IMG/VR virus record: IMGVR_UViG_3300031787_011232
Location: 1-64,000 of that record
DNA: 64,000 nt
Direction: 5' to 3' (one strand)
Source: a virus
Part shown: in pieces, positions 1 to 64,000 of the stretch
Layout of the letters: each line of letters opens with the position of its first letter
Numbering within the stretch: the stretch's first letter is position 1
Notes under the pieces: model-generated
What the model was told of the DNA's origin: nothing
The model's input: the letters and a program-made list of their open reading frames with translations, nothing else
Databases searched by the model: none
Translations under genes and position numbers: made by a program

Positions 1-474
1 CAAGATTTTGGGGATGGTGTTGGATTTAGATCTAAATCTAAAGAGGAAGAAACCGAAATAGCAAAAGAAATTCTACTTAAAAAAGAGTTACAAAAAGCTT
101 TTTCCCCTGAGTTTATAAATCGATTAGATGATATTGTATACTTCAAAGAATTGATAAAAGAAGATATACTTAAAATTCTAGAAGTTGAGTTATCTAAAGT
201 TCTTCCTAGAATAGAATCTTTAGGTTATAAAATATCACTAACCCAAAGACTAAAAGAAGATATAGCAGAAAAAGGGTATGATCCTAAATTTGGGGCTAGA
301 CCGTTAAAAAGAATCGTCCAAAGGTATATAGAAGATAGTATAGCAGATCTAATGGTCATGAAAAAAGCCGAAGAAGGTTCTACTATTACTTTGGACTATG
401 ATGAAAAGAAAGCAGAAAAAGAACAAATGCCGGTAAAAATTTCAGTACGTAAAAGCAAACTTAAGAAAAAATGA
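1..474 (+). CDS. Clp/Hsp100 AAA+ ATPase, C-terminal fragment (5' end outside window)
   Basis: The reading frame is open from base 1 and gives 157 residues of a truncated protein. It matches the end of the second AAA+ module and the small C-terminal domain of ClpA/ClpB/ClpC chaperones. The motif FSPEFINRLDD (about residues 34-44) is the conserved arginine-finger region, and GARPLKR (98-104) is the sensor-2 region. A TTG at 151 lies inside the domain and is not the start. These ATPases unfold proteins for refolding or for a Clp protease. The 3' end overlaps the next start by four bases (ATGA), implying translational coupling with bS21. Whether it is ClpA/C-like or ClpB-like cannot be decided from this fragment. 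Confidence 0.9.
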   Translation, partial: QDFGDGVGFRSKSKEEETEIAKEILLKKELQKAFSPEFINRLDDIVYFKELIKEDILKILEVELSKVLPRIESLGYKISLTQRLKEDIAEKGYDPKFGARPLKRIVQRYIEDSIADLMVMKKAEEGSTITLDYDEKKAEKEQMPVKISVRKSKLKKK

Positions 475-653
475 TTATTGTAGAAGTAGGAAAATCAATA
501 GAACAAGCTCTTAAAAAATACAAAGAGAAGTACATTAAATTAAAAATATCTAAGCAGTTAAACGAGAGAAAGGAATACGAAAAACCTTCCATCGAAAGAA
601 GAAAGGTAATATCTAAAGCTAAATATTCCCAATCTAAAAAGAAAGAGGATTAA
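471..653 (+). CDS. rpsU: Ribosomal protein bS21 homologue
   Basis: This 60-residue basic protein has the bS21 pattern: MIIVEVGKSIEQALKKYK at the N-terminus, then YEKPSIERR and a lysine-rich tail. Family length (about 60-70 residues) fits. bS21 sits on the 30S platform near the 3' end of 16S rRNA and affects initiation; phage copies are known in large phages. In Bacteroidetes the anti-Shine-Dalgarno is thought to be masked by platform proteins including bS21, so a phage version could alter which mRNAs are initiated. It overlaps the Clp gene by four bases. Replacement of host bS21 in ribosomes is inference. Confidence 0.85.
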   Translation: MIIVEVGKSIEQALKKYKEKYIKLKISKQLNERKEYEKPSIERRKVISKAKYSQSKKKED

Positions 654-667
654 TATCTATTCTATTC

Positions 668-979
668 TTAAGATAAAGATTCTTTTCCTACCATAAGCCA
701 AAGTTTTCCAACTTCGTCGTATGCTTCATCGAAATTTCTACATCTTGCTAATTTATCTGCTGTATTATAAACTGCATTAGAAAGACTCCCGAAAGGATTT
801 CCTAACTGTTCTCTATCTATTCCCATTCCGGACTCTTCGAAAAAGTTAAAAAGAATTTCGGCAATCTCTTCGGAATCTGAGATTCCCATAATGTCCTGAG
901 CTAATCCCTGTAGGACACCAGCAGTTAAAGCATAGCTTTCTTCTAATTTATAGCTTTCGAATAATTTAATGTGTTTCAT
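668..979 (-). CDS. Small protein with putative capsid-targeting N-terminus
   Basis: The 103-residue product begins MKHIKLFESYKLEE. The short amphipathic leader followed by L-F-E (residues 6-8) resembles T4 capsid-targeting sequences, which the prohead protease cuts after (I/L)xE. The rest is acidic and helical with no recognised domain. A GATATATA box lies 24 bases upstream of the start on the minus strand, as for other virion-type genes here, so late expression and packaging into the head are inferred. The gene is convergent with rpsU with only 14 bases between. Function after ejection is unknown. Confidence 0.7.
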   Translation of the reverse strand: MKHIKLFESYKLEESYALTAGVLQGLAQDIMGISDSEEIAEILFNFFEESGMGIDREQLGNPFGSLSNAVYNTADKLARCRNFDEAYDEVGKLWLMVGKESLS

Positions 980-1003
980 TTTTTTTTATTATTATTATGA
1001 GAT

Positions 1004-1011
1004 TATATATC
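1004..1011 (-). promoter_or_regulatory. Putative late promoter GATATATA
   Basis: The minus strand reads GATATATA, 24 bases upstream of the start of the 103-residue gene. It is identical to boxes upstream of the sheath, fibre and other virion-type genes. Confidence 0.6.
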
Positions 1012-1063
1012 TTAAAAAATTTTGATTTTTTTAAAATTCGTTATATAGAATATAATAAATAAA

Positions 1064-1276
1064 ATGGGTAAAAAAGAAATAGAACTCCAGGATCTTAAAA
1101 AAGAGATAGACTCTCTTAGAAATAAAATTTATTACTTTGCTGGTTCTTTAGAAACTATAAATTATCTCCTTACTCTTGAAGACGAAGAGAATGTACAGAA
1201 TCATCTGTCACACGTAAAAGAGATAACTTCAAGAATAATAAATGAGATTAAAAACGATCTAATCGACCTTAACTAA
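1064..1276 (+). CDS. Small coiled-coil hypothetical protein
   Basis: The 70-residue protein is almost entirely helical with a heptad-like charged N-terminal half (KKEIELQDLKKEIDSLRNKI). I do not recognise a family. The start is preceded by the A-rich leader TAATAAATAAA typical of this genome, and a TATAAT at 1051-1056 may be its -10 element, although no GAAAC -35 is visible. Its last 18 bases overlap the convergent HAD phosphatase gene. Confidence 0.6.
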   Translation: MGKKEIELQDLKKEIDSLRNKIYYFAGSLETINYLLTLEDEENVQNHLSHVKEITSRIINEIKNDLIDLN

Positions 1277-1813
1277 TTTAATTTTAGAATTTTTATACCC
1301 TTCCACTTCTTTTGCGAGATTTAGATTTTCGTGGTTATCGTCGAAGAATATGAGATCCGTATATCCATCGTCAATAAGGTCTAGAATAGCTCTTTGTTTT
1401 CTTTGAGATATACTTCCTTCAAAAGAATATTTCGGATCATTTATAGCTATAACCAAATCCGGATGAACATCTATACCATTAGAAAGTAGAAAATCTCTTA
1501 CCAATTGGGAAGAGCTTCTTGCAGTTACTATAGATACGGGAATTCCTTGGGAATAATATTTTTTGAATTTGTTAAATATCCTTCTAATAAACCTAGCTTT
1601 TCTTAGAATTTCAGGACATTCAAAATCATCAAAATTTAGAAAATGATTTGATATTTTATTTGAATAAAAGTTAAATTCCGCTGGTGTTAGTTCTTGAAGA
1701 ATTTCTCCAGTCTTAGAATCTACGATTTTTATCTTAGCATCTGTTTTTATTAGGGTATCGTCCAGATCGAAAATAACCAATTTGTCTTTTTTGATTTCCT
1801 TTAATTTCCACAT
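1259..1813 (-). CDS. HAD-superfamily phosphatase
   Basis: The 184-residue protein has the HAD motifs in order: FDLDDTL (motif I, aspartate nucleophile and acid/base), VTARSS (motif II) and FFDDNHENL (motif IV aspartates). Spacing and length resemble small acid-phosphatase or polynucleotide 3'-phosphatase-like HADs, such as the phosphatase half of T4 Pnk; there is no P-loop kinase domain. A role in nucleotide or end repair is possible, but the substrate cannot be told from sequence. It lies 11 bases downstream of the GT7 gene on the same strand and probably shares its promoter. Confidence 0.8.
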   Translation of the reverse strand: MWKLKEIKKDKLVIFDLDDTLIKTDAKIKIVDSKTGEILQELTPAEFNFYSNKISNHFLNFDDFECPEILRKARFIRRIFNKFKKYYSQGIPVSIVTARSSSQLVRDFLLSNGIDVHPDLVIAINDPKYSFEGSISQRKQRAILDLIDDGYTDLIFFDDNHENLNLAKEVEGYKNSKIKLVKVD

Positions 1814-1824
1814 AATTCATAATT

Positions 1825-2484
1825 TTACAATTTAACATCTAAAATACTACAAAATTCACTTAATTTTTCCTCTTTTACTTTTTCGTATGATAATGTTTCG
1901 ATACCATCCGATAATATTTTTTCTTTAGTAGGTGACGAATGAAGGTCCCTAAGTTTTTCTAGGTTCTTATTATAGAGAGATTGTGGTATATCCCTATCGT
2001 GAGAAAGGGATCTATAGCTGCAGTCTTTTCTCGATGCAGGAACTTCCAATACAGAGCATCTAAATAGAACATCATCGTCTTCTGCTCCCCATCCCCAGTA
2101 CTCGTTAGAATACCCATTTATCTTTATAAAACTTTCTTTGTCGAAAAGGGTAACTCCCCCAAAATACCCATCATAAGGAAGTCTCCAACCAAATTGTTCT
2201 GCTCTTGAAGCCAGATGAGTTGGACAATCCACATAAGAATAATCAGAATCTACCGGAAGCATATCTACATCGTGAAATGCAAAATAATCAAAATCCTGAG
2301 ATTCTTTAAATCCAACATTTAGGAGCTTTGCCCGATTAAATGGTTTATCGTCAGTCTGGTGAACTATATAGATGTGAAAAGGAATACCCTGTCCTTTAAG
2401 AAATTTCTCCATGTGCGGAACAAATTCTTTTAAATGGGATTCCCTATTTCTATAAGGAACTACTATAGATATTTTTTTTCTCAT
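1825..2484 (-). CDS. GT7-like beta-1,4-galactosyltransferase
   Basis: The 219-residue GT-A glycosyltransferase matches the animal B4GALT family (GT7). It has VPYRNRESHL at 9-18, the metal-binding FHDVDMLP (D72-V-D74) and the diagnostic NGYSNEYWGWGAEDDD (123-138) that binds acceptor. Known members transfer galactose or GalNAc from a UDP-sugar in beta-1,4 linkage to GlcNAc or related acceptors. No membrane anchor is present, so it should be cytoplasmic. It has its own GAAAC-N17-TATAAT promoter, divergent from the neighbouring plus-strand gene. It could supply the Gal-beta-1,4 core for the GT11 and GT6 enzymes in the same region (inference). Confidence 0.88.
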   Translation of the reverse strand: MRKKISIVVPYRNRESHLKEFVPHMEKFLKGQGIPFHIYIVHQTDDKPFNRAKLLNVGFKESQDFDYFAFHDVDMLPVDSDYSYVDCPTHLASRAEQFGWRLPYDGYFGGVTLFDKESFIKINGYSNEYWGWGAEDDDVLFRCSVLEVPASRKDCSYRSLSHDRDIPQSLYNKNLEKLRDLHSSPTKEKILSDGIETLSYEKVKEEKLSEFCSILDVKL

Positions 2485-2492
2485 TTTCCTAC

Positions 2493-2520
2493 ATTATATT
2501 TGATTTTATAAAATTGTTTC
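2493..2520 (-). promoter_or_regulatory. Promoter GAAAC-N17-TATAAT (minus strand)
   Basis: The minus strand reads GAAAC (2520-2516), a 17-base spacer and TATAAT (2498-2493), ending 8 bases before the GT7 start. The -35 half is one arm of the palindrome GTTTCGAAAC shared with the divergent promoter. Confidence 0.6.
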
Positions 2521-2548
2521 GAAACATTAAGGAAAAATATTCTATAAT
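2521..2548 (+). promoter_or_regulatory. Promoter GAAAC-N17-TATAAT (plus strand)
   Basis: GAAAC 2521-2525, a 17-base spacer, then TATAAT 2543-2548. An ATG follows only four bases later (TATAATTTTCATG), so the transcript is probably leaderless or nearly so. Confidence 0.6.
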
Positions 2549-2552
2549 TTTC

Positions 2553-3329
2553 ATGGTAAAAGATGAAGATATAATTTTTATTACTCCTGCTATACATACA
2601 AAATGGCTGGAATATCAAAAAAACATAATTAAGGATTTATTTCCTGGAAGCCAGCATCTTGTCATAGACGGAAGATCTAATTGGCCTTATGCCTGGTTTT
2701 ATTGGATGAAAGAAATAAAAGATATCCCAGTAAAATGGTTTGTTCACGTGGACGAGGATTTTTTCATAGAGGATAAACAAGAAATAATTAGGTTAATAGA
2801 AAAAATGGATTCAGAGGGATACACACTTTCTGCTGTTTCTGATGCATATCACCATTACAGGGGGGCAAATAAGGTAGCTATAAATTCTTTCTTTATGGTA
2901 GGAAATAAAGATCATTTTATGAGTGTTGATTTTGATTATTCAGGTATGACTTTCACTTTAACTGAAAATGGGTGGAGAAATAATAAAGGAATATTATTCG
3001 ACCCCAAAAAGCATTCCTACGATTTTACCTATCCCCATGAGATGATGGGTAATGGAGAAAATCCTTCCTACGAACAAGAGCCATATTATGCTCTTCTCTG
3101 GAAACTAAAAGAGGAAGGAAGAAAATTTTATTATCTTTACCCCCATTTTGATGAGAGATTTAAGTCCACTAATCCTAGAATAGATTCATCTTCTAATGAC
3201 ATAGGAATTCATATGTGGTACACTAGATACTGGGATAGCCCAATGGATGTTCACGGATTACCTAATTCCGAAAGATATAGAAGAATAGAAGACTATTTAA
3301 AATTAAAATATAAATCAGGGATAGAATGA
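2553..3329 (+). CDS. Putative GT-A glycosyltransferase
   Basis: From ATG 2553 the product is 258 residues. An upstream in-frame TTG at 2514 lies upstream of the GAAAC -35 element of the adjacent promoter, so 2553 is preferred. The segment WFVHVDEDFFIED contains an acidic DxD-like cluster as in GT-A enzymes, and the context is a glycan cluster, but I cannot place it in a CAZy family. The 3' end overlaps the next gene by four bases (ATGA). No signal peptide or membrane segment is seen. A sugar-transfer role is inferred from DxD and neighbours only. Confidence 0.6.
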   Translation: MVKDEDIIFITPAIHTKWLEYQKNIIKDLFPGSQHLVIDGRSNWPYAWFYWMKEIKDIPVKWFVHVDEDFFIEDKQEIIRLIEKMDSEGYTLSAVSDAYHHYRGANKVAINSFFMVGNKDHFMSVDFDYSGMTFTLTENGWRNNKGILFDPKKHSYDFTYPHEMMGNGENPSYEQEPYYALLWKLKEEGRKFYYLYPHFDERFKSTNPRIDSSSNDIGIHMWYTRYWDSPMDVHGLPNSERYRRIEDYLKLKYKSGIE

Positions 3330-3937
3330 AAAGAACTGTGGTAATATCGAGATATAAAGAGTCTACAGATTGGGTAAAATTTATACCCTGCAATTATATC
3401 ATATACAATAAAGGAGAAGATATAAGGGATACTGAAATACCCAAGGATAACATAATAAAAGTTCCTAATGAGGGAAGGGAAGCAGAAACTTTTTTAAGAT
3501 ATATAGTTTCCCATTATAATCAATTGCCAGATTCTATTGTATTTCTCCAAGGTGACCCTTTTGACCATCATCCTAATACCTTATCCGATCTAAAATTAGA
3601 AGAATTTGGGGGAATTCTTAAAATGGGGCCTCAGACTTTTTGCGATCGAAATGGAAATGATTCATACCCCGGGCTTCCTGTTTACCAGATACAAAAAATT
3701 CTAATGCCTGAATTGGATCCTGAAGTTTTTAATTTTACCGCGGGAGCCCAATATATGATAAAAAAAGAATACATTCTAAATAAACCTTTATCCTGGTGGG
3801 AAAAAGTTTTGGAACTATATAATTATTATTGGTTTTCTGATATAGAATCAGGTTACGGACATAAACCTGGGGTTTTTATTGCCCACGTTTTCGAAAGAAT
3901 ATGGGAATATGTATTCAGATACGAAATACCAAAATAA
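3326..3937 (+). CDS. DUF3431-like protein of the glycan cluster
   Basis: The 203-residue protein has the pattern of DUF3431 proteins: an N-terminal VVISRYKE strand, EGREAETFLRYIV, and the hallmark VFLQGDPFDHHPN (about residues 71-83). This family often occurs beside glycosyltransferases and may itself be one, but no activity is established to my knowledge. It is translationally coupled (ATGA) to the upstream gene and abuts glf downstream without a gap, so it belongs to the same operon. Confidence 0.65.
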   Translation: MKRTVVISRYKESTDWVKFIPCNYIIYNKGEDIRDTEIPKDNIIKVPNEGREAETFLRYIVSHYNQLPDSIVFLQGDPFDHHPNTLSDLKLEEFGGILKMGPQTFCDRNGNDSYPGLPVYQIQKILMPELDPEVFNFTAGAQYMIKKEYILNKPLSWWEKVLELYNYYWFSDIESGYGHKPGVFIAHVFERIWEYVFRYEIPK

Positions 3938-5050
3938 ATGTTAGGGAAAAAAGAATACGATTTTCTTATAGTAGGTGCAGGTATTTTCGGATCTGTATTT
4001 GCTCAGCAAGCTCACGAGAATGGTTTTTCGTGTCTAATAATAGATAAAAGAAATCATAATGGTGGAAATTTGTATACCGAAAACATAGAAGGTATAAATG
4101 TTCATAAATACGGTCCTCATATATTCCATACTTCAGATAGAAATATATGGGAATATGTTAATAGATTCTCTGCTTTTAATTCTTTTGTGAACCGTCCGAA
4201 AGTTAACTATAAAGGCGATATTTATTCTTTTCCTATAAATCTTTTTACCTTATATCAAATATTTGGGGTTAAGACCCCGGAAGAAGCTATAAAAGTTCTA
4301 GAAGAAGTAAAAATCCATTCGGATTCACCAAAAAATCTTGAAGAATGGATATTATCGCAAGTAGGTAAAGAGATTTACGAAAAATTTATTTACGGATATA
4401 CTAAAAAACAATGGGGAAGAGATCCTAAAGAATTACCTTCTTCCATAATAAGAAGATTACCTATAAGATTAACATTTGATGACAATTATTTTACTGATAC
4501 GTATCAGGGAATACCGATAGAAGGATACACTAAAATGATAGAAAACATACAAAAAGGTATAGAGTTAAGATTAAATATAGATTTTCTGAAAGATAAAGAA
4601 TACTGGGAAAGTAAGGCAAAAAAAATAGTATTCACCGGATCTATAGATGAATTTTTTAATTATGAAATTGGGCATTTGGAATATCGAAGTTTAAGGTTTG
4701 AATCTGAAATAATAGAAATTTCAGATTTTCAAGGAAATGCTTTAATTAACTATACCCAAGAAGAAATACCGTATACTAGAATATGCGAACATAAACACTT
4801 TGAAAATTCAAATTCGAAAAAAACGGTAATAACTAAAGAATATCCAGATGAATGGAATCCAGGAAAAGAGAAATATTATCCGATAAATAACGAGAGAAAC
4901 AATTTACTCTACGGAAAATATAAAAAAATGTCTGAGGCTTTATCCGAAAAATATATATTCGGTGGAAGACTAGCCGAATATAAATATTATGATATGCATC
5001 AAGTGATTGGAAGTGCAATAAGTAAATTTAATAATTTTAATTCTAAATAG
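3938..5050 (+). CDS. glf: UDP-galactopyranose mutase
   Basis: The 370-residue flavoenzyme interconverts UDP-galactopyranose and UDP-galactofuranose. The N-terminal FAD-binding Rossmann motif GAGIFGSVFA (about 13-22) is followed by NHNGGNLYTE and KYGPHIFHTSD, which are characteristic of Glf, and the full length matches the family (about 365-390). It starts directly after the stop of the DUF3431-like gene. Its presence implies that galactofuranose is placed in a glycan made during infection; no obvious dedicated galactofuranosyltransferase was recognised nearby. Confidence 0.95.
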   Translation: MLGKKEYDFLIVGAGIFGSVFAQQAHENGFSCLIIDKRNHNGGNLYTENIEGINVHKYGPHIFHTSDRNIWEYVNRFSAFNSFVNRPKVNYKGDIYSFPINLFTLYQIFGVKTPEEAIKVLEEVKIHSDSPKNLEEWILSQVGKEIYEKFIYGYTKKQWGRDPKELPSSIIRRLPIRLTFDDNYFTDTYQGIPIEGYTKMIENIQKGIELRLNIDFLKDKEYWESKAKKIVFTGSIDEFFNYEIGHLEYRSLRFESEIIEISDFQGNALINYTQEEIPYTRICEHKHFENSNSKKTVITKEYPDEWNPGKEKYYPINNERNNLLYGKYKKMSEALSEKYIFGGRLAEYKYYDMHQVIGSAISKFNNFNSK

Positions 5051-5055
5051 AACAG

Positions 5056-5904
5056 ATGATCAGTTTCCAGAATATAGGGTACATGGGAAGACTGGGAAAC
5101 CAGATGTTCCAGTTTGCATCCACCGTAGGAATAGCAAAAAGAAGGGGATATGATCCAAAGTTCCCCATTGAAAATTGTTCAATTAGTCATATGGTAGGTC
5201 CTATAGATGTAAAAACCGGGTCTGTTACCCCAGTAAAATGTGATCTCTTGGAATGTTTTGATATTCCTCAAGAATATTTTATACCTTCTACAAGAATACA
5301 GGTTTATACTCTTTTCAATGAGAGCAGATTCGAGTACGATCCTAACACAGAATTAATATCCGACGGAACTGCAATAAACGGATATTATCAAACGGAAAGA
5401 TATTTTTCTAATATAAAAGAAGAAATAAAAAAAATATTTTCTTTCCGAAAAGAAATAATTGAAGAAGGAGATAGGATTTTGGATCAAATGTCGGAAGGAA
5501 AAGAATTGGTTTCCATCCACATTAGAAGAGGGGATTACACTCTATATCCAGATCACCACCCTACTTGTGATCCCACATATTACACAAGGTGCCTGGAAGA
5601 GATTAAAAAGATAACTAATAGAGATCTAAAAGTAATCGTATTTTCCGACGATAAACAATGGTGTCTAGATAACATGAAAAGTTATATAGGAGAAAATTTT
5701 ACTATAACTAATAGCGAAAATCCTTATGTTGAATTATATATGATGACTAAGTGTGACTATCACGTTATTGCGAATAGTTCTTTTAGCTGGTGGGGGTCTT
5801 GGCTTTCAGATAGCAAATTAACAATAGCTCCATCTAGGTGGTTTGGCCCTTTAATTCCTAAAAATACTGAAGATGTTTATTGTAAAAATTGGATAAAATT
5901 TTAA
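5056..5904 (+). CDS. GT11 alpha-1,2-fucosyltransferase
   Basis: The 282-residue GT-B enzyme has the GT11 signatures: GRLGNQMFQFA at 11-21, HIRRGDY at 155-161 (GDP-fucose binding), and HVIANSSFSWWGSWLS in the C-terminal part. Family members transfer L-fucose from GDP-fucose to galactose in alpha-1,2 linkage, the H-antigen step. The donor can be made by Gmd and Fcl encoded at 13023-15009. It lies five bases after glf in the same operon. Acceptor specificity is not readable from sequence. Confidence 0.92.
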   Translation: MISFQNIGYMGRLGNQMFQFASTVGIAKRRGYDPKFPIENCSISHMVGPIDVKTGSVTPVKCDLLECFDIPQEYFIPSTRIQVYTLFNESRFEYDPNTELISDGTAINGYYQTERYFSNIKEEIKKIFSFRKEIIEEGDRILDQMSEGKELVSIHIRRGDYTLYPDHHPTCDPTYYTRCLEEIKKITNRDLKVIVFSDDKQWCLDNMKSYIGENFTITNSENPYVELYMMTKCDYHVIANSSFSWWGSWLSDSKLTIAPSRWFGPLIPKNTEDVYCKNWIKF

Positions 5905-5912
5905 TTTTAGAA

Positions 5913-6581
5913 ATGGAAGGAGGGCTGAACAAAAAGATAGGAGTTATATTTTTTCACGGAAACCTTTTTAGAATACACGATCCTAAATGGTCAAATAGAT
6001 GTATAGAAAGCATAAGAAATCAAACCATAAAAGATTTAAATTTTTATGAAATAAATTTCGGGGACGACGAACTTAGACTTTTACCGGATTCTAAATTCTT
6101 TCACGTACAAAAAAAGAATTATGTAGATGCTATGAATTTTATAATAACAGAAGCATTTAAGGATGGATGTGATTATGTTTTTAATACGAATATAGACGAT
6201 ATCTACCACCCTGAAAGAATAGAAAAACAAATAGAATTTTTAAATCAGGGGTATGATTTAGTTTCTTCGGATTTTTGCTATATAGATTTAGAGGACAAAC
6301 CTTATAAATACATGAATATAAAATCTTTTGGGGATATTAAAAATAATCTAAACTCTGATCATAATGTTATATCTCATCCTTCTGTAGCATTTAGAAAAAA
6401 TTTTTGGTTGGATAAATTGAATAGGTATAATATAAATAATGTGGGGAGGGAAGATTTAGATTTATGGAAAAGTTCTATTAATAGGGGATATAAGTTTTAT
6501 ATAGTAGACGAAATATTATTAAATTATAGAATACACGGAAATCAAGTGACCACTAATAATACGGTAGGGCTTAATAGATAA
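5913..6581 (+). CDS. GT2-type glycosyltransferase
   Basis: From ATG 5913 the product has 222 residues; an in-frame TTG at 5889 overlaps the fucosyltransferase gene and is less likely. It shows a GT-A pattern: the GT2-type NQTIKDLNFYEIN segment, then FNTNIDDIYHPERIEKQI with the metal-binding acidic pair, and HPSVAFRK further on. It probably transfers a nucleotide-activated sugar in the cluster's glycan pathway; donor and acceptor are unknown. The 3' end overlaps the convergent epimerase-like gene by 11 bases. Confidence 0.75.
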   Translation: MEGGLNKKIGVIFFHGNLFRIHDPKWSNRCIESIRNQTIKDLNFYEINFGDDELRLLPDSKFFHVQKKNYVDAMNFIITEAFKDGCDYVFNTNIDDIYHPERIEKQIEFLNQGYDLVSSDFCYIDLEDKPYKYMNIKSFGDIKNNLNSDHNVISHPSVAFRKNFWLDKLNRYNINNVGREDLDLWKSSINRGYKFYIVDEILLNYRIHGNQVTTNNTVGLNR

Positions 6582-7239
6582 TTTTATTTATAAAATTTTT
6601 TATATTAATTTCATAATAATCTTCTTTAAAAATTTCGTAGGGATAATCTTCCCTTAAAGGGATTTTAAAAAAATTTTTTCCTTCAAATTCTATAATTTTT
6701 GATTTCATTTTTAAATTTTTCTCAAGTGATTCGACTATTTTTTTAACTTTTATGTTTTTAGGATTACCGATATTTATAATTTCCTTATTGCAATTTTCTA
6801 TGTACTTTAAAACTATAAATTTTACATCATTAATAGAAATAAGATTTCTTTCGAAATTTTTATAAACGTTAAATTGTATTCCTTCTTTGATGTTTAAGGT
6901 AAAATTGTATAGTAAATTATTTTTATTCCCGCCTCCAATTATTTGCGATACCCTGTATATTATCCAACTTTTGCAATTATCTTTAATGATAGTTTCCATT
7001 TCAAATTTGTGATTTAAATATTTAGAATTTTTTTTGGAATCGTAGAAATCACAAGTACTAAAATATATTATCTTTTTATTAAAATTCTCATATATAGTTT
7101 TTAATAAAAGTTTTTTTTCTCTATCAAATTCGGAAAGATTTTCCTCTTTTGAATTGGATACCCCGCTAGCAAATATTATTATATCTTTTAAATCACTATC
7201 TAAAAATGAATTTGCTATGAGGCCATTTCCAATAATCAT
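6571..7239 (-). CDS. NAD(P)-dependent epimerase/dehydratase-like protein
   Basis: The 222-residue protein starts MIIGNGLIANSF, a degenerate Rossmann beta-alpha, and continues with FASGVSNS, IIYFSTCDFYD and YLNHKFEMETI (a Y-x3-K-like pair), then ISINDVKF and INIGNP, as in extended SDR sugar-nucleotide enzymes. The NAD-binding glycine motif is shortened, so activity is uncertain. It lies on the minus strand within a plus-strand cluster and carries its own promoter (GAAAT-N18-TATAAT). A sugar-nucleotide modifying role is inferred. Confidence 0.65.
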   Translation of the reverse strand: MIIGNGLIANSFLDSDLKDIIIFASGVSNSKEENLSEFDREKKLLLKTIYENFNKKIIYFSTCDFYDSKKNSKYLNHKFEMETIIKDNCKSWIIYRVSQIIGGGNKNNLLYNFTLNIKEGIQFNVYKNFERNLISINDVKFIVLKYIENCNKEIINIGNPKNIKVKKIVESLEKNLKMKSKIIEFEGKNFFKIPLREDYPYEIFKEDYYEINIKNFINKIIY

Positions 7240-7260
7240 GTAGAGTTATATTTAATAGAT

Positions 7261-7289
7261 ATTATATAGGAACAAAAGGAATATATTTC
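7261..7289 (-). promoter_or_regulatory. Promoter GAAAT-N18-TATAAT (minus strand)
   Basis: On the minus strand GAAAT (7289-7285), an 18-base spacer and TATAAT (7266-7261) lie 21 bases upstream of the epimerase-like gene. It is a one-base variant of the GAAAC class and overlaps a divergent plus-strand promoter. Confidence 0.45.
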
Positions 7290-7297
7290 TATATAAT
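7269..7297 (+). promoter_or_regulatory. Promoter GGAAC-N18-TATAAT (plus strand)
   Basis: GGAAC 7269-7273, an 18-base spacer and TATAAT 7292-7297 precede the methyltransferase gene at 7315. It is a variant of the GAAAC class. Confidence 0.45.
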
Positions 7298-7314
7298 AGA
7301 ATAAAAATTAAAAC

Positions 7315-8016
7315 ATGGTAGAATTTGAATATAATGATTCTTTTAAAAAAGCCCAGATCTACGAGATCCGATCTAATAATAAGTGGCAAGAAAATAATTC
7401 TAAGATATTATTGGAAGAATTAAATAAATTTAAAAAAAATAAAGAGATATCTTGGCCTTCCGAAAAAGAATGGTTAGAGGAATTTTTCAACTCTTCTAAA
7501 GAGGAATTTTTAAAATTTAACAACGAGGTAAAATCTAAAAATAATTTAGAAATAGGCCCTGGCCCATTTGGATTTTTGCAGTGTTTATATTGGTTAAAAA
7601 ATAGAATTACAATAGATCCTCTGTTAAATGAATATCGGGATAAACAAATAGAAATACTAGGGGAAAGTTGGTATACTGGGGAAGAACAAAAATTTTATTC
7701 CCAGCCGGCAGAAATCTATATTTCAGAGTTGGTAAATTCTATTGATGGATTTATTGTTTGCAGAAATTGCTTGGATCATTGTCAAGATTGGGAAAAAGTT
7801 TTAAATAATATTTCTAAATACGCTAAAATAGGATCGTATTTTTTATTATGGACAGATCTTACCCACAAAAATTCTGACGATGGGCATTTCCATATTACGG
7901 ACGATATTGATTATTTCAGAAATATAATTAAGGATTTAGGGTATGAAATAATAAGAGAAAAATCGCTGGAAAGCGGTGAATTGAATTTTGGTTGTTTTGC
8001 TAAAAAAATAATTTAA
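7315..8016 (+). CDS. Class I SAM-dependent methyltransferase
   Basis: The 233-residue protein has a glycine-rich motif I, NLEIGPGPFGFL, near residues 79-90, and later strands FIVCRNCLDHC and YFLLWTDLTH compatible with motifs II-IV of class I methyltransferases. A long helical N-terminal extension precedes the fold. It is the first gene after the divergent promoters and heads a run of methyltransferase and glycosyltransferase genes, so methylation of a sugar or sugar nucleotide is likely; the substrate is unknown. Confidence 0.7.
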   Translation: MVEFEYNDSFKKAQIYEIRSNNKWQENNSKILLEELNKFKKNKEISWPSEKEWLEEFFNSSKEEFLKFNNEVKSKNNLEIGPGPFGFLQCLYWLKNRITIDPLLNEYRDKQIEILGESWYTGEEQKFYSQPAEIYISELVNSIDGFIVCRNCLDHCQDWEKVLNNISKYAKIGSYFLLWTDLTHKNSDDGHFHITDDIDYFRNIIKDLGYEIIREKSLESGELNFGCFAKKII

Positions 8017-8035
8017 TTAAATAAATAAACAAAAA

Positions 8036-8698
8036 ATGAATATTTTTAATGATTTAATATCAGAAAACTCTTTATGCTTTGATGTTGGAGCAAACATAGG
8101 TAAAAAAACAGATTTATTTTTAAGCTTGGGGGCAAAAGTGATTTGCATAGAACCTCAAATAAATTGTATAGATATCTTATCGGAAAAATTTAGGGATAAC
8201 GAAAAAATAAAAATTGTAAATATTGCTTTAGGTGAAAAAGAAGACGAATTAGATATTTTTATTTCTCCCTCGGATACGGTATCTACTATGTCTAGAGATT
8301 TTATAGAGGCAACGAGTTTAGAAAGATTTAAAGGAATTATTTGGGATAAAAAAGAAAAGGTTAAGGTGACCACATTAGACAATATAATTTCCGAATATGG
8401 ATTACCCCATTACTGTAAAATCGATGTTGAAGGATACGAATTAGAAATTCTAAAAGGTCTTACCAAAAAAATAAAATTCATAAGTATAGAATTTACCCCG
8501 GAGTTAAAAAATAAAACATTTGAATGTATTTCCACCATCGATAAAATAGGGGAATATGAATATAACTATTCTGAAGGGGAATCTCATTTATTTGCCTTTG
8601 ATTCGTGGAAAACCTCCGAAGAAATAATAGATTTTCTTAAAGAAAATAATGATTTCCGAGTATCTTTTGGTGATCTATACGCCAAATTAATAAAATGA
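8036..8698 (+). CDS. FkbM-family methyltransferase
   Basis: The 220-residue protein starts the fold with CFDVGANIGKKTDLF and continues with VICIEPQ and YCKIDVEGYELEILKG, the standard FkbM signatures (motif I, acidic motif II, and the D-V-E-G-Y-E block). FkbM enzymes are O-methyltransferases often found in glycan and natural-product clusters. It overlaps the downstream GT2 gene by four bases (ATGA). It is one of two FkbM genes here; the other is at 9380. Confidence 0.85.
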   Translation: MNIFNDLISENSLCFDVGANIGKKTDLFLSLGAKVICIEPQINCIDILSEKFRDNEKIKIVNIALGEKEDELDIFISPSDTVSTMSRDFIEATSLERFKGIIWDKKEKVKVTTLDNIISEYGLPHYCKIDVEGYELEILKGLTKKIKFISIEFTPELKNKTFECISTIDKIGEYEYNYSEGESHLFAFDSWKTSEEIIDFLKENNDFRVSFGDLYAKLIK

Positions 8699-9390
8699 TA
8701 TCAATTGCTATCCCAACATATGAAATGAATGGGGTTGGATGTATTTTTTTGAAAAAAAGTTTAGAACTAATATCTCTTCAGACTTTTAAAGATTTTGAAG
8801 TAGTAATATCCGATCATAGCATTGATGATTCTATTAAAAATATTTGCGAAGAATTTAAAGACTCGTTAAAAATAATTTACCTAAGAAATGAAGTGAATAG
8901 GGGGAGTTCATCTTCGAATATGAATAATGCTATATTAAATTGTAAGGGGGAAATAATTAAATTTCTTTTTCAAGATGAATACCTATACAAAACTAATTGC
9001 TTAGAAGACATCAAAAATTATTTTGATAATAATGGGGAATACTGGTTAATAACCGGATGCTCTTACGGGGAGAGTCCTGATCAAATTATAGGAAACATGA
9101 TTCCCCGTTATGAAGATAAAAGTATCATTCAATCTATTAATACTATAGGAAGCCCTAGTGTAGTTTCAATAAGAAATAGGGATTTAGAATTATTTGGGGA
9201 CAATTTACTGTGGATTATGGACTGTGATTACTACAAAAGAGTTTTTGATCGTCACGGAGAACCTGGGGTTTTAGCTGACAATAAAGTATTTATTTGTCAA
9301 CACAAAAATCAGGTAAGTAATCTGATAGATTCGGGATTAAAAATTAAAGAAGAAAATTATTTAAAGAATAAATACCAATATGAATCTTGA
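8695..9390 (+). CDS. GT2-family glycosyltransferase
   Basis: The 231-residue GT-A enzyme opens MISIAIPTYEMNG, followed by SLQTFKDFEVVISDHSIDDS and NRGSSSSNMNNAI, the classical GT2 nucleotide-binding pattern. LWIMDCDYYKRVF in the C-terminal half resembles the acidic acceptor or catalytic region. The usual DxD is replaced by QDEYLY. No membrane segment is present. It overlaps both neighbours (4 and 11 bases), indicating tight coupling in the operon. Confidence 0.8.
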   Translation: MISIAIPTYEMNGVGCIFLKKSLELISLQTFKDFEVVISDHSIDDSIKNICEEFKDSLKIIYLRNEVNRGSSSSNMNNAILNCKGEIIKFLFQDEYLYKTNCLEDIKNYFDNNGEYWLITGCSYGESPDQIIGNMIPRYEDKSIIQSINTIGSPSVVSIRNRDLELFGDNLLWIMDCDYYKRVFDRHGEPGVLADNKVFICQHKNQVSNLIDSGLKIKEENYLKNKYQYES

Positions 9391-10081
9391 AAAATATATA
9401 AATGATCCTATTCCTATCGAAAAAGAATTAAATTATTATTTATCAAAGGAAAAAATAATAATTTTTGATGTTGGCTGTTGTGAGGGAGAAGATACCATAA
9501 GATATTCTAATCTTTTTCCGGAATCTATTATTTATTCTTTTGAACCCCATCCGGATAATTTTAAAAAAACTATTTCTAATTTAGAAAAATATAAGATCAA
9601 AAATTCTAAAATCTTTAATCTTGCTTTAAGCAATGTAGATTCATCTATAGATTTTTATTTATCTGAAGGACATCCTTTAGATATACCTATTACTGAAGAA
9701 TGGGATTATGGAAATAAATCTAGCTCTATTCTTCCGCCGAAAGAGATTCACGAAAAATATGATTGGCTTAGGCTAAAAAATAAAATAAAAGTAGATTCAA
9801 TAACAATAGATAAATTTTGCAAAAGAAATAAAATTAAAAATATAGATTTATTGCATTTAGATGTTCAGGGAGCGGAAATTTTAGTTCTGGAAGGATCTAA
9901 AAATATGATAGATAATATTAGTATAATTTGGCTAGAAGCAGAAACCGTTGAATTGTATGATAATCAGCCATTAAAGAACGATGTTATAGAATTTCTAAAT
10001 CCCAATTTTGAAAAGGTAAAAGAAATAGATAACTATTTATCTTGTGATATGATGTTTATTAATAAAAAATTAAAAAAATAA
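9380..10081 (+). CDS. FkbM-family methyltransferase (second copy)
   Basis: The 233-residue protein has IIIFDVGCCEGEDTIRY (motif I), IYSFEPHPDNF (motif II) and LLHLDVQGAEILVLEG, again FkbM hallmarks. It differs clearly from the first FkbM gene, so it is a separate specificity rather than a recent duplicate. It overlaps the GT2 gene by 11 bases and is separated by one base from the next gene. O-methylation of a sugar is the likely reaction. Confidence 0.85.
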   Translation: MNLEKYINDPIPIEKELNYYLSKEKIIIFDVGCCEGEDTIRYSNLFPESIIYSFEPHPDNFKKTISNLEKYKIKNSKIFNLALSNVDSSIDFYLSEGHPLDIPITEEWDYGNKSSSILPPKEIHEKYDWLRLKNKIKVDSITIDKFCKRNKIKNIDLLHLDVQGAEILVLEGSKNMIDNISIIWLEAETVELYDNQPLKNDVIEFLNPNFEKVKEIDNYLSCDMMFINKKLKK

Positions 10082-10082
10082 T

Positions 10083-10652
10083 ATGGATGAAATAAATTTA
10101 AAATATAATTATTTATGCTCTACTCCTTCCGATATAAATGAGCATTTACCAGTAATAAAAAAATATGCTGAAATGTGTGAAACTGTAACGGAAATGGGGG
10201 TAAGATACGTAGTTTCTACCTGGGCCCTTCTGTCTGCAAAACCTAAATCGATAGTTTGCTATGATATTTTAGAAGGGCTAGACATGAACATTTTTAATCA
10301 TAATATAGGGGAGATATACAAATCCGCTAGTAATATAGGGGTAGATTTTAATTTCATCCATTCAGACGTATTAAAAATAGAAATAGAAGAAACGGATTTA
10401 TTGTTGATAGATACCTACCATGAATATAATCAGATAAAAGAAGAATTAAAATTACACGGAAATAAATCTAAAAAATTTTTAATATTCCATGATACGACTA
10501 CCTACGGGGATTTTGGTGAAACTTTTAAAACCCCTAACACTATCGGAATTTGGCCTGCTATTGAAGAATTTTTGAAAGAAAACCCTCATTGGTATATAGA
10601 AGAAAGATTAACTAATAATAATGGTCTTACCATATTAAAAAGAAAAAAATGA
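10083..10652 (+). CDS. Putative class I methyltransferase
   Basis: The 189-residue protein has VTEMGVRYVVSTWALL as a plausible motif I (E-x-G-V-R), IVCYDILEG as motif II, and LLLIDTYHEYNQIKEEL followed by FLIFHDTTTYGD. The latter resembles the metal-associated D-x-x-H and H-D pattern of CmcI/TylF-like sugar O-methyltransferases. It overlaps the following TylF gene by four bases. Family assignment is by pattern only. Confidence 0.65.
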   Translation: MDEINLKYNYLCSTPSDINEHLPVIKKYAEMCETVTEMGVRYVVSTWALLSAKPKSIVCYDILEGLDMNIFNHNIGEIYKSASNIGVDFNFIHSDVLKIEIEETDLLLIDTYHEYNQIKEELKLHGNKSKKFLIFHDTTTYGDFGETFKTPNTIGIWPAIEEFLKENPHWYIEERLTNNNGLTILKRKK

Positions 10653-11419
10653 AATTAGAATTAGAATTTTTAAAAAGAATACTTACAGATACGGTTTTTG
10701 ATGAATCTATTAGAAATGATTTTTTCGAAAATAATAAAATACCTTCATATGAAATTATAGAAGAAATAATTAAAAAAAATGTAGATTCTTCTAGACTAGA
10801 AGGATTGGATTGGCCGGAAAGAGCCCATACTATGATTGGGATAAAAAGATTAAATAACCTGGAAGAATCCCTAGATTATATTAGAAAAAATAATATAAAA
10901 GGAGATTTTATAGAAACCGGAGTTTGGAGAGGAGGGGCTTCAATTTTTATTAAATTTTATAATGATTTGTATAAGATGAATAGAAGAGTTTTCGTTTGTG
11001 ATTCTTTTGAGGGATTACCGAGACCTGATTTAGAAAAATATCCCCAAGACGCTAATGATACCCATTATCAAATAGATTATCTTAAGGTTTCTTTAGAAGA
11101 AGTGACTTCCAATTTTGAAAAATATGGGGTTTTAGATAATAATGTTATATTTCTAAAAGGGTGGTTTTCAGATACACTTAAAGATCAAAGAATAGAGGAT
11201 TTGAGTCTTCTTAGATTCGATGGAGATATGTATGGTTCTACTATAGACGTATTGGAAAATCTCTATTTCAAATTAAATAAAAAAGGAGTATTGATAATCG
11301 ATGACTATTGTTTAGAAAATTGCGTTAAAGCAGTTACGGATTTTAGAAATAGATATAATATATCTGATAAAATATCAGTAGTAGATAAATGCGGGGTTTT
11401 TTGGTATAAAGAAAATTAA
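10649..11419 (+). CDS. TylF/MycF-family O-methyltransferase
   Basis: The 256-residue protein closely follows TylF (macrocin O-methyltransferase): GLDWPERAHTMIG, then GDFIETGVWRGGASIF (motif I), VFVCDSFEGLPRPD, LRFDGDMYGSTIDVLENLY and IIDDYCLENC (metal-binding aspartates). Family members methylate sugar hydroxyls. It is the last gene of the 7315-11419 run, separated by 69 bases and a promoter from the GT6 gene. It suggests that the phage glycan carries O-methyl sugars. Confidence 0.9.
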   Translation: MKLELEFLKRILTDTVFDESIRNDFFENNKIPSYEIIEEIIKKNVDSSRLEGLDWPERAHTMIGIKRLNNLEESLDYIRKNNIKGDFIETGVWRGGASIFIKFYNDLYKMNRRVFVCDSFEGLPRPDLEKYPQDANDTHYQIDYLKVSLEEVTSNFEKYGVLDNNVIFLKGWFSDTLKDQRIEDLSLLRFDGDMYGSTIDVLENLYFKLNKKGVLIIDDYCLENCVKAVTDFRNRYNISDKISVVDKCGVFWYKEN

Positions 11420-11456
11420 AAATTATTAATAGAAAAATTCACTAATCTATTTTTAA

Positions 11457-11484
11457 GAAACTTTTTTTATTTTTTCCGTATAAT
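11457..11484 (+). promoter_or_regulatory. Promoter GAAAC-N17-TATAAT
   Basis: GAAAC 11457-11461, a 17-base spacer and TATAAT 11479-11484. The GT6 ATG follows after four bases (TATAATTTTCATG), the same short layout as at 2543. Confidence 0.6.
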
Positions 11485-11488
11485 TTTC

Positions 11489-12205
11489 ATGATTAAAAAA
11501 TCTATATTGAATGTAATTGCAACAGGAAAATATGAAAAATATATTGACGGAATAGTAAATTCTTCGATTAAAAATTTTTTAAGAGAAACTGAATTAAAAA
11601 TAATTGTATATACTGATTCTAAAAAAATACTAAAATCTAATAATAAAAATATAATACCTATTAAAATAGATTATGAGTCTTGGCCATATCCTACTTTAAA
11701 AAGATTTCATTATTTTGATTTAGCTTTGGAACACATAGAAAAATCCGATTATTCTTTTTATATAGATGTTGACAGTTTTTTTAGAAAAAAAATAGATTTA
11801 AAAAAACTAGGACTTTTAGATTTTCCTGGAATTGTAGGAACTATTCATCCTGGTTTTTACGGGTCTTCAGGAACACCTGAGACTAGGAAAGAATCCACCG
11901 CTTATATACCAGAAAATTACAGATTTGTTTATCACTGTGGAGGGTTTTTTGGAGGTAATTCACAAAATTTTATTCACCTAGCAAAAACTATTAAAAATAA
12001 TATAGATCAGGATTTATCAAAAAATATTATTGCTATATGGCACGACGAATCTCATTTAAATAGATATTTTTTAGATTATCCTCCTATTAAATCTATGGGT
12101 AAAGGATTTTCTTCTCCCGAAGAATTTTTAGGACAAGAAAAATACAAGGATCCTTATATAGTTTTTATAGATAAATCCGAGGATTTAAAAAATGATAAAA
12201 AATGA
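11489..12205 (+). CDS. GT6 glycosyltransferase (ABO/alpha-1,3-galactosyltransferase-like)
   Basis: The 238-residue GT-A enzyme matches GT6, the family of human blood-group A/B transferases: FYIDVDSFF with D93-V-D95, VYHCGGFFGGN, and the diagnostic WHDESHLNRYF at 184-194. The family transfers Gal or GalNAc in alpha-1,3 linkage to galactose, often with an adjacent alpha-1,2-fucose. The membrane stem of animal enzymes is absent, as in prokaryotic members. GT6 genes are uncommon in bacteria and phages; a cyanomyovirus example is known. It is led by its own promoter and coupled (ATGA) to the next glycosyltransferase. Donor choice cannot be told from sequence. Confidence 0.9.
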   Translation: MIKKSILNVIATGKYEKYIDGIVNSSIKNFLRETELKIIVYTDSKKILKSNNKNIIPIKIDYESWPYPTLKRFHYFDLALEHIEKSDYSFYIDVDSFFRKKIDLKKLGLLDFPGIVGTIHPGFYGSSGTPETRKESTAYIPENYRFVYHCGGFFGGNSQNFIHLAKTIKNNIDQDLSKNIIAIWHDESHLNRYFLDYPPIKSMGKGFSSPEEFLGQEKYKDPYIVFIDKSEDLKNDKK

Positions 12206-13026
12206 TAAATTTAGAAAGTACGACTTTTATTATTCCTATAAAAATAGAACATAAAGATAGGTATAGAAATTCAGAAATTGTTTTAAATTTTTTGAATTCT
12301 AATTTTTACACTAATGTTTTTATATATGAGACTTCTTCTAGTGGAGAAACAAGATTGGATTTTTTAGAAAATTTAAATAATTTGAATATAAAGCACTGGT
12401 GTATTCCAGAAGAAGATTCGTTTCATCGAACAAAATATTTAAACATCATGTTGGACGAAGTCCAAACCCCGGTGGTAGTAAATTATGACATTGATGTAAT
12501 ATTGGATCCCCAAAATTTTCTAGAATGCCAAAATGAAATATTAGAAGGAAAATCTAAGGTAATATACCCTTACGAGAATGGAAACGGGCAGATTATGATT
12601 TTAGAATCTTTCGATTATAATGGGTTTAAAAATTCAAATTATTCAATGGATTTTATAAATTCTTCCCCTGAAAGGAGAGAACATAGCGCAGAATGTGGCC
12701 ATTGTATATTTTTCGATACCCATACTTATAGATTATGGGGAGGGGAAAACGAAGATTTTATATCTTATGGCCCAGAAGATAAAGAAAGAATGTACAGATT
12801 CCAAAAATTAACAAATTCTGTATCCTGGAGACAAGGGAAAAAGGTTTATCACTTCGAACACTATAGGGGAAATGATAGCTGGATAAGTAATCCCCATTTT
12901 AGAAACAACTGGAAAATTTTTGAAGATATACAAAGAATGGATATTCTTTCTCTTATAAACCATTACAGGGACACGAGTTATTCTAATAAATATAAAACCC
13001 TCTGTAAGAAAGAACAAGTTCAATGA
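12202..13026 (+). CDS. GT-A glycosyltransferase with GT7-like C-terminal motif
   Basis: The 274-residue protein has a GT-A pattern with VVNYDIDVILD as a D-x-D motif (about residues 92-102). LWGGENEDFISYGPEDKERMYRF resembles the galactosyltransferase C-terminal block (G-G-E-x-E-D) seen in GT7 and chondroitin-type enzymes. It overlaps GT6 by four bases upstream and fcl by four bases downstream, so the three are one coupled unit. It probably adds another hexose or hexosamine to the same glycan. Confidence 0.7.
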   Translation: MINLESTTFIIPIKIEHKDRYRNSEIVLNFLNSNFYTNVFIYETSSSGETRLDFLENLNNLNIKHWCIPEEDSFHRTKYLNIMLDEVQTPVVVNYDIDVILDPQNFLECQNEILEGKSKVIYPYENGNGQIMILESFDYNGFKNSNYSMDFINSSPERREHSAECGHCIFFDTHTYRLWGGENEDFISYGPEDKERMYRFQKLTNSVSWRQGKKVYHFEHYRGNDSWISNPHFRNNWKIFEDIQRMDILSLINHYRDTSYSNKYKTLCKKEQVQ

Positions 13027-13934
13027 GTATTTTAATAACTGGAGGATCTGGTCTTGTTGGATCGCAATTCAAATCCGAAAATTACAAAAGGATTTCTTCA
13101 AAGGATTTAAATCTGCTAGACCAAAAATCCATTAAAGATTATTTAGAATCGAATAAAGAAATAGATTCTATAATCCATTGTGCGGCAAGGGTTGGAGGGG
13201 TAAAAGCAAACATGGAATATCCAGCAGAATTTACTTATGAGAATCTAAAGATGAATACGGGAATTATAGAAGAAGCTAAAAATGCAGGGATTAAAAATTT
13301 AGTTTGTTTTTCTTCTACCTGTGTTTTCCCAGATAAAGTCGAGTATCCATTAAGCCCAGATAAAATACATCTAGGTCCTCCTCACCCGTCCAACTACGGG
13401 TATGCGTATGCGAAGAGAATGGCGGATACCCAGATCCAATCTTATAGAGAACAATATGGGCTAAATTATTTTACGGTTATACCCTGTAATATTTACGGGC
13501 CAAATGATAACTACCACTTAGAAGATGCTCATGTCGTTCCTTCTCTTATACATAAATTTTATTTAGCAAAAAAGAATGGACAAGACGTTACTATATGGGG
13601 AAGCGGATCCCCTTTAAGGGAATTTATTTACTCCGAGGATGTAGCTAATCTAGTAGAAATACTTCTAGAAACTTATAAGGACGCGTCTCCTGTGATACTA
13701 TCAACTTCTAATGAAATCTCTATTAAGGACCTAGTTTATCTAATAGCGGACATATACGGGCATAAAGGTAAGATTATATGGGATACTTCTAAACCGGAAG
13801 GACAATATAGGAAACCAAGTGACAATTCGGTAATAAAAGAATTAGCACCTAATTTTAAATTTACTCCTATAGAGGAAGGTTTAAGAAAATCTATAGAATG
13901 GTTTATCGAAAACTATGACAACTCAAGGAAATAA
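13023..13934 (+). CDS. fcl: GDP-L-fucose synthase
   Basis: The 303-residue extended SDR converts GDP-4-keto-6-deoxymannose to GDP-L-fucose by epimerisation and NADPH reduction. Visible features are TGGSGLVG (about 6-13), HCAARVGGVKAN, FSSTCVFPD, the catalytic Y127-x3-K131 in YGYAYAKR, and SPLREFIYSEDVA, all typical of Fcl. Length fits the family (about 310). It overlaps gmd by 20 bases. A patch of unusually GC-rich codons covers the catalytic Y-x3-K region (about 13374-13440). Confidence 0.95.
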   Translation: MSILITGGSGLVGSQFKSENYKRISSKDLNLLDQKSIKDYLESNKEIDSIIHCAARVGGVKANMEYPAEFTYENLKMNTGIIEEAKNAGIKNLVCFSSTCVFPDKVEYPLSPDKIHLGPPHPSNYGYAYAKRMADTQIQSYREQYGLNYFTVIPCNIYGPNDNYHLEDAHVVPSLIHKFYLAKKNGQDVTIWGSGSPLREFIYSEDVANLVEILLETYKDASPVILSTSNEISIKDLVYLIADIYGHKGKIIWDTSKPEGQYRKPSDNSVIKELAPNFKFTPIEEGLRKSIEWFIENYDNSRK

Positions 13935-15009
13935 AAAAAGGGCATTAATAACAGGTATGGAGGGACAGGACGGATCCTACCTCTATGATTTTTTAACAGA
14001 AAAAGGATATCAAGTATTTGGAACTAGAATGAAAAAAAGAGCACTAATAACAGGAATTAATGGTCAGGATGGATCATATCTTTCCGAATTTTTAATTGAT
14101 AAAGGGTATGAGGTATTCGGAACGGTAAAAAGAAATTCAGTTTCAGAAACCCAAACAACAAGAATAGATTCGGTATATCCCCAAATAAAAGACAATCTTA
14201 TCTATGCAGATCTTAATGATTTATCTTCTTTGATACATGCATTGAAGACATCGGATCCTCATGAAGTCTATAACTTAGCTGCTCAAAGTCACGTTAGAAT
14301 TTCTTTCGATCAGCCTCTCTATACTGCTCAGACCACAGGCGTAGGTGTTTTGAATATTCTAGAAGCTATAAGAATACATAATCCTAAAATTAAAATGTAT
14401 CAAGCATCTTCTTCCGAGATGTTTGGTAATTCTATAGACTCGGATGGATATCAAAGAGAAACTACTCCTATGAATCCCGTGTCTCCGTACGGATGCGCGA
14501 AGGTGTTTGGGTATAATATATGTCGAAACTATAGAAATTCCTACGGCCTTTTCGTTTCTAACGGAATACTTTTTAATCACGAATCCCCAAGGAGAGGAAC
14601 TAATTTCGTAACCAATAAAGTTTGTAAAGAAGCGGTAAGAATAAAATTAGGGTTGACCGACAAATTAAATTTAGGAAATTTAGATGCTACGAGGGATTGG
14701 GGGCATGCTAAGGATTATGTAGAAGCTATGTGGATTATACTTCAGCAGGATCATCCAGATGATTACGTTTGTTCTACTGGGATATCACATTCGGTTAAGG
14801 ATTTAGTAGAATATGTTTTTGGTAAATTGGAATTGGATTGGAAAAAATACGTAGTACAAGATCCAAAATTTTTAAGGCCTGAAGAGCTAAATGATTTAAA
14901 AGGTGATTGTTCTAAATTAAAATCCCACACTGGGTGGTCTCCTAAATACACTTTTGAATCTATGTTAGATGAAATGATAGAACATTGGTTAATCGAATTA
15001 TCTAAATAG
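13915..15009 (+). CDS. gmd: GDP-mannose 4,6-dehydratase with duplicated N-terminus
   Basis: The enzyme makes GDP-4-keto-6-deoxymannose, the Fcl substrate. Gmd motifs are clear: GINGQDGSYLSEFL, VYNLAAQSHVRISFDQP, ASSSEMFG, SPYGCAKVFGYN with Y-x3-K, and LGNLDATRDWGHA. The open frame begins at 13915, but the first 38 codons are a second, diverged copy of the first Rossmann beta-alpha unit. Internal ATG 14029 gives a normal-looking 326-residue protein and is probably the functional start. Whether the extra unit is translated or is a remnant of another gmd cannot be told. The 5' end overlaps fcl by 20 bases. Confidence 0.92.
   Translation: MTTQGNKKRALITGMEGQDGSYLYDFLTEKGYQVFGTRMKKRALITGINGQDGSYLSEFLIDKGYEVFGTVKRNSVSETQTTRIDSVYPQIKDNLIYADLNDLSSLIHALKTSDPHEVYNLAAQSHVRISFDQPLYTAQTTGVGVLNILEAIRIHNPKIKMYQASSSEMFGNSIDSDGYQRETTPMNPVSPYGCAKVFGYNICRNYRNSYGLFVSNGILFNHESPRRGTNFVTNKVCKEAVRIKLGLTDKLNLGNLDATRDWGHAKDYVEAMWIILQQDHPDDYVCSTGISHSVKDLVEYVFGKLELDWKKYVVQDPKFLRPEELNDLKGDCSKLKSHTGWSPKYTFESMLDEMIEHWLIELSK
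13933..14124 (+). repeat. Tandem duplication of the gmd N-terminal 31 codons
   Basis: Copy 1 is 13933-14025 and copy 2 is 14032-14124. Both encode K-K-R-A-L-I-T-G to V-F-G-T; 24 of 31 residues are identical, while the DNA has diverged visibly. This points to an old duplication or the fused relic of a second gmd. Confidence 0.85.
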
Positions 15010-15032
15010 CAAATAATAATATTTTTATATCG

Positions 15033-15040
15033 GATATATA
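15033..15040 (+). promoter_or_regulatory. Putative late promoter GATATATA
   Basis: GATATATA ends 21 bases before the start of the 515-residue gene. It overlaps the left arm of a 12-bp inverted repeat. Confidence 0.6.
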
Positions 15041-15063
15041 AAATACTAGAAAGTATTTTATAT
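15036..15063. promoter_or_regulatory. Perfect 12-bp inverted repeat spanning the start codon
   Basis: ATATAAAATACT (15036-15047), loop AGAA, AGTATTTTATAT (15052-15063). The right arm includes the first two bases of the ATG at 15062 and the left arm overlaps the promoter box. It could be an operator or, in a longer transcript, a start-codon-masking hairpin. Confidence 0.55.
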
Positions 15064-16609
15064 GCAAAAAAAATCTCTTTTAAATTTTAGACAATTTAGC
15101 GGAATTTTCGAAGAAGGTGAACCTTCTGATGAAGGAGAAGGAGGAGAAGGTCTTAAGGCTATAGATATAGTCATAAATATTTTCTTTCAGATATATGGAA
15201 TCGTAGTTACGCGAATAGGAGGGTACAAGGATGCAGTAAAAGATTATCAGGCCATAGCAAATTCCGAAAACGAAAAGCGGGGAGAACTTATGGTAAATAC
15301 CATCAATAAAATATCCGATCTTGCTCTTACAAAAAATCCAGAATTAAAGGATTCAATAGGCCAATATAAAAAATCTATGGATTTTTTAAACAAGGCATAC
15401 GAAAAAATATTAACCGAAGATAAATCTCAGCTTTTTAATATAAAAAAGAAAATAAAAGATATAATTATCGATTATTTGGAATCCCTAGTAGATAACGTAA
15501 AAAATACAAAACTTCCAGAATTAGAAAAAAAGAATGAGTCTTTTGAATATTTTGGGGATTTAATTCTAGAGAAAGATTTATACATTAAAGAAAGAAGAAA
15601 AGTTATAAAATCTATTTTGCCTTTGAGAGCAAAAACAGTAGATCTAGCAGATAAATCTATATTTCCGGAGATTAAAACTATTGCTAAAGGTGCTTTGAAG
15701 AAGTATGATGCTATTATAAAAACCCTACAGGACGATAATTTATTCGATAAGAAAAAAAGAACTGAAAGAGCAGAAGAAATCCAAAATTCTAGATTTTCAG
15801 CTATTTCCATAGAGAATGAATTGAATTCTTCTCTTTCTAAAATAGCTATCAAATACGGGATAGCAAAAGAAATAGATGATCTTATAAAAAAATCTTTAGA
15901 GTCTCTAAATTCTGCGAATACCTCTTTAGAAAAAGTAGAAAAAAAACAAGCAGAGGAGTCGGAAAAAAGTAAAATAGAGGATTCCGAAAAAGAAGAAAAG
16001 AAAAAAGAAGATGGCTCTAAAGAAACTATAGAATCCTACGGGTGGAAATCTATAAAAGACGGGGAAGATAAAAAAGTCTACTATAAAAAACAAGATTGGG
16101 ATAATTCTAAAAAAATAGAAGATCAAAAGGATAAAATAGCAATAGGAAAAATAGTAAAAGGCTCCATCGACGAGGAAAAGAAAGAACTTAAAATATACAA
16201 CGAATCCGAGAAAAAAGAATTTAAGAAATCTTTTTCCGATATAATAGATAAATCCCAAGCTGATAAAAATTCTAAAGAAAAAATAGAAAAAGAAGAAAAA
16301 GAAGAAAAGAAAAAAGAAGGGTATAAGGAAATAAAAGAGGGGGATAAAAATCAGGATTCGGTAAAAGAAATAAAAAAGACATTGAATCGAATACTCCCTA
16401 AAGGTAGTTCTTTAGAAGAGAATGGGGATTATGATAAAAAATTAAAAGAATCTTTATCTACTGCAGTAAAATTAATGAAATCTCTAGGTATTTTAGATCC
16501 TAGTTACAAAGAAAATACTGGAAAAATAACAGTAGAATTCCAGAAAAAATTGGAAGAATATATAAAGAAGATAGAATCCGTTAGAAAGGATTTAAAAAAT
16601 TTAAGTTAA
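15062..16609 (+). CDS. Putative packaged protein with PG-binding-like C-terminus
   Basis: The 515-residue protein is highly charged and mostly helical. Its N-terminus contains FRQFSGIFEEGE, with I-F-E at 15-17 fitting a T4-type capsid-targeting and cleavage site. Residues about 290-425 are Lys/Glu-rich low complexity. The last 70 residues (IKKTLNRILPKG ... LKSLGILDPSYK-like ... ITVEFQ) resemble a peptidoglycan-binding type repeat. It heads an operon of three such proteins behind a GATATATA box. Packaging into the head is inferred; function is unknown. Confidence 0.65.
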   Translation: MQKKSLLNFRQFSGIFEEGEPSDEGEGGEGLKAIDIVINIFFQIYGIVVTRIGGYKDAVKDYQAIANSENEKRGELMVNTINKISDLALTKNPELKDSIGQYKKSMDFLNKAYEKILTEDKSQLFNIKKKIKDIIIDYLESLVDNVKNTKLPELEKKNESFEYFGDLILEKDLYIKERRKVIKSILPLRAKTVDLADKSIFPEIKTIAKGALKKYDAIIKTLQDDNLFDKKKRTERAEEIQNSRFSAISIENELNSSLSKIAIKYGIAKEIDDLIKKSLESLNSANTSLEKVEKKQAEESEKSKIEDSEKEEKKKEDGSKETIESYGWKSIKDGEDKKVYYKKQDWDNSKKIEDQKDKIAIGKIVKGSIDEEKKELKIYNESEKKEFKKSFSDIIDKSQADKNSKEKIEKEEKEEKKKEGYKEIKEGDKNQDSVKEIKKTLNRILPKGSSLEENGDYDKKLKESLSTAVKLMKSLGILDPSYKENTGKITVEFQKKLEEYIKKIESVRKDLKNLS

Positions 16610-16619
16610 GAAAATCAAA

Positions 16620-17396
16620 ATGGAAATAATAAATTTTTCAGATTTTTTATTCGAAAAGGAAAAAAAGAAGGAAAAAGATTCCCAAACTAAACCGGATGCC
16701 AAGGCTGCCGATGGTGAATGGAAGAAAAAGTGGGACAAAAACTGGAGTATTCCTATAGATCCAGAAAGAATAAAACCGGTTGCAAATCAATTAGAATTAT
16801 GCGTGAGAAATTGTAAACGTTCTATCGAAAGAATAAATCTCTTATTTTCTGAAGCTGATCAGAAAAAATCCGAAACCCCCATCAAAGATCTTAATGCATA
16901 TGTGGATGAAATAACGAAAATGCGATTAGGAGGAGGAAATGGAAAAGGGGTGGTAAAAGACGGTATAATAAAAAAAGCAGAAAATTTTTGGGAGGATTGG
17001 TCCAAAAACGAAGGAAATCGGGCATCTCTCATTGAGAGCTCAAAAGGAATAACCCAAGAAGAAAGAGAAGAATTTATAGATAAAATAGTGGGATCAAAAT
17101 TGGAAATAGATAAAGCAAGAAAATCTGTAGATACCGGGGATATTTCTAGTGCAGAATATATCCAAAACATAAAAAATTATATAAAAGATAAAGAAGGAAG
17201 GGGTATAGGATTCGAAGAAGGAATGAAAAAAGTTATGTATGAAACTATAAAAGAAGGCATATCTGACCTACAAAGTTCTATAGATAATTACATTAAAGCT
17301 TTAGATGAATATACAAGTGTTTATAATACTTTCATGGATAATGTTCAAAAAGGTGCTATTGAAATTATCAATCAGAAGAGACATAAAAATAATTAG
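16620..17396 (+). CDS. Putative packaged protein with capsid-targeting N-terminus
   Basis: The 258-residue protein begins MEIINFSDFLFEKEKK; L-F-E at 10-12 fits the (I/L)xE prohead-protease site after a short amphipathic leader. The remainder is helical, basic and acidic in turn, without recognised domains. A glycine/lysine loop (GGGNGKGVVKDG) near residue 103 has a loose counterpart in the next protein (GGKDGKGGKIK), so the two may be distant paralogues. It lies ten bases downstream of the 515-residue gene and shares its operon. Confidence 0.65.
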   Translation: MEIINFSDFLFEKEKKKEKDSQTKPDAKAADGEWKKKWDKNWSIPIDPERIKPVANQLELCVRNCKRSIERINLLFSEADQKKSETPIKDLNAYVDEITKMRLGGGNGKGVVKDGIIKKAENFWEDWSKNEGNRASLIESSKGITQEEREEFIDKIVGSKLEIDKARKSVDTGDISSAEYIQNIKNYIKDKEGRGIGFEEGMKKVMYETIKEGISDLQSSIDNYIKALDEYTSVYNTFMDNVQKGAIEIINQKRHKNN

Positions 17397-17411
17397 AATA
17401 AAAAATTAAAA

Positions 17412-18791
17412 ATGCCAAGATCTATATTAGAAATATTATTAGAGAAAAAAAATCCTCCTTTGGTTTATCCTTCGGAGTCACACGTTTATAATACTTTAAA
17501 TATTTTATTGGATCAGGTTTTAAATAATCTATCAGCCCTTAAAGCTATGAGGGGATTTGGCGGGGTTGAAGTTTTCGGAAAAATATCCGAAGAATTAAAA
17601 AGCTTTAGGGAAGGAATAGAATCCGATATAAAGGATCTAGATAATGGAACTAAAAAATGGAACGATCCAAAATTCCAGGAATCTATAGGAGGTAAAGATG
17701 GAAAAGGGGGAAAAATTAAAGAAATAGTCGATCTCGTAGAAAAGCTAGGAGAAGCTAGAATAAATTCGCTAGGAGAAAAAGATGCTTTTAGTAAGGGAAA
17801 TACTTTCTTTGAAACCGGAGAATCTTTAGTAAGATCAGCAGAAAAAAAATTCTTAGAAATTGCAACTATTAGGGATAACCAGATTAAATCCGCAGAACAG
17901 AGATCTACTACAGATCTTTTTTCTTCTAATAAATTCGATACAGATAAATTGGACATAACAGCTAAAAAAACTGATCCCAGTTCAGGAAAAAATGACAAAG
18001 AAAAGAAGGAGATCGAAAAGCAAAATGATATTATAGAGGAAACGAACAAAAGACTTAGAATGGGATTATTCTATTATCTTGCAATGATATTATCATCTAC
18101 CCAAAGCGAAATAGAAAAAGGATGGGGAAATGTAGAATTTAAAGAAGAAAAACCGGCTAAAGCGGGGGAAACGGCTGCGCAGAAAAAAGCAAGAGAGAAA
18201 GAAAATGAAGAAATAAAGAAAGAAAACGAGAAAATTAAACCAGATATAGAAAAGCAGAGAGCGAAAAGACTAGAGTATTTGCAAAAGGCTTTACCCTTTA
18301 TAGAATCCATTACAGGAAAAGATTTTGACGATAAAGATCCTGCATCGGATGAAATCTATATGAAAACTTTAATGGCTTTAGCTAGTTATACCCCGGGATT
18401 CAAAAATTATGAACCCGATATTAAAGAAGAAAATATAAAAATAACAGGGGATCAATACAAAAAAATATCCGAAAAAGTAGGAAGTGACAAGAAGAATATG
18501 CTAGATAAACTAGATTTGATATTAAAAAGACACGGGAAAAATGATATCAAAGACACCAAAATAAGAGAAAAAATAGAAGAAGCTAAGAAAGAATTAGAAA
18601 AAGTAGATCCAAAAACTGCTTGTGATTATGAATCCCTAAAAAAACTACAAGAAGCAAAAGCGGATATAGCAGAGAAGATAAAAGAATACGGAAAGCATTT
18701 AGAAGAAGACGACAAAAAAGATCTAGAAGAGATATCAGTAATAATAGACGCGATATTCGATTATTGTTATTCCAAAGAATATAGTAAATAA
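17412..18791 (+). CDS. Putative packaged helical protein
   Basis: The 459-residue protein begins MPRSILEILLEKKNP, with I-L-E and L-L-E triplets at 5-7 and 9-11 that fit the capsid-targeting cleavage pattern. The body is helical and charged, with a Lys/Glu-rich stretch about residues 190-285. No catalytic motif is visible. It closes the three-gene operon; a 187-base intergenic region separates it from uvsX. Like its neighbours it is best viewed as an internal head protein candidate. Confidence 0.62.
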   Translation: MPRSILEILLEKKNPPLVYPSESHVYNTLNILLDQVLNNLSALKAMRGFGGVEVFGKISEELKSFREGIESDIKDLDNGTKKWNDPKFQESIGGKDGKGGKIKEIVDLVEKLGEARINSLGEKDAFSKGNTFFETGESLVRSAEKKFLEIATIRDNQIKSAEQRSTTDLFSSNKFDTDKLDITAKKTDPSSGKNDKEKKEIEKQNDIIEETNKRLRMGLFYYLAMILSSTQSEIEKGWGNVEFKEEKPAKAGETAAQKKAREKENEEIKKENEKIKPDIEKQRAKRLEYLQKALPFIESITGKDFDDKDPASDEIYMKTLMALASYTPGFKNYEPDIKEENIKITGDQYKKISEKVGSDKKNMLDKLDLILKRHGKNDIKDTKIREKIEEAKKELEKVDPKTACDYESLKKLQEAKADIAEKIKEYGKHLEEDDKKDLEEISVIIDAIFDYCYSKEYSK

Positions 18792-18978
18792 TAAAATAAG
18801 GGGGGTCCGAAACTTTTTATTTAAAAACCAACTAAGATAATTATCTAATTACCCGGGGATGATCTTATATCTAAGAGAGTCTAATACCCAAAACTTTAAA
18901 TCGTTATTTTATAAAGAATAGCCCAAACTTTTGAAACAAGACCATTTCTTTTCGGTATAATTAGAAAATAAAAGAAAT
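18792..18978. other. 187-base intergenic region upstream of uvsX
   Basis: No ORF or tRNA is visible. The region holds the perfect palindrome AGATAATTATCT (18835-18846), a short GC-rich spot ACCCGGGG (18851-18858), and the uvsX promoter at its 3' end. It could hold regulatory sites or a replication-related element; nothing decides this. Confidence 0.4.
18933..18961 (+). promoter_or_regulatory. Promoter GAAAC-N18-TATAAT upstream of uvsX
   Basis: GAAAC 18933-18937 (preceded by TT, giving a good TTGAAA), an 18-base spacer and TATAAT 18956-18961, 17 bases before the uvsX start. Confidence 0.6.
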
Positions 18979-20163
18979 ATGGCAAAATCTCAAGCTACAC
19001 AATCAAGTAAACCTTTTTCATTTTTAGATTTAGATAAAGAGTTATCTAAAATAGAAGGATTTGAGTTGGGATCTATACTATCTAACAACACGTTCAGTGA
19101 AGTTGATGAGTGGATTCCTACCGGTAATTACCTTCTTAACGGTCAGTTATCAGGAACACTTTTTGGTGGGATCCCTAATACAAGATCTCTTGGTCTTATG
19201 GGGGATCCAGGAACAGGTAAATCTTTCGTGTGTCTTAATGTCGTTAGAGAAGCTCAAAAGAAAGGATATGATGTGGTTTATTGCGATACAGAAGGAGCTA
19301 TAGATAAATCTTCAGCTCTTAAATTTGGTATAGATGCAAATAAAATAAGATATCAACCTATTAAAACGGTTTCCCAATTCCAGACTTTTGTTGCGAATCT
19401 TGTAGATATGGTAAATAAAGCAAGATCGAAAGGAGAATCTCCTAAAATACTTTTAATTTTGGATTCTATTGGAATGCTTTCTACGGATAAAGAGATTGCA
19501 GATGCTATTAGAGGACATAATGCAGCAGATATGGGTGCTAAAGCTAAGGAGCTAAGAAAGCTATTCAGAGTTATTACCCTTGATCTTACCGCTGCTAAGA
19601 TTCCTTTAATTTGTACCAATCACGTTTATACCGGAGGAGGATTTATGCCAACCAAAGAAAGCTCCGGCGGGGATGGTCCTATATTCTCTATGTCAGTAAT
19701 TTCTTTCCTTTCCAAAGCTCAGCTAAAAGAAGGGTCTAGCACAACAAGAACCGGTATAGTTGTGACGTCTAATCTTAAAAAAAGTCGTTTTACTGTACCA
19801 GAGCCCGTTAAATTCCATATATCATTTGCAAACGGTATGAATCCTTACGTGGGGCTTCAGGATTACGTTTCTTGGGACGTTTGCGGAATAGAGAGAGGTA
19901 AATTAGAAGAAGTTAAAAATTCAGAAGGTAAAAAAGAACTTAAATTTACAGCTAATGCTTCTTCTACTAGATGGGCGGTAAGACATTTAGGAAAAACTGT
20001 TACAACTTCTGAATTATTTACTTCTAAAGTTTTTACCCCGGAAGTTCTAATAGATCTAGACGAAAAAGTAATTCAGAAGAAATTCAAATTGCCAGAGCTT
20101 ACGGATTATAGCGATATGATAGATTCTGTTGATTCTGATTTTGAAGAAAGCGGGGATGAATAG
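18979..20163 (+). CDS. uvsX: UvsX RecA-like recombinase
   Basis: The 394-residue protein (T4 UvsX is about 390) forms filaments on ssDNA and catalyses strand exchange for recombination-dependent replication. Walker A GDPGTGKS is at 75-82, ILLILDSIGML is the Walker B strand, and TNHVYTGGGFMPT matches the L2 region of UvsX-type proteins. The acidic C-terminus (DSVDSDFEESGDE) is also typical. It heads the recombination block with gp41, gp47 and gp46, behind a GAAAC-class promoter, so early or middle expression is likely. Confidence 0.95.
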   Translation: MAKSQATQSSKPFSFLDLDKELSKIEGFELGSILSNNTFSEVDEWIPTGNYLLNGQLSGTLFGGIPNTRSLGLMGDPGTGKSFVCLNVVREAQKKGYDVVYCDTEGAIDKSSALKFGIDANKIRYQPIKTVSQFQTFVANLVDMVNKARSKGESPKILLILDSIGMLSTDKEIADAIRGHNAADMGAKAKELRKLFRVITLDLTAAKIPLICTNHVYTGGGFMPTKESSGGDGPIFSMSVISFLSKAQLKEGSSTTRTGIVVTSNLKKSRFTVPEPVKFHISFANGMNPYVGLQDYVSWDVCGIERGKLEEVKNSEGKKELKFTANASSTRWAVRHLGKTVTTSELFTSKVFTPEVLIDLDEKVIQKKFKLPELTDYSDMIDSVDSDFEESGDE

Positions 20164-20434
20164 AAATCAGATAAAATTAAAATACGTATTGAATCTTTGG
20201 AAATCCCTTCCGGGTTATCCTACTAAAGAAGATGTTCTTTATGAAATAAAATCTTTTTTAGTTAGGGATTCGAGGCCCGGAGAATTTTCTCCACAAACTC
20301 TAAATGCAGTATTTGGACCTAAATGGGAAAAAAGCGTCTATGGAAAATTAGTAGATGAATTAATAGAAGAAGGTCTAATAGAGGAAACTAAAAAAGCATC
20401 TGCATCTAAAAAGTGGTATAAACTAAAAAAATAA
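20156..20434 (+). CDS. Small winged-helix-like protein of the replication block
   Basis: From ATG 20156 the product is 92 residues and overlaps the uvsX end by eight bases; an in-frame ATG at 20129 lies deeper within uvsX and is less likely. It is basic with helices followed by YGKLVDELIEEGLIEET and KKWYKLKK, which looks like the recognition helix and wing of a small winged-helix protein. I do not recognise a family. Its position between uvsX and gp41 suggests a role in recombination or helicase loading, by context only. Confidence 0.6.
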   Translation: MNRNQIKLKYVLNLWKSLPGYPTKEDVLYEIKSFLVRDSRPGEFSPQTLNAVFGPKWEKSVYGKLVDELIEEGLIEETKKASASKKWYKLKK

Positions 20435-20444
20435 TTCTTATTTA

Positions 20445-21746
20445 ATGGAGCTTTCTCACTCAGAAAACATTATACTAAGGTATATAATTGAAAATCCTGT
20501 CTATTTAGAAACCTGCATTCCCTCCTATTTCAATAATGAATCATTAGGAGAAATAATGAAAGTGGTTTCTGATTTTTGGGAAAGATACCACGAAATACCT
20601 AAAGGGGATCAGATAGTAGAATCTTTTAAGATTCAGGGAAAATCCGACCTAGTTTCTTCTGACGAAATAAGATCTCTTTTTTCTATAGACCTAAAAAAAT
20701 ACGAAGATGTTTGGTTAAAAGAGACCACAGAATTTTTTATAGAATATAAAACTCTGACTAAATCAGCGGTAGATGGTCTAAAATATATCCAATCAACTCC
20801 TGTAGATTCCGAAAGCATAAGGGGAGTTATAGATAATTTCAAAAGAATAATTTTAGAAAGAAATAATATAGATTTTAATTTTGACGAAGGTCTAGATTTC
20901 TTTAATCCCGATAGTCATAAGCAGCTTTCCCATAAAACTTTTTCCAGCGGATACCCTTTTATAGATACTGTGTTAGGAGGAGGATTTTCGGCAAAAGCTC
21001 TTTATGTTTTTATGGGCATGCCTAAAGTAGGTAAATCTCTTTGGATGGGTAATCTTGCAATCCAGGGTATGAAAAAAGGTCATAACGTCGCTATCATATC
21101 TTTAGAAATGGGGGATAGAAAATACGCAAAAAGAGTCGGATCTAATCTCTTAAATATTCCCATTTCAGAATACAACCAGGTATCAAACGATGAAGAAACA
21201 ATGAAGAAAAAGCTTAACAATGTAGCTTATGATAACTTCAGCGTTCCCGGGCAATTCCTAATTAAAGAATTTCCAACTTCTCAGGCTTCCACAAATGATA
21301 TAGAAAATTATCTAAAGAAAGTGGAAGAAATGAGGGGAATTAAATTCAAGATGGTTGTTATAGATTACATCAATATTATGAAGAATTGGAGAAATCCTAA
21401 TTCAGAAAATACCTATATGAAGATTAAACAGATAGCAGAAGATCTTAGAGGAATGGCGGTTAGAAACGAATGGGCTATAATCACTGGAACCCAAACCAAA
21501 CAAGGAGATTTCGATGCATCCGATTTATCTATAAATTCAGCAGCAGAATCTTCAGGACTTGTAGCAACCGTAGACGGAATGTTTGGTATTATACAAGATC
21601 CTATAATGTATTCTAACGGAGAATATAAACTTAAATTATTAGCTAACCGCGAGGATGGATATAAAAATGCTTATAAAATTTTTAATGTTGATTACAAATA
21701 CATGAGAATTATAGAAGATATATCTAAAGCCATGCACACAGAATAA
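20445..21746 (+). CDS. 41: DnaB-like replicative helicase (gp41-type)
   Basis: The 433-residue protein is the replicative 5'-3' helicase. A helical N-terminal domain is followed by a RecA-type core: SGYPFIDTVLGGGFS, Walker A GMPKVGKS (191-198), AIISLEMGDRKYAKRV, VVIDYINIM (Walker B) and ITGTQTKQGDFDASDLS. These motifs match T4 gp41 (about 475 residues). It lies 10 bases downstream of the small uvsX-linked gene. No primase (gp61) is seen within the window. Confidence 0.93.
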   Translation: MELSHSENIILRYIIENPVYLETCIPSYFNNESLGEIMKVVSDFWERYHEIPKGDQIVESFKIQGKSDLVSSDEIRSLFSIDLKKYEDVWLKETTEFFIEYKTLTKSAVDGLKYIQSTPVDSESIRGVIDNFKRIILERNNIDFNFDEGLDFFNPDSHKQLSHKTFSSGYPFIDTVLGGGFSAKALYVFMGMPKVGKSLWMGNLAIQGMKKGHNVAIISLEMGDRKYAKRVGSNLLNIPISEYNQVSNDEETMKKKLNNVAYDNFSVPGQFLIKEFPTSQASTNDIENYLKKVEEMRGIKFKMVVIDYINIMKNWRNPNSENTYMKIKQIAEDLRGMAVRNEWAIITGTQTKQGDFDASDLSINSAAESSGLVATVDGMFGIIQDPIMYSNGEYKLKLLANREDGYKNAYKIFNVDYKYMRIIEDISKAMHTE

Positions 21747-21753
21747 AAAAAAT

Positions 21754-22221
21754 ATGAACAAAGACCATCTTGAAGAAAATCAACCACAAAAATCTTTAGG
21801 AGATAAGATTTTAGGAGCTCACAATAATCCCACTAAAGATTATGAATATGTTGATAGCTATGATGTAGATTCCGAAAGCTCTTTTCTAGATCAATATTAC
21901 GACGAAGAAGAGCACAACCACAAAATAAAATTAGAGGAATTAATCTATAGCGCATTTCAAGAATCCAGATGGTTTCCCTTGAATTACAAAAAGAAAATAC
22001 CTAAAGATTTAGTTCCCCACGTATTTGAAGAAGTTCTAGATAAATTAGAAGAAAGTGAATATTCTTTTTCTGAAAAATTTGTTTCTATATGTGATTATAT
22101 AGGAGTTAATTATGCAAAAGCCTATGAGATAATTCCTATAAAATACAAAGAAATGGTTATAAATGAACTTGAAACTAAGTTCAATATTCTATCTAAAAAG
22201 AAGATAAAAAGACTCTTTTAA
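21754..22221 (+). CDS. Hypothetical acidic protein between gp41 and gp47
   Basis: The 155-residue protein has an acidic, disordered-looking first third (SYDVDSESSFLDQYYDEEEH) and a helical C-terminal part ending in a basic tail, KKKIKRLF. No known motif is visible. It is closely spaced to helicase (seven bases) and gp47 (one base), so it is probably co-translated with replication proteins and may be an accessory factor. Function unknown. Confidence 0.6.
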   Translation: MNKDHLEENQPQKSLGDKILGAHNNPTKDYEYVDSYDVDSESSFLDQYYDEEEHNHKIKLEELIYSAFQESRWFPLNYKKKIPKDLVPHVFEEVLDKLEESEYSFSEKFVSICDYIGVNYAKAYEIIPIKYKEMVINELETKFNILSKKKIKRLF

Positions 22222-22222
22222 T

Positions 22223-23335
22223 ATGAAATATCCCATAATTAAAAATCTAAACGGGAAAAGAGTGTGGTTCATAACGGATACTCATTTAGGAATCCGAAAC
22301 AGCTCAAACGAATGGCAATCTATAATAAGAGAATATTTCTTTGATTGGTTTTTTCCTTTGGTTAAAAAAAATTATAAGCCTGGAGATATCCTAATACATT
22401 GCGGGGATTTTTACGATTCCAGACAAAGCTTAAATCTCAAAGTTTTGAATCTTGGGGTTGAGGTAGTTGAAGAGATGTCAAATATATTCAAAGACGGAGT
22501 TTATTTCATAGTTGGGAATCATGATATATTTGGTAAAATGACAAATACCGTAAATTCCCTTAAATCTATAAAATGGATCCCGGGAATTACTATATTGGAA
22601 GATCCACACACATTAATTTTAGGGGATAAAAAATTCTTTATGATGCCTTGGAGAAAAGACCATAAGGAAGAAGAAGAGACTCTGGATAATGCTGATCCCC
22701 ACGATTATCTTTGCTGCCATGCCGATATAAGGGGATTAAGTTTTAGCCGTCACGTAAAAGTAGAAACCGGTACCGAAATTAAAAAATTCTCTAAATTTGC
22801 TAGAGTTTATTCCGGTCATATTCATTATGCTCAAGAAGTTGGAAACATTAGAATGCTAGGATCCCCTTACGAGTTAACAAGATCTGACATGGGAAATCCG
22901 AAAGGAATACTTTTTTTGGATCTGGAAAAAAACGAAGAAAAATTTTTTATTAATGATTTTTCCCCTAGATTTAAAAAATATATTTTCGATCAGATACTAG
23001 AAAAAACTATAGAAGAATTAGAATCTGAGTTTAGAAATAATTTTATAGATATTATGATAGATCCTATCATGTCTTTAAAAGCTCCTTTAAGTATTTTAAC
23101 AGATTCTATACAAACCCAAAGATCCATAAATTTTCACCCTTACGATCCCAACCAAGCAAATAATCTTACCCAACAAATTTTAGATACCGAGGGTAGAATA
23201 TTTAATGTTATGGATTTTATAAATGAATATGTTAAAAGCATGGAAATAGACGAGCCTAGCAAAAATAAAATAATATCCAGTCTTAAAAAATTACACGATC
23301 TAGTTTCCGAACAAGATCAAAATCCTATAAGATAA
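22223..23335 (+). CDS. 47: Recombination nuclease subunit gp47 (SbcD/Mre11-like)
   Basis: The 370-residue calcineurin-type phosphoesterase has the metal-binding motifs FITDTHLG, LIHCGDFYDS, FIVGNHDI, CCHADI and YSGHIHY in the order of Mre11/SbcD. With gp46 it forms the nuclease complex that resects DNA ends for UvsX-dependent recombination. Length is near T4 gp47 (about 340). Its stop codon overlaps the gp46 start by one base, giving coupled synthesis of the two subunits. Confidence 0.93.
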   Translation: MKYPIIKNLNGKRVWFITDTHLGIRNSSNEWQSIIREYFFDWFFPLVKKNYKPGDILIHCGDFYDSRQSLNLKVLNLGVEVVEEMSNIFKDGVYFIVGNHDIFGKMTNTVNSLKSIKWIPGITILEDPHTLILGDKKFFMMPWRKDHKEEEETLDNADPHDYLCCHADIRGLSFSRHVKVETGTEIKKFSKFARVYSGHIHYAQEVGNIRMLGSPYELTRSDMGNPKGILFLDLEKNEEKFFINDFSPRFKKYIFDQILEKTIEELESEFRNNFIDIMIDPIMSLKAPLSILTDSIQTQRSINFHPYDPNQANNLTQQILDTEGRIFNVMDFINEYVKSMEIDEPSKNKIISSLKKLHDLVSEQDQNPIR

Positions 23336-24999
23336 TGAAAATACTAAAGATAGAATGGAAGAATTTTTCTTCTTACGGAAATAAAAAGCAGTCTCTTTCT
23401 TTCACCGAAGCAAATGGTCTTTTTCAAATCATCGGGGAAAACGGAGCAGGTAAATCTTCCATATCCCAGGTAATTACTTTTGGACTTTATGGTAAGATAG
23501 AAGGTAAAAAACTTTCCGATATACCAAATAGAATAAATGGACACGCAGAGGTTTCTATAGAATTTGAATCAAACGGAAATATAGTAAGAGTAGAAAGAGG
23601 ACTTGAGCCTTCTTATTTAAATCTCCATTTAAATGGAGTTCTTTACGATCAAGCAGGATCTAGAAACGTACAAGATTACCTTACTGAGGATCTTATAGGA
23701 ATACCCTATTATGTGTTTAACAACACTATCTCTTTATCTATAAATGATTTTAAATCTTTTATTAAAATGAGTCCTCAGGACAAAAGAGCTATAGTAGACA
23801 AGATATTCGGATTTCAAATTCTTAATAGAATGAGGGATACTTTGAAAGAAGAATCTAAAAAAATAAAAGATCGCCTTGATGTTATATCTGGAAATTTAGA
23901 ATCTGTAAATAATTCCATTCTTAAATCGAATAAAGAAATGGATTCTTTATTGAATGAGATAGAAGAAGAAGCAAAGGAAGAAATTAATAGTCTTAATGAG
24001 GAATTAAATAAATTTAAAACCCTCCAGAATATTCACAGTAAACACATAGAAGATTTTAAGAATGACGAATCCGATTTTTATTCTTTAATGAAAGAATCCA
24101 ATCAGACTTTAGTTGAGAATAGATCTTCCTACCAGGATTTATCCAGAAGACTTAAGCTATATGAATTAGACAAATGCCCAACCTGTGAAAGCTCTTTAGA
24201 TACTGAATTCCATAAATCCGCAAAAGATTCTTTCTCCGAAGAAAAAGAAAAATATTCAGAAAAAATAAAGGAATTAGAATCGGTTTTATCGGATCTTAGA
24301 ATTAAAGAAAATGAAATCAAATCCCGGAAGAATGATCTTATTTCTAAAGGAGCAAAAATAGAAACTCGGATATCTACTATAATAAGAGATCTTAAAAAAA
24401 TAGAAAATAAAGATAGTGATAAGCAAATTCAAGCTTTAAAAAGAATTATAGAAAACATGGAGCTGGATAGAGAAAATCTGTCAAATGAATCATTTAAAAC
24501 CGAGGAAAAAAATAATTGGCTGAGACTACTTGACGATATATTAGGAGAAAGGGGGGTTAAACAGATGGCGGTTAAAACCATATTGCCTTCTTTAAATTCA
24601 GAAATATTTGATCTAATGAGGGAAATGCACTTGGATTATCAAGTTATATTCGATGAAGAATTTAAAGCATCTCTTTATCACATGGGTATTGAAATTCCAA
24701 TCCAGACTTTAAGTACTGGAGAAATGAAAAAAATAGATTTTGTTGTTTTAATTTCTATAATGAAACTTATGAAATTGAAATTTAGTTCTATAAATCTTCT
24801 TTTTCTAGATGAATTATTTAGTTCTGTAGATCCAGATGGGGTTCATTCTATACTTAAAATACTCCAAAAAAGTTCTAGAGATATGGGATTAAATATCTTT
24901 GTTATAAATCACGCCCCAATGCCTCATGAAATATTTGATTGGAAATTAGAAGTATCTAAAACCAATAATTTTTCTTCTATACTTCTAGATAAATTCTAA
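23335..24999 (+). CDS. 46: Recombination ATPase subunit gp46 (SbcC/Rad50-like)
   Basis: The 554-residue SMC-like ATPase has Walker A GENGAGKS (34-41), a long coiled coil interrupted by the zinc hook C281-P-T-C284, the signature TLSTGEMKKIDF and the Walker B LLFLDELFSSVD near the C-terminus. It partners gp47. Length matches T4 gp46 (about 560). It ends the recombination block; the next gene carries a late-type promoter. Confidence 0.94.
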   Translation: MKILKIEWKNFSSYGNKKQSLSFTEANGLFQIIGENGAGKSSISQVITFGLYGKIEGKKLSDIPNRINGHAEVSIEFESNGNIVRVERGLEPSYLNLHLNGVLYDQAGSRNVQDYLTEDLIGIPYYVFNNTISLSINDFKSFIKMSPQDKRAIVDKIFGFQILNRMRDTLKEESKKIKDRLDVISGNLESVNNSILKSNKEMDSLLNEIEEEAKEEINSLNEELNKFKTLQNIHSKHIEDFKNDESDFYSLMKESNQTLVENRSSYQDLSRRLKLYELDKCPTCESSLDTEFHKSAKDSFSEEKEKYSEKIKELESVLSDLRIKENEIKSRKNDLISKGAKIETRISTIIRDLKKIENKDSDKQIQALKRIIENMELDRENLSNESFKTEEKNNWLRLLDDILGERGVKQMAVKTILPSLNSEIFDLMREMHLDYQVIFDEEFKASLYHMGIEIPIQTLSTGEMKKIDFVVLISIMKLMKLKFSSINLLFLDELFSSVDPDGVHSILKILQKSSRDMGLNIFVINHAPMPHEIFDWKLEVSKTNNFSSILLDKF

Positions 25000-25012
25000 T
25001 TTTTCTTTTTCT

Positions 25013-25020
25013 GATATATA
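25013..25020 (+). promoter_or_regulatory. Putative late promoter GATATATA
   Basis: The box ends 15 bases upstream of the TTG start of the PKD-domain gene and marks the switch from replication to virion genes. Confidence 0.58.
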
Positions 25021-25035
25021 TGGAAAAGAAAAGAA

Positions 25036-25923
25036 TTGAGACCCAGACAAACCCCGAATACAAGTAAAAACTTAAGCTCTAGACAGAAGCAAGATCAACT
25101 TCTAAAAGAAAATAGTAAAATAGCAGGATTGAATAAAATTCCTGTGAATCTTTTTGAAGAAAATAGTAGCGGGGAAGGACTTTTCGGAACTGGAAAACTC
25201 AAGGAAAGACCAAAACTACCTATTCCTTTTACCGATAAGGTAAATTCACAAGGAAGACCCGTATTTAATGAAGTTCAAAATTTTTCTTATTTTTTCGTTA
25301 AATTTGACAGTCCTAATGGGGTTGGAATAGGAGCTTTAATTAAAAATTTCATAGTAGTTAATACATTAAACCCAATGACTACTGTGGATTTTTCCCAAAT
25401 GTCGGGATATCCAATATCTAATATTTCTTCTCTTACTTTATCTGATTACGAGACTGGATCTTTTACCCATCCGACTTACAGAAACAATTCGGGAAATTTT
25501 TTATCCGTAAGATATTCTGAAATATCTTTACTTAAGCAAAGAACCCCTGGAAGGCTTGACGATACCCCTATAGGGTATCCGGATTTTGATTCTACCCCAA
25601 ATACAATAATTTCTAGAAAAGGACCTTATCCTTCTGCTCCTTATACTAATTTTTCTACTGCAACGGGATCGACTTCTACAGTTACTATAGTTCCTGGAGG
25701 AACTGTAGAATTTAAAGACACTAGTCCTTATCTTCCCTTTAATGCAGGACCTACAGGATGGAATTGGGATTTCGGGGCAACTGCTTCCCCTACTGGAAGT
25801 ACGGCTCAAAATCCTATGGTCACTTACGGGGTTACTGGAATTTATAGCGTAACTTTAACTGCTTCCAATTCTACCGGATCTACGACATTTACGAGAACTA
25901 ATTTTATAAACGTAACTTTTTAA
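25036..25923 (+). CDS. Virion protein with C-terminal PKD domain
   Basis: The start is TTG 25036 after AAAAGAAAAGAA; an ATG at 25020 is out of frame and closes after 15 codons. The 295-residue protein ends in a PKD (Ig-like) domain, about residues 213-295: VEFKDTSP, GWNWDFGATASPTGS and YSVTLTASNSTGS. PKD domains mediate surface or polysaccharide contacts. The N-terminal 200 residues are unrecognised. It is followed directly by a gp15-like gene, so it may be a neck or head-tail joining protein carrying an exposed adhesion domain (inference). Confidence 0.7.
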   Translation: MRPRQTPNTSKNLSSRQKQDQLLKENSKIAGLNKIPVNLFEENSSGEGLFGTGKLKERPKLPIPFTDKVNSQGRPVFNEVQNFSYFFVKFDSPNGVGIGALIKNFIVVNTLNPMTTVDFSQMSGYPISNISSLTLSDYETGSFTHPTYRNNSGNFLSVRYSEISLLKQRTPGRLDDTPIGYPDFDSTPNTIISRKGPYPSAPYTNFSTATGSTSTVTIVPGGTVEFKDTSPYLPFNAGPTGWNWDFGATASPTGSTAQNPMVTYGVTGIYSVTLTASNSTGSTTFTRTNFINVTF

Positions 25924-25927
25924 TTTT

Positions 25928-26674
25928 ATGAGCGGATTTTTAGAAAAATATAACATGGATGATGTTTTTTTAAGAAATTTAATAGTTGCACTGTTAAATT
26001 CTCTTAATGACAGACTTAAGTATATCCAGGTTAACGATCAACAAGAAGTTTTGGAAGTTTATGTTCCTTTTTATTTTTCTCTAACCGGAGATGAGCCTTT
26101 TTTACAAGATAATTTTTTGGAATATGTAAATTGCAAAACGGACGAAATTCACGCAGAAGGAAATTACGATATAATACCTAGAGGAGTTGTTACTTTCGGG
26201 GGAGTTGATTTAGATACTGGGGGTCTTACGAATAAATTTACAAGAATGAATTATACCGTGGAAGATAAAACGGGACAGATGAAAACTTTTTCTTCCTACA
26301 CAAATTCTATCCCATTGAATGTTCCTTTCACGGTAGCTATGAAAACCGATACTCTTTTGGATGCTTTTAAGTTATTCCAGAGCGCTGTTACTATATTTTA
26401 CAAAACTTATACTTTTAGTTTTGAATATGAAGGGTTTAGAATTCCGGTTCAAGTCGGGTTTCCTGAACAATACGAGATAACAAAAAGTACAGAATTTACT
26501 TTTCAAAGCAACCCTCCTTTTATAGATTTTAATTTTTCTCTAGCTCTTGAAACTTATTTCCCTGAAAAAGATCTATCTACGGAAAGATTTAAAGGTAATA
26601 TTATGAGAAGCGGAATAAAGATGAATTTAAAAACGGGAGAAACTTCTTCAGATGACGGAAGAGAATTACTTTAA
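25928..26674 (+). CDS. Tail completion/sheath stabiliser, gp15-like
   Basis: The 248-residue protein has the layout of T4-type gp15 (about 270): an N-terminal helix, a beta-rich domain with RGVVTFGG, MNYTVEDKTG, and the segment IPLNVPFTVAMKTDTLLDAFKLF, which resembles the conserved region of the family in which the ring-forming domain precedes the counting helix. Position before the terminase and sheath genes fits T4 order (15-16-17-18). gp15 caps the tail tube and joins it to the head. The assignment rests on pattern and synteny, not an alignment. Confidence 0.5.
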   Translation: MSGFLEKYNMDDVFLRNLIVALLNSLNDRLKYIQVNDQQEVLEVYVPFYFSLTGDEPFLQDNFLEYVNCKTDEIHAEGNYDIIPRGVVTFGGVDLDTGGLTNKFTRMNYTVEDKTGQMKTFSSYTNSIPLNVPFTVAMKTDTLLDAFKLFQSAVTIFYKTYTFSFEYEGFRIPVQVGFPEQYEITKSTEFTFQSNPPFIDFNFSLALETYFPEKDLSTERFKGNIMRSGIKMNLKTGETSSDDGRELL

Positions 26675-26681
26675 TTCTTTA

Positions 26682-26689
26682 GATATATA
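26682..26689 (+). promoter_or_regulatory. Putative late promoter GATATATA
   Basis: The box ends 14 bases before the ATG of the collagen-like fibre gene. Confidence 0.6.
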
Positions 26690-26703
26690 AGAAAAAAAAT
26701 CAG

Positions 26704-29091
26704 ATGGCTTTTAGAGTACAGATAAGAAGAGATACCGCTTTAAATTGGACAACTAACGATCCTATTCTTTTAGATGGAGAATTTGGATACGAAACAGATA
26801 CCGGAAGGTATAAAATAGGAAATGGAATAGACACTTGGAGCGATCTAATTTACTCTTTAGTCGGTATAACAGGAGCAACAGGTTCTCAAGGACCAACAGG
26901 ATCTACAGGACCAACAGGTTCTCAAGGGCCAACAGGATCTACAGGACCAACAGGTTCTCAAGGCCCAACAGGATCTACAGGACCAACTGGAGCAGATTCT
27001 AATGTTCCTGGTCCTACTGGACCTACTGGACCCCAGGGATTTATAGGATTACAAGGTCCAACGGGTTCCCAAGGAATACAAGGCCCAACGGGGAATACGG
27101 GCCCTCAAGGATATGGATCCGGTAAATTGTATTATTTTAATACCTCAATTTCAGGATCTTTACCTATTCCATCAGGGACTTATTATCAAATTTCTCCCAA
27201 TCAATCCGGATCCGGTTTAACCTCCGCAAGCCAAACTATAGCTAGTGGTGCTACCGGGTATATTTCTAATTATATAACGGATTTAAATGATCCGGGTATA
27301 TCCGTTCTTCCGGGAGGAAGAATCTCGTTTTATCTACACCTAGATTCTTTTAATGGAGGAAATTTTGATATAAATACCGATATATTTATATGGGACGGAA
27401 TTACAGAAACATATTTTGGAAGTTCTGATGTAATTTCAGTATTTTTGCCGAATTCTTCTATCGGGAATCCTTTAATGGTAAATAGTGATCTAATAGCTCC
27501 TACTACTTCTCTTAATCTAAATGATAGATTTGTAGTAAAAATAGTTGCAAAAAATAATAATTTATCAACCGATACTGTATATTTTTACAGCGAAGGATCA
27601 CAAGAATATAGTTACGTAATTACCCCCATTTCTCCTTCCGGAGGGCCAATTGGGCCAACTGGACCGATAGGTCCAACTGGAAATATAGGACCAACTGGAC
27701 CGATAGGTCCAACTGGAAATATAGGACCAACTGGGGATATAGGACCAACTGGGGATATAGGACCAACTGGGGATATAGGACCAACTGGGGATATAGGACC
27801 AACGGGTCCTATAGGGTTAACCGGAGATATAGGATCAACCGGTCCAACCGGAAATACAGGTCCAATTGGTCCAGCCGGTCCAACCGGTCCAATTGGTGCG
27901 ACTGGTTTTGGCGGGGCTCAAGGAAGTTATGCTTATTTATATTCTGATACGACACAAATTAATGGGGGGACTTCTTCTTCAAATCTAGTAAATTACGATT
28001 CTATGTCTTCTTCTCCGGATATATCTTATATCGGAGGATCTATTATATTTGATACTTCTGGAATTTATAGTTTTCAAATTTCTGCACAAGCTCTTAAGGG
28101 ATCTTCAGGATCCCAAAGTATAAATTTCTGGTTATCCCAAAATTCTGTAGAAGTTCCTAATTCTAGACTAATACAAAGCATGTCTAGTACTACTTCTAAT
28201 GGAATATACAATAGGGAATATCTTGTAAACGTATCCTCGGGAGACATATTGGAGGTTTATTGGAGTTCTACGGATCCTTTAATGTCTTTAATATATAATC
28301 CTTCTACGGTATCTCCTTCCAGACCAGAACAACCTTCTTTTTCTTTAACTATACATCAAGTTCTCTATACCCAGCTTGGACCTACTGGACCTACTGGTCC
28401 CTCAGGAGGACCTATTGGCCCTACTGGCCCTACGGGAATAACAGGAATTCAAGGAGATTTAGGGCCTACTGGTCCTACGGGTAATATCGGGGATCCTGGT
28501 CCTACTGGTCCTACTGGTCCCCCAGGAGGACCTATTGGACCTACTGGACCTACTGGTCCTACGGGAATTCAAGGAGATTTAGGACCTACTGGTCCTACGG
28601 GTAATATCGGAGATCCTGGTCCTACTGGTCCTACTGGACCTTCAGTTGCATATTCTTCAGGAAATAAGATAATACAAAATTGGACTTTTTTCAACGGGAC
28701 TCAAAATACAACAGGAGCTACAACTTTTCAATCTCTTCAAAGATTTATAATGGATTTAGGAAATACGGCTAAATGGAATCCCACAAATTGTTCCCTTCCT
28801 GTCATAACAGTAAGTTTTTTAGGATGGATATCTTCCGCAGCAGGAGGAGCAGTTGCAGAATTTGAACTATATAATAACGATACTTCTACCTCTATTTCAG
28901 GTTCCCAGGTTACCACTTCTGCAGCATCCGAAGGATCCGCTGTAGTTGTTACCTCAGGCCCTCTAAACCAATCGGATTTTCCTAACCTTACAACTTCACA
29001 GGTACAAGTTAGATTCAGGAGAAATGGGGGAAGTGGAGGAACTGTAAATATAAAATCAATACTAATCCAAGCGGAATGGACAGTAAATTAA
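26704..29091 (+). CDS. Collagen-like tail fibre with Mtd-type N-terminal domain
   Basis: The 795-residue fibre begins with an Mtd_N-like domain (1-55: [29 protein letters not shown]), which attaches fibres to the tail. Three G-x-y collagen-like shafts, mostly GPT and GPI, lie at about 59-139, 313-402 and 559-647. They alternate with globular beta domains: about 140-310; about 405-555, with a C1q/TNF-like pattern; and a C-terminal domain 650-795. The protein should trimerise and act in host recognition. The shafts are built from near-identical DNA repeats, so length change by recombination is easy. Confidence 0.85.
26878..26985 (+). repeat. 36-bp tandem repeat, three copies, in collagen shaft 1
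   Basis: Three in-frame 36-bp units (26878-26913, 26914-26949, 26950-26985) encode the repeated 12-residue unit [12 protein letters not shown]. Units differ by only one or two silent bases. Confidence 0.9.
27721..27792 (+). repeat. 18-bp tandem repeat, four copies, in collagen shaft 2
   Basis: Four identical 18-bp units encode I-G-P-T-G-D. They are preceded by two copies of a 36-bp relative (from 27661 and 27697). Confidence 0.9.
28381..28620 (+). repeat. 120-bp tandem repeat, two copies, in collagen shaft 3
   Basis: 28381-28500 and 28501-28620 are near-identical 120-bp blocks encoding 40 residues of G-x-y sequence each. Confidence 0.85.
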
Positions 29092-29103
29092 AAATAAAAA
29101 AAG

Positions 29104-29304
29104 ATGGAAATTAAATATTTTTCAACTTCCTATATAGGGGATATGGAAAGAATAAGAGAAAGAATTTTCTTTTATTTAGAAAGAAATAATTTTATAATTG
29201 AAGTTGATGATTGTGTAATTTTAACTTTCGAAGAAGAACTTACCAAAGAAGAATTTTTAAAAGTAGAAATTTCTATGTGTAGTATGGGGTATGTTAGATA
29301 TTAA
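29104..29304 (+). CDS. Small hypothetical protein
   Basis: The 66-residue protein (MEIKYFSTSYIGDME...) has an alternating helix/strand pattern and no known motif. It follows the fibre gene by 12 bases and is probably on the same late transcript. It could be a fibre-assembly helper by position, but nothing in the sequence shows that. Confidence 0.5.
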   Translation: MEIKYFSTSYIGDMERIRERIFFYLERNNFIIEVDDCVILTFEEELTKEEFLKVEISMCSMGYVRY

Positions 29305-29320
29305 AAAATATTTTTACGTC

Positions 29321-29348
29321 GAAACTATTTTAATTATTTTTGTATAAT
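29321..29348 (+). promoter_or_regulatory. Promoter GAAAC-N17-TATAAT
   Basis: GAAAC 29321-29325, a 17-base spacer and TATAAT 29343-29348, 12 bases before the small coiled-coil gene. It gives this gene an expression class different from its late neighbours. Confidence 0.58.
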
Positions 29349-29360
29349 AAATAAAAAAAT

Positions 29361-29633
29361 ATGTCAGAAGAAATTAAGATAAACGAAGAATTATTTTCAG
29401 AAATTGAAAAATTGAAAACCGAATTGACTGAAAACATTATTAAAATCGGTAGATTGAGAATTGAGATTTCTTTATACGAAAAAGATCTTCACCTAATGAA
29501 TTTACAGCTCGGAAATCTTTGCGATGAAGCAGAAAAAATTAGAACAAGAGAAATAGAGTTAAAAAAGAAATTAGATGAGCAATATGGACCTTGTGAATAT
29601 AATTTTGAAACCGGAACTATAAAAATATTATAA
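29361..29633 (+). CDS. Small coiled-coil hypothetical protein
   Basis: The 90-residue protein is a continuous coiled coil (ELFSEIEKLKTELTEN ... EAEKIRTREIELKKKLDEQ) ending in a short beta-like tail. It has an early-class promoter although it sits between late virion genes, which argues against a structural role. No family is recognised. Confidence 0.6.
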   Translation: MSEEIKINEELFSEIEKLKTELTENIIKIGRLRIEISLYEKDLHLMNLQLGNLCDEAEKIRTREIELKKKLDEQYGPCEYNFETGTIKIL

Positions 29634-29657
29634 CACAAATCGATTTTGTTCGCTTAG

Positions 29658-29665
29658 GATATATA
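29658..29665 (+). promoter_or_regulatory. Putative late promoter GATATATA
   Basis: The box ends 16 bases before the ATG of the 905-residue virion protein. Confidence 0.6.
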
Positions 29666-29681
29666 ATAATAAATAGCGGAC

Positions 29682-32399
29682 ATGAATTTTTATCCCCAGG
29701 ACAAATTTCCTAAAAAAGGAACCCCAGTATATAACGGAAACGGTGAACAATACAATTTATCGGATCCCAGATATGCTTATCAGGATGGGCTACAAAATAC
29801 AAAAAAATATAAAGAAAGTTCTACTGGAAATCTTTATTCCACGATAGATTCTGCTTTAGCAAGAGCTAAACAAATTGGATGCGAAGGGTATCATCAAGTA
29901 ACCCAAGACGGAATTTCTTATTATAAGCCATGTTCAACTTCTAATGAATATGATTTAAGAATAGAGCAATTGGATAGTTCTCTTAATTTCACTTATATTG
30001 GGAATTATAGAGTTCTTACCTGGGATACCCCATTCGAAAGAGCTACATCATATAACGGATGGATAATAAATACTTTAAATAGTAACAACGACGGAGTTGC
30101 TTTAGATTCAGAAGATATTTCTATAGAATTTAGATATTCTGTAGATGGAAAAACCTGGTCTTTGTGGGAAAACGTTGGTACCGCATTAAACGGATTAACT
30201 AATAATTTTTCAGAGGTTTATCAAATACCTTTAGATCCAAATAATAAATTCTATCCGGAATTCAGATTTACCTCTATTTTAAAAAATCCAGATGGAACTT
30301 TTATAGAAATCCCGGATTCTCCTATGGATTCTAATATAATAATAACTCAATTTGAGCTAGATATAACTTATGGGGATTCCATAGAAATTCCTATAGTTTA
30401 TCCTTCACCTATATGTTCTAATGAAATATCCAAAAGACCTATAATATTTTCCGATTGCAAATTTACTTTTAGACCTTATAATGTCAATAAAGCAGTTAAT
30501 CTATATAACGATCTTAGTTATATGGTTAATAATATTTTTGGTTTTGATGTGAATTATTATTCGGTCCAACCCCAAGCAAGGGGGAGAGATGTTTCCCTCA
30601 GGGAATATACTATATTTGATGTCGTAGATGAAAAATGTGTCAAAGTAATGGTTCCGGGAAATCAATTTCCTGATAATAAAATAAATTTTGACCCTTTTGG
30701 ATTACAGTTCGATGAACCTTTTGAAATACATATAGATAAAAGATATTTTGAGCAAAATTTTGGTAATGGATCCCAGCCAAGAAAAAGAGATATAATTTAT
30801 TTTCCTTTAACTAATAGAATATACGAAATAAATTCTATGTATCTTTTTAGGGATTTTATGTATTCCCCGGTTTATTTCAAAATAGAGCTTAAAAAATATC
30901 AGCCTAAGAGCAATACGTATTACCAGGATCCTGCTTACAAAGAAGAATTGGAAGGGATAGCTTTAACTACGGAATCTTTATTTGGACAAGAAATATCGGA
31001 AGAGGAAAAGAAGATAGCAAAACCCCAACAATATGGAACTATAAATTCTCTAAGCCAGGACTTAGTTAGATCTTATATTTATAAAGATCTTTCTATAGTT
31101 GGGTACGATCTAAATAATAATTGGACTATAGTTTTTAATCACTATTACGATTTATCTTCCGCATTTAACTACGTTCCTCAATTTACTACGGAAGCAGGAA
31201 GCTATAGAAATGCAATAAGATATAAGCAATTTCCTAAATTATCTTCCGGAGAAGAACTTGCTTATACTTGTTGGTTTTCTATGAAAAATATTTACAACCC
31301 CCAAAGTCTTTCTAAGAGCTCTTATCCGGTAAGAAATATTTCTTTAGTTAGCAGTACTCCTAGCATTCTTACTTTCTCTTCTTCCCCTGCTAAGCACGGT
31401 CTTTCTACGTGGACTTCCTATTCAAATAATCCCGAAGGATATGTTTCTGTATTAGGAGATCAGACACATACCGGAGGATATAAAGTCAGAAGCGTAATAG
31501 ACGATTATACTTTTACCGTGGAAAATAAGTCTACTAATTTTTCACAAGTTCCTATAACTTGGAAAATGCAAAAGGCTCAAAGTAGAAATTTGATAGATGG
31601 AATTTATACTTTAGATGGAAACTCATACGGATTAAGAATTGATATAATACACTCAGGGGTAACTGACGATAAAGGAATAAATTTTTTAAATAGCGGAAGT
31701 TTTTTAATAAAAATAAATGATGAAGAATATAATTCTACTCTTCAATTTACACCTACCTATTCGGAATGGTACGGAATTGTATTTAATCTTTCCAATAAAT
31801 ATAAACAAATATCAATAAATGGATGGGCTTTGTCTTATAATCCCGAAGACACATTAGAACAATCCTCCAATCTCTCTTTGGTCCATCAAGATCTCAGAAG
31901 CTTCGTGGATAATTTCATTTTTGAAGCACCGCCAAATCCCCAGCCTTCTTATCTTTCTAGTTCGGATTCATATTTTGAATTGGGAGCATCAGGAAGTTTA
32001 TCGATAGAAAAAGAATTGCCTTATATTCCTGGACAATCTATTAACATCTATAAATCAGCTAGCAATTACCAAATCTCTAATGTCGTATCTTATAATTCTG
32101 TAACAGGATCTTTATCTTTTGACGACCCGAGTACTATAATAGGAGGAACTGGATCTACTGGATTTAATTGGATAGTTAATTTAACAGAAGATCCTTTTTA
32201 CGGAACCGATAATAATACTTACAAGATATGGACAGGACCAATATACTTAAGTAATGTGAGATTATTTAAAAATATGATAGATATAGATGTACAGTCCACG
32301 GTATTAAACCAAAATATAGTTAGAGACGAACAAAATTCAATAATAATTGATAATTGTAAGCCTTTATTAGGATTGCCTAAATTTGCAAGAAATAGATAA
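29682..32399 (+). CDS. Large virion protein, possible neck (gp14-like) and LamG-like domains
   Basis: The 905-residue protein is beta-rich. Residues about 245-415 include FEIHIDKRYFEQNFG, RDIIYFPLTNRIYEI and FKIELKKYQPKS, a pattern resembling T4-type neck protein gp14. Residues about 525-780 (YTCWFSMKN, YGIVFNLSN, KIWTGPIYLSNVRLF) look like a LamG/concanavalin-type carbohydrate-binding fold. The gene lies just upstream of gp16/gp17, near where T4 encodes its neck proteins. T4 gp14 is only about 256 residues, so this would be a fusion of a neck module with a surface lectin. Both assignments are by pattern. Confidence 0.45.
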   Translation: MNFYPQDKFPKKGTPVYNGNGEQYNLSDPRYAYQDGLQNTKKYKESSTGNLYSTIDSALARAKQIGCEGYHQVTQDGISYYKPCSTSNEYDLRIEQLDSSLNFTYIGNYRVLTWDTPFERATSYNGWIINTLNSNNDGVALDSEDISIEFRYSVDGKTWSLWENVGTALNGLTNNFSEVYQIPLDPNNKFYPEFRFTSILKNPDGTFIEIPDSPMDSNIIITQFELDITYGDSIEIPIVYPSPICSNEISKRPIIFSDCKFTFRPYNVNKAVNLYNDLSYMVNNIFGFDVNYYSVQPQARGRDVSLREYTIFDVVDEKCVKVMVPGNQFPDNKINFDPFGLQFDEPFEIHIDKRYFEQNFGNGSQPRKRDIIYFPLTNRIYEINSMYLFRDFMYSPVYFKIELKKYQPKSNTYYQDPAYKEELEGIALTTESLFGQEISEEEKKIAKPQQYGTINSLSQDLVRSYIYKDLSIVGYDLNNNWTIVFNHYYDLSSAFNYVPQFTTEAGSYRNAIRYKQFPKLSSGEELAYTCWFSMKNIYNPQSLSKSSYPVRNISLVSSTPSILTFSSSPAKHGLSTWTSYSNNPEGYVSVLGDQTHTGGYKVRSVIDDYTFTVENKSTNFSQVPITWKMQKAQSRNLIDGIYTLDGNSYGLRIDIIHSGVTDDKGINFLNSGSFLIKINDEEYNSTLQFTPTYSEWYGIVFNLSNKYKQISINGWALSYNPEDTLEQSSNLSLVHQDLRSFVDNFIFEAPPNPQPSYLSSSDSYFELGASGSLSIEKELPYIPGQSINIYKSASNYQISNVVSYNSVTGSLSFDDPSTIIGGTGSTGFNWIVNLTEDPFYGTDNNTYKIWTGPIYLSNVRLFKNMIDIDVQSTVLNQNIVRDEQNSIIIDNCKPLLGLPKFARNR

Positions 32400-32402
32400 T
32401 TT

Positions 32403-33206
32403 ATGCCTAGAAGAAAACCGAAACCGGAAAAAGTCATAGAAGAAAAAATAAAAGAAAATCTAGATTCTATAATTATGGAGGAATCTTTAGATTCTGTTAT
32501 AGATGCTAATACCACAGATCTTCCAAGATTAAAATCTACGGATTTAATGGATTACAATGAAGAAAAATCTACGGCTTTCACCGAAGCAAAAACTCTATTG
32601 GATTCTTTAACTAATTTTTATGTAGATCCAGATAAAATGGGATCTGCTGATCATCTAGAACAAAAGAAAAAAATGGACGCAGTAAATCTTTCGGCCATGA
32701 TGTTCCAGCTAAAATCTGCTCAGCACGCCATAACCAAAATTCTTGAAGAAATAGAACTAGGGAATACGCATCCTCGTCTCTTTGAAGTTTTAGGACAGCT
32801 ACAATCCCAAATAATGCAAATGCCAAAGGATTATCAGACCTACATGGATAAAATGGAGCAGGGATATAAAAGACTAAGAAATGAAATAGATCAAAAAAAT
32901 CATAATAATGGTATATCTATGGAAAGATCACAAGAAGGAGATCTTTATATACCATCATCTTCTTCCAGTGAATCGGGAACTATAAAAAGTAGAGGAACTA
33001 AAAACATGATGGAGGGTTTAAGAGAATTATTGGGAGGAGAAATACAGGATGTTAAACCAGTAGAAATTGACGAAGAAAAAATAAAAGATTTAGATCCTAA
33101 TAGTGTAGTTAATGCTAGGTATAAAAAAATAATTGATGTAGATAGAATCTCTTCGGACGATCAGGAATCGGAAGACGAATACACATTGGATGACGATCTT
33201 TTCTAA
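32403..33206 (+). CDS. 16: Terminase small subunit (gp16-like)
   Basis: The 267-residue protein lies four bases after the previous stop and nine bases before gp17. Its centre (residues about 75-165: VNLSAMMFQLKSAQHAITKILEEI, HPRLFEVLGQLQSQIMQMPKDYQTYM) has the two-helix coiled-coil pattern of T4 gp16, with longer acidic tails (T4 gp16 has 164 residues). gp16 oligomers regulate the packaging ATPase and nuclease. The synteny is decisive. Confidence 0.8.
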   Translation: MPRRKPKPEKVIEEKIKENLDSIIMEESLDSVIDANTTDLPRLKSTDLMDYNEEKSTAFTEAKTLLDSLTNFYVDPDKMGSADHLEQKKKMDAVNLSAMMFQLKSAQHAITKILEEIELGNTHPRLFEVLGQLQSQIMQMPKDYQTYMDKMEQGYKRLRNEIDQKNHNNGISMERSQEGDLYIPSSSSSESGTIKSRGTKNMMEGLRELLGGEIQDVKPVEIDEEKIKDLDPNSVVNARYKKIIDVDRISSDDQESEDEYTLDDDLF

Positions 33207-33215
33207 TCCCTCTAT

Positions 33216-35057
33216 ATGGCAGAAAATAAACAATCGCAAGAAACCCAAGACGAAAGTAATTATTGGTCTTCTGAAAGAGTAAACGAGCTTTTAAGGAAAG
33301 CTGACGAAGAAGGTTTAGATTTTAAAAGCGTAGAAAATCCATTCCATGATAATAATCCAGAATTTAAAAGAGCAAATATTTTATTCGAATACACGAAAGA
33401 AGAACTAATTGAGATTAAAAAATGTGCTGAGGACGTAACCTATTTTTCTAAATATTGTCAGGTAATGACAGATAACGGTCTTAACTATATAAATCTCAGA
33501 GATTATCAAACTTCCGTTCTAAAAGAATATCAAAATCACAGATTTAATATATTTTTAGCCCCCCGACAAGTTGGTAAATCTATAACTTCTTCTATAATTT
33601 TGGTTTGGTACCTTCTTTTCAACCACGATAAAAATGCTATGATTCTTGCGAACGTAGGTGATACCGCGGAAGAGTTAATGGATAAAATAAAACACATAAT
33701 AAAAGGACTTCCATTCTTTCTAAAACCCGGAATGCAGGTTAACAATGTCATGTCCATGAGGTTTGACAATGGATGTAGAATACTTGCTAAAACCACAACT
33801 AAAACTTCAGGTATCGGTTTTACTATTCACTTCCTATACATGGACGAATTTGCCCACATTAATCCTAATTTTATCGAAGCATTTTTTAGATCTACTTATC
33901 CCACAGTTTCCTCTTCTAAAGTTTCCAGAATTATAATAACTTCTACACCTAACGGTATGAATAAATTCTACGAAATTTATCAGTTAGCTCTAGAAGGTAA
34001 AAATAGTTTTAACCCGATAAGAGTAGATTGGTGGCAAGTACCAGGAAGGGATGAAGTTTGGAGAGAAAAGGAGATAGCTAACTTAGGAAGTGAAGAACTT
34101 TTTAATCAGGAATATGGAAATCAGTTTTTAAGTTCTTCTACTCTTCTTCTAGGATCGAATGAACTGAAAAAAATAAAGAAAAATGAATGCGAATTTTCGT
34201 GGAAAGAAATAGAATGTATTCACGATACTGGGATTAATTACGAAAATCTTATATGGCATCCCAAATTTAATTTAGATGAATGCGATCATCCGGGAAAGAA
34301 ATTTGTTTTTTCTATAGATCTTAGCGAAGGAAATAGAGGAGACTATACGGTTCTAAATATATTTAAAGTTTCTCCTTTACCGAAACAGGTCATAGAAAAA
34401 ATAAATGATTTTGAAGACGAATCCGATTTTTTTAGCCTAATACAGGTAGGATTGTTTAGAGAAAACAGTATCAATCTAGAGGATTTCACCAAATTAGTAA
34501 CTACTTTAATTCTTAAAGTATTTTCCGAAGAAAGAGTTAAGATAGCTCTCGAAATGAATTATAAAGGGGACATGTTCTATGAAAAAATAATATCCAAAGA
34601 TGATTTTTACGATGAAATGTTTCTTTTCACAAAACATACCGAAAATGCCAGAATAGCTAAACCAGGAATAAAATATAACGAAAAAGTAAAAATGAAATAC
34701 TGCGAGCTCCTAAGATCTTTAGTTAGGAGAGATAGAATAATTATAACTGAAAAAAAATATACGGTTTTAGAACTTTTTACTTTTGGACTTAATTCTAGAG
34801 GAACTTATTCAGCCCAAAGCGGCCACGACGATGTTGCCATGACCTTAGTTAATTTATCGGGTCTTTTTGATGGATATGATTTTGGGCAGATGGTAGGGGA
34901 GCTTTTTGATGAATTAGAGGATAGCGAATATAAAAATATAATCATAAATAAAATAGAAGGGTTAAACTCAATTGATTTTGATCCGGAAAGTGGATCTAAA
35001 AATATTTATGTGACCAAAGAGGGTAAAAGTTATAAGGATTTTAGCGGTTTAATCTAA
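33216..35057 (+). CDS. 17: Terminase large subunit (gp17)
   Basis: The 613-residue packaging motor (T4 gp17 has 610) pumps DNA into the prohead and cuts concatemers. Walker A APRQVGKS is at 115-122, Walker B FLYMDEFAHI at 206-215, and motif III ITSTPNGMNKFY follows. The RNase H-like nuclease domain has FSIDLSEG (D368), ALEMNYKGD and the C-terminal GHDDVAM near 536. No intron or intein interrupts it. Confidence 0.97.
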   Translation: MAENKQSQETQDESNYWSSERVNELLRKADEEGLDFKSVENPFHDNNPEFKRANILFEYTKEELIEIKKCAEDVTYFSKYCQVMTDNGLNYINLRDYQTSVLKEYQNHRFNIFLAPRQVGKSITSSIILVWYLLFNHDKNAMILANVGDTAEELMDKIKHIIKGLPFFLKPGMQVNNVMSMRFDNGCRILAKTTTKTSGIGFTIHFLYMDEFAHINPNFIEAFFRSTYPTVSSSKVSRIIITSTPNGMNKFYEIYQLALEGKNSFNPIRVDWWQVPGRDEVWREKEIANLGSEELFNQEYGNQFLSSSTLLLGSNELKKIKKNECEFSWKEIECIHDTGINYENLIWHPKFNLDECDHPGKKFVFSIDLSEGNRGDYTVLNIFKVSPLPKQVIEKINDFEDESDFFSLIQVGLFRENSINLEDFTKLVTTLILKVFSEERVKIALEMNYKGDMFYEKIISKDDFYDEMFLFTKHTENARIAKPGIKYNEKVKMKYCELLRSLVRRDRIIITEKKYTVLELFTFGLNSRGTYSAQSGHDDVAMTLVNLSGLFDGYDFGQMVGELFDELEDSEYKNIIINKIEGLNSIDFDPESGSKNIYVTKEGKSYKDFSGLI

Positions 35058-35088
35058 TTTCAAGGTATTTCCGAGGAAATTGAAATTA
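35055..35088. other. Long hairpin between gp17 and the sheath promoter
   Basis: TAATTTCAA (35055-35063) pairs with TTGAAATTA (35080-35088), and the inner TTTCC pairs with GGAAA across a two-base loop. There is no T-run, so it is not a classical terminator. It overlaps the gp17 stop codon and precedes the late box by five bases. Confidence 0.5.
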
Positions 35089-35093
35089 AATAC

Positions 35094-35101
35094 GATATAT
35101 A
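35094..35101 (+). promoter_or_regulatory. Putative late promoter GATATATA
   Basis: The box ends 25 bases before the tail sheath start. Confidence 0.62.
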
Positions 35102-35126
35102 CACTGACTAAAAATATATTTTTATA

Positions 35127-38100
35127 ATGGCAAGTAAAATTAAAATAGACTACTCTCAGTTTAGAGCTTCTGGAGTTTATACATTGGAGTTTGACGCTTC
35201 CCAAAACGTTATACTAACCTCTCAAACGATCCGTTTGGTCGTAGGATTCTCTAACGTAGGACCTTTTAATACCCCGGTATATATACCGGATGCTACAACA
35301 ATGATAGCTATATTTGGAGATATAGATAGATCTTTAGAAAATAAAGGATCTTTCTTCCACAGATCGGTTTTCACTTGTTTATCTCAAGGTCCTGTTTTTG
35401 CGTTAAATCTTCTTAATTTAAATAACGATGAATCTAGCGCATCCCCGGATGTAGTTACCTACAAATCGTTTTCTTTAGATACTGAGCAGTACAACGGGGA
35501 AATTACGGAAAGACTTTATTCTTCTTATTATAACAAAGAAAGATTTTGGTTTCCAGATCCTGAGTATTTCTTAGCTACTCTTAGCGTAGCAGATCAAGGT
35601 AAACTTTTTAACCTAACAAATCTGGGAAAAAGCCCAATGAGTGTAATCGTTAGAAAATCTACCGATTCAGTCAATCCTCTTTTAGGATTTAATATTTTTG
35701 CTATAGATTGGTACGGAGCAAATAACGTTCCTTCTTTTATGCACCCTTACGATTACATATCTGATTATTTTATTGATGTAATAGCTGTTTCGGGTGATTG
35801 GACCGATTATCAGGCTCTATCCGTAGATCCTAAATGGAGTTCTTTCTTTACCAATAATGGATTCGTAAAAAGTCAAATAGATAATTTCTTGTCTAACCAA
35901 GATGTGAATATAGTAACTTCTGTTACCGGATGTATAATTCCGGATTTCGTAGATCTTAACGGTAATAATCAATACATTCAAACTTTAGTAAATCAAAATA
36001 CTCCTTCTACAGGTTTATTCTGTGCTATAGATGAACAAGCTTTTGATGATATCTGTAATAGTACTTATAAAATAGATCTAGTAGGAAACCATTTAATAGA
36101 TGAACTTTCTGGAGATAGAGATCTTGCAAGTCCTAGGATAAAATTCTTAAGCTATGATCAACTTTTGATAGCAGACTATCTTTACACCCAAAATGTTGTG
36201 GGTGTTACTGGTTCAGCTGCTTTTCCTCCTATTTCTCCGGCAGGAGCAACTGTTTTCACAACAGGTACTAAAGTAGGTACTTTATTCTCTTTAACCCCAG
36301 GAATTACTGGATCTACTTCGGGAATTATTTATCAATCTTTTGCGGCATACGATCCTAATGCTACAGACGGGGGATACCACTATTTACAAACTTCGGGAAC
36401 TACAGGAGCTACGGGAGGAATTTCTTCAGCTTCCCAGAAAGCAGAATTAAGTAATTTCTTAAGTGTCACTTCTTCTAACGATCAAAAATTTATTTTAGGG
36501 GTAGTTCAGGGAATTTCTGGATTGAATAATCCTACTACCAACCAATTTAATGAAGGAGATTTAGTTAAACTTAAAGTCGTAGAAACTAAATTTGTTAGTT
36601 CGGAATTAAGAATTAAATTTTTCCATCCTTTAGATACCGCAGCATTTAAATCATTAGGGGTTTCGGTTAATCCTACTTTTAATTTAACATCTTATAATAC
36701 GGGAGCTTCTGGAAGTAACAGACCTTTCTATACCGATTCATATCAATTTGGTAATTCTGATTATTTAGATATAGTAAGTATAAGTACTCCTAATGGGGTA
36801 ACTGGGCCAAATGCTCCTTTAGGGGTTTCTAATTCTTTGGTGGGCTATAACGCTTCAGATCTTTATCAGGATAATAAATTTTCTGAGATAGTAGACGGAG
36901 ATTATATTTGGCTAAATCCTACCGGTTCTTCTATACAGTATTTAGGTTTTCAACAAACTAAAGACAAAGACGATTTCAATCTTGTTTACACTAGAGCATT
37001 TACAAATGTTTCTAGAAATAACACTACTATTACTAACATAGCAACTTTCGGAGGAGGTATAAATCCATCTTATGCTTCAGATAATTCGGGATTACCAGTA
37101 GCAGATCAGAAGATTGATTTGATCTCACAAGCAGGGGGAATATCCGAATATGTGGATATATTAGCTCAGGTGAGTCCTACCACATTTACTGTTCAGGAGA
37201 TTAATGGAAATGTTCCTTTCTCTGTAGGAGATTTGATCGTATCTACCGATTTAGATATATGCACTCCTTCTACTGGAAATAGACAGTATAGACTTGCTAA
37301 AATTACTACGGTAGCTGCTACGACAACTTCCGGAATATACACCGTTATTTGTGCGAGACCGATCTATTATTACCCAGGAATCGGTACGGAAAGAGTTCAG
37401 AAATTTAAATCTATTCCTGAATTTACTGTTTCTTTTGATTTTACATACCTTTCAGGATTTACGATGAAAGAATCTCATCGACCAAATGGAACAGATGCTA
37501 GAATTTCTGAAATTTTAGATGTTATGTATGACACTAATATAGCTAAAACCTTAGCAGCTAAAGATATAATTAGCTTTAGATACGTTGTAGATACGTTCTC
37601 CGGACAAATCTTACCTAACTCTAAATACCAATTAAGTAAATTGGCTAAGAATAGACAACAAGCTATGGCTTTAATAAATGCACCTTCTATAGCTCAATTC
37701 AGAAATAGCACGGATCCTAGATTTACAGATGCTCCTACGGCGGTAAATCCTTTCCCTGCTCTTAAAACTAAATATATAGCAGACGGAGGAAATTTATCTT
37801 TAAATCCTTCTTATACATTTAGTTTACCTACCGAAGATGATGGATCTAAATTCTGTGGATTCTTCTCTCCTTATATTACAGTAAGAGAGTCTAATAGAAA
37901 TATAAGTGTCCCACCTGCAGCTTTCGTTTCTAATAATTACGTTAGAAAATTTGCATCCGGCGAACCTTATTCTATAGTTGCAGGACAAAAGAGAGGAGTC
38001 CTTTCGGGAGCTTCTATAGTAGGAGTAGAATATGATTTTACCGATGAGGATAGAGGAAATTTAGAGCCCTTCGGAATAAATCCTATAATAAAAAGAACAG

Positions 38101-38495
38101 GGGTGGGTGTTGTTATATTCGGTAACCAAACCGCATATCAAACCGTAAATTCTGCATTTAATTTACTTCATGTAAGAGATTTATTAATTTCGGTAGAAAC
38201 TGATGTTCAGACTATCCTTTCTAACTATCTATTTGATTTTAATGAAGATTCAATCCGATTAGAGATTAAAACATTAGTAGATAACTATTTAGATGGGGTT
38301 CAATCCGGAGGAGGGATTTATGCTTATCAAACTATTATGGATACTTCTAACAATACACCAGAAATCATAGATATGAATATGGGTATTATAGATATTATTA
38401 TAGAACCAGCTAGAGGAATACAGAAATTTATAAACAGAATTACTGTTACTAGAACTGGGGGTATTGCTTCTGGAGGATTTACTCAATTTGTTTAA
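35127..38495 (+). CDS. 18: Tail sheath protein (gp18), enlarged
   Basis: The 1122-residue protein has a sheath N-terminal domain (ASGVYTLEFDASQNVILTSQ, VVGFSNVGPFNTPVYI) and the conserved C-terminal polymerisation domain (NLLHVRDLLISVETDVQTILSNYLFD, then IEPARGIQKFINRITVTRT). The contractile sheath drives infection. It is far longer than T4 gp18 (659); extra mass lies in the middle, about residues 360-760, rich in Gly/Thr/Ser beta strands, probably surface-exposed inserts. Location after gp17 and before gp19 matches T4 order. Confidence 0.93.
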   Translation: MASKIKIDYSQFRASGVYTLEFDASQNVILTSQTIRLVVGFSNVGPFNTPVYIPDATTMIAIFGDIDRSLENKGSFFHRSVFTCLSQGPVFALNLLNLNNDESSASPDVVTYKSFSLDTEQYNGEITERLYSSYYNKERFWFPDPEYFLATLSVADQGKLFNLTNLGKSPMSVIVRKSTDSVNPLLGFNIFAIDWYGANNVPSFMHPYDYISDYFIDVIAVSGDWTDYQALSVDPKWSSFFTNNGFVKSQIDNFLSNQDVNIVTSVTGCIIPDFVDLNGNNQYIQTLVNQNTPSTGLFCAIDEQAFDDICNSTYKIDLVGNHLIDELSGDRDLASPRIKFLSYDQLLIADYLYTQNVVGVTGSAAFPPISPAGATVFTTGTKVGTLFSLTPGITGSTSGIIYQSFAAYDPNATDGGYHYLQTSGTTGATGGISSASQKAELSNFLSVTSSNDQKFILGVVQGISGLNNPTTNQFNEGDLVKLKVVETKFVSSELRIKFFHPLDTAAFKSLGVSVNPTFNLTSYNTGASGSNRPFYTDSYQFGNSDYLDIVSISTPNGVTGPNAPLGVSNSLVGYNASDLYQDNKFSEIVDGDYIWLNPTGSSIQYLGFQQTKDKDDFNLVYTRAFTNVSRNNTTITNIATFGGGINPSYASDNSGLPVADQKIDLISQAGGISEYVDILAQVSPTTFTVQEINGNVPFSVGDLIVSTDLDICTPSTGNRQYRLAKITTVAATTTSGIYTVICARPIYYYPGIGTERVQKFKSIPEFTVSFDFTYLSGFTMKESHRPNGTDARISEILDVMYDTNIAKTLAAKDIISFRYVVDTFSGQILPNSKYQLSKLAKNRQQAMALINAPSIAQFRNSTDPRFTDAPTAVNPFPALKTKYIADGGNLSLNPSYTFSLPTEDDGSKFCGFFSPYITVRESNRNISVPPAAFVSNNYVRKFASGEPYSIVAGQKRGVLSGASIVGVEYDFTDEDRGNLEPFGINPIIKRTGVGVVIFGNQTAYQTVNSAFNLLHVRDLLISVETDVQTILSNYLFDFNEDSIRLEIKTLVDNYLDGVQSGGGIYAYQTIMDTSNNTPEIIDMNMGIIDIIIEPARGIQKFINRITVTRTGGIASGGFTQFV

Positions 38496-38509
38496 TTGAG
38501 TAATTTTTT
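38481..38509 (+). terminator. Rho-independent terminator after the sheath gene
   Basis: ACTCAATT (38481-38488), loop TGTTT, AATTGAGT (38494-38501), followed by TTTTTT. The stem contains the last codons and stop of the sheath gene. Confidence 0.75.
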
Positions 38510-38526
38510 ATATTTTTTAGAAAATA

Positions 38527-38534
38527 GATAAATA
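38527..38534 (+). promoter_or_regulatory. Putative late promoter GATAAATA
   Basis: A variant of the late box, closer to T4 TATAAATA, ends 15 bases before the first tail-tube gene. Confidence 0.55.
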
Positions 38535-38549
38535 TACTAAAAAAACACT

Positions 38550-39104
38550 ATGGCAGGATTACCACATTTTTCTAACTCCCAGGCTTCTTTAAATAAATAT
38601 GAGCCGGTATATCTTAACCAGTTTGAGGCACAAATAACTTGTCCCCCGGGGGTAGGAGGAGGAAATCTTCTTATAGAGCACGTAACAAAAGTTAGTGGTT
38701 TAGCTGTAGATAAAAGCCCAGGATTAGCTACTCAAAAATATAAATTCGCAAAAAGGAATTATGCTGGAGCTAAACCTTCAGAAACTACTATGAACGTTAG
38801 TATTTCATTTACGGTCAACCTAAACGATGCTAACTCTATGTATATCTTTAAAACCCTTAGACAATGGTCAGATTTGATCTACAATCCTTTAACAGGAGCT
38901 ATGGGGCTTAAAAAAGACTATACAGGAAATATTTTAATATCTATCTTTAATAAACAAGGAGATGTTTATAGAAGAATTAATTGTAGAGATGTTTTTCCTT
39001 TAAAAGCTCTTCCTGAAATGGGATTGAATTACACTGACGAAACGATATACACAGTTAATGATATGGAATTTGCTGTTGATTATTGGGATGATTTATTTTT
39101 ATAA
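38550..39104 (+). CDS. 19: Tail tube protein (gp19), copy 1
   Basis: The 184-residue protein has the gp19 pattern: MAGLPHFSNSQ, EPVYLNQFEAQI, VSGLAVDKSPG, MNVSISFTVNLND and LRQWSDLIYNPLTGAMGLKKDY. Hexamers stack to form the inner tail tube. It is the first of two tandem homologues, separated by 12 bases. The long identical central block shows that the pair arose by duplication. Confidence 0.93.
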   Translation: MAGLPHFSNSQASLNKYEPVYLNQFEAQITCPPGVGGGNLLIEHVTKVSGLAVDKSPGLATQKYKFAKRNYAGAKPSETTMNVSISFTVNLNDANSMYIFKTLRQWSDLIYNPLTGAMGLKKDYTGNILISIFNKQGDVYRRINCRDVFPLKALPEMGLNYTDETIYTVNDMEFAVDYWDDLFL

Positions 39105-39116
39105 TTTTTAATTAAT

Positions 39117-39695
39117 ATGGCCGGACTTCCACATTTTAGTAATTCTACTGCTTCTAGGCTTAACTATGAACCTGTTTATCTTAACCAATTTGAGGTTATA
39201 ATAAATCCTCCTGCAGGAATACCTCTTGCTGCTCAAAGATTCAAAGGAGAAGGAATTTTAGCTCAAGGAGTAAAAAGTATTTCAGGGTTAGCTGTTGATA
39301 TTGCTCCTTCTGCAACTATAGATCAAAATTATAAATTTGCTACCAGAAGATATGCTGGGGGAGAACCTTCAACCACGGATATGACAGTATCTATGGAGTT
39401 TGAGGTTAATTTAAATCCTGAAAGTAATTCCATGGAAGTTTATAAAATTCTTAGACAATGGTCAGATTTAATCTATAATCCACTTACTGGAGCTATGGGA
39501 CTTAAAAAAGATTATGTGGGATCTATGGTTATATCAATATTCAATAAAAGAGGAGACGTATTTAGAAGAGTTTCTATACCTTCGTGTTTTCCTTCTGAAG
39601 CTATTCCTGCAATGGATTTAGATTATGAGCAAGCAAACAATTATAGTATATCCCTTTCATGGATATGCGATTACTGGACAGACACATTTTTATAA
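39117..39695 (+). CDS. 19: Tail tube protein (gp19), copy 2
   Basis: The 192-residue paralogue of the preceding gene shares MAGLPHFSNS, EPVYLNQFEV and LRQWSDLIYNPLTGAMGLKKDY, but differs in the loops (PAGIPLAAQRFKGEGILAQ insertion) and C-terminus. It may form a distinct ring, such as the tube initiator next to the baseplate (in T4 gp54 has the tube fold), or a minor tube subunit. A strong terminator follows. Confidence 0.9.
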   Translation: MAGLPHFSNSTASRLNYEPVYLNQFEVIINPPAGIPLAAQRFKGEGILAQGVKSISGLAVDIAPSATIDQNYKFATRRYAGGEPSTTDMTVSMEFEVNLNPESNSMEVYKILRQWSDLIYNPLTGAMGLKKDYVGSMVISIFNKRGDVFRRVSIPSCFPSEAIPAMDLDYEQANNYSISLSWICDYWTDTFL

Positions 39696-39712
39696 GATTC
39701 GAAATATTTTTG

Positions 39713-39743
39713 AAAAAAGAGACATAAATTTGTCTCTTTTTTT
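39713..39743 (+). terminator. Rho-independent terminator after tail tube genes
   Basis: GAGACA (39719-39724), loop TAAATT, TGTCTC (39731-39736), flanked by six A on the left and seven T on the right, so it may act in both directions. Confidence 0.85.
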
Positions 39744-39776
39744 GTGTTTTGTTATATAATATAAATAAAGAAAATT

Positions 39777-40919
39777 ATGGACAATTTACTAGGAATATCT
39801 CCAGAAGAATTACTAAGGAGTAAAGAATTAGCAGGGGGATTGGAATACGACCCCATTCCTTCCCACGAAACCCCAGCAGAAACTACTTCGGGTATTTCTA
39901 CGGAAATCATTGAAAAAGAGGAAACGAGAATGACCTTTCCTGCAAATGTTGAAGGTTCGGAAGAATTTAACGAAGCAAATAAACAAATTAGGGAGGAAAT
40001 AAAAGAAGTATCACATTCTGTAAATTCCCCAAATAGAGAACAATATATTACCCCCAAAGAAGAAACGAAAGATGCTGTTTTTGAAATCCATTGGAAAAAT
40101 TTACCTATACACCTTCTTCCTTCTAAAGGTTTGTTTTACCCGGAAGGAACCCGAATGGCGATAAGACCTTGCGATGTTAAAGAAATAAGACATTTTTCTA
40201 CTATAGACGAAGACGATTCGTTAGATATAGAAAGAAAGCTTTCTTTTATTTTGGAAAGATGTCTTAGGATAGATTTTCCTGGGATAGGTGTTGTTAGCTA
40301 CAAAGACCTTAAACAGGAAGATAGATTTTATATAATAATGGCAATTAGGGATCTTACTTTCCTAAGAGGAGAAAACTCTTTAATGCTTATTCCTAATAAA
40401 AAATGTAAAAACACAAAAGATTGCAGAACCGTAGAGGGATTTGAATTAAGATCCGGTAATCTTTCTTCTTATGAATTAGAAGAAGAAATACTTAAAAGAT
40501 ACAATCCCGAAACCCGATCTTTTATATTTACACTAAAAAATGAAAATAGATCATTTGAAGTTTTTGTTCCTAGTATAGGGATAACACAAGTTCTTTCTGA
40601 TTTTGCTACTATATGTGCAAAAAGAAATATAGAAATAGAAGATGGATTTTTAGAAATAGCTCCTTTTATTATACCAGAATGGAGGGGTTTAACTTTTGAT
40701 TCGGTTTTAAATATAATGAAAAGAACTTCTGTCGAATGGAACAATAAAGAATACAGTCTTCTATATCAATTATCGGAAAGAATAAAAATAGGAACTAAAA
40801 CAGAAGCAAAGCAAAAATGTCAAGTTTGCGGTGAAGGGGAGGTCACCGCCGAAATTACCTTTCCCGGAGGGATCAGATCTCTTTTCCTTATTTCAGATAT
40901 CTTTAGAGAACTACTTTGA
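39777..40919 (+). CDS. 26: Baseplate hub protein (T4-baseplate/gp26-type)
   Basis: The 380-residue protein has an acidic linker (1-95) followed by the T4 baseplate-hub family core: HLLPSKGLFYPEGTRMAIRP, VKEIRHFSTIDEDD, KQEDRFYIIMAIRDLTF and VFVPSIGITQ. It ends in a small domain with C348-Q-V-C351 and FPGGIRSLFLISDIFRELL. T4 gp26 (208 residues) takes part in hub assembly. A TATAAT is at 39755-39760 but no clear -35. The stop codon context is CTT-TGA and the next ORF overlaps in the +1 frame. Confidence 0.78.
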   Translation: MDNLLGISPEELLRSKELAGGLEYDPIPSHETPAETTSGISTEIIEKEETRMTFPANVEGSEEFNEANKQIREEIKEVSHSVNSPNREQYITPKEETKDAVFEIHWKNLPIHLLPSKGLFYPEGTRMAIRPCDVKEIRHFSTIDEDDSLDIERKLSFILERCLRIDFPGIGVVSYKDLKQEDRFYIIMAIRDLTFLRGENSLMLIPNKKCKNTKDCRTVEGFELRSGNLSSYELEEEILKRYNPETRSFIFTLKNENRSFEVFVPSIGITQVLSDFATICAKRNIEIEDGFLEIAPFIIPEWRGLTFDSVLNIMKRTSVEWNNKEYSLLYQLSERIKIGTKTEAKQKCQVCGEGEVTAEITFPGGIRSLFLISDIFRELL

Positions 40920-41091
40920 TATAAAATTTAGACTGTGGAGAGAGCAAGGGATGGATTTATCTTACATAGAAGATCTTCCTTTTTATGAATACCAATTATG
41001 GATTGAAAAAATAAATCAATCTATCGAGATGGAATCTCAAGAAGATATGGAATCTAAAGGGTTTAAACAAGTCTTTAACCTTAAGAAATAG
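40831..41091 (+). CDS. Small baseplate-associated ORF overlapping the hub gene
   Basis: The ORF overlaps the hub gene by 89 bases in the +1 frame. Convincing protein sequence begins only near SLENYFDIKFRLWREQGMD (from about 40900) and runs on to LPFYEYQLWIEKINQS. The only standard start is GTG 40831, whose first 22 codons look like noise. Alternatives are an ATA near-cognate start at 40897 or +1 frameshifting from the hub gene at CTT-TGA. T4 places gene 51, a hub-assembly factor, after gene 26; similarity to gp51 itself is not evident. Confidence 0.6.
   Translation: MKGRSPPKLPFPEGSDLFSLFQISLENYFDIKFRLWREQGMDLSYIEDLPFYEYQLWIEKINQSIEMESQEDMESKGFKQVFNLKK
40914..40920 (+). other. Candidate +1 frameshift site CTT-TGA-T
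   Basis: The hub gene ends GAA CTA CTT TGA T. CTT-TGA is the slip and stop pair used in the prfB (RF2) +1 frameshift. A +1 shift would continue as D-I-K-F-R-L-W and add 57 residues, giving a 437-residue fusion. The Shine-Dalgarno-like stimulator of prfB is absent. Confidence 0.4.
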
Positions 41092-41106
41092 ATAATTACA
41101 TTTCTT

Positions 41107-41114
41107 GATATATA
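41107..41114 (+). promoter_or_regulatory. Putative late promoter GATATATA
   Basis: The box is followed by GATC and then ATG 41119, leaving only four bases between box and start codon. Confidence 0.58.
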
Positions 41115-41118
41115 GATC

Positions 41119-42762
41119 ATGGATCTTAATAAAAAACTAATAGACCAATTATCCGATCTTAGCAGGAATATAAAATCTTTAACCTCCGAAGTAAAAGAAA
41201 ATAAACCTGCTGTTTCGGCAGAATCGACTAAAAAAGAATCTACCGAAAAGACTAATTCTGTCGAGGAAGAGAATAAAAAATTTCTAAAATCCTTAGAGGA
41301 AATATTCAAAAAAGGGGTATCCGAAATTACCAAATCCAATACGGAATCAAAAGGAATTTTAAAGGATGCTATGGGTTCTATAAATTCAAAAGGAATAGAA
41401 TCTGCATTAAGTGCTATAGCTCCTCTTAAAAATAAGGGGGTTCAAGAGATCGCTTCAAACGTAAAACTACCTAAGGAAGTTAGCGGCCTTTTAGGAAAAT
41501 TACCAAAGTTTGCTGACGGGGGGACTATGAAAAAAGACGGTCTTGCTGTTGTAGGAGAAAAAGGACCAGAGGTAGTTAAATTGGACAAAGGGGATAAAGT
41601 AATCTCAAATCAAAAATCTAAAAGCAGGGATGAAATTGAAGCTGAATTACTTGCTATGGAGCTGGAAGAAAGGGACCGGGAAATGGATAAGTTTAGGAGG
41701 GATACTAGAATCAATCCGGATAGTTCTACAATGAAGACTGCAGACCAAACTCTTTCCCCTCCTGCTAAGATAAAATTAACGGAAAATTCTACTTTGGAAG
41801 AAGTTAAAGCAAAATTAATGCAAGAAGACCCAGATTGGTATTCGAATCATCCGGAGGATCTAGAAGAAGAAGCACAATATGAATTTGAAAATTTAAAACA
41901 AAAATACGAAACTTTTACTTTAGAAGATATAAAAAAATTAGGAACCCCAGTAAGTACTCCTACTCCTGCATCTCCTTCTGCCGAAGAGAAAAAAGAGCCC
42001 TCAAAAAAAGAAAAAAGAAAAGAAGCTAAAAAATTAAAAAAAGAGGAAGACCTATTAAAAAAATCTCAGAAAAAAGAAGAAAAATTAAAAGAAAAAGATT
42101 TAAAAGAAGGAGAGGAAAAAGAGGAAGAGGGAGAAGAAAAAAAGGGACCCAGTTTAATGGACAAAGGAAAAAGCTTCTTAAAAGAAAAAGGAGTATTGGA
42201 TAAAGGAAAAAATCTCCTTTTATCCCAAGGAAAAAATCTCCTTTCCGGGAAAACCCCAATGGGGGATTTACTTAAAGACCCTTCTTCTCTATTAGGAGAT
42301 AAAAGTCAATTATTAGGAAAAGGAATCGGAGCTGCAACTTCTCTACTTTCTAACAAGGGATTAAGAGAAAAGGGAATGGAAAAATTAAAAGGATTAAAAA
42401 ATAAAAAAGAGGAAGAAAAAACTTCTTCTAATATATCTACCGAATCCCCAGAGCTTAAAAAACCTAAACCCGAATCTAAATCTAATGAAGGAATTAAAAA
42501 AGAAGAGGAAAAAAAAGAAATACAAAAAAACATAGAAGAATCTAAAAAAGAAGTTAAATCTCCAACTCCCGAAAAAGAATCCCCCAAAGAAGAACCAAAA
42601 AAATCAAAATCTGTATCTTCTAAAAAAGAATCGGAGGGATTAAAGTCTTCTGATATAGATGATATAAAATCTCTTTTGGGAAAAATAGCTTCTTTATTGG
42701 AAGGACCTCTTTCTATAGAATCTATGGATTCCCCATTTAGACCCGATTCTAGAAGATTTTAA
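41119..42762 (+). CDS. Tape-measure-motif virion protein
   Basis: The 547-residue protein has the motif FADGGTMKKDGLAVV then GEKGPEVVKLDKGDKVI at about 131-164, a hallmark of many tail tape-measure proteins. T4 gp29 has 590 residues and lies near the hub genes, so a tape-measure role is plausible. Against it, residues about 285-345 and 430-515 are Lys/Glu-rich low complexity rather than long apolar helices. A repetitive KGKxLL segment (about 345-400) lies between. It could instead be another hub or scaffold protein. Confidence 0.5.
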   Translation: MDLNKKLIDQLSDLSRNIKSLTSEVKENKPAVSAESTKKESTEKTNSVEEENKKFLKSLEEIFKKGVSEITKSNTESKGILKDAMGSINSKGIESALSAIAPLKNKGVQEIASNVKLPKEVSGLLGKLPKFADGGTMKKDGLAVVGEKGPEVVKLDKGDKVISNQKSKSRDEIEAELLAMELEERDREMDKFRRDTRINPDSSTMKTADQTLSPPAKIKLTENSTLEEVKAKLMQEDPDWYSNHPEDLEEEAQYEFENLKQKYETFTLEDIKKLGTPVSTPTPASPSAEEKKEPSKKEKRKEAKKLKKEEDLLKKSQKKEEKLKEKDLKEGEEKEEEGEEKKGPSLMDKGKSFLKEKGVLDKGKNLLLSQGKNLLSGKTPMGDLLKDPSSLLGDKSQLLGKGIGAATSLLSNKGLREKGMEKLKGLKNKKEEEKTSSNISTESPELKKPKPESKSNEGIKKEEEKKEIQKNIEESKKEVKSPTPEKESPKEEPKKSKSVSSKKESEGLKSSDIDDIKSLLGKIASLLEGPLSIESMDSPFRPDSRRF

Positions 42763-42816
42763 TATTTTAAAGATTCTAATTTTTTTATTACGTAAAAATT
42801 CATATATTTATTCCGT

Positions 42817-43380
42817 ATGAATAAAAACTACGAAGAGAATATTAGTGAAGACCCAATATGTAATTATTTAAAAAATAATTCCGAGTTAATTTACCTAGAA
42901 TATTATGCCATTAAAAAAGATTCTATAGAATTTAAAATAGATAAAGAATCTAAAGAGACTAAATCCGATCTTATATATTTAAAAATGGCTAGTGTGTGGG
43001 GATCTTCTTCCCACTGTAAAAGAATGAAAGTTGGATGTCTAGTAGTTAAAGACAAATCTATAATATCTGATGGGTATAATGGGCCTCCCTCCGGGTTCCC
43101 GAACGTGTGCGAAAGCGAGGACATGATCACCCTCCCGTACGTACTCCACGCGGAAGCTAACGCTATAACTAAATTGGCTAAAACTACTCAAAGCTCTATA
43201 GGATCTACCATGTATGTAACCTTATCCCCCTGTTTTGAATGTGCTAAATTGATAATACAATCCGGAATAAAAAGAATAGTATTTTCTGATGTCTATAGAA
43301 ATATAGATCCTATTATTTTTCTTTCCGAAGGTGGAGTGGAAATAACTAGAATAAGTCCTAAATATCTTTCTGAAAATTAG
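42817..43380 (+). CDS. dCMP deaminase
   Basis: The 187-residue zinc deaminase converts dCMP to dUMP for dTMP synthesis. The zinc site is H111-A-E113 (HAEAN) with P138-C139-F-E-C142. VGCLVVKDKSIISDGYNGPPSGF is the typical deoxycytidylate deaminase substrate region, and a 45-residue N-terminal extension precedes the fold. Codons 43081-43161, encoding the loop and HAE motif, are strikingly GC-rich compared with the rest. No promoter of either class is clear. Confidence 0.92.
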   Translation: MNKNYEENISEDPICNYLKNNSELIYLEYYAIKKDSIEFKIDKESKETKSDLIYLKMASVWGSSSHCKRMKVGCLVVKDKSIISDGYNGPPSGFPNVCESEDMITLPYVLHAEANAITKLAKTTQSSIGSTMYVTLSPCFECAKLIIQSGIKRIVFSDVYRNIDPIIFLSEGGVEITRISPKYLSEN

Positions 43381-43429
43381 TAAATCGTTTAAACTATATA
43401 AAATAAAAAAGTAAAAAGTAAATTTAATT

Positions 43430-44056
43430 ATGAAAAGACAAAACAACATTCAATTCCTAGCTGAATCTTTCATCGAGACAAAAAGCTCAAAATCCTTTAA
43501 AAGTCTGTATGAAAGATTAAAGCCAGGAATAACAAACCACTGTTACCTTATTCTTAAAAGCCAAGAACTTGCTGAAGATGCATTTTCCAATACTATGACG
43601 AAAATATGGCAAAAAATACATCAGTACGACAAAGATAGAGCAAATTTTTCAACCTGGACTTATAATATAGCTAGGAACGAATCTCTCTTAATTCTAAAAA
43701 CCGGAAAAAGATTCTTTTCCCATAGCGACGAAGAAATGGAATATTTTTCTAATAAATCCACAATAGGAGATTTAGGTGGTCAATATTTTATGGAAGAAGA
43801 TCCAGCATATTCTTTTCTTTTCGAGGATAAAAATATAGATACTGTTTATGAGTCTGTTTTAGATGAGATAAGAGAATTGCCTGAAATTTACAGAGAAATT
43901 ATGGTGGATAGAGAAATAAATGGGATGAAATATAAAGACATTGCAGAAAAATACGGGATAAAGAAAAGATCCATTGCTACAAGAATAAGAAGAGCAAGAG
44001 CAAGAATAAGAAAAAAAATGGACCCGAAACAAACCGTTAAAAAGAAAATAAAATAA
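43430..44056 (+). CDS. ECF-like sigma-70 family factor
   Basis: The 208-residue protein has sigma region 2 (residues about 20-85: ELAEDAFSNTMTKIWQKI, FSTWTYNIARNESL) and region 4 (about 140-195: LDEIRELPEIYREIMVDREINGMKYKDIAEKYGIKKRSIATRIRRARARI), as in ECF factors. It should direct RNA polymerase to a promoter class. The window also encodes a gp55-like sigma at 50533, so two factors may run different temporal classes. The extra acidic segment between regions 2 and 4 is unusually long. Confidence 0.85.
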   Translation: MKRQNNIQFLAESFIETKSSKSFKSLYERLKPGITNHCYLILKSQELAEDAFSNTMTKIWQKIHQYDKDRANFSTWTYNIARNESLLILKTGKRFFSHSDEEMEYFSNKSTIGDLGGQYFMEEDPAYSFLFEDKNIDTVYESVLDEIRELPEIYREIMVDREINGMKYKDIAEKYGIKKRSIATRIRRARARIRKKMDPKQTVKKKIK

Positions 44057-44058
44057 TC

Positions 44059-44493
44059 ATGTTTAGGCTATTTAAAGTAATAAAAGAAATTAAACTATAT
44101 TACGAGTATAGAAAAATAATAAGAAAAGAAGAATTAGATTCTCCTAGATGGTCTAAAGCAAATTTGCGTAGGGATTGGATTTATAGAATTTATACTGTTA
44201 TAAATTTGCCTCCTCAAGTAACAATGTCTCCAGATTTTCCTGAAGAATCTAAGCCTTCTTTTGTTATGTCAGAGATTAAACCAGTTAACGATTATTTAAA
44301 GTATCTTAATCTTGAAGAGTTGTTGACCATGTCTATTAATCCGATAGAAGGAACCCAAAATAATTCTTGGCTGATAATTTATCAATTTTTATTTAGACAC
44401 CTTAGCTGGTTATGGATTTTTTATTTATCCCTACAGATAACCGCAATAATTCTTTTAGCTTTCTATTTTCCTTTAATCGTTAGTTCATTTTAA
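44059..44493 (+). CDS. Conserved-looking hypothetical protein with hydrophobic C-terminus
   Basis: The 144-residue protein has WSKANLRRDWIYRIYTVINLPPQV in the middle, a pattern I recall from small uncharacterised T4-like proteins, and a strongly hydrophobic C-terminal helix (LSWLWIFYLSLQITAIILLAFYFPLIV, about residues 114-140) that should be a membrane segment. It starts three bases after the sigma factor and overlaps the nuclease start by one base. Function unknown. Confidence 0.6.
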   Translation: MFRLFKVIKEIKLYYEYRKIIRKEELDSPRWSKANLRRDWIYRIYTVINLPPQVTMSPDFPEESKPSFVMSEIKPVNDYLKYLNLEELLTMSINPIEGTQNNSWLIIYQFLFRHLSWLWIFYLSLQITAIILLAFYFPLIVSSF

Positions 44494-45326
44494 TGACATT
44501 TACTCTAAACAAAGAATACGATCCTAGACTTTTAGAATATAAGAAAGAGATAGATCTTAAATTATCTTTTTTTAAAGACGAAAGATTTAAATTTGAAGAA
44601 AAATCCCACGTTTATACATATTCAGATAAAAAATTTGATTCCGTTACGACATTATTAAAAGTCTTTAAAAAACCTTTTGATAAAGAATATTGGTCAAAAG
44701 AGAAAGGAAAAGAAAGAGGAGTAGACCCTTCCGTTATATTAAATGAATGGGAAGTTAAATCTCAAATATCTATGGATCTTGGAACAAAAGTCCATAAATT
44801 TATAGAAGATTTTTTGAGTGGTCTAGATCCTAACATGGACGAAAATGAAGACCCTATTTATAAAGATAGAATACATAAATTTATTTATATTTACGAAAAT
44901 AGGCTTAAATTCCTTTTACCTTTAGAATCTGAACTCCGTATATTTTGTAGAAAGTGGAGATTGGCAGGAACTATAGATCAGCCTTTTCTTTATTTAGATC
45001 CAAATTTCAAAAATCCTTTTTTAGTATTGGGGGATTGGAAAACTAATGGGGATTTTACCCATGATAATCACCCTAAAGGAAAATATAATAAATTACTTAG
45101 ACCTTTTACTGGATTATATCAAAATCATTTAAATGAATATTCTATACAGATAAGCATGTATAGATTAATGCTTTATGAAGAGTTAGGAATAGAAACACAG
45201 GATGGATTTCTATGTCATATAGGTCCAGATGAACCGGCTAAACTTTATAAGTGTAAAGATCTCAGAGAACCATTGAAAGTTTATTTAGATCACAACAGAA
45301 CTGAATTTGATATTTTTGATGTTTAA
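44493..45326 (+). CDS. PD-(D/E)XK nuclease (RecB/Cas4-like)
   Basis: The 277-residue protein shows the RecB-family nuclease core: GTKVHKFIEDFLSG with H, GTIDQPF (D162), LGDWKTN (D181-x-K183) and QISMYRLML (the Q/Y motif). These residues bind metal and cut DNA. It could process DNA ends during recombination or packaging, or degrade host DNA. It overlaps the membrane-anchored small gene by one base. Confidence 0.82.
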   Translation: MTFTLNKEYDPRLLEYKKEIDLKLSFFKDERFKFEEKSHVYTYSDKKFDSVTTLLKVFKKPFDKEYWSKEKGKERGVDPSVILNEWEVKSQISMDLGTKVHKFIEDFLSGLDPNMDENEDPIYKDRIHKFIYIYENRLKFLLPLESELRIFCRKWRLAGTIDQPFLYLDPNFKNPFLVLGDWKTNGDFTHDNHPKGKYNKLLRPFTGLYQNHLNEYSIQISMYRLMLYEELGIETQDGFLCHIGPDEPAKLYKCKDLREPLKVYLDHNRTEFDIFDV

Positions 45327-45328
45327 TT

Positions 45329-45356
45329 GAAACAATTTTAATATATTTTCTATAAT
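45329..45356 (+). promoter_or_regulatory. Promoter GAAAC-N17-TATAAT
   Basis: GAAAC 45329-45333 (within TTGAAAC), a 17-base spacer and TATAAT 45351-45356, 25 bases before the 174-residue gene. Confidence 0.6.
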
Positions 45357-45381
45357 TTAAAAATAAAAAATAAAAAATAAA

Positions 45382-45906
45382 ATGGCAAAAAAAGAATCAA
45401 CACCTTTAAATTTAAATTCTAATAATTTACCCGGAGGATCTTCTCAAATTGATTTTAATGATTCGGAGATTAATGTTTCGGTAGATCAAGAATTAATAAA
45501 TTCTTTAGAGAAAGAAGTTGAATTAAAGAAAAAAGAAAATAGAGAAAAATTATATGCTATCTCTATGAACAAATCTTTACTTGAAAAATATGAAGATTTT
45601 ATTAGGGAAGAAGCAGAATGGAATTCTACTGAAGCTTTGGGTGTTATTGAGGTTTATAAACAAATACAAAGAATAAAATCCGAAAAAATTAAAGATAATG
45701 TTATTTACATGGGAGCTCTTCCTGTAGAAGCAACTCATTATTTTTTAAACAAAGTTAAAGGAGTTGGAGTAGAACAAGCTAATAATTTTATTGAATTGTA
45801 CAGATCTTTCGATCAAGTACTTAAAGATGTTAAAACTGATAATCAAATCTTACAGGATTTAGAAAAGAAACTTGCTGCGGCTATGCAAGGTATTTCTTTA
45901 GGTTAG
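45382..45906 (+). CDS. Hypothetical helical protein, monocistronic
   Basis: The 174-residue protein has a disordered, Asn/Ser-rich N-terminus (to about 30) and then helices (SLEKEVELKKKENREKL and onwards) with an alanine-rich end. It has its own GAAAC-class promoter and its own terminator, so it is a single-gene unit, probably expressed strongly and early. No family is recognised. Confidence 0.65.
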   Translation: MAKKESTPLNLNSNNLPGGSSQIDFNDSEINVSVDQELINSLEKEVELKKKENREKLYAISMNKSLLEKYEDFIREEAEWNSTEALGVIEVYKQIQRIKSEKIKDNVIYMGALPVEATHYFLNKVKGVGVEQANNFIELYRSFDQVLKDVKTDNQILQDLEKKLAAAMQGISLG

Positions 45907-45928
45907 TTTTTTCTTTTATAATTCGTTT

Positions 45929-45960
45929 AAGCCAAGGAGAATTTCTTCTTGGCTTTTTTA
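45929..45960 (+). terminator. Rho-independent terminator
   Basis: AAGCCAAG (45929-45936) pairs with CTTGGCTT (45948-45955) across an 11-base loop, followed by a T-run. Confidence 0.88.
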
Positions 45961-45975
45961 ATGATATAAGTAATG

Positions 45976-45983
45976 GATATATA
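45976..45983 (+). promoter_or_regulatory. Putative late promoter GATATATA
   Basis: The box ends 14 bases before the ATG at 45998 and directly follows the terminator. Confidence 0.6.
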
Positions 45984-45997
45984 TAGAAAATAAAAAT

Positions 45998-46282
45998 ATG
46001 AAAACAATAGAAAAAATTAAAAATTATTCATGGGCGATTACTTTAGTACTTATTCTTTTCGTCTTAATGAGACAGTGCGGGGTTAATAGAGATATCGACA
46101 GAATGGAAAAATCTGTTAAATCGATTAATAATAGGGTAGATTCTTTAGAAATACCTAATAAGGAAGAGATAAGAAAAGAAATGAATGAAACTATGTTTAA
46201 TTTTCTCATTTATGAAGATGATTTCGATAAAGGAAAAGCTTCTCTTTCGGATATAAAATCTAAAATAAATACCCAAAAATAA
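45998..46282 (+). CDS. Small membrane-anchored coiled-coil protein
   Basis: The 94-residue protein has one N-terminal membrane segment (about residues 11-27: SWAITLVLILFVLMRQC) followed by a coiled-coil-like charged region (RDIDRMEKSVKSINNRVDSLE). The topology resembles small phage membrane proteins such as spanin or anti-holin components, but no motif confirms that. A late box precedes it and the next gene is a polytopic membrane protein. Confidence 0.65.
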   Translation: MKTIEKIKNYSWAITLVLILFVLMRQCGVNRDIDRMEKSVKSINNRVDSLEIPNKEEIRKEMNETMFNFLIYEDDFDKGKASLSDIKSKINTQK

Positions 46283-46287
46283 TTTAT

Positions 46288-46911
46288 ATGAAAAATAAAG
46301 GAGTCCACATATTTATAATATCGACCTTTGTTTTGCTTTATTTGGTAGTCTCTATCATCTCAACTATACACGTTATAGATTTTTTTGATTTAACCAACCC
46401 AAGGTGGCTTTCTGTTTTTTTAGCTATAGCTTTTGAAATAGGGGCAGCTGCTTCTTTAGCTTCTATAATTGTTCTGGATAAAATGAACAAATTTATAGTT
46501 TGGTCTTTATTTTTTATTTTAACTGCAATGCAAGCTATAGGAAATACCTATTTTGCATATACCCATTTATCTGATTTTTCTTCTTGGAGCGAACTTTTTG
46601 GACTTTCGGAGGAAGAACCGATATTCCAAAAAAGAATACTTGCTATAATAAGTGGGGCTATACTTCCTTTGGTTTCTCTGGGATTTATAAAAGCATTAGT
46701 TGATTATATCAGACCTGGGAAAAAAGAAGAACTTTTAGAAGAAAAGGAAGAAACAATAGATCCTGTAATAAATTCCGAAGAAATTGAAATCCCCGGAGAA
46801 AAATTAGAGAACGATCCCCAGCAATTACAAGAAAACAAAGATAAACCAGAGGGAGCTAGAAAATTAAAGGATACCATTTATTATGATTTAGACCCAACAA
46901 AAATATCCTAA
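46288..46911 (+). CDS. Polytopic membrane protein
   Basis: The 207-residue protein has about four hydrophobic segments (8-30, 39-62, 66-88 and about 112-135) and an acidic, cytoplasm-like tail from about 145. It lies five bases downstream of the small membrane-anchored gene in a late operon. A lysis or envelope-modifying role is possible from the pairing and timing, but no holin family is recognised. Confidence 0.6.
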   Translation: MKNKGVHIFIISTFVLLYLVVSIISTIHVIDFFDLTNPRWLSVFLAIAFEIGAAASLASIIVLDKMNKFIVWSLFFILTAMQAIGNTYFAYTHLSDFSSWSELFGLSEEEPIFQKRILAIISGAILPLVSLGFIKALVDYIRPGKKEELLEEKEETIDPVINSEEIEIPGEKLENDPQQLQENKDKPEGARKLKDTIYYDLDPTKIS

Positions 46912-46912
46912 T

Positions 46913-47584
46913 ATGATAGACCAGAATGATGAAATATTAAATATAGACGGGGGTAGCTCTTTAAATTCTAGCCCAGAAATATCCGGGGGAGATTCTTCTT
47001 ATCCTTTAAGTCCTCAGTCTTCTGGATCTACAGGAGGATTTTTTACCAATTATACCAATGTTGCTTTATTAAATAGGGATCTAAGAAGAATAAATGCAAC
47101 TTTTAGAAGATTTAACGATTCTCCTAAAGTTAAATTTATAAAAGAATATTACTCAGTAATAAGAAAAGAAGAGACTATGGATAAAATATCTCTTGCAGAT
47201 TTTTTCCATCCTTTACAATCTTTTTCGGATTACCAAAAACAAACTATAGTAATAGATCCATTAACTACGATAAATTTAGATCCTTCCTTTTATTCTACGG
47301 AAGGAGAGGTTTCTTTAATAGTAGCTAAAGCAGAATATCTTCCAGAAGCAGAAAATAATGAGAAAATTTTATTTTGGGATTATGGAAATACCCCGAGAAA
47401 AATTATGGGATCTATTATGATATTGTCAGGAGCTATAAAAAATGGTTCTTCTTGGCACGGATGGGACGTAGATCCATTTTCGGATTACGAACATTCTTCT
47501 CCCCCGGATATAAACGAGGGAGGAATATCTTTCACTAATCCCACAGAAAAGACCGTAAAATTAACCATTTTAACCGCTAACTAA
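46913..47584 (+). CDS. Putative virion protein, paralogue of next gene
   Basis: The 223-residue protein has a Ser/Gly-rich N-terminus (to about 45) and then a beta-rich fold with VSLIVAKAEYLPEAE, ILFWDYGNTPRKIMGSIMILSG and GGISFTNPTEKTVKLTIL. The next gene has the same order of strands, so the two are homologous. The late operon and overlap of one base support joint assembly. Possibly fibre or baseplate accessory proteins; function unknown. Confidence 0.6.
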   Translation: MIDQNDEILNIDGGSSLNSSPEISGGDSSYPLSPQSSGSTGGFFTNYTNVALLNRDLRRINATFRRFNDSPKVKFIKEYYSVIRKEETMDKISLADFFHPLQSFSDYQKQTIVIDPLTTINLDPSFYSTEGEVSLIVAKAEYLPEAENNEKILFWDYGNTPRKIMGSIMILSGAIKNGSSWHGWDVDPFSDYEHSSPPDINEGGISFTNPTEKTVKLTILTAN

Positions 47585-48069
47585 TGGCAACTAGACCTGT
47601 AAAATGCCCATATGATGAAGATTCCGGATTTAGATTTAATAGAGGATTTTTAGTTTTAGATACCCCTACTACAAATTATCCGGAAAAATTTATTAGAATG
47701 GACGATATATTTGAAGAAATAACTTCTTATTCTAAACTTAAAATAAATCTTCCGCCTTCTTCTTGTTATCTTTTAAGCCAAACCGATATATCAGACAGCG
47801 AAGGATTTGTAAATTTCATATTAGTAAAATCCACTTTTCCGGAAGGTACTTTAGAGACCAGAAAATATTTAACCTGGGAATATGACGGGGGAATTTACAA
47901 TATGGGAAAAATTATGTTACTTACAGGATCTGATATTACCGATGTTTCTTCCCAGCCGTTAGGGTGGAATATATCTCAGCCGGGAACCGTTTACGATAAT
48001 GGAGGAATAATATTTTGTAATCCCCATTCAGATATAACAATTAAATTAGAAATTCTTGTTGCAAGATAA
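47584..48069 (+). CDS. Putative virion protein, paralogue of previous gene
   Basis: The 161-residue protein mirrors the upstream one: FVNFILVKSTFPEGT, YLTWEYDGGIYNMGKIMLLTGS and GGIIFCNPHSDITIKLEIL. It lacks the Ser/Gly-rich extension. The stop-start overlap ATAATGG style of coupling (one base) suggests equal synthesis. Function unknown. Confidence 0.6.
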   Translation: MATRPVKCPYDEDSGFRFNRGFLVLDTPTTNYPEKFIRMDDIFEEITSYSKLKINLPPSSCYLLSQTDISDSEGFVNFILVKSTFPEGTLETRKYLTWEYDGGIYNMGKIMLLTGSDITDVSSQPLGWNISQPGTVYDNGGIIFCNPHSDITIKLEILVAR

Positions 48070-48097
48070 TAAATTCTAATTTTTTTATTTTGGAAAA

Positions 48098-48105
48098 GAT
48101 ATATA
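48098..48105 (+). promoter_or_regulatory. Putative late promoter GATATATA
   Basis: The box ends 24 bases before the ATG of the 722-residue gene. Confidence 0.6.
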
Positions 48106-48129
48106 GATCACAACTTAAATAGACAAAAA

Positions 48130-50298
48130 ATGGATTTCGTAAATCAAATTAAAAAATTAAAAGATCTAACAAAATCTCCTAAAGTTAGAGAATTGTGCGA
48201 GAGCTATCTAAATGGAGGAATGAAATTGGATCCAGAATCTTTTTTTAATCAAATCAATGAAGAAGATTCTAATTTTTCTGATAATATAAAAGAGCATGTA
48301 GATGCTATTAAAAACGAACAAGCAGAGATATCTAGAAGATCTGCTCAGCAGCTAATGGAACACTGGGAAGGAGTTAAAAATTTATCTTTAGATAATAGTG
48401 GAACTTTCCTTAACAATAAACCTAGCAATTCTTTAAATGAATCATTAGTTGAAAAATTAGAAGATTTATCATTGGTTGACGGTAGCGTTAAATCTTTCAG
48501 AGAAGCTCAAAAATTAAATAACCTTGGAATTTTAGAATCTTTAGAATTTTTAAAAAGTAAAGCTGTATATTCATATCCTCAAACCAAAATAATATGTGAG
48601 CAATTTAGAAATTTGGTACAGGACAGGGGAATTAAAGAATTTTTATTGGCAGAATCCTACTTGAATGAGCTTTCTAAAATAGGATGGGATTCTGATGTAA
48701 AAGATGTCATAGAAACAATATCGGAAAAAACAAAAAGATATTCTAGAGAGATTGAAGTTTCTAAAGTATTAGAAAATTTAAGAAACGGGGGTAGTAGAAA
48801 TTTCTATTCGGATTTGATAGACGATTTAGATTCTTGGTTAGTTACTGAAAATAAATCAACAGATCTTTTATTGAAAAAAATAAAAAGATGGGAATTTAAC
48901 CCGGTGATTAGAAATTTATCAAATTCTATAAAAATTAATGAATCTAGAAATAGCGGTTATTTAAATTTACCTAGAGTTAGCCAAGGAGAATCTAGAGTAG
49001 AATCTTTATTTGCCCCGGTATTAATCGAAGAGGGAAGAACAGTATTTCCTTTAGGGGGAGATTTATTTTCTGGTGGATATACCGGATTTAATAGACTTAG
49101 CGAATCGGAAATTAAAAAAACAGTTCCTAGTTCTTATTTGAATCTACTTTCTATTTGTTCTAAACCTAATATTAGAATAGATGAAAATGGAGCTTATATT
49201 GCTATTGGAAAAAATACTATAAAAATAGTAGAAGAAGGAACTAAAAATTCTGTTTATCTAGGAAAAAGTAAATTAAATTTTAGAAATAGTGTGGATCTTG
49301 CAAAAATAGTAGGATTAGAAGTTACTTCGAATCTAGGAATGATGGAAAGTACTTTAGTCAACGATGTAGTTACTATCTATGAAAATTATGATAGCATCGT
49401 AGAACTGGATTTTGCAAAATCTATAATTTCTAATATCTATGAAGGAGTTTCTATAAACTTAATAAAATGGGAAAACCAAATTTACCTTCAGAAGGTAAAT
49501 GAATCTATGAGAGAAAAATCCCTATATAAAGTAAATGGATCTCAAGCAGTTAAAGCGGTTAAGGATTATTTAAGATATGATATATCGGAAGGTCTTACAG
49601 AATTTTTAGAAGGAGATTATAAGAGAAAATCTATTATGATAAATGACAGAAATGAAATTCTAAATAACATTACCATAATAGAATCTGAGATAGAAAAGAT
49701 AGAAAGATTTTTTGAGAGCAAACCTGAATTAAAAGAAAGCCAAGAACTAAAATCAGCTCATTACAGTTTATCTAAAGAATTATCAGTACTTAGAGAAAAA
49801 TGGAACCATTTAAATATCGAAATAGAAAGAGTAGAAGACAATCTCGTTGAAATTGATGATGATATTTTCGAAGATGAAAAATTTAAAATAGGAGATTTTG
49901 TTAAAGTCAAAGAATCAGGAGAAACTGGAAAAGTTCTATCTGTAGACGGAAGTTCTGGTAGATATACAGTTTTATTGGATAGCGGAAAAACTTCAGATTA
50001 CACGGTAGGAGAAATATCAGATTTAGAAGAAGCTTTAAATAAAGCAGCAGAGGAAAATGAGGAAGAATCAGATGAGGACGGAGAAGAAGGAATTAAGGAA
50101 GCAAGAAAAATAAGCAAATCTGAATTGAATAAACAAAGAGGGTATTTAGGAAAATTTAAAGATTCTCATGGATTCTCCGTAGCTCCTGGAAAAAAAGAAA
50201 AGATAGGATTTGAACTTAAGAATTCAACTTTAGACATAGATCATAATCACGGATACAATACAACTCTTAACGAAGAAGAGTTACTAAAAAAAAAGTAG
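48130..50298 (+). CDS. Large hypothetical virion-type protein with SH3/KOW-like domain
   Basis: The 722-residue protein is helical in its first 280 residues and mixed thereafter. Residues about 583-625 (KFKIGDFVKVKESGETGKVLSVDG ... LLDSGKTSDYTV) look like an SH3/KOW-type barrel, followed by a very acidic linker (EENEEESDEDGEEG). No catalytic motif is recognised. The late box suggests a virion protein. The stop lies just after an A9 run; a -1 shift there adds about 50 residues before the next terminator. Confidence 0.6.
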   Translation: MDFVNQIKKLKDLTKSPKVRELCESYLNGGMKLDPESFFNQINEEDSNFSDNIKEHVDAIKNEQAEISRRSAQQLMEHWEGVKNLSLDNSGTFLNNKPSNSLNESLVEKLEDLSLVDGSVKSFREAQKLNNLGILESLEFLKSKAVYSYPQTKIICEQFRNLVQDRGIKEFLLAESYLNELSKIGWDSDVKDVIETISEKTKRYSREIEVSKVLENLRNGGSRNFYSDLIDDLDSWLVTENKSTDLLLKKIKRWEFNPVIRNLSNSIKINESRNSGYLNLPRVSQGESRVESLFAPVLIEEGRTVFPLGGDLFSGGYTGFNRLSESEIKKTVPSSYLNLLSICSKPNIRIDENGAYIAIGKNTIKIVEEGTKNSVYLGKSKLNFRNSVDLAKIVGLEVTSNLGMMESTLVNDVVTIYENYDSIVELDFAKSIISNIYEGVSINLIKWENQIYLQKVNESMREKSLYKVNGSQAVKAVKDYLRYDISEGLTEFLEGDYKRKSIMINDRNEILNNITIIESEIEKIERFFESKPELKESQELKSAHYSLSKELSVLREKWNHLNIEIERVEDNLVEIDDDIFEDEKFKIGDFVKVKESGETGKVLSVDGSSGRYTVLLDSGKTSDYTVGEISDLEEALNKAAEENEEESDEDGEEGIKEARKISKSELNKQRGYLGKFKDSHGFSVAPGKKEKIGFELKNSTLDIDHNHGYNTTLNEEELLKKK

Positions 50299-50447
50299 AT
50301 CGTAATTTTTATTTTGCTCCTTCATTTAAAAATCAAAAAGAAACAAAAGAAAAATTTGATCAAGATCTTTCCCGATTCATGTCAAGAGCTCCAAAGGAAT
50401 CCACTAATAAAAAAATAGAAGAAGAAGGAGAAGAAAAAACAAAATAA
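50286..50447 (+). other. A9 run and -1 frame extension of the 722-residue ORF
   Basis: Nine A (50286-50294) precede AAG TAG. In the -1 frame, coding continues V-D-R-N-F-Y-F-A-P-S-F through about 50 codons to TAA 50445-50447, immediately before a terminator. No start codon with good context exists for a separate gene (ATG 50380 gives only 22 codons). Slippage or a homopolymer sequencing error are both possible. Confidence 0.5.
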
Positions 50448-50475
50448 AAAAAGGGAATCTTAGGATTCCTTTTTT
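50448..50475 (+). terminator. Rho-independent terminator
   Basis: GGAATC (50454-50459), loop TTAG, GATTCC (50464-50469), with A-run before and T-run after. Confidence 0.85.
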
Positions 50476-50532
50476 CTTGATCGAAATTTTTCATTTTTTT
50501 CTTACTACAAACTCTAATAACAAAAAACAAAA

Positions 50533-50892
50533 ATGGCTAAAATATACGTAAAAAACAAAGACCTACTAGCGGCATTTAAAGATTCTAAAGAAAAAGGAAG
50601 TCTTAATCCGGAAATAGTGGGAATGTTTTATCTTATAATAGATGGAATATCTAAAAAAATGTCTTATAAAGATCCATCGGATAAAGAAGATTGCATGGCT
50701 TTTGCGATGGAAGATCTTTGTAAATATTGGGATAGATTCAATCCCGATAAATCGGACAATGCATTTTCTTATTTTACCCAGATAGCAAAAAATGGATTTG
50801 CAAAAGGATGGAAAAAAATACACCCTCCAAAAAATCCAAAAACTATACCATTTAGTTATATCACGGGGGAAGATAATACATATAATGTATAA
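50533..50892 (+). CDS. 55: gp55-like late sigma factor
   Basis: The 119-residue protein matches the core of T4 gp55: an N-terminal V-K-N-K-D-L-L-A-A-F segment like gp55's N-N-K-E-L-L-Q-A, YLIIDGISKKMSYKDPSDKEDCMAFAMEDLCKYWDRFNPDK and NAFSYFTQIAKNGFAKGWKK. These form a sigma region 2 that binds RNA polymerase and the late -10 element. It is shorter than T4 gp55 (185) because the C-terminal clamp-binding tail is reduced. It should read the GATATATA boxes in this window (inference). Confidence 0.75.
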   Translation: MAKIYVKNKDLLAAFKDSKEKGSLNPEIVGMFYLIIDGISKKMSYKDPSDKEDCMAFAMEDLCKYWDRFNPDKSDNAFSYFTQIAKNGFAKGWKKIHPPKNPKTIPFSYITGEDNTYNV

Positions 50893-50896
50893 TTTA

Positions 50897-50904
50897 GATA
50901 AATA
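50897..50904 (+). promoter_or_regulatory. Putative late promoter GATAAATA
   Basis: The variant box ends 17 bases before the gp4 start, just after the gp55-like stop codon. Confidence 0.52.
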
Positions 50905-50921
50905 GATCATAAAAAAGATCT

Positions 50922-51407
50922 ATGACGGATATAAAAAAAGTAAAACCCAACGGAGAATACAAATCTGGTAAATTTGTACCAAAAAATCCAGATAAATACA
51001 TAGGAGATATACATAATATCATATTTAGATCGTCGTGGGAGCAAAGATTTTGTATTTACTGTGATACCAATGAATCTATAATAAAATGGAGCTCCGAGCC
51101 TCTAAAGATCCCGTACTACAATCCATTAGATAAAAAAGAACACGAGTATAATGTGGATTTCTATATGAAAACTTTAAAGAATGACGGGGAAGAACAGGAA
51201 TGGATAATAGAAATAAAACCGGAAAAACAAACCCAAAAACCGGTTTATGAGGGGAATATGACAACAGCTAAACTTAAAGCCTACAATAGAAATATGCAGA
51301 TATGGATAACTAACCAATCCAAATTTAAAGCTGCAAAATTATGGGCAGAACAAAGAGGGTTTAGGTTTGGAGTCATTAATGAAAATTTTTTATTTAAGGG
51401 TAAATGA
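50922..51407 (+). CDS. 4: Head completion protein gp4
   Basis: The 161-residue protein follows T4 gp4 (150 residues) closely: GKFVPKNPDKYIGD, RSSWEQRFCIYCD, IIKWSSEPLKIPYYNP, YNVDFYMKTL, WIIEIKPEKQTQKPV and KAAKLWAEQRGFRFG. The D-x10-E-x-K arrangement is that of a PD-(D/E)XK-type nuclease fold. gp4 acts late in head maturation, closing the filled head before neck joining. It overlaps the next gene by four bases. Confidence 0.9.
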   Translation: MTDIKKVKPNGEYKSGKFVPKNPDKYIGDIHNIIFRSSWEQRFCIYCDTNESIIKWSSEPLKIPYYNPLDKKEHEYNVDFYMKTLKNDGEEQEWIIEIKPEKQTQKPVYEGNMTTAKLKAYNRNMQIWITNQSKFKAAKLWAEQRGFRFGVINENFLFKGK

Positions 51408-52000
51408 AAAACTTCGAAGAATTATTAAAAGAATATTCTTACGAATATAAAAGCCAAGAAGGCAGAATAAAGGAATCTAATAATTTTTTTTCTAAGAATT
51501 ATTTAGAAAATTCTAAATATTCTTCCTTTTCTCTTCCTTTTGTTCCTGGGATTATTTATTCTTTTCAATATAAAACCCCGGCCAAGATATCCGAAAAAAG
51601 AAAATTTATAAATAGAAATCCTATTTTTTTATTTTTAAACTACACTAAAAGCCAAGAATACGGGAACATTTTACACGGAATAGATCTTTCTACTTCTCCT
51701 TACGAGGCTAGAGAAGTTATTTTATCTAGAATCTGGAATTTATTTAAGGAGAAAATATCCAAAAATAGTAATCCTAAAGAAAAAAAAGAAGCTCTTCCTT
51801 TATCTCCTGAAAATTTAGATTCTATTTTAAATAAAACCGGATATAGAAAATCTATTTTTGGATTTAAATATGAATATTTTTACAACACAAAAGAGATAAA
51901 ATCCGAGGATTGGGTGAGAATTCCCTTTTTAGAACTAAATACGTTCGAGGGCCTGAGTTCTTTTGAGATATATAAAGAATATAAATCGAAATTAAAATAA
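51404..52000 (+). CDS. Hypothetical virion-type protein next to gp4
   Basis: The 198-residue protein has FVPGIIYSFQYKTPAK and INRNPIFLFLNYTKSQEYGNILHGIDLS in its middle. This pattern recalls small T4-like proteins encoded near head-completion genes, but I cannot name it. It is basic and beta/alpha mixed, with no catalytic motif. Translation is coupled to gp4 (ATGA), implying a head or DNA-end role by context. In T4 gp53 follows gp4, but similarity to gp53 is not visible. Confidence 0.55.
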   Translation: MKNFEELLKEYSYEYKSQEGRIKESNNFFSKNYLENSKYSSFSLPFVPGIIYSFQYKTPAKISEKRKFINRNPIFLFLNYTKSQEYGNILHGIDLSTSPYEAREVILSRIWNLFKEKISKNSNPKEKKEALPLSPENLDSILNKTGYRKSIFGFKYEYFYNTKEIKSEDWVRIPFLELNTFEGLSSFEIYKEYKSKLK

Positions 52001-52005
52001 AAAAA

Positions 52006-52020
52006 TAGGTATAATACCTA
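52006..52020. promoter_or_regulatory. 15-bp palindrome TAGGTAT-A-ATACCTA upstream of portal
   Basis: Perfect 7-bp arms flank one base, nine bases before the portal ATG. It contains TATAAT at its centre, so it may be an operator over a -10 element. There is no T-run. Confidence 0.45.
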
Positions 52021-52029
52021 ATATCAATT

Positions 52030-53652
52030 ATGGCAGGATTCGTAGAAAATAATAAACCTTCAAGCCCGGGAGCTATAGATCGGATAAGACAATCCGTAAA
52101 AAATCTAAGCACCTTTGGTATGAAGTACGAAGATATGGTCATAAGAAATTCTCAAGCAGTAGGGGTGACTGAGGCCAGCTTTTTAAACAAAGACGGACAC
52201 GCAGGAAAAGAAGATGAAAATTTATCGTGGGCTTTAGCAAAACAAGACGTAACTACAAAACAGTATATTACCTATTTCGATAAGGATTATAAAGGAAAAA
52301 GAGATTACTTAAGAAAATTTTCTCTAAACCCCGAGATAGAATGGGTTTTAGATACTATCTGCGACGAATCAATCTCTTACGACCCTGCAAATTATTTTGC
52401 TTATCCTTCTTTCTTAGATCTTACCGACATAAATGAAAAATTTAAGAATGATCTTTATGATTCATATAAAAAATTATATGATATATGGGGATTTTCCGAT
52501 GATATAACCGCTTGGCAATATTTTAGGCAGTTTTTAGTAGATGGATTTTTATCTTTCGAAATAATATTTGACGATGATGGGAAAAATATAATAGGATTTA
52601 AAGAATTAGATCCGGTTACTCTTGTTCCTAGTGTAGAAAAACAGCCAGATGGAAGTTTTTTAAGTACTTGGACCCAATATCCTCAGGACCCTAAAAAAAG
52701 AAGAATTCTATACGAACCCCAGATAATATACATCTCTTATGCTAAGGGGAATGCTATTTCTAGAATAAGTTACGTAGAAAGATTGATAAGACCTTTTAAT
52801 ATTCTAAGAACAATAGAATACACCAGAGTTATATGGTCGGTTATGAATTCTCAATTTAGAATGAAAATGACAGTTCCGGTTGGAACTAAATCGATGCAGA
52901 AAGGTATGCAAACTCTAGGAGAATTAATGAGTATTTATAAGGAGGATTTTGATTTAAATGATCAGACCGGGGAATTAATGATAGACGGTAAACCTAAAAT
53001 ACAGTTTTATAAGAATTATTTAATGCCTTCGGGACAAGGAGGAACCCCTACTATAGAGCCAATAAGTAACGAAGGGCCAAATTTAAATGATTCTTCTCCT
53101 TTAAATTATTTTTTCGATAGATTTATACAGGAAAGTAAGATTCCCCCATCTAGATTTTCTACTCCCGAGGGCGGAAGCTCGGCCGCTTACTCGAACGTCG
53201 CGGAAGGTTTCGATAAAGACGAGATAAGATTTTTTAAATTTATAGAAAGACTAAGAACAGTTTTTCAAGATATCATGATAAAACCTCTTTGGGTTCAAAT
53301 GGTTAAAAAACACAAAGAGTTAGAAAAAGATTTCGTATTTAAATCCCAATTGGGTTTAGATTTTTTTTCGGACAATCCGTTTAAGCTAAATCAGGAGATA
53401 GATGTTATAAACAAAAGAAAAGAATCCGTAACTGCTATGATTGGATTAATGGGAGACGACGAAAAACCATATTTTTCCGTTCCCTTTCTAATAGAAAATT
53501 TCTTAGGAGTAGATAAAAAAGATCTAAAAGTAAACGAAGAAGTAAAAGAAAGAAAGAAAAAAGAAAAAGAAAAAGAAGGTAAAAAAGAGGGGGAAGAAGG
53601 AGCTGCAGAAGGAGCTGAAGGAGGAGGAGAAACCCCGGCGGTAACAATATAA
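52030..53652 (+). CDS. 20: Portal protein (gp20), copy 1
   Basis: The 540-residue portal (T4 gp20 has 524) forms the dodecameric DNA gate and nucleates the head. Family features are MKYEDMVIRNSQAV, FDKDYKGKRDYLRKFS, EIEWVLDTICDESI, WQYFRQFLVDGFLSFEII, GFKELDPVTL, IIYISYAKGN and QFYKNYLMPSGQGG. The C-terminus is a Lys/Glu then Ala/Gly tail ending ETPAVTI. A second homologous gene follows after seven bases. A GC-rich codon patch covers about 53158-53215. Confidence 0.94.
   Translation: MAGFVENNKPSSPGAIDRIRQSVKNLSTFGMKYEDMVIRNSQAVGVTEASFLNKDGHAGKEDENLSWALAKQDVTTKQYITYFDKDYKGKRDYLRKFSLNPEIEWVLDTICDESISYDPANYFAYPSFLDLTDINEKFKNDLYDSYKKLYDIWGFSDDITAWQYFRQFLVDGFLSFEIIFDDDGKNIIGFKELDPVTLVPSVEKQPDGSFLSTWTQYPQDPKKRRILYEPQIIYISYAKGNAISRISYVERLIRPFNILRTIEYTRVIWSVMNSQFRMKMTVPVGTKSMQKGMQTLGELMSIYKEDFDLNDQTGELMIDGKPKIQFYKNYLMPSGQGGTPTIEPISNEGPNLNDSSPLNYFFDRFIQESKIPPSRFSTPEGGSSAAYSNVAEGFDKDEIRFFKFIERLRTVFQDIMIKPLWVQMVKKHKELEKDFVFKSQLGLDFFSDNPFKLNQEIDVINKRKESVTAMIGLMGDDEKPYFSVPFLIENFLGVDKKDLKVNEEVKERKKKEKEKEGKKEGEEGAAEGAEGGGETPAVTI
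53591..53652 (+). repeat. Near-identical 3' end shared by the two portal genes (copy 1)
   Basis: 53591-53652 matches 55221-55279 base for base except for one extra GGA codon. The rest of the two genes has diverged widely, so this tail looks gene-converted or strictly conserved. Confidence 0.9.
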
Positions 53653-53659
53653 AAAAGAA

Positions 53660-55279
53660 ATGGCAGGATTTTTAGATCATCAACAACCAAATACATCAGC
53701 TTTCGGTAATATTATAAGAAATCTGGGAAAGATATCTAGTTTCGGGATGAAATATGACGATATGGTTGTTAGAAATTCTCAAGCTATCGGTAAAACTGAA
53801 AGTTCTTTTTTTAATTCCGAAGGGACTGGATTCACCCAAGATGATGCTTTTAAATGGATACTTTCACATCAAGATGTAAAGATAAGAAAATATATTGCTT
53901 ATTTTGATAGAGATTATATAGAAAAAAGAAAATTTCTTAGAAAATTTTCTCTTAACGGGGAAATAGAATTTATATTAGATACTGTTTGCGATGAATCTAT
54001 AACATATGACGATAGAAATTTCTTTGCTACCGCTTCTACTTTAAATATAGATTTAAAGGATAAAATATTAGAAAAAATAACAGATCACTATAATAGGCTT
54101 TATAATGTATTTGGATTTCAACAATCTAATTTAGCCTGGCAGTATTTTAGACAACTTTTGATAGATGGATTTTTAGCTTTCGAAATCATTTATGATAACA
54201 AAGGGAAAGAAATTATAGGATTTAAAGAATTAGATCCTACGTCATTACAACCGGTTGTCGAAAAAATAGGGGAAAAAGATTATCAGCAATTCTGGATACA
54301 GTACCCTGCAAATCCACAGATGTCCAGAAAACTTACTAACGAACAAATAGTTTACATATCATATGCAAAAGGAAATTCTGTTTCTAGAGTTAGTTATGCA
54401 GAAAGATTAATAAGATCTTATAACATTCTTAAAATAATGGAAAACACCAGAATTATTTGGAATGTTATGAATGCTTCATATAGACTTAAATTCGTAATTC
54501 CTACGGGAACTCAATCTCAACAAAAAGCTTTACAGACTCTAGGGCAAATTATGTCGAATTACAAAGAAGATATATCCATAAATGACAATTCTGGGGAATT
54601 AACGATAAACGGTAGACCCAAAGTTCAATTTTATAAAAATTACCTTTTTCCAGAAAAAGATGGTCAAACCCCCGATATATCTTCCTTAAATCCTAGTGGT
54701 CCTGATTTTAATATAATGGACAACGTTCTCTATTTCTTTAATAAATTAAAGATGGATTCGAAGATCCCTTATGCTAGATTTTCTTCCCGGTCTTCAGCTC
54801 CTATAAACTATCAGACTGGAGTAGATCAGATGCAAAGAGACGAAATAAGATTTGAAAAATTCTTAAGAAGACTTAGATCTATTTTTCAAGAAATATTAGT
54901 TAAGCCTCTTTACATCCAGATGTGTTTAGATCATCCCGAACTGGCAAAAGATAGGAATTTTAAAAGTAAATTAGGGTTAAACTATCACAGAGAAAGTGAA
55001 TTGGAAGAAATGATACAAATGGGGGGATTCACTAAAAGAATAGAATTTGTTAACGGATTATCCGAGATAAAAATGAAAATAGGAGAAACCGAAACTCCTT
55101 ATTTCGATAAAGAATTTCTCATTAATAGATTTTTGGGAATTACTCCGGATCAAGCTAAAATGAATGAAGACTATAAGAAAAAAGAGGAGAAAGAAGCTAA
55201 AAAAGCGGAGAAAAAAGGAGGGGAAGAAGGAGCTGCAGAAGGAGCTGAAGGAGGAGAAACCCCGGCGGTAACAATATAA
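53660..55279 (+). CDS. 20: Portal protein (gp20), copy 2
   Basis: The 539-residue paralogue of the preceding portal is collinear throughout: MKYDDMVVRNSQAI, FDRDYIEKRKFLRKFS, EIEFILDTVCDESI, WQYFRQLLIDGFLAFEII, GFKELDPTSL and QFYKNYLFPEKDGQ. Both copies look intact, without stops or lost motifs, so both may be functional. They could form a mixed ring, or one could serve a different assembly stage. A terminator follows 26 bases after the stop. Confidence 0.93.
   Translation: MAGFLDHQQPNTSAFGNIIRNLGKISSFGMKYDDMVVRNSQAIGKTESSFFNSEGTGFTQDDAFKWILSHQDVKIRKYIAYFDRDYIEKRKFLRKFSLNGEIEFILDTVCDESITYDDRNFFATASTLNIDLKDKILEKITDHYNRLYNVFGFQQSNLAWQYFRQLLIDGFLAFEIIYDNKGKEIIGFKELDPTSLQPVVEKIGEKDYQQFWIQYPANPQMSRKLTNEQIVYISYAKGNSVSRVSYAERLIRSYNILKIMENTRIIWNVMNASYRLKFVIPTGTQSQQKALQTLGQIMSNYKEDISINDNSGELTINGRPKVQFYKNYLFPEKDGQTPDISSLNPSGPDFNIMDNVLYFFNKLKMDSKIPYARFSSRSSAPINYQTGVDQMQRDEIRFEKFLRRLRSIFQEILVKPLYIQMCLDHPELAKDRNFKSKLGLNYHRESELEEMIQMGGFTKRIEFVNGLSEIKMKIGETETPYFDKEFLINRFLGITPDQAKMNEDYKKKEEKEAKKAEKKGGEEGAAEGAEGGETPAVTI
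55221..55279 (+). repeat. Near-identical 3' end shared by the two portal genes (copy 2)
   Basis: Partner of 53591-53652; encodes the Gly/Glu/Ala tail ending E-T-P-A-V-T-I. Confidence 0.9.
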
Positions 55280-55305
55280 AATCTAAAATATTTAAAATTT
55301 AATTA

Positions 55306-55332
55306 AATAGGGAAACTTTCCCTATTTTTTTT
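55306..55332 (+). terminator. Rho-independent terminator overlapping next promoter
   Basis: AATAGGG (55306-55312), loop AAACTTT, CCCTATT (55320-55326), then a T-run. The GAAAC -35 of the next promoter lies inside the hairpin. Confidence 0.85.
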
Positions 55333-55339
55333 GTATTAT
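55312..55339 (+). promoter_or_regulatory. Promoter GAAAC-N17-TATTAT
   Basis: GAAAC 55312-55316, a 17-base spacer and TATTAT 55334-55339, 17 bases before the clamp-loader gene. It is embedded in the terminator. Confidence 0.55.
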
Positions 55340-55356
55340 GTCTATAAAAATAAAAT

Positions 55357-56301
55357 ATGATACAAGAACTATTAACGGAAAAACTAAGACCAAGAGAACT
55401 AAAACATATGATCCTCCCTCAGAGAATTAATAAAATTTTTCTAAATGGATTAGGACACAATGTACTTTTATCTGGCTCCCCCGGATGCGGAAAAACTACA
55501 TTAGCTAAAATACTTGCGTCTTCTTTTCCCCATCTATTTATAAACGTTTCCGATGAAAGTTCAGTAGATACTATTAGAAATAAGATAAACGATTTCTGTT
55601 CTAGCGTATCTGTTATGGATGGAAAATCTTCTAAGAAGATAGTGGTGCTTGACGAGTTTGACGGAGCATCAGATCAATTCTATAAAGCATTAAGAGGAAC
55701 GATAGAAAAATTTGCGGCTAACACTAGATTTATAGCGACTTGCAACTACATAAATAAAATTCCAGAAGCTATTCAGAGTAGATTCGAAGTTATAGATTTT
55801 AACCCTATAGATAGTTCAGAAGAGAATTCTTTAAAAGAAGAATGGAAAAGCAGAATAAGAATAATACTTAATAAGATAGGAATTTCTATAGACGACGAAT
55901 CATTAGAAACTTTTCAAAAAAATTATTATCCAGATTTTAGATCTGCTCTTAACAGAATACAGACCTGGATGATAGAAGGGGTAAAAGAAGTGGATTCCCA
56001 AAAAATAAAAGAGTTCGGGTGGTCTTATGAGGATCTATATAAAATGATAGTTGATTCTAAAGACCCAGTAAAAAATTATCAAATTATAGTAGGTGAATAT
56101 TCCGGAAAAGTAGATGATATAATGTCCGCTTTAGGAAATGAGTTTATAGACTGGATAATAGGAAATAGACCGGAATTATCTAAAATAATTCCTGGAGTTA
56201 TAATTCTAGTAGCAAGTCATCAATCACAGAGAATTCAGGTAATAGATCCTATGATTTCTCTTCTTTCTTTATTTTGTAGCATACAAAAATTAATGGAATG
56301 A
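55357..56301 (+). CDS. 44: Sliding clamp loader large subunit (gp44)
   Basis: The 314-residue AAA+ protein (T4 gp44 has 319) loads the gp45 clamp. It has LRPRELKHMILP at the N-terminus, Walker A GSPGCGKT (40-47), Walker B VVLDEFD, FIATCNYINKIPEAIQSRF (sensor 1 and arginine-finger SRF motif) and YPDFRSALNRIQTW (sensor 2). It overlaps the guanylate kinase gene by four bases. DNA polymerase and clamp genes are outside the window. Confidence 0.93.
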   Translation: MIQELLTEKLRPRELKHMILPQRINKIFLNGLGHNVLLSGSPGCGKTTLAKILASSFPHLFINVSDESSVDTIRNKINDFCSSVSVMDGKSSKKIVVLDEFDGASDQFYKALRGTIEKFAANTRFIATCNYINKIPEAIQSRFEVIDFNPIDSSEENSLKEEWKSRIRIILNKIGISIDDESLETFQKNYYPDFRSALNRIQTWMIEGVKEVDSQKIKEFGWSYEDLYKMIVDSKDPVKNYQIIVGEYSGKVDDIMSALGNEFIDWIIGNRPELSKIIPGVIILVASHQSQRIQVIDPMISLLSLFCSIQKLME

Positions 56302-56816
56302 AAAGAATAATTATATCCGGAAAAGGTGGATCTGGAAAAGATTACCTTAGAAAAATAATGGAAGGATTTGGATTTACCTATTGCAGATCTTACACAACTA
56401 GGCCTATAAGAGAAGGAGAGAAAGAAGGAGAAGACTATTTTTTTATAGAAGAAAAAGATATACCCGCCGAAAAAGAACTCTATGAAAGTGTTTATTTTAA
56501 CGGGTGGTTTTACGGAACTTCCAAAAAAGAATTTAAAAAATCTAATCTTTTTATAATGACCCCGAAAGGAATATCTTCTCTGAAGAAAAAAGATAGAAAA
56601 GATTCCATAGTAATTTATATCGATTGCGACGAACAATCTAGAAGATCTAGATTGCTAGAAAGAAAAGACGCGGATGACGTAGAGAGAAGGATTAAAGCAG
56701 ACGAGGAAGATTTTAAAGAATTTAAAGACTTTGATCTGGTTATAAACAATTCAAAAAAAGAGGAAAATTCTAGTTCCGAATTAATTTCTCTTATAGACTA
56801 TTTAGTTAAAAAATAA
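56298..56816 (+). CDS. Guanylate kinase-like nucleotide kinase
   Basis: The 172-residue P-loop protein has GKGGSGKD (8-15), then SYTTRPIREGEKEGEDYFFI, the GMP-binding signature of guanylate kinases, and a Walker-B-like IYIDCDE followed by an Arg-rich lid (RRSRLLERKDADDVERR). It likely phosphorylates (d)GMP to supply DNA synthesis. It is shorter than cellular Gmk (about 205). The gene is coupled to gp44 (ATGA). Confidence 0.87.
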   Translation: MKRIIISGKGGSGKDYLRKIMEGFGFTYCRSYTTRPIREGEKEGEDYFFIEEKDIPAEKELYESVYFNGWFYGTSKKEFKKSNLFIMTPKGISSLKKKDRKDSIVIYIDCDEQSRRSRLLERKDADDVERRIKADEEDFKEFKDFDLVINNSKKEENSSSELISLIDYLVKK

Positions 56817-56818
56817 AA

Positions 56819-56847
56819 GAAATATTATAGATAATTCTTTCTATAAT
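56819..56847 (+). promoter_or_regulatory. Promoter GAAAT-N18-TATAAT
   Basis: GAAAT 56819-56823, an 18-base spacer and TATAAT 56842-56847, 17 bases before the RNase H gene. It is a one-base variant of the GAAAC class. Confidence 0.48.
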
Positions 56848-56864
56848 TAAAAATACTAATTATT

Positions 56865-58007
56865 ATGGTAAACATATGTATAGATGGAAATTATATTTTC
56901 CACAAAACTTTTGGAGTATTTGCAGGGTATTCTGGGATAGACCCAGGAAAAACTCTTTCTGATAAAAAAGATAGATCCCTTTTCATAAGAAAAATAGCAA
57001 CAGATCTATGTTCTTCCCTAAGAGACCTTCCAACTGGGGGAAGATTAATTTTTACCTCCGATAGCAGAAGTTGGAGGAAGAAAGTAGAAATAGAAGGGGG
57101 AGGATATAAATCCGATAGAATAAAAGACGAAAACGTCGATTGGACTATATTTTTTGAACTGCTACAAGAATTCGGAAAACATCTAGAAAAGATGGGATTT
57201 ATTTACTCTAAAGTAGAAGGAGCAGAAGGAGACGATCTTCTTTTGTATTGGAGTGAATATTTTAATTCAATAGGAGAAAATTGTTTTATAATATCGGGGG
57301 ATAAAGATTTATATCAGTTAGTAAAAATAAAAAATAATTCCTGGACTTGTACATGGAATACTAACTCTAAAAGAAATATCTTAAGCATACCTAAAGGATG
57401 GAAAGAAAATTGGCTAGAAAATAAATCCGATATTTCTATTTTCAACACGATGGATTTTATAGATTCGGATAAAGAAAAAATGTCAAACCTTTTGAATAAA
57501 ATCGAATTAATAGAAATCGAAGATAAAAAATTTATATTTAATAAAGTTTTAGTAGGAGATAAAGGGGATTGTGTTCCTAGTGTTTGGGAAACTAAAAAAG
57601 GAGAAAAGACCCAAACTTTTACCCAGAAAAAAGCAGATTGTATTATGGAATCTTTTATAGAATCTGAGTGGTATAATAGAGATGTTATAGAAATAATAGA
57701 GGATCAGGATTTTTTAAATTGGATTTCTGGTTTTATACTAAGGACTTCTAAAGATGTAGATTCTTCCGAAAATAGAGAAAAAGTTATTAAGAATCTAATA
57801 AGAAACTTTAATCTCATGTGGTTAAATTCTGAAATGATACCGGAATATGTTACAGAAGAAATGGAAAAAGAAATAAAAAGAGGAATAGAAATACCTAAAA
57901 GAAATATAACAATAGATAGGATAAAAATATTAGAGGGAACAGAATGGATAGCTAGTGAAAATTCTACACCTAAACAATTTGATCCTTTTTCATTTTTTAA
58001 TTCATAG
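56865..58007 (+). CDS. rnh: RNase H / 5'-3' exonuclease (T4 Rnh-like)
   Basis: The 380-residue FEN-1-type nuclease removes RNA primers at Okazaki fragments. Metal-binding acids appear in ICIDGNYIFH (D7), VEGAEGDDLLL (about 117-128), IISGDKDLYQL and VGDKGDCVPS (229-238, the helix-hairpin-helix entry). It is longer than T4 Rnh (305), with an extra segment between residues 160 and 225. The promoter and the gp44/gp62-like neighbours place it in the replication class. Confidence 0.9.
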   Translation: MVNICIDGNYIFHKTFGVFAGYSGIDPGKTLSDKKDRSLFIRKIATDLCSSLRDLPTGGRLIFTSDSRSWRKKVEIEGGGYKSDRIKDENVDWTIFFELLQEFGKHLEKMGFIYSKVEGAEGDDLLLYWSEYFNSIGENCFIISGDKDLYQLVKIKNNSWTCTWNTNSKRNILSIPKGWKENWLENKSDISIFNTMDFIDSDKEKMSNLLNKIELIEIEDKKFIFNKVLVGDKGDCVPSVWETKKGEKTQTFTQKKADCIMESFIESEWYNRDVIEIIEDQDFLNWISGFILRTSKDVDSSENREKVIKNLIRNFNLMWLNSEMIPEYVTEEMEKEIKRGIEIPKRNITIDRIKILEGTEWIASENSTPKQFDPFSFFNS

Positions 58008-58013
58008 AAACAA

Positions 58014-58427
58014 ATGCAGCTATTCGATATAATTAAAAAGATGTTTTCGGATAAGAATTGGGGGGATGTGGGCAAAAACGATAAAGCAAGGAATTTTTTT
58101 ATGATTAATCGGATAATGTCTATAAATTTTCCGATACAAGCAAATCAATTTAATCATCTTAAAATAAATCCTTCTTCTGCCGTGGACTGGTGGCACGGAA
58201 CTTTAATTAATCTCTACACCAAGCCTCCGTATTGGATATATACAAAAACTAAGAAAAAAGAAACCCAGAAATCCGAAAATAAAAAAGATTATTCTGAAGT
58301 TGAATTATTTTTAAGAGAAAAATATCAAATTTCAAAAAGGGATTTATTAAATCTTAAAACATTTTATCCAGAAAAATATGAAAATTGGGTAAAAGAAATT
58401 AGGGAGCAAATAGGAATTAAAAATTAA
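58014..58427 (+). CDS. Possible clamp loader small subunit (gp62-like)
   Basis: The 137-residue protein has ARNFFMINRIMSINFPIQANQFNHLKINPSSAVDWW near the N-terminus, which loosely resembles the F-M-V-E-N-A-L-S-Q-F-P segment of T4 gp62, and a short helical C-terminus. T4 gp62 has 187 residues and is encoded beside gp44. The assignment is a guess from a short similarity and context. It starts six bases after rnh. Confidence 0.35.
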   Translation: MQLFDIIKKMFSDKNWGDVGKNDKARNFFMINRIMSINFPIQANQFNHLKINPSSAVDWWHGTLINLYTKPPYWIYTKTKKKETQKSENKKDYSEVELFLREKYQISKRDLLNLKTFYPEKYENWVKEIREQIGIKN

Positions 58428-58430
58428 CCT

Positions 58431-58961
58431 ATGAATAAAGAGAATTCAAAATTAATAGAAAAAACTATATCTAGTTTAGATTGGGATTCTATATGCAGTG
58501 CAGGAAAAATTTTTAAATTCGGGGTTGGAGAAGGGGTTACTGCAATACCAGGAATGAAAAAAAAGAACTACACAGAAGAAATAACTAAGGGAGAATATAA
58601 AGCAGAATTAAAAACTCTTCTTAAATACGTAGTAGAAAACGATATAAGTGAATTTATTTATGGACCTTGGGTTATATTTTGGTTTAACAGCGAGTGGGAT
58701 TTAGATATAGAAGAAGATGAAGAAGAAATAGAAGATGAAATCCAATTAGGATCTTCTATAGAAGTTATCTATTCGCCCCAAAGAATTTGTTTATCGAATA
58801 TTTCGGGTAAACCTGATTACAGAATAGAAGAATCTGATTTCGATAGATTAGAAAATATGCTTAAAAAAGCTATAGATTCTGAAAATTATGAGTTGGCTTC
58901 AAAAATAAGGGATGTAATTAAAGTTCACAATAGCGAATCCAAAGATAAAAAGGATATATAG
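58431..58961 (+). CDS. UVR-motif protein
   Basis: The 176-residue protein has an acidic loop (EEDEEEIEDE, about residues 93-104) and a C-terminal UVR motif: FDRLENMLKKAIDSENYELASKIRDVI at about 139-166. This is the helical hairpin by which UvrB and UvrC interact and which also occurs in Clp adaptor-type proteins. The rest is unrecognised. A link to host UvrABC or to the Clp ATPase encoded at the window start is possible but unproven. Confidence 0.6.
   Translation: MNKENSKLIEKTISSLDWDSICSAGKIFKFGVGEGVTAIPGMKKKNYTEEITKGEYKAELKTLLKYVVENDISEFIYGPWVIFWFNSEWDLDIEEDEEEIEDEIQLGSSIEVIYSPQRICLSNISGKPDYRIEESDFDRLENMLKKAIDSENYELASKIRDVIKVHNSESKDKKDI
58953..58960 (+). promoter_or_regulatory. Putative late promoter GATATATA
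   Basis: The box lies in the last codons of the UVR-motif gene and ends five bases before ATG 58966, giving a very short leader. Confidence 0.55.
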
Positions 58962-58965
58962 ATTA

Positions 58966-59460
58966 ATGAAACACCTTAAATCTATATACGAGGATTTTGC
59001 AGGAGGGGATAACGCTTACGGAGACACATATGGATTCGGAGGGGCTAACGGAGTTCTTAAGATAAACTATAAGCCTTTCGATGATTTATCCGTATCCGTA
59101 GGAAGAGACCCAAACATTCCAAATAATGTAAAAGGAGCAAAATTCCAGATAGGAGATGCGGTAATAGGAAAATCCGTAAAATCTAAGGACGATAAAAAAT
59201 ATAATGGAGTAATAGTTAGAGCGTTTAGAACTCCAGATAATAGAGAATACAGATATTTCATACAGGTCTACAATAAAGGAAAAAAGACAGAAAAAGTAAT
59301 AGAAATAAAATCCGATAGTATTAAATTTGCTCCAGGCGGGGATCACGGGCACGTAGAAATAGATTCTAGAGATGGTAGAAATCAGAGTGTTCCTAAAAAG
59401 TACAACTCCGATACTGTTTATACATCTAATGAATTAGGTCTCGAAACGACCGGAGGATAA
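58966..59460 (+). CDS. Putative packaged protein with SH3/KOW-like domain
   Basis: The 164-residue protein begins MKHLKSIYEDFAGG; I-Y-E at 7-9 fits the capsid-targeting cleavage pattern. Residues about 58-125 (KFQIGDAVIGKSVKSKDD, YNGVIVRAFRT, YFIQVYNKGKK, VIEIKSDSIKFAPGG) form a beta-barrel-like SH3/KOW pattern with a parallel in the 722-residue protein. The late box directly upstream supports expression as a virion component. Function unknown. Confidence 0.65.
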   Translation: MKHLKSIYEDFAGGDNAYGDTYGFGGANGVLKINYKPFDDLSVSVGRDPNIPNNVKGAKFQIGDAVIGKSVKSKDDKKYNGVIVRAFRTPDNREYRYFIQVYNKGKKTEKVIEIKSDSIKFAPGGDHGHVEIDSRDGRNQSVPKKYNSDTVYTSNELGLETTGG

Positions 59461-59505
59461 AGGAAACTATTTTATATTTTTCTTCTAAAAAGAAGAAAGA
59501 ATAAA

Positions 59506-60408
59506 ATGAATAATATTGGATTTTCCGAAATAACTTATCTTGGATTTCCTCTTTCTTTTAATAATTCTAAATATTTTTTAAATTCTAAAAAGGATCTTTT
59601 GGAACTTATCTACAGATCTCTTTTAGAAAATTCTAAAAAAGGAATAAAAAATATTTGTATAGATTCATCTGAGATTGAATTTTCCGAAAATTTTTTTAAG
59701 GATTGTTTAGAAGAAGAATTGGAAGAGATTGGGAATCTTTTGAACGGAATAAATAAAATTATAATATTACATTCTTCTAAGATATTTTTTTATTGCTCTA
59801 AAGAATATTTTTTAGCTTCGCAGATGGAAGAAGTAAAAAGAAAGACTGTAGATCTTCTGAATTCTATTTCTAATATTTTTGATTCTTTAGGGATTGATTA
59901 TCCTTCTATAATAGTAAGAATAGGATCTGCTTATGGGAACAGAAAAGAAACCATGAAATCTTTCTGCTCAAGAGTTTCTGAATTGAAGCAAGACGTAATA
60001 TCAAAGATTACAGTAACTAATGATGACAAGCCAAGTCTATTCTCGGTTACGGATCTTCTTTCTGGGGTTTATTATGAAACCCAAATACCTATAACTTTTA
60101 GATTCATGGGTCACGTATTTAATAACGGGGGACTTACTGCTAGAGAAGCTATGTTTCTTTCTAATTCTACGTGGAAAGGAGAAACTCCTATTTTTATTCA
60201 TTCCGAATCTAAAGAAAGAGATTCCGAAGGAAATTTTCTTTCTTCTTCGCCTTCTCAATATCTTACCAATAGAATTCCTACATTTGGATTAGGTCTTAAT
60301 ATCATATTAGAAGTAAATAAGAAAGAAGATGCTTGCTTTAGGTATTCCAGAGAATTACTTTCTTTGGCTCCTATAATTTTTACTAAAAAAATAAAAAAGA
60401 AAAAATGA
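59506..60408 (+). CDS. UvdE-like UV damage endonuclease
   Basis: The 300-residue TIM-barrel protein resembles UVDE: ITYLGFPLSF at the N-terminus, IVRIGSAYGNRKETMKSFC, ISKITVTNDDKPSLFSVTDLL, IPITFRFMGHVFN, and TWKGETPIFIHSESKE. In UVDE the E/D and H residues of these strands bind metals and the enzyme nicks 5' to UV lesions. T4 uses the unrelated DenV for this task. The sequence HVFN replaces the more usual H-H pair, so activity needs checking. It overlaps the exonuclease gene by four bases. Confidence 0.75.
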   Translation: MNNIGFSEITYLGFPLSFNNSKYFLNSKKDLLELIYRSLLENSKKGIKNICIDSSEIEFSENFFKDCLEEELEEIGNLLNGINKIIILHSSKIFFYCSKEYFLASQMEEVKRKTVDLLNSISNIFDSLGIDYPSIIVRIGSAYGNRKETMKSFCSRVSELKQDVISKITVTNDDKPSLFSVTDLLSGVYYETQIPITFRFMGHVFNNGGLTAREAMFLSNSTWKGETPIFIHSESKERDSEGNFLSSSPSQYLTNRIPTFGLGLNIILEVNKKEDACFRYSRELLSLAPIIFTKKIKKKK

Positions 60409-61112
60409 TAAGAAAATCCGAATTAGATAAATTACTTTATTTTGATTTAGAAACAATCTCTCAATTTTCTTCGATAGAAGAATTAAAAGAAGAAAATTTT
60501 AGACTTTACCAATGCTGGAAAAAAAGAGAAGATTACTATAGAAAATCTTATTCCGATTTATCTGATCTTAGCTCGAATGAGATATACATGGATAAATCTC
60601 CTTTAGAGCCAGAATTTGGAAGAATAGTATGTGCTTCTTTCGGGGTTTTGGAAGAAAATGGAGAGAAAAGATTTATAAGTTTTTGTCTAGATAATGAGAT
60701 AGAAATACTGGAAAAATGCAAAAAAATAATAATAAATTCCGAACACAAGGGATTTAGACTTTGCGGACATAATGTAAAAGGATTTGATGTTCCTTATCTA
60801 GGGAAAAGAATGGTTTACAATAAAATAATTCCCCCTTCTAGTTTAATGGTTTCAAATAAAAAACCTTGGGAAATAAACATACTAGACACAACCGAATTAT
60901 TCTCTTTCGGGAACCATATACAGGGAAGATATTTAGGATTGGAAGTTTTGTCCTGCAGCTTAGGAGTGGAATCCCCAAAAGTAGAAATGGAAGGGTCTAA
61001 AGTAAATTCTACTTACTGGGACGAAAAAGATCTGGATAAAATAAGGAGGTATTGCGAATTGGATGTTGATTCCGTAATAGAAATCCTATCTTCAGTTTCC
61101 TTTGATCAATAA
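60405..61112 (+). CDS. PolB-like 3'-5' exonuclease
   Basis: The 235-residue DnaQ-fold protein has Exo I FDLETI (D14, E16), Exo II LCGHNVKGFDVPYL (about 117-130) and Exo III YCELDVDSVIEIL (about 219-231), the layout of stand-alone PolB-type proofreading exonucleases. It is coupled to the UvdE-like gene (ATGA), suggesting a two-enzyme repair pair: nick then resect (inference). A separate polymerase is not in the window. Confidence 0.83.
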   Translation: MIRKSELDKLLYFDLETISQFSSIEELKEENFRLYQCWKKREDYYRKSYSDLSDLSSNEIYMDKSPLEPEFGRIVCASFGVLEENGEKRFISFCLDNEIEILEKCKKIIINSEHKGFRLCGHNVKGFDVPYLGKRMVYNKIIPPSSLMVSNKKPWEINILDTTELFSFGNHIQGRYLGLEVLSCSLGVESPKVEMEGSKVNSTYWDEKDLDKIRRYCELDVDSVIEILSSVSFDQ

Positions 61113-61129
61113 ACCTCTGTTTTTATATT

Positions 61130-61137
61130 GATATATA
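61130..61137 (+). promoter_or_regulatory. Putative late promoter GATATATA
   Basis: The box ends 18 bases before the TTG start of the nucleotidyltransferase gene. Confidence 0.58.
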
Positions 61138-61155
61138 CAGTATAAAAATAAAGAT

Positions 61156-61944
61156 TTGAATAATATCTTAAAAATAACCGATTTTTTGTCAGAAGGAAGA
61201 ATAAGTCCTTTTTATAGTGACGAGTTAAATCCAGATATATGGTCTTTAAAAGAAATAAAAGGAAAATCCCAATGGACTCTAAATGAACCTATAAGAAAAA
61301 GATTACTTGAGATAGGAGAAGATTTTTTTTCTAAATACGAAGAGATTTTCGGGGAAAGAGAATATAAAGATATAATTCTTACAGGATCTTTAGCAAATTA
61401 CAATTATACCGAGTTTTCTGATTTCGACGTTCACATTCTTATGGATTTAAAAGGGATAGACGATGAACATCCGGAGATATTAAACGAAGCAATTCAAGGA
61501 ATAAGATTTAGATGGAATCTTAGACATGATATAAAAATAAAAGGATATGATGTAGAGTTGTTTCTCCAAAGCTTAGACGATCCCGATGCTTCCACTGCAA
61601 CTTATTCTTTGGTAAATAATACTTGGATCAAACACCCAAAATATGATGTTCCTTCCGTGGATGAAATTGAGCTAGAGAGAAAATATCTTGGGTATGTATA
61701 TGATATAGATCAATTAGAAACTAGACTCCTTCATGCATCTAAAATTCCCTCTAATTCAAGAGAATTATATAAAAGAGCAAAATCAGTAAAAGAGAAAATT
61801 CAAAAAATGAGAACGGAATCTCTTTCTAAAGAAGGAGAATTTTCCATAGGAAATCTAGCCTTTAAAAAGCTAAGAAATACGGGATATATAGAAAAAATTA
61901 TAAACATAATAACAAAGTCTTACGACAAAATTTTTAGCGATTAA
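61156..61944 (+). CDS. Nucleotidyltransferase with capsid-targeting N-terminus
   Basis: The start is TTG 61156 (no ATG in frame nearby). The 262-residue protein begins MNNILKITDFLSEGR, with L-S-E at 11-13 fitting a prohead-protease site. The pol-beta-type nucleotidyltransferase motif GSLANYNYTEFSDFDVH is at 77-93, with catalytic D89 and D91, and GYDVELFLQ gives the third acid. Such enzymes modify RNA, protein or antibiotics. With a packaging signal and a late box, it is a good candidate for an enzyme injected with the DNA, in the manner of T4 Alt. Confidence 0.78.
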   Translation: MNNILKITDFLSEGRISPFYSDELNPDIWSLKEIKGKSQWTLNEPIRKRLLEIGEDFFSKYEEIFGEREYKDIILTGSLANYNYTEFSDFDVHILMDLKGIDDEHPEILNEAIQGIRFRWNLRHDIKIKGYDVELFLQSLDDPDASTATYSLVNNTWIKHPKYDVPSVDEIELERKYLGYVYDIDQLETRLLHASKIPSNSRELYKRAKSVKEKIQKMRTESLSKEGEFSIGNLAFKKLRNTGYIEKIINIITKSYDKIFSD

Positions 61945-61948
61945 TAAG

Positions 61949-64000
61949 ATGGAAGATAAATCAATTAAAGAGTATCTGATAGAATGTTTATTCCCCGACG
62001 AAGTAGTGGGAATAAATGAAAAAAATGGGGAAAATTTAAAAGGATCCGGAGGAGGGACCGGCCCTTCTGCTCCTGCTAATCCGGTAAATGATCCAGATAA
62101 AAATGCAGAAAACCCAGATCCTAGTGATCTTTTTATTAATCATAGATCTGTTCTATTTCTAACCGCTTCTAACGACGATGGAATTATAAAAAGAGGAGAA
62201 GGTATGGGATTTTTGGAGCTAAACGAAGAAGCTATAGAGCAAGGCCTTGAGGTCGATCTCGAAGATTTTCAGTGGTGGTGTTTAGCTAGTGAGTTCGAAA
62301 AGTATTTAGAAGAAACAGGAAGAAAATACAATTCTTCTAGCGGGGAATGGACTAGTGAAAGCGAAGAGCCTTACGAGACGGAAAGAGAAAGAAAAATATC
62401 AAGCTATTCAGATTTTTTAGAAAATAAAAAAGAATTAAATGAAACAGATTTTATAGATCTTGCGGGAGGAACGAAAAAAACCTCAATGGGAACTGAATAT
62501 TCTGGAAAATCTCCAGATTTCCAAAGAGGAAAATTAACGGACACTCAAAGAAAATTTATAAAGTTTATTTTTACGCGAAATAGTTTAAGGAACGAAGGAA
62601 AAATTCAAGAAAAATTAGACCTAAAAACTTTAGAAAAAGGAAATATTTGTGAGATTTTTGTATCTGCTTTTGATCCTTCTACGGGGGAAACAGATGAAAC
62701 CGCAACAATAGGAATAACTTTAAAAGTAATTGCAAAAATCGAAGGGGGAAAAACCCCTATCATAGTTTGTCAGATAACTCAAATAGCTCCTAATCTCGGA
62801 GGGGATCCGAGCGTATCTGGATTTGATAGTGTTCTGGAGGCAGTAGTACAAAGGATATATAGTTTTTCTGACGAATTCACGAATATCCTTGATTCGACTT
62901 CGGGAAAAATATTTACTATGCTTGGTGCCCTTTCAGCTATGCAAGGAGCAGGTATTATTGGAACCATCGGCTTATGGAGACTATTAGCTCCTTTTAGAAG
63001 TCTTGCAAGATCTCAAGCTGTTTTAGCCGGGGCTAGACCTGGAGTTATAGCTAGAGGATTTTCATATTTGAAAGGAAGAGGTAAAAATTTTTTAAAATAT
63101 CCATTTAAGCAGTCAACTTGGAAAGGAGGGGCGAAAAATGCAGCAAATGCTTTAAAATGGCCTTTTAAAGCATTAAAAAATTATAAAACCTATAAGAAAT
63201 ATGCATTCTTAAACAAGGGTAAAAAAGCCCTTAAAGGATGGAAATTAGCTAGATACCTTGTTTTTGGAAGAAAAATAGCAGGGACAGCATCGAAAATTTC
63301 CAGGGGAGCTAGAGTTTTATCGGGGGTTGCAAAAATCACCAATCCTCTAGGATGGATATTAATACTTAGCGACGTCGTTGGGTCTGCTTTAAATTATACT
63401 AGCGACAATCAAGCTCCTTCTTGGGATCCTATGATAGGAGGGAAAGAAGATGCCATGAAAAATTATTCCAAGACCATTTGTCCTAGCGCTAGCAACGTTT
63501 TTAACCCTGGGGATATACCACAAGGAGAAACTATAACTCTTTGTTGGACTCAAAATCCGGAAAAAGGATGGGGACTTGCTTTAAGCTTTGTAGTTTCTAA
63601 TTCTACTAGAACTACAATGAACATTACTAAGGTATACGATTTCAAAGGCAATAATGAAACTTCTCCTTCCATGTCTTTATTTATTATAAATTCCGTTAAT
63701 TATAAGGATCTATGGGACAAGATTAAAGGGTATGATATTAAATTCTTGTTCATAAAATCCAATACGTACTCGGAAGGATACAGGGACGATAATATAGGAG
63801 CTTATTTCTTAGGAGGAAATTCGCCAGACCCTAAAAATATACCTCCTCTAGCTTATTACGGACATTGTAAATTTGAAGAATTTAAACCTAGATACGAGGA
63901 TGCTCCCGATCAGTTAGTAATTATAGATGGAGATGCTCCGAAAGATTATAAATTTTATTTTTATGATTCTGAATCTAATCCCATAAATGTAATAGGGACA
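61949..64000 (+). CDS. Large partial protein with capsid-targeting-like N-terminus and membrane-active centre
   Basis: The ORF is open to the window end (684 residues so far). It starts MEDKSIKEYLIECLF; L-I-E at 10-12 fits the cleavage pattern. Residues about 320-350 (IFTMLGALSAMQGAGIIGTIGLW) and 462-480 (NPLGWILILSDVVGSAL) are hydrophobic, and between them lies a strongly basic amphipathic stretch (about 370-450). The flanks look globular. It starts four bases after the nucleotidyltransferase stop. It could be an injected, membrane-inserting virion protein. No known family is recognised. Confidence 0.65.
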   Translation, partial: MEDKSIKEYLIECLFPDEVVGINEKNGENLKGSGGGTGPSAPANPVNDPDKNAENPDPSDLFINHRSVLFLTASNDDGIIKRGEGMGFLELNEEAIEQGLEVDLEDFQWWCLASEFEKYLEETGRKYNSSSGEWTSESEEPYETERERKISSYSDFLENKKELNETDFIDLAGGTKKTSMGTEYSGKSPDFQRGKLTDTQRKFIKFIFTRNSLRNEGKIQEKLDLKTLEKGNICEIFVSAFDPSTGETDETATIGITLKVIAKIEGGKTPIIVCQITQIAPNLGGDPSVSGFDSVLEAVVQRIYSFSDEFTNILDSTSGKIFTMLGALSAMQGAGIIGTIGLWRLLAPFRSLARSQAVLAGARPGVIARGFSYLKGRGKNFLKYPFKQSTWKGGAKNAANALKWPFKALKNYKTYKKYAFLNKGKKALKGWKLARYLVFGRKIAGTASKISRGARVLSGVAKITNPLGWILILSDVVGSALNYTSDNQAPSWDPMIGGKEDAMKNYSKTICPSASNVFNPGDIPQGETITLCWTQNPEKGWGLALSFVVSNSTRTTMNITKVYDFKGNNETSPSMSLFIINSVNYKDLWDKIKGYDIKFLFIKSNTYSEGYRDDNIGAYFLGGNSPDPKNIPPLAYYGHCKFEEFKPRYEDAPDQLVIIDGDAPKDYKFYFYDSESNPINVIGT

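Follow-up and report, generated by a model that had tools for sequence, protein, structure and literature searches.

The window analyzed here is a 64,000-nucleotide stretch of a 68,767-bp metagenomic viral contig. It contains two genes for T4-type portal proteins (gp20), referred to below as P1 and P2, with the following features:

52030-53652 (+): P1, first portal (gp20) gene, 540 aa
53590-53652 (+): 3' end of P1, encoding an acidic Gly/Ala/Glu tail that ends in -ETPAVTI, near-identical to the 3' end of P2
53653-53659 (+): spacer of 7 nt between the P1 stop and the P2 ATG
53660-55279 (+): P2, second portal (gp20) gene, 539 aa
55220-55279 (+): 3' end of P2, converted from the P1 tail or vice versa

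The original prediction, made from the sequence, had described two tandem, intact portal genes; its coordinates and lengths are exact, and both genes prove to be full-length and T4-type by Pfam and PHROG. Against Pfam Portal_T4 (PF07230, cut-off 22.9 bits), P1 scores 186 bits over profile positions 7-429 of 433 and P2 scores 222 bits over positions 8-433 of 433, and both match the PHROG 213 portal family. The AlphaFold models, which are monomers only and of moderate confidence (pLDDT 62 for P1 and 64 for P2), have T4 gp20 as their top Foldseek match, in 9mkb/6uzc with an E of 2e-19 for P1 and with an E of 9e-19 for P2 (prob 1.00 and TM about 0.5 in each case). Aligned to T4 gp20, both proteins contain the complete set of clip, stem, tunnel loop, bent helix, and crown, and they are 49-51% identical to each other over ~500 residues.

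Distribution of paired and single portals

Scans of IMG/VR with P1 and P2 recovered 56 distinct genomes in which both genes are complete, and in these the pair is invariably adjacent, in the order P1-P2, on one strand, and 1-23 nt apart. Loci with one gene of the pair are truncations at contig ends, with no other exception. A deeper branch of about 25 further contigs also carries a P1-P2 pair, so that both copies are present in related genomes, a check that the original prediction had proposed. No third portal was found in two-portal contigs of up to 434 kb, each of which has exactly two portal matches. The short gap here and in relatives, the constant gene order, and the shared strand make it probable that P1 and P2 are co-transcribed as one transcript.

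A sister group of 78 loci has one portal each; a single locus among them with an apparent second portal turned out to contain one portal split by a frame change. A single full-length portal is also found in the huge phages LR756500, LR756502, LR756504, and LR745206 and in the Prevotella phages Lak. The statement that a single portal gene is the norm in T4-like phages holds across INPHARED: the P1 tblastn search matched 1,925 places in 1,923 records, and the P2 search 2,143 places in 2,141. Only LR756501 and LR756503, both 735,411 bp long and with identical match coordinates, have a second place, and that in LR756501 was rejected as a second portal, being a 58-position portal-like fragment. This record has a 101-aa open frame at 15166-15351 (-) that resembles the C-terminal part of a portal and is distant from the true portal. 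Because the place counts nearly equal the record counts and the extra place is a fragment, INPHARED appears to hold no other full-length pair; at the sensitivity of tblastn, no second full-length T4-type portal was found in its other records, about 1,900 of which have a matching portal. The bacterial genome contigs searched gave one 50-residue match, in a Spirochaetaceae bin. One portal gene per genome is therefore the usual state for gp20 and not a defining one, as genomes of the two-portal clade have two each.

Divergence of the copies and their shared tails

In a tree of 91 portals, P1 forms one clade (SH-aLRT 96) and P2 another (SH-aLRT 87), with the single-copy portals outside. By this tree, P1 and P2 are the products of one old duplication, sister to the single-copy relatives, and the position of the single copies outside both clades implies that the duplication is older than the whole two-portal group. 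Both copies are under strong purifying selection, with a median dN/dS over 41 close pairs of 0.016 in P1 and 0.014 in P2; relaxed selection on one copy, part of the outcome that the original prediction had named as speaking against it, is thus absent. The values near 0.015 in both genes, and the lack of broken copies in the complete pairs, also led to the rejection of a pseudogene or decaying copy. Pairwise distances in P1 and P2 follow each other with a slope of 1.01 and an r of 0.966, indicating equal rates, and the same distance correlation for neighbouring gene pairs gives r of 0.47-0.90. As mirror-tree correlations are inflated by common phylogeny and protein length, we take the P1-P2 rate correlation as support rather than proof.

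With domain limits from the T4 structure paper (PMC4493910), within-copy conservation is very similar along P1 and P2 (P1/P2: N-terminal region 0.77/0.74, wing 0.77/0.74, a5 0.94/0.93, clip 0.83/0.82, tunnel 0.72/0.72, crown 0.61/0.60), while in the stem helices a7 and a8 P2 is the more conserved. The two proteins are most alike in a5 (74%) and a8 (67%); outside the crown and tail they are least alike in the tunnel loop (29%), a7 (32%), and the channel loop (36%). Across 37 representative lineages, 23 positions are fixed differently in P1 and P2. These are enriched in the channel loop, a7, and tunnel loop, which together span 51 columns and account for 10 of them (odds ratio 8, p 2e-5); several of the type-II changes between the copies are conservative (E/D, L/V, K/R). 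In T4, the channel loop, stem helix a7, and tunnel loop face the DNA channel, and the tunnel loops touch those of adjacent subunits. The clip-tip positions 295 and 296 (T4 numbering) are Q and K in both P1 and P2; the corresponding R295 and K296 at the clip tip of T4 have been shown to be important for the motor, and the T4 clip is the part of the portal that binds terminase and neck.

The C-terminal tails behave differently from the rest. That the genes have diverged widely except for their last 60 bases, a further part of the original prediction, is borne out: 58/60 aligned bases are identical in the tail, with one 3-base gap, versus 76% of aligned bases with 272 gap positions over the first 1500 nt. 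A 36-base exact piece of the shared tail occurs twice in the window, against a chance expectation of 0.00. The P2 tail matches that of its own P1 at 58/60 bases and those of P2 orthologues from relatives with 86% identical cores at 44/57 and 45/60. With the P2 tail thus resembling its neighbouring P1 tail more than the P2 tails of close relatives, the shared 3' end is, on this comparison, the result of recent within-genome gene conversion. It is not the remnant of a recent duplication, since the duplication is old and the tail alone has been recently copied. The last 8 amino acids of P1 and P2 are likewise more alike within a genome than under permutation (0.52 versus 0.35, with 0/5000 permutations as high), whereas the cores lack within-genome pairing (0.515 versus 0.513).

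A short hydrophobic motif (VTL, VTI, FTL, or FKL) closes most P1 and P2 tails, and most single-copy portal tails have a hydrophobic last residue; in T4 gp20, the C-terminus sits in the crown. Two lineages have lost the motif from P1 (L013/16/21/45 and L039/40/44/47/127), and at least three have lost it from P2 (L035/36/37/61, the deep branch, and L091). Two genomes lack the strict motif in both copies, yet their tails end in TL or I. The end motif is never recognisably lost from both copies, and which copy retains it varies. This constant retention in one copy would be expected if both tails act in the same assembled object.

Copy number of the tail tube and other vertex genes

The other vertex and tail genes identified in the window are:

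25928-26674 (+): candidate gp15-like tail terminator (PF16724, E 0.0015, under cut-off), single
29682-32399 (+): neck protein with gp14-like domain (PF11649 T4_neck-protein, 29.8 bits; PHROG 679), single
33216-35057 (+): large terminase, gp17 (PF03237, 66 bits), single full-length copy
35127-38495 (+): tail sheath, gp18-like (PF17482, E 6e-6, just under cut-off), single copy
38550-39104 (+): T1, first tail-tube-fold gene, 184 aa (PHROG 45/3629 tail tube, E 3e-8)
39117-39695 (+): T2, second tail-tube-fold gene, 192 aa

T1 lies directly after the sheath gene and is followed by T2, to which it is 55-58% identical. This tube pair (38550-39695) is a parallel duplication that was absent from the original prediction. 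PHROG 45 and 3629 are matched by 9/10 members of the tube family (E to 4e-12); no member matches Pfam Phage_T4_gp19 above the cut-off, the best E being 0.029, in 2/10. A PDB profile search with the tube places T4 gp54 (E 0.0065) ahead of gp19 (E 1.2). Two tube copies are present in 15/16 two-portal records searched, the contig of the window included, and one copy in 6/7 single-portal records; the two records without a match are fragments, that of the two-portal set being 141 kb long. T1 and T2 each form one clade that includes the deep branch. When a 430-kb two-portal genome (G002) was compared with LR756500, 106 G002 ORFs had a match, and the only full-length genes in a two-to-one relation were portal and tube. 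In the main clade, mean charge differs between the copies, P1 being acidic (-10) and P2 near neutral (+1), and T2 acidic and T1 neutral. Since this difference is absent in the deepest branch, charge complementarity is not used as main evidence.

The other vertex genes are not doubled. Each genome has one full-length capsid protein (Gp23) and one full TerL; protease, sheath, gp14, and gp15 are undoubled, and no sheath paralogue was found in the window or in G002. With tandem tubes and portals among otherwise single vertex genes, it is the two proteins lining the conduit at either end of the neck that are doubled, and the remainder is single.

Several further observations concern this part of the genome. 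The gp14-like domain (residues ~330-420) lies inside a 905-aa protein much bigger than T4 gp14. A divergent Gp23-fold paralogue of ~300-370 aa, perhaps a vertex protein, occurs apart from the major capsid gene in eight genomes (G001, G002, G003, G006, G008, G009, G010, and G012). A second complete vertex or capsid was rejected, there being one full-length Gp23 per genome and the paralogue occurring also in G012, which has a single portal. A 261-aa ORF like the ATPase part of the large terminase (L291:13514-14296 (-) in G002) was rejected as a second packaging motor; its restriction to G001 and G002, the two largest two-portal genomes, means that it is not tied to the portal pair. The structural block contains one more pair of tandem paralogues, the third (46913-47584 and 47584-48069; about 27% identical in G002), which is present in the main two-portal clade and has no family match; no homologue was found in the single-portal LR756500 or G012.

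Elsewhere in the window, a ribosomal protein bS21 gene (472-651 (+); PF01165 match at 474-626) directly follows a ClpA/B-like C-terminal ORF. The bS21 phages of PMC9723584 differ from this arrangement in having their bS21 gene on the reverse strand of the structural block. A long sugar-nucleotide/glycosyltransferase-like block (1825-15009) contains UDP-galactopyranose-mutase-like and fucosyltransferase-like ORFs and methyltransferases, and ends with a GDP-mannose-dehydratase-like ORF (13915-15009 (+)) whose first ~35 residues (RALITG..GQDGSY..F) are repeated in tandem. A sigma-factor-like ORF with the look of the sigma-70 family lies at 43430-44056 (+).

A proposed two-subunit DNA conduit and its alternatives

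We consider it about an even call that P1 and P2 co-assemble in one heteromeric portal ring at a single packaging vertex, and that the tube, which was duplicated on the same branch of the phage tree, is likewise built from two subunits. Made side by side from adjacent genes, the two portal proteins would assemble jointly into a single portal, the simplest geometry for which is an alternating 6+6 dodecamer. The T4 axis runs from the gp20 dodecamer through the gp13 dodecamer and the gp14 hexamer (PMC12270204) to the hexameric tail tube, and by alternation of P1 and P2 the portal would gain the sixfold symmetry of the tail. In the tube, T1 and T2 could be mixed within hexamers or form distinct rings. 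The C-terminal tail may act as a docking peptide on the inside, with the scaffold as one possible partner. The concentration of subunit differences in the channel loop, a7, and tunnel loop suggests a possible gain from such an arrangement, namely a two-state DNA channel or valve in which the capsid and motor contacts would be the same in both subunits. Somewhat short of an even chance goes to the stronger version, that the DNA conduit of this clade of giant T4-like phages is obligately heteromeric, with an alternating portal whose true symmetry would be C6, like that of the sixfold neck and tail, and a two-protein tube, both arisen on the same branch. Among the options that the original prediction raised without choosing between them, the mixed dodecamer is thus favoured, while stage-specific portals, a second vertex, and a neck role are disfavoured. 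A second vertex or tail is disfavoured by the single capsid protein, TerL, protease, sheath, gp14, and gp15.

The main rival is that P1 and P2 form separate homododecamers for different particles or stages (initiation versus packaging, or two capsid types), with T1 and T2 in separate homomeric tubes or segments. We regard this as possible, though rather unlikely. With every gp20 functional domain kept in both proteins, including the terminase-binding clip, each could work alone; the solved portals of relatives are all homomeric (Sun et al. PMC4493910, PMC12270204); and equal rates and common constraint would also arise from two homomeric rings with the same partners. What weakens it is the single set of those partners in each genome, the adjacency and probable co-transcription of the two genes, and the pattern of tail losses: were an end motif required in every ring, neither copy could afford to lose it, yet the motif is missing from P1 in some lineages and from P2 in others.

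An unlikely alternative in our assessment is the recruitment of one copy to a different ring, such as an additional connector, a neck, or an internal ring. The recruit would probably be P1, leaving P2 as the portal and T2 or T1 as tube initiator or terminator. P2 is closer in score than P1 to the single-copy relatives and scores above it to the portal family (about 220-234 versus 187-202 bits), and its greater conservation in a7 and a8 points the same way, as do the T4 tube-fold paralogues at separate positions (gp19, gp48, and gp54) and the profile match to gp54 before gp19. Recruitment would be expected to bring lost constraint in at least one interface, but the overall rates are equal, the constraint profiles are nearly the same, the clip-tip residues are kept in both copies, and the tail motif has been lost from both copies rather than one. 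The recruited role that the original prediction had allowed for one copy is thus unsupported, given the whole gp20 architecture and similar conservation profile, clip included, of P1 and P2.

Retention for dosage alone, with interchangeable copies supplying more portal protein, is very improbable: the constraint profiles are alike and the tails are homogenised by conversion, but the cores are not homogenised, about 50% divergence and the 23 fixed differences are held across the 37 lineages, and a portal needs just 12 copies per head. An assembly or chimera artefact of one metagenome, conceivable for a metagenomic viral contig, is ruled out, since dozens of independent assemblies, which reach 434 kb, contain the pair with diverged sequences.

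The portal is a textbook case of a homomeric ring mismatched in symmetry to its capsid. A clade in which portal and tube are doubled while the rest of the vertex stays single offers a natural experiment in which to ask if a twelvefold ring has to be homomeric, and one that also bears on the role of the C-terminal tail and the working of the channel loops. No report of paralogous phage portals was found in the non-subscription literature searched. As far as these records and this literature go, two conserved portals together with two conserved tubes are unreported, although both protein families are known.

The closest structural reference is T4 gp20 (PF07230; PDB 3ja7, 6uzc, 9mkb), with which the pair shares family and domain order (wing, stem, clip, tunnel loop, crown), as well as the gene order gp17-gp18-gp19-gp20; T4, however, builds a homododecamer from a single portal gene (PMC4493910), where two conserved genes are found here. 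The nearest named INPHARED relatives, the portals of LR756500, LR756502, LR756504, LR745206, and Lak, are 34-47% identical over most of the protein, and these phages combine their single full-length portal with a single tail tube in all five records searched. Two tube forms in one phage are known from SPP1, whose gp17.1 and gp17.1* both come from one gene by frameshift; here they would come from two genes 55-58% identical, and SPP1 has no portal counterpart. T4 gp19, gp48, and gp54 and the tube proteins of contractile injection systems are old tube-fold paralogues of differing sizes that occupy separate rings, which by analogy would count against a mixed tube; T1 and T2, in contrast, are of near-equal length and split only in the two-portal clade. 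The proteolipid ring of the fungal V-ATPase, which went from homomeric to obligately heteromeric after a gene duplication, compares with the portal pair in mechanism only, without homology.
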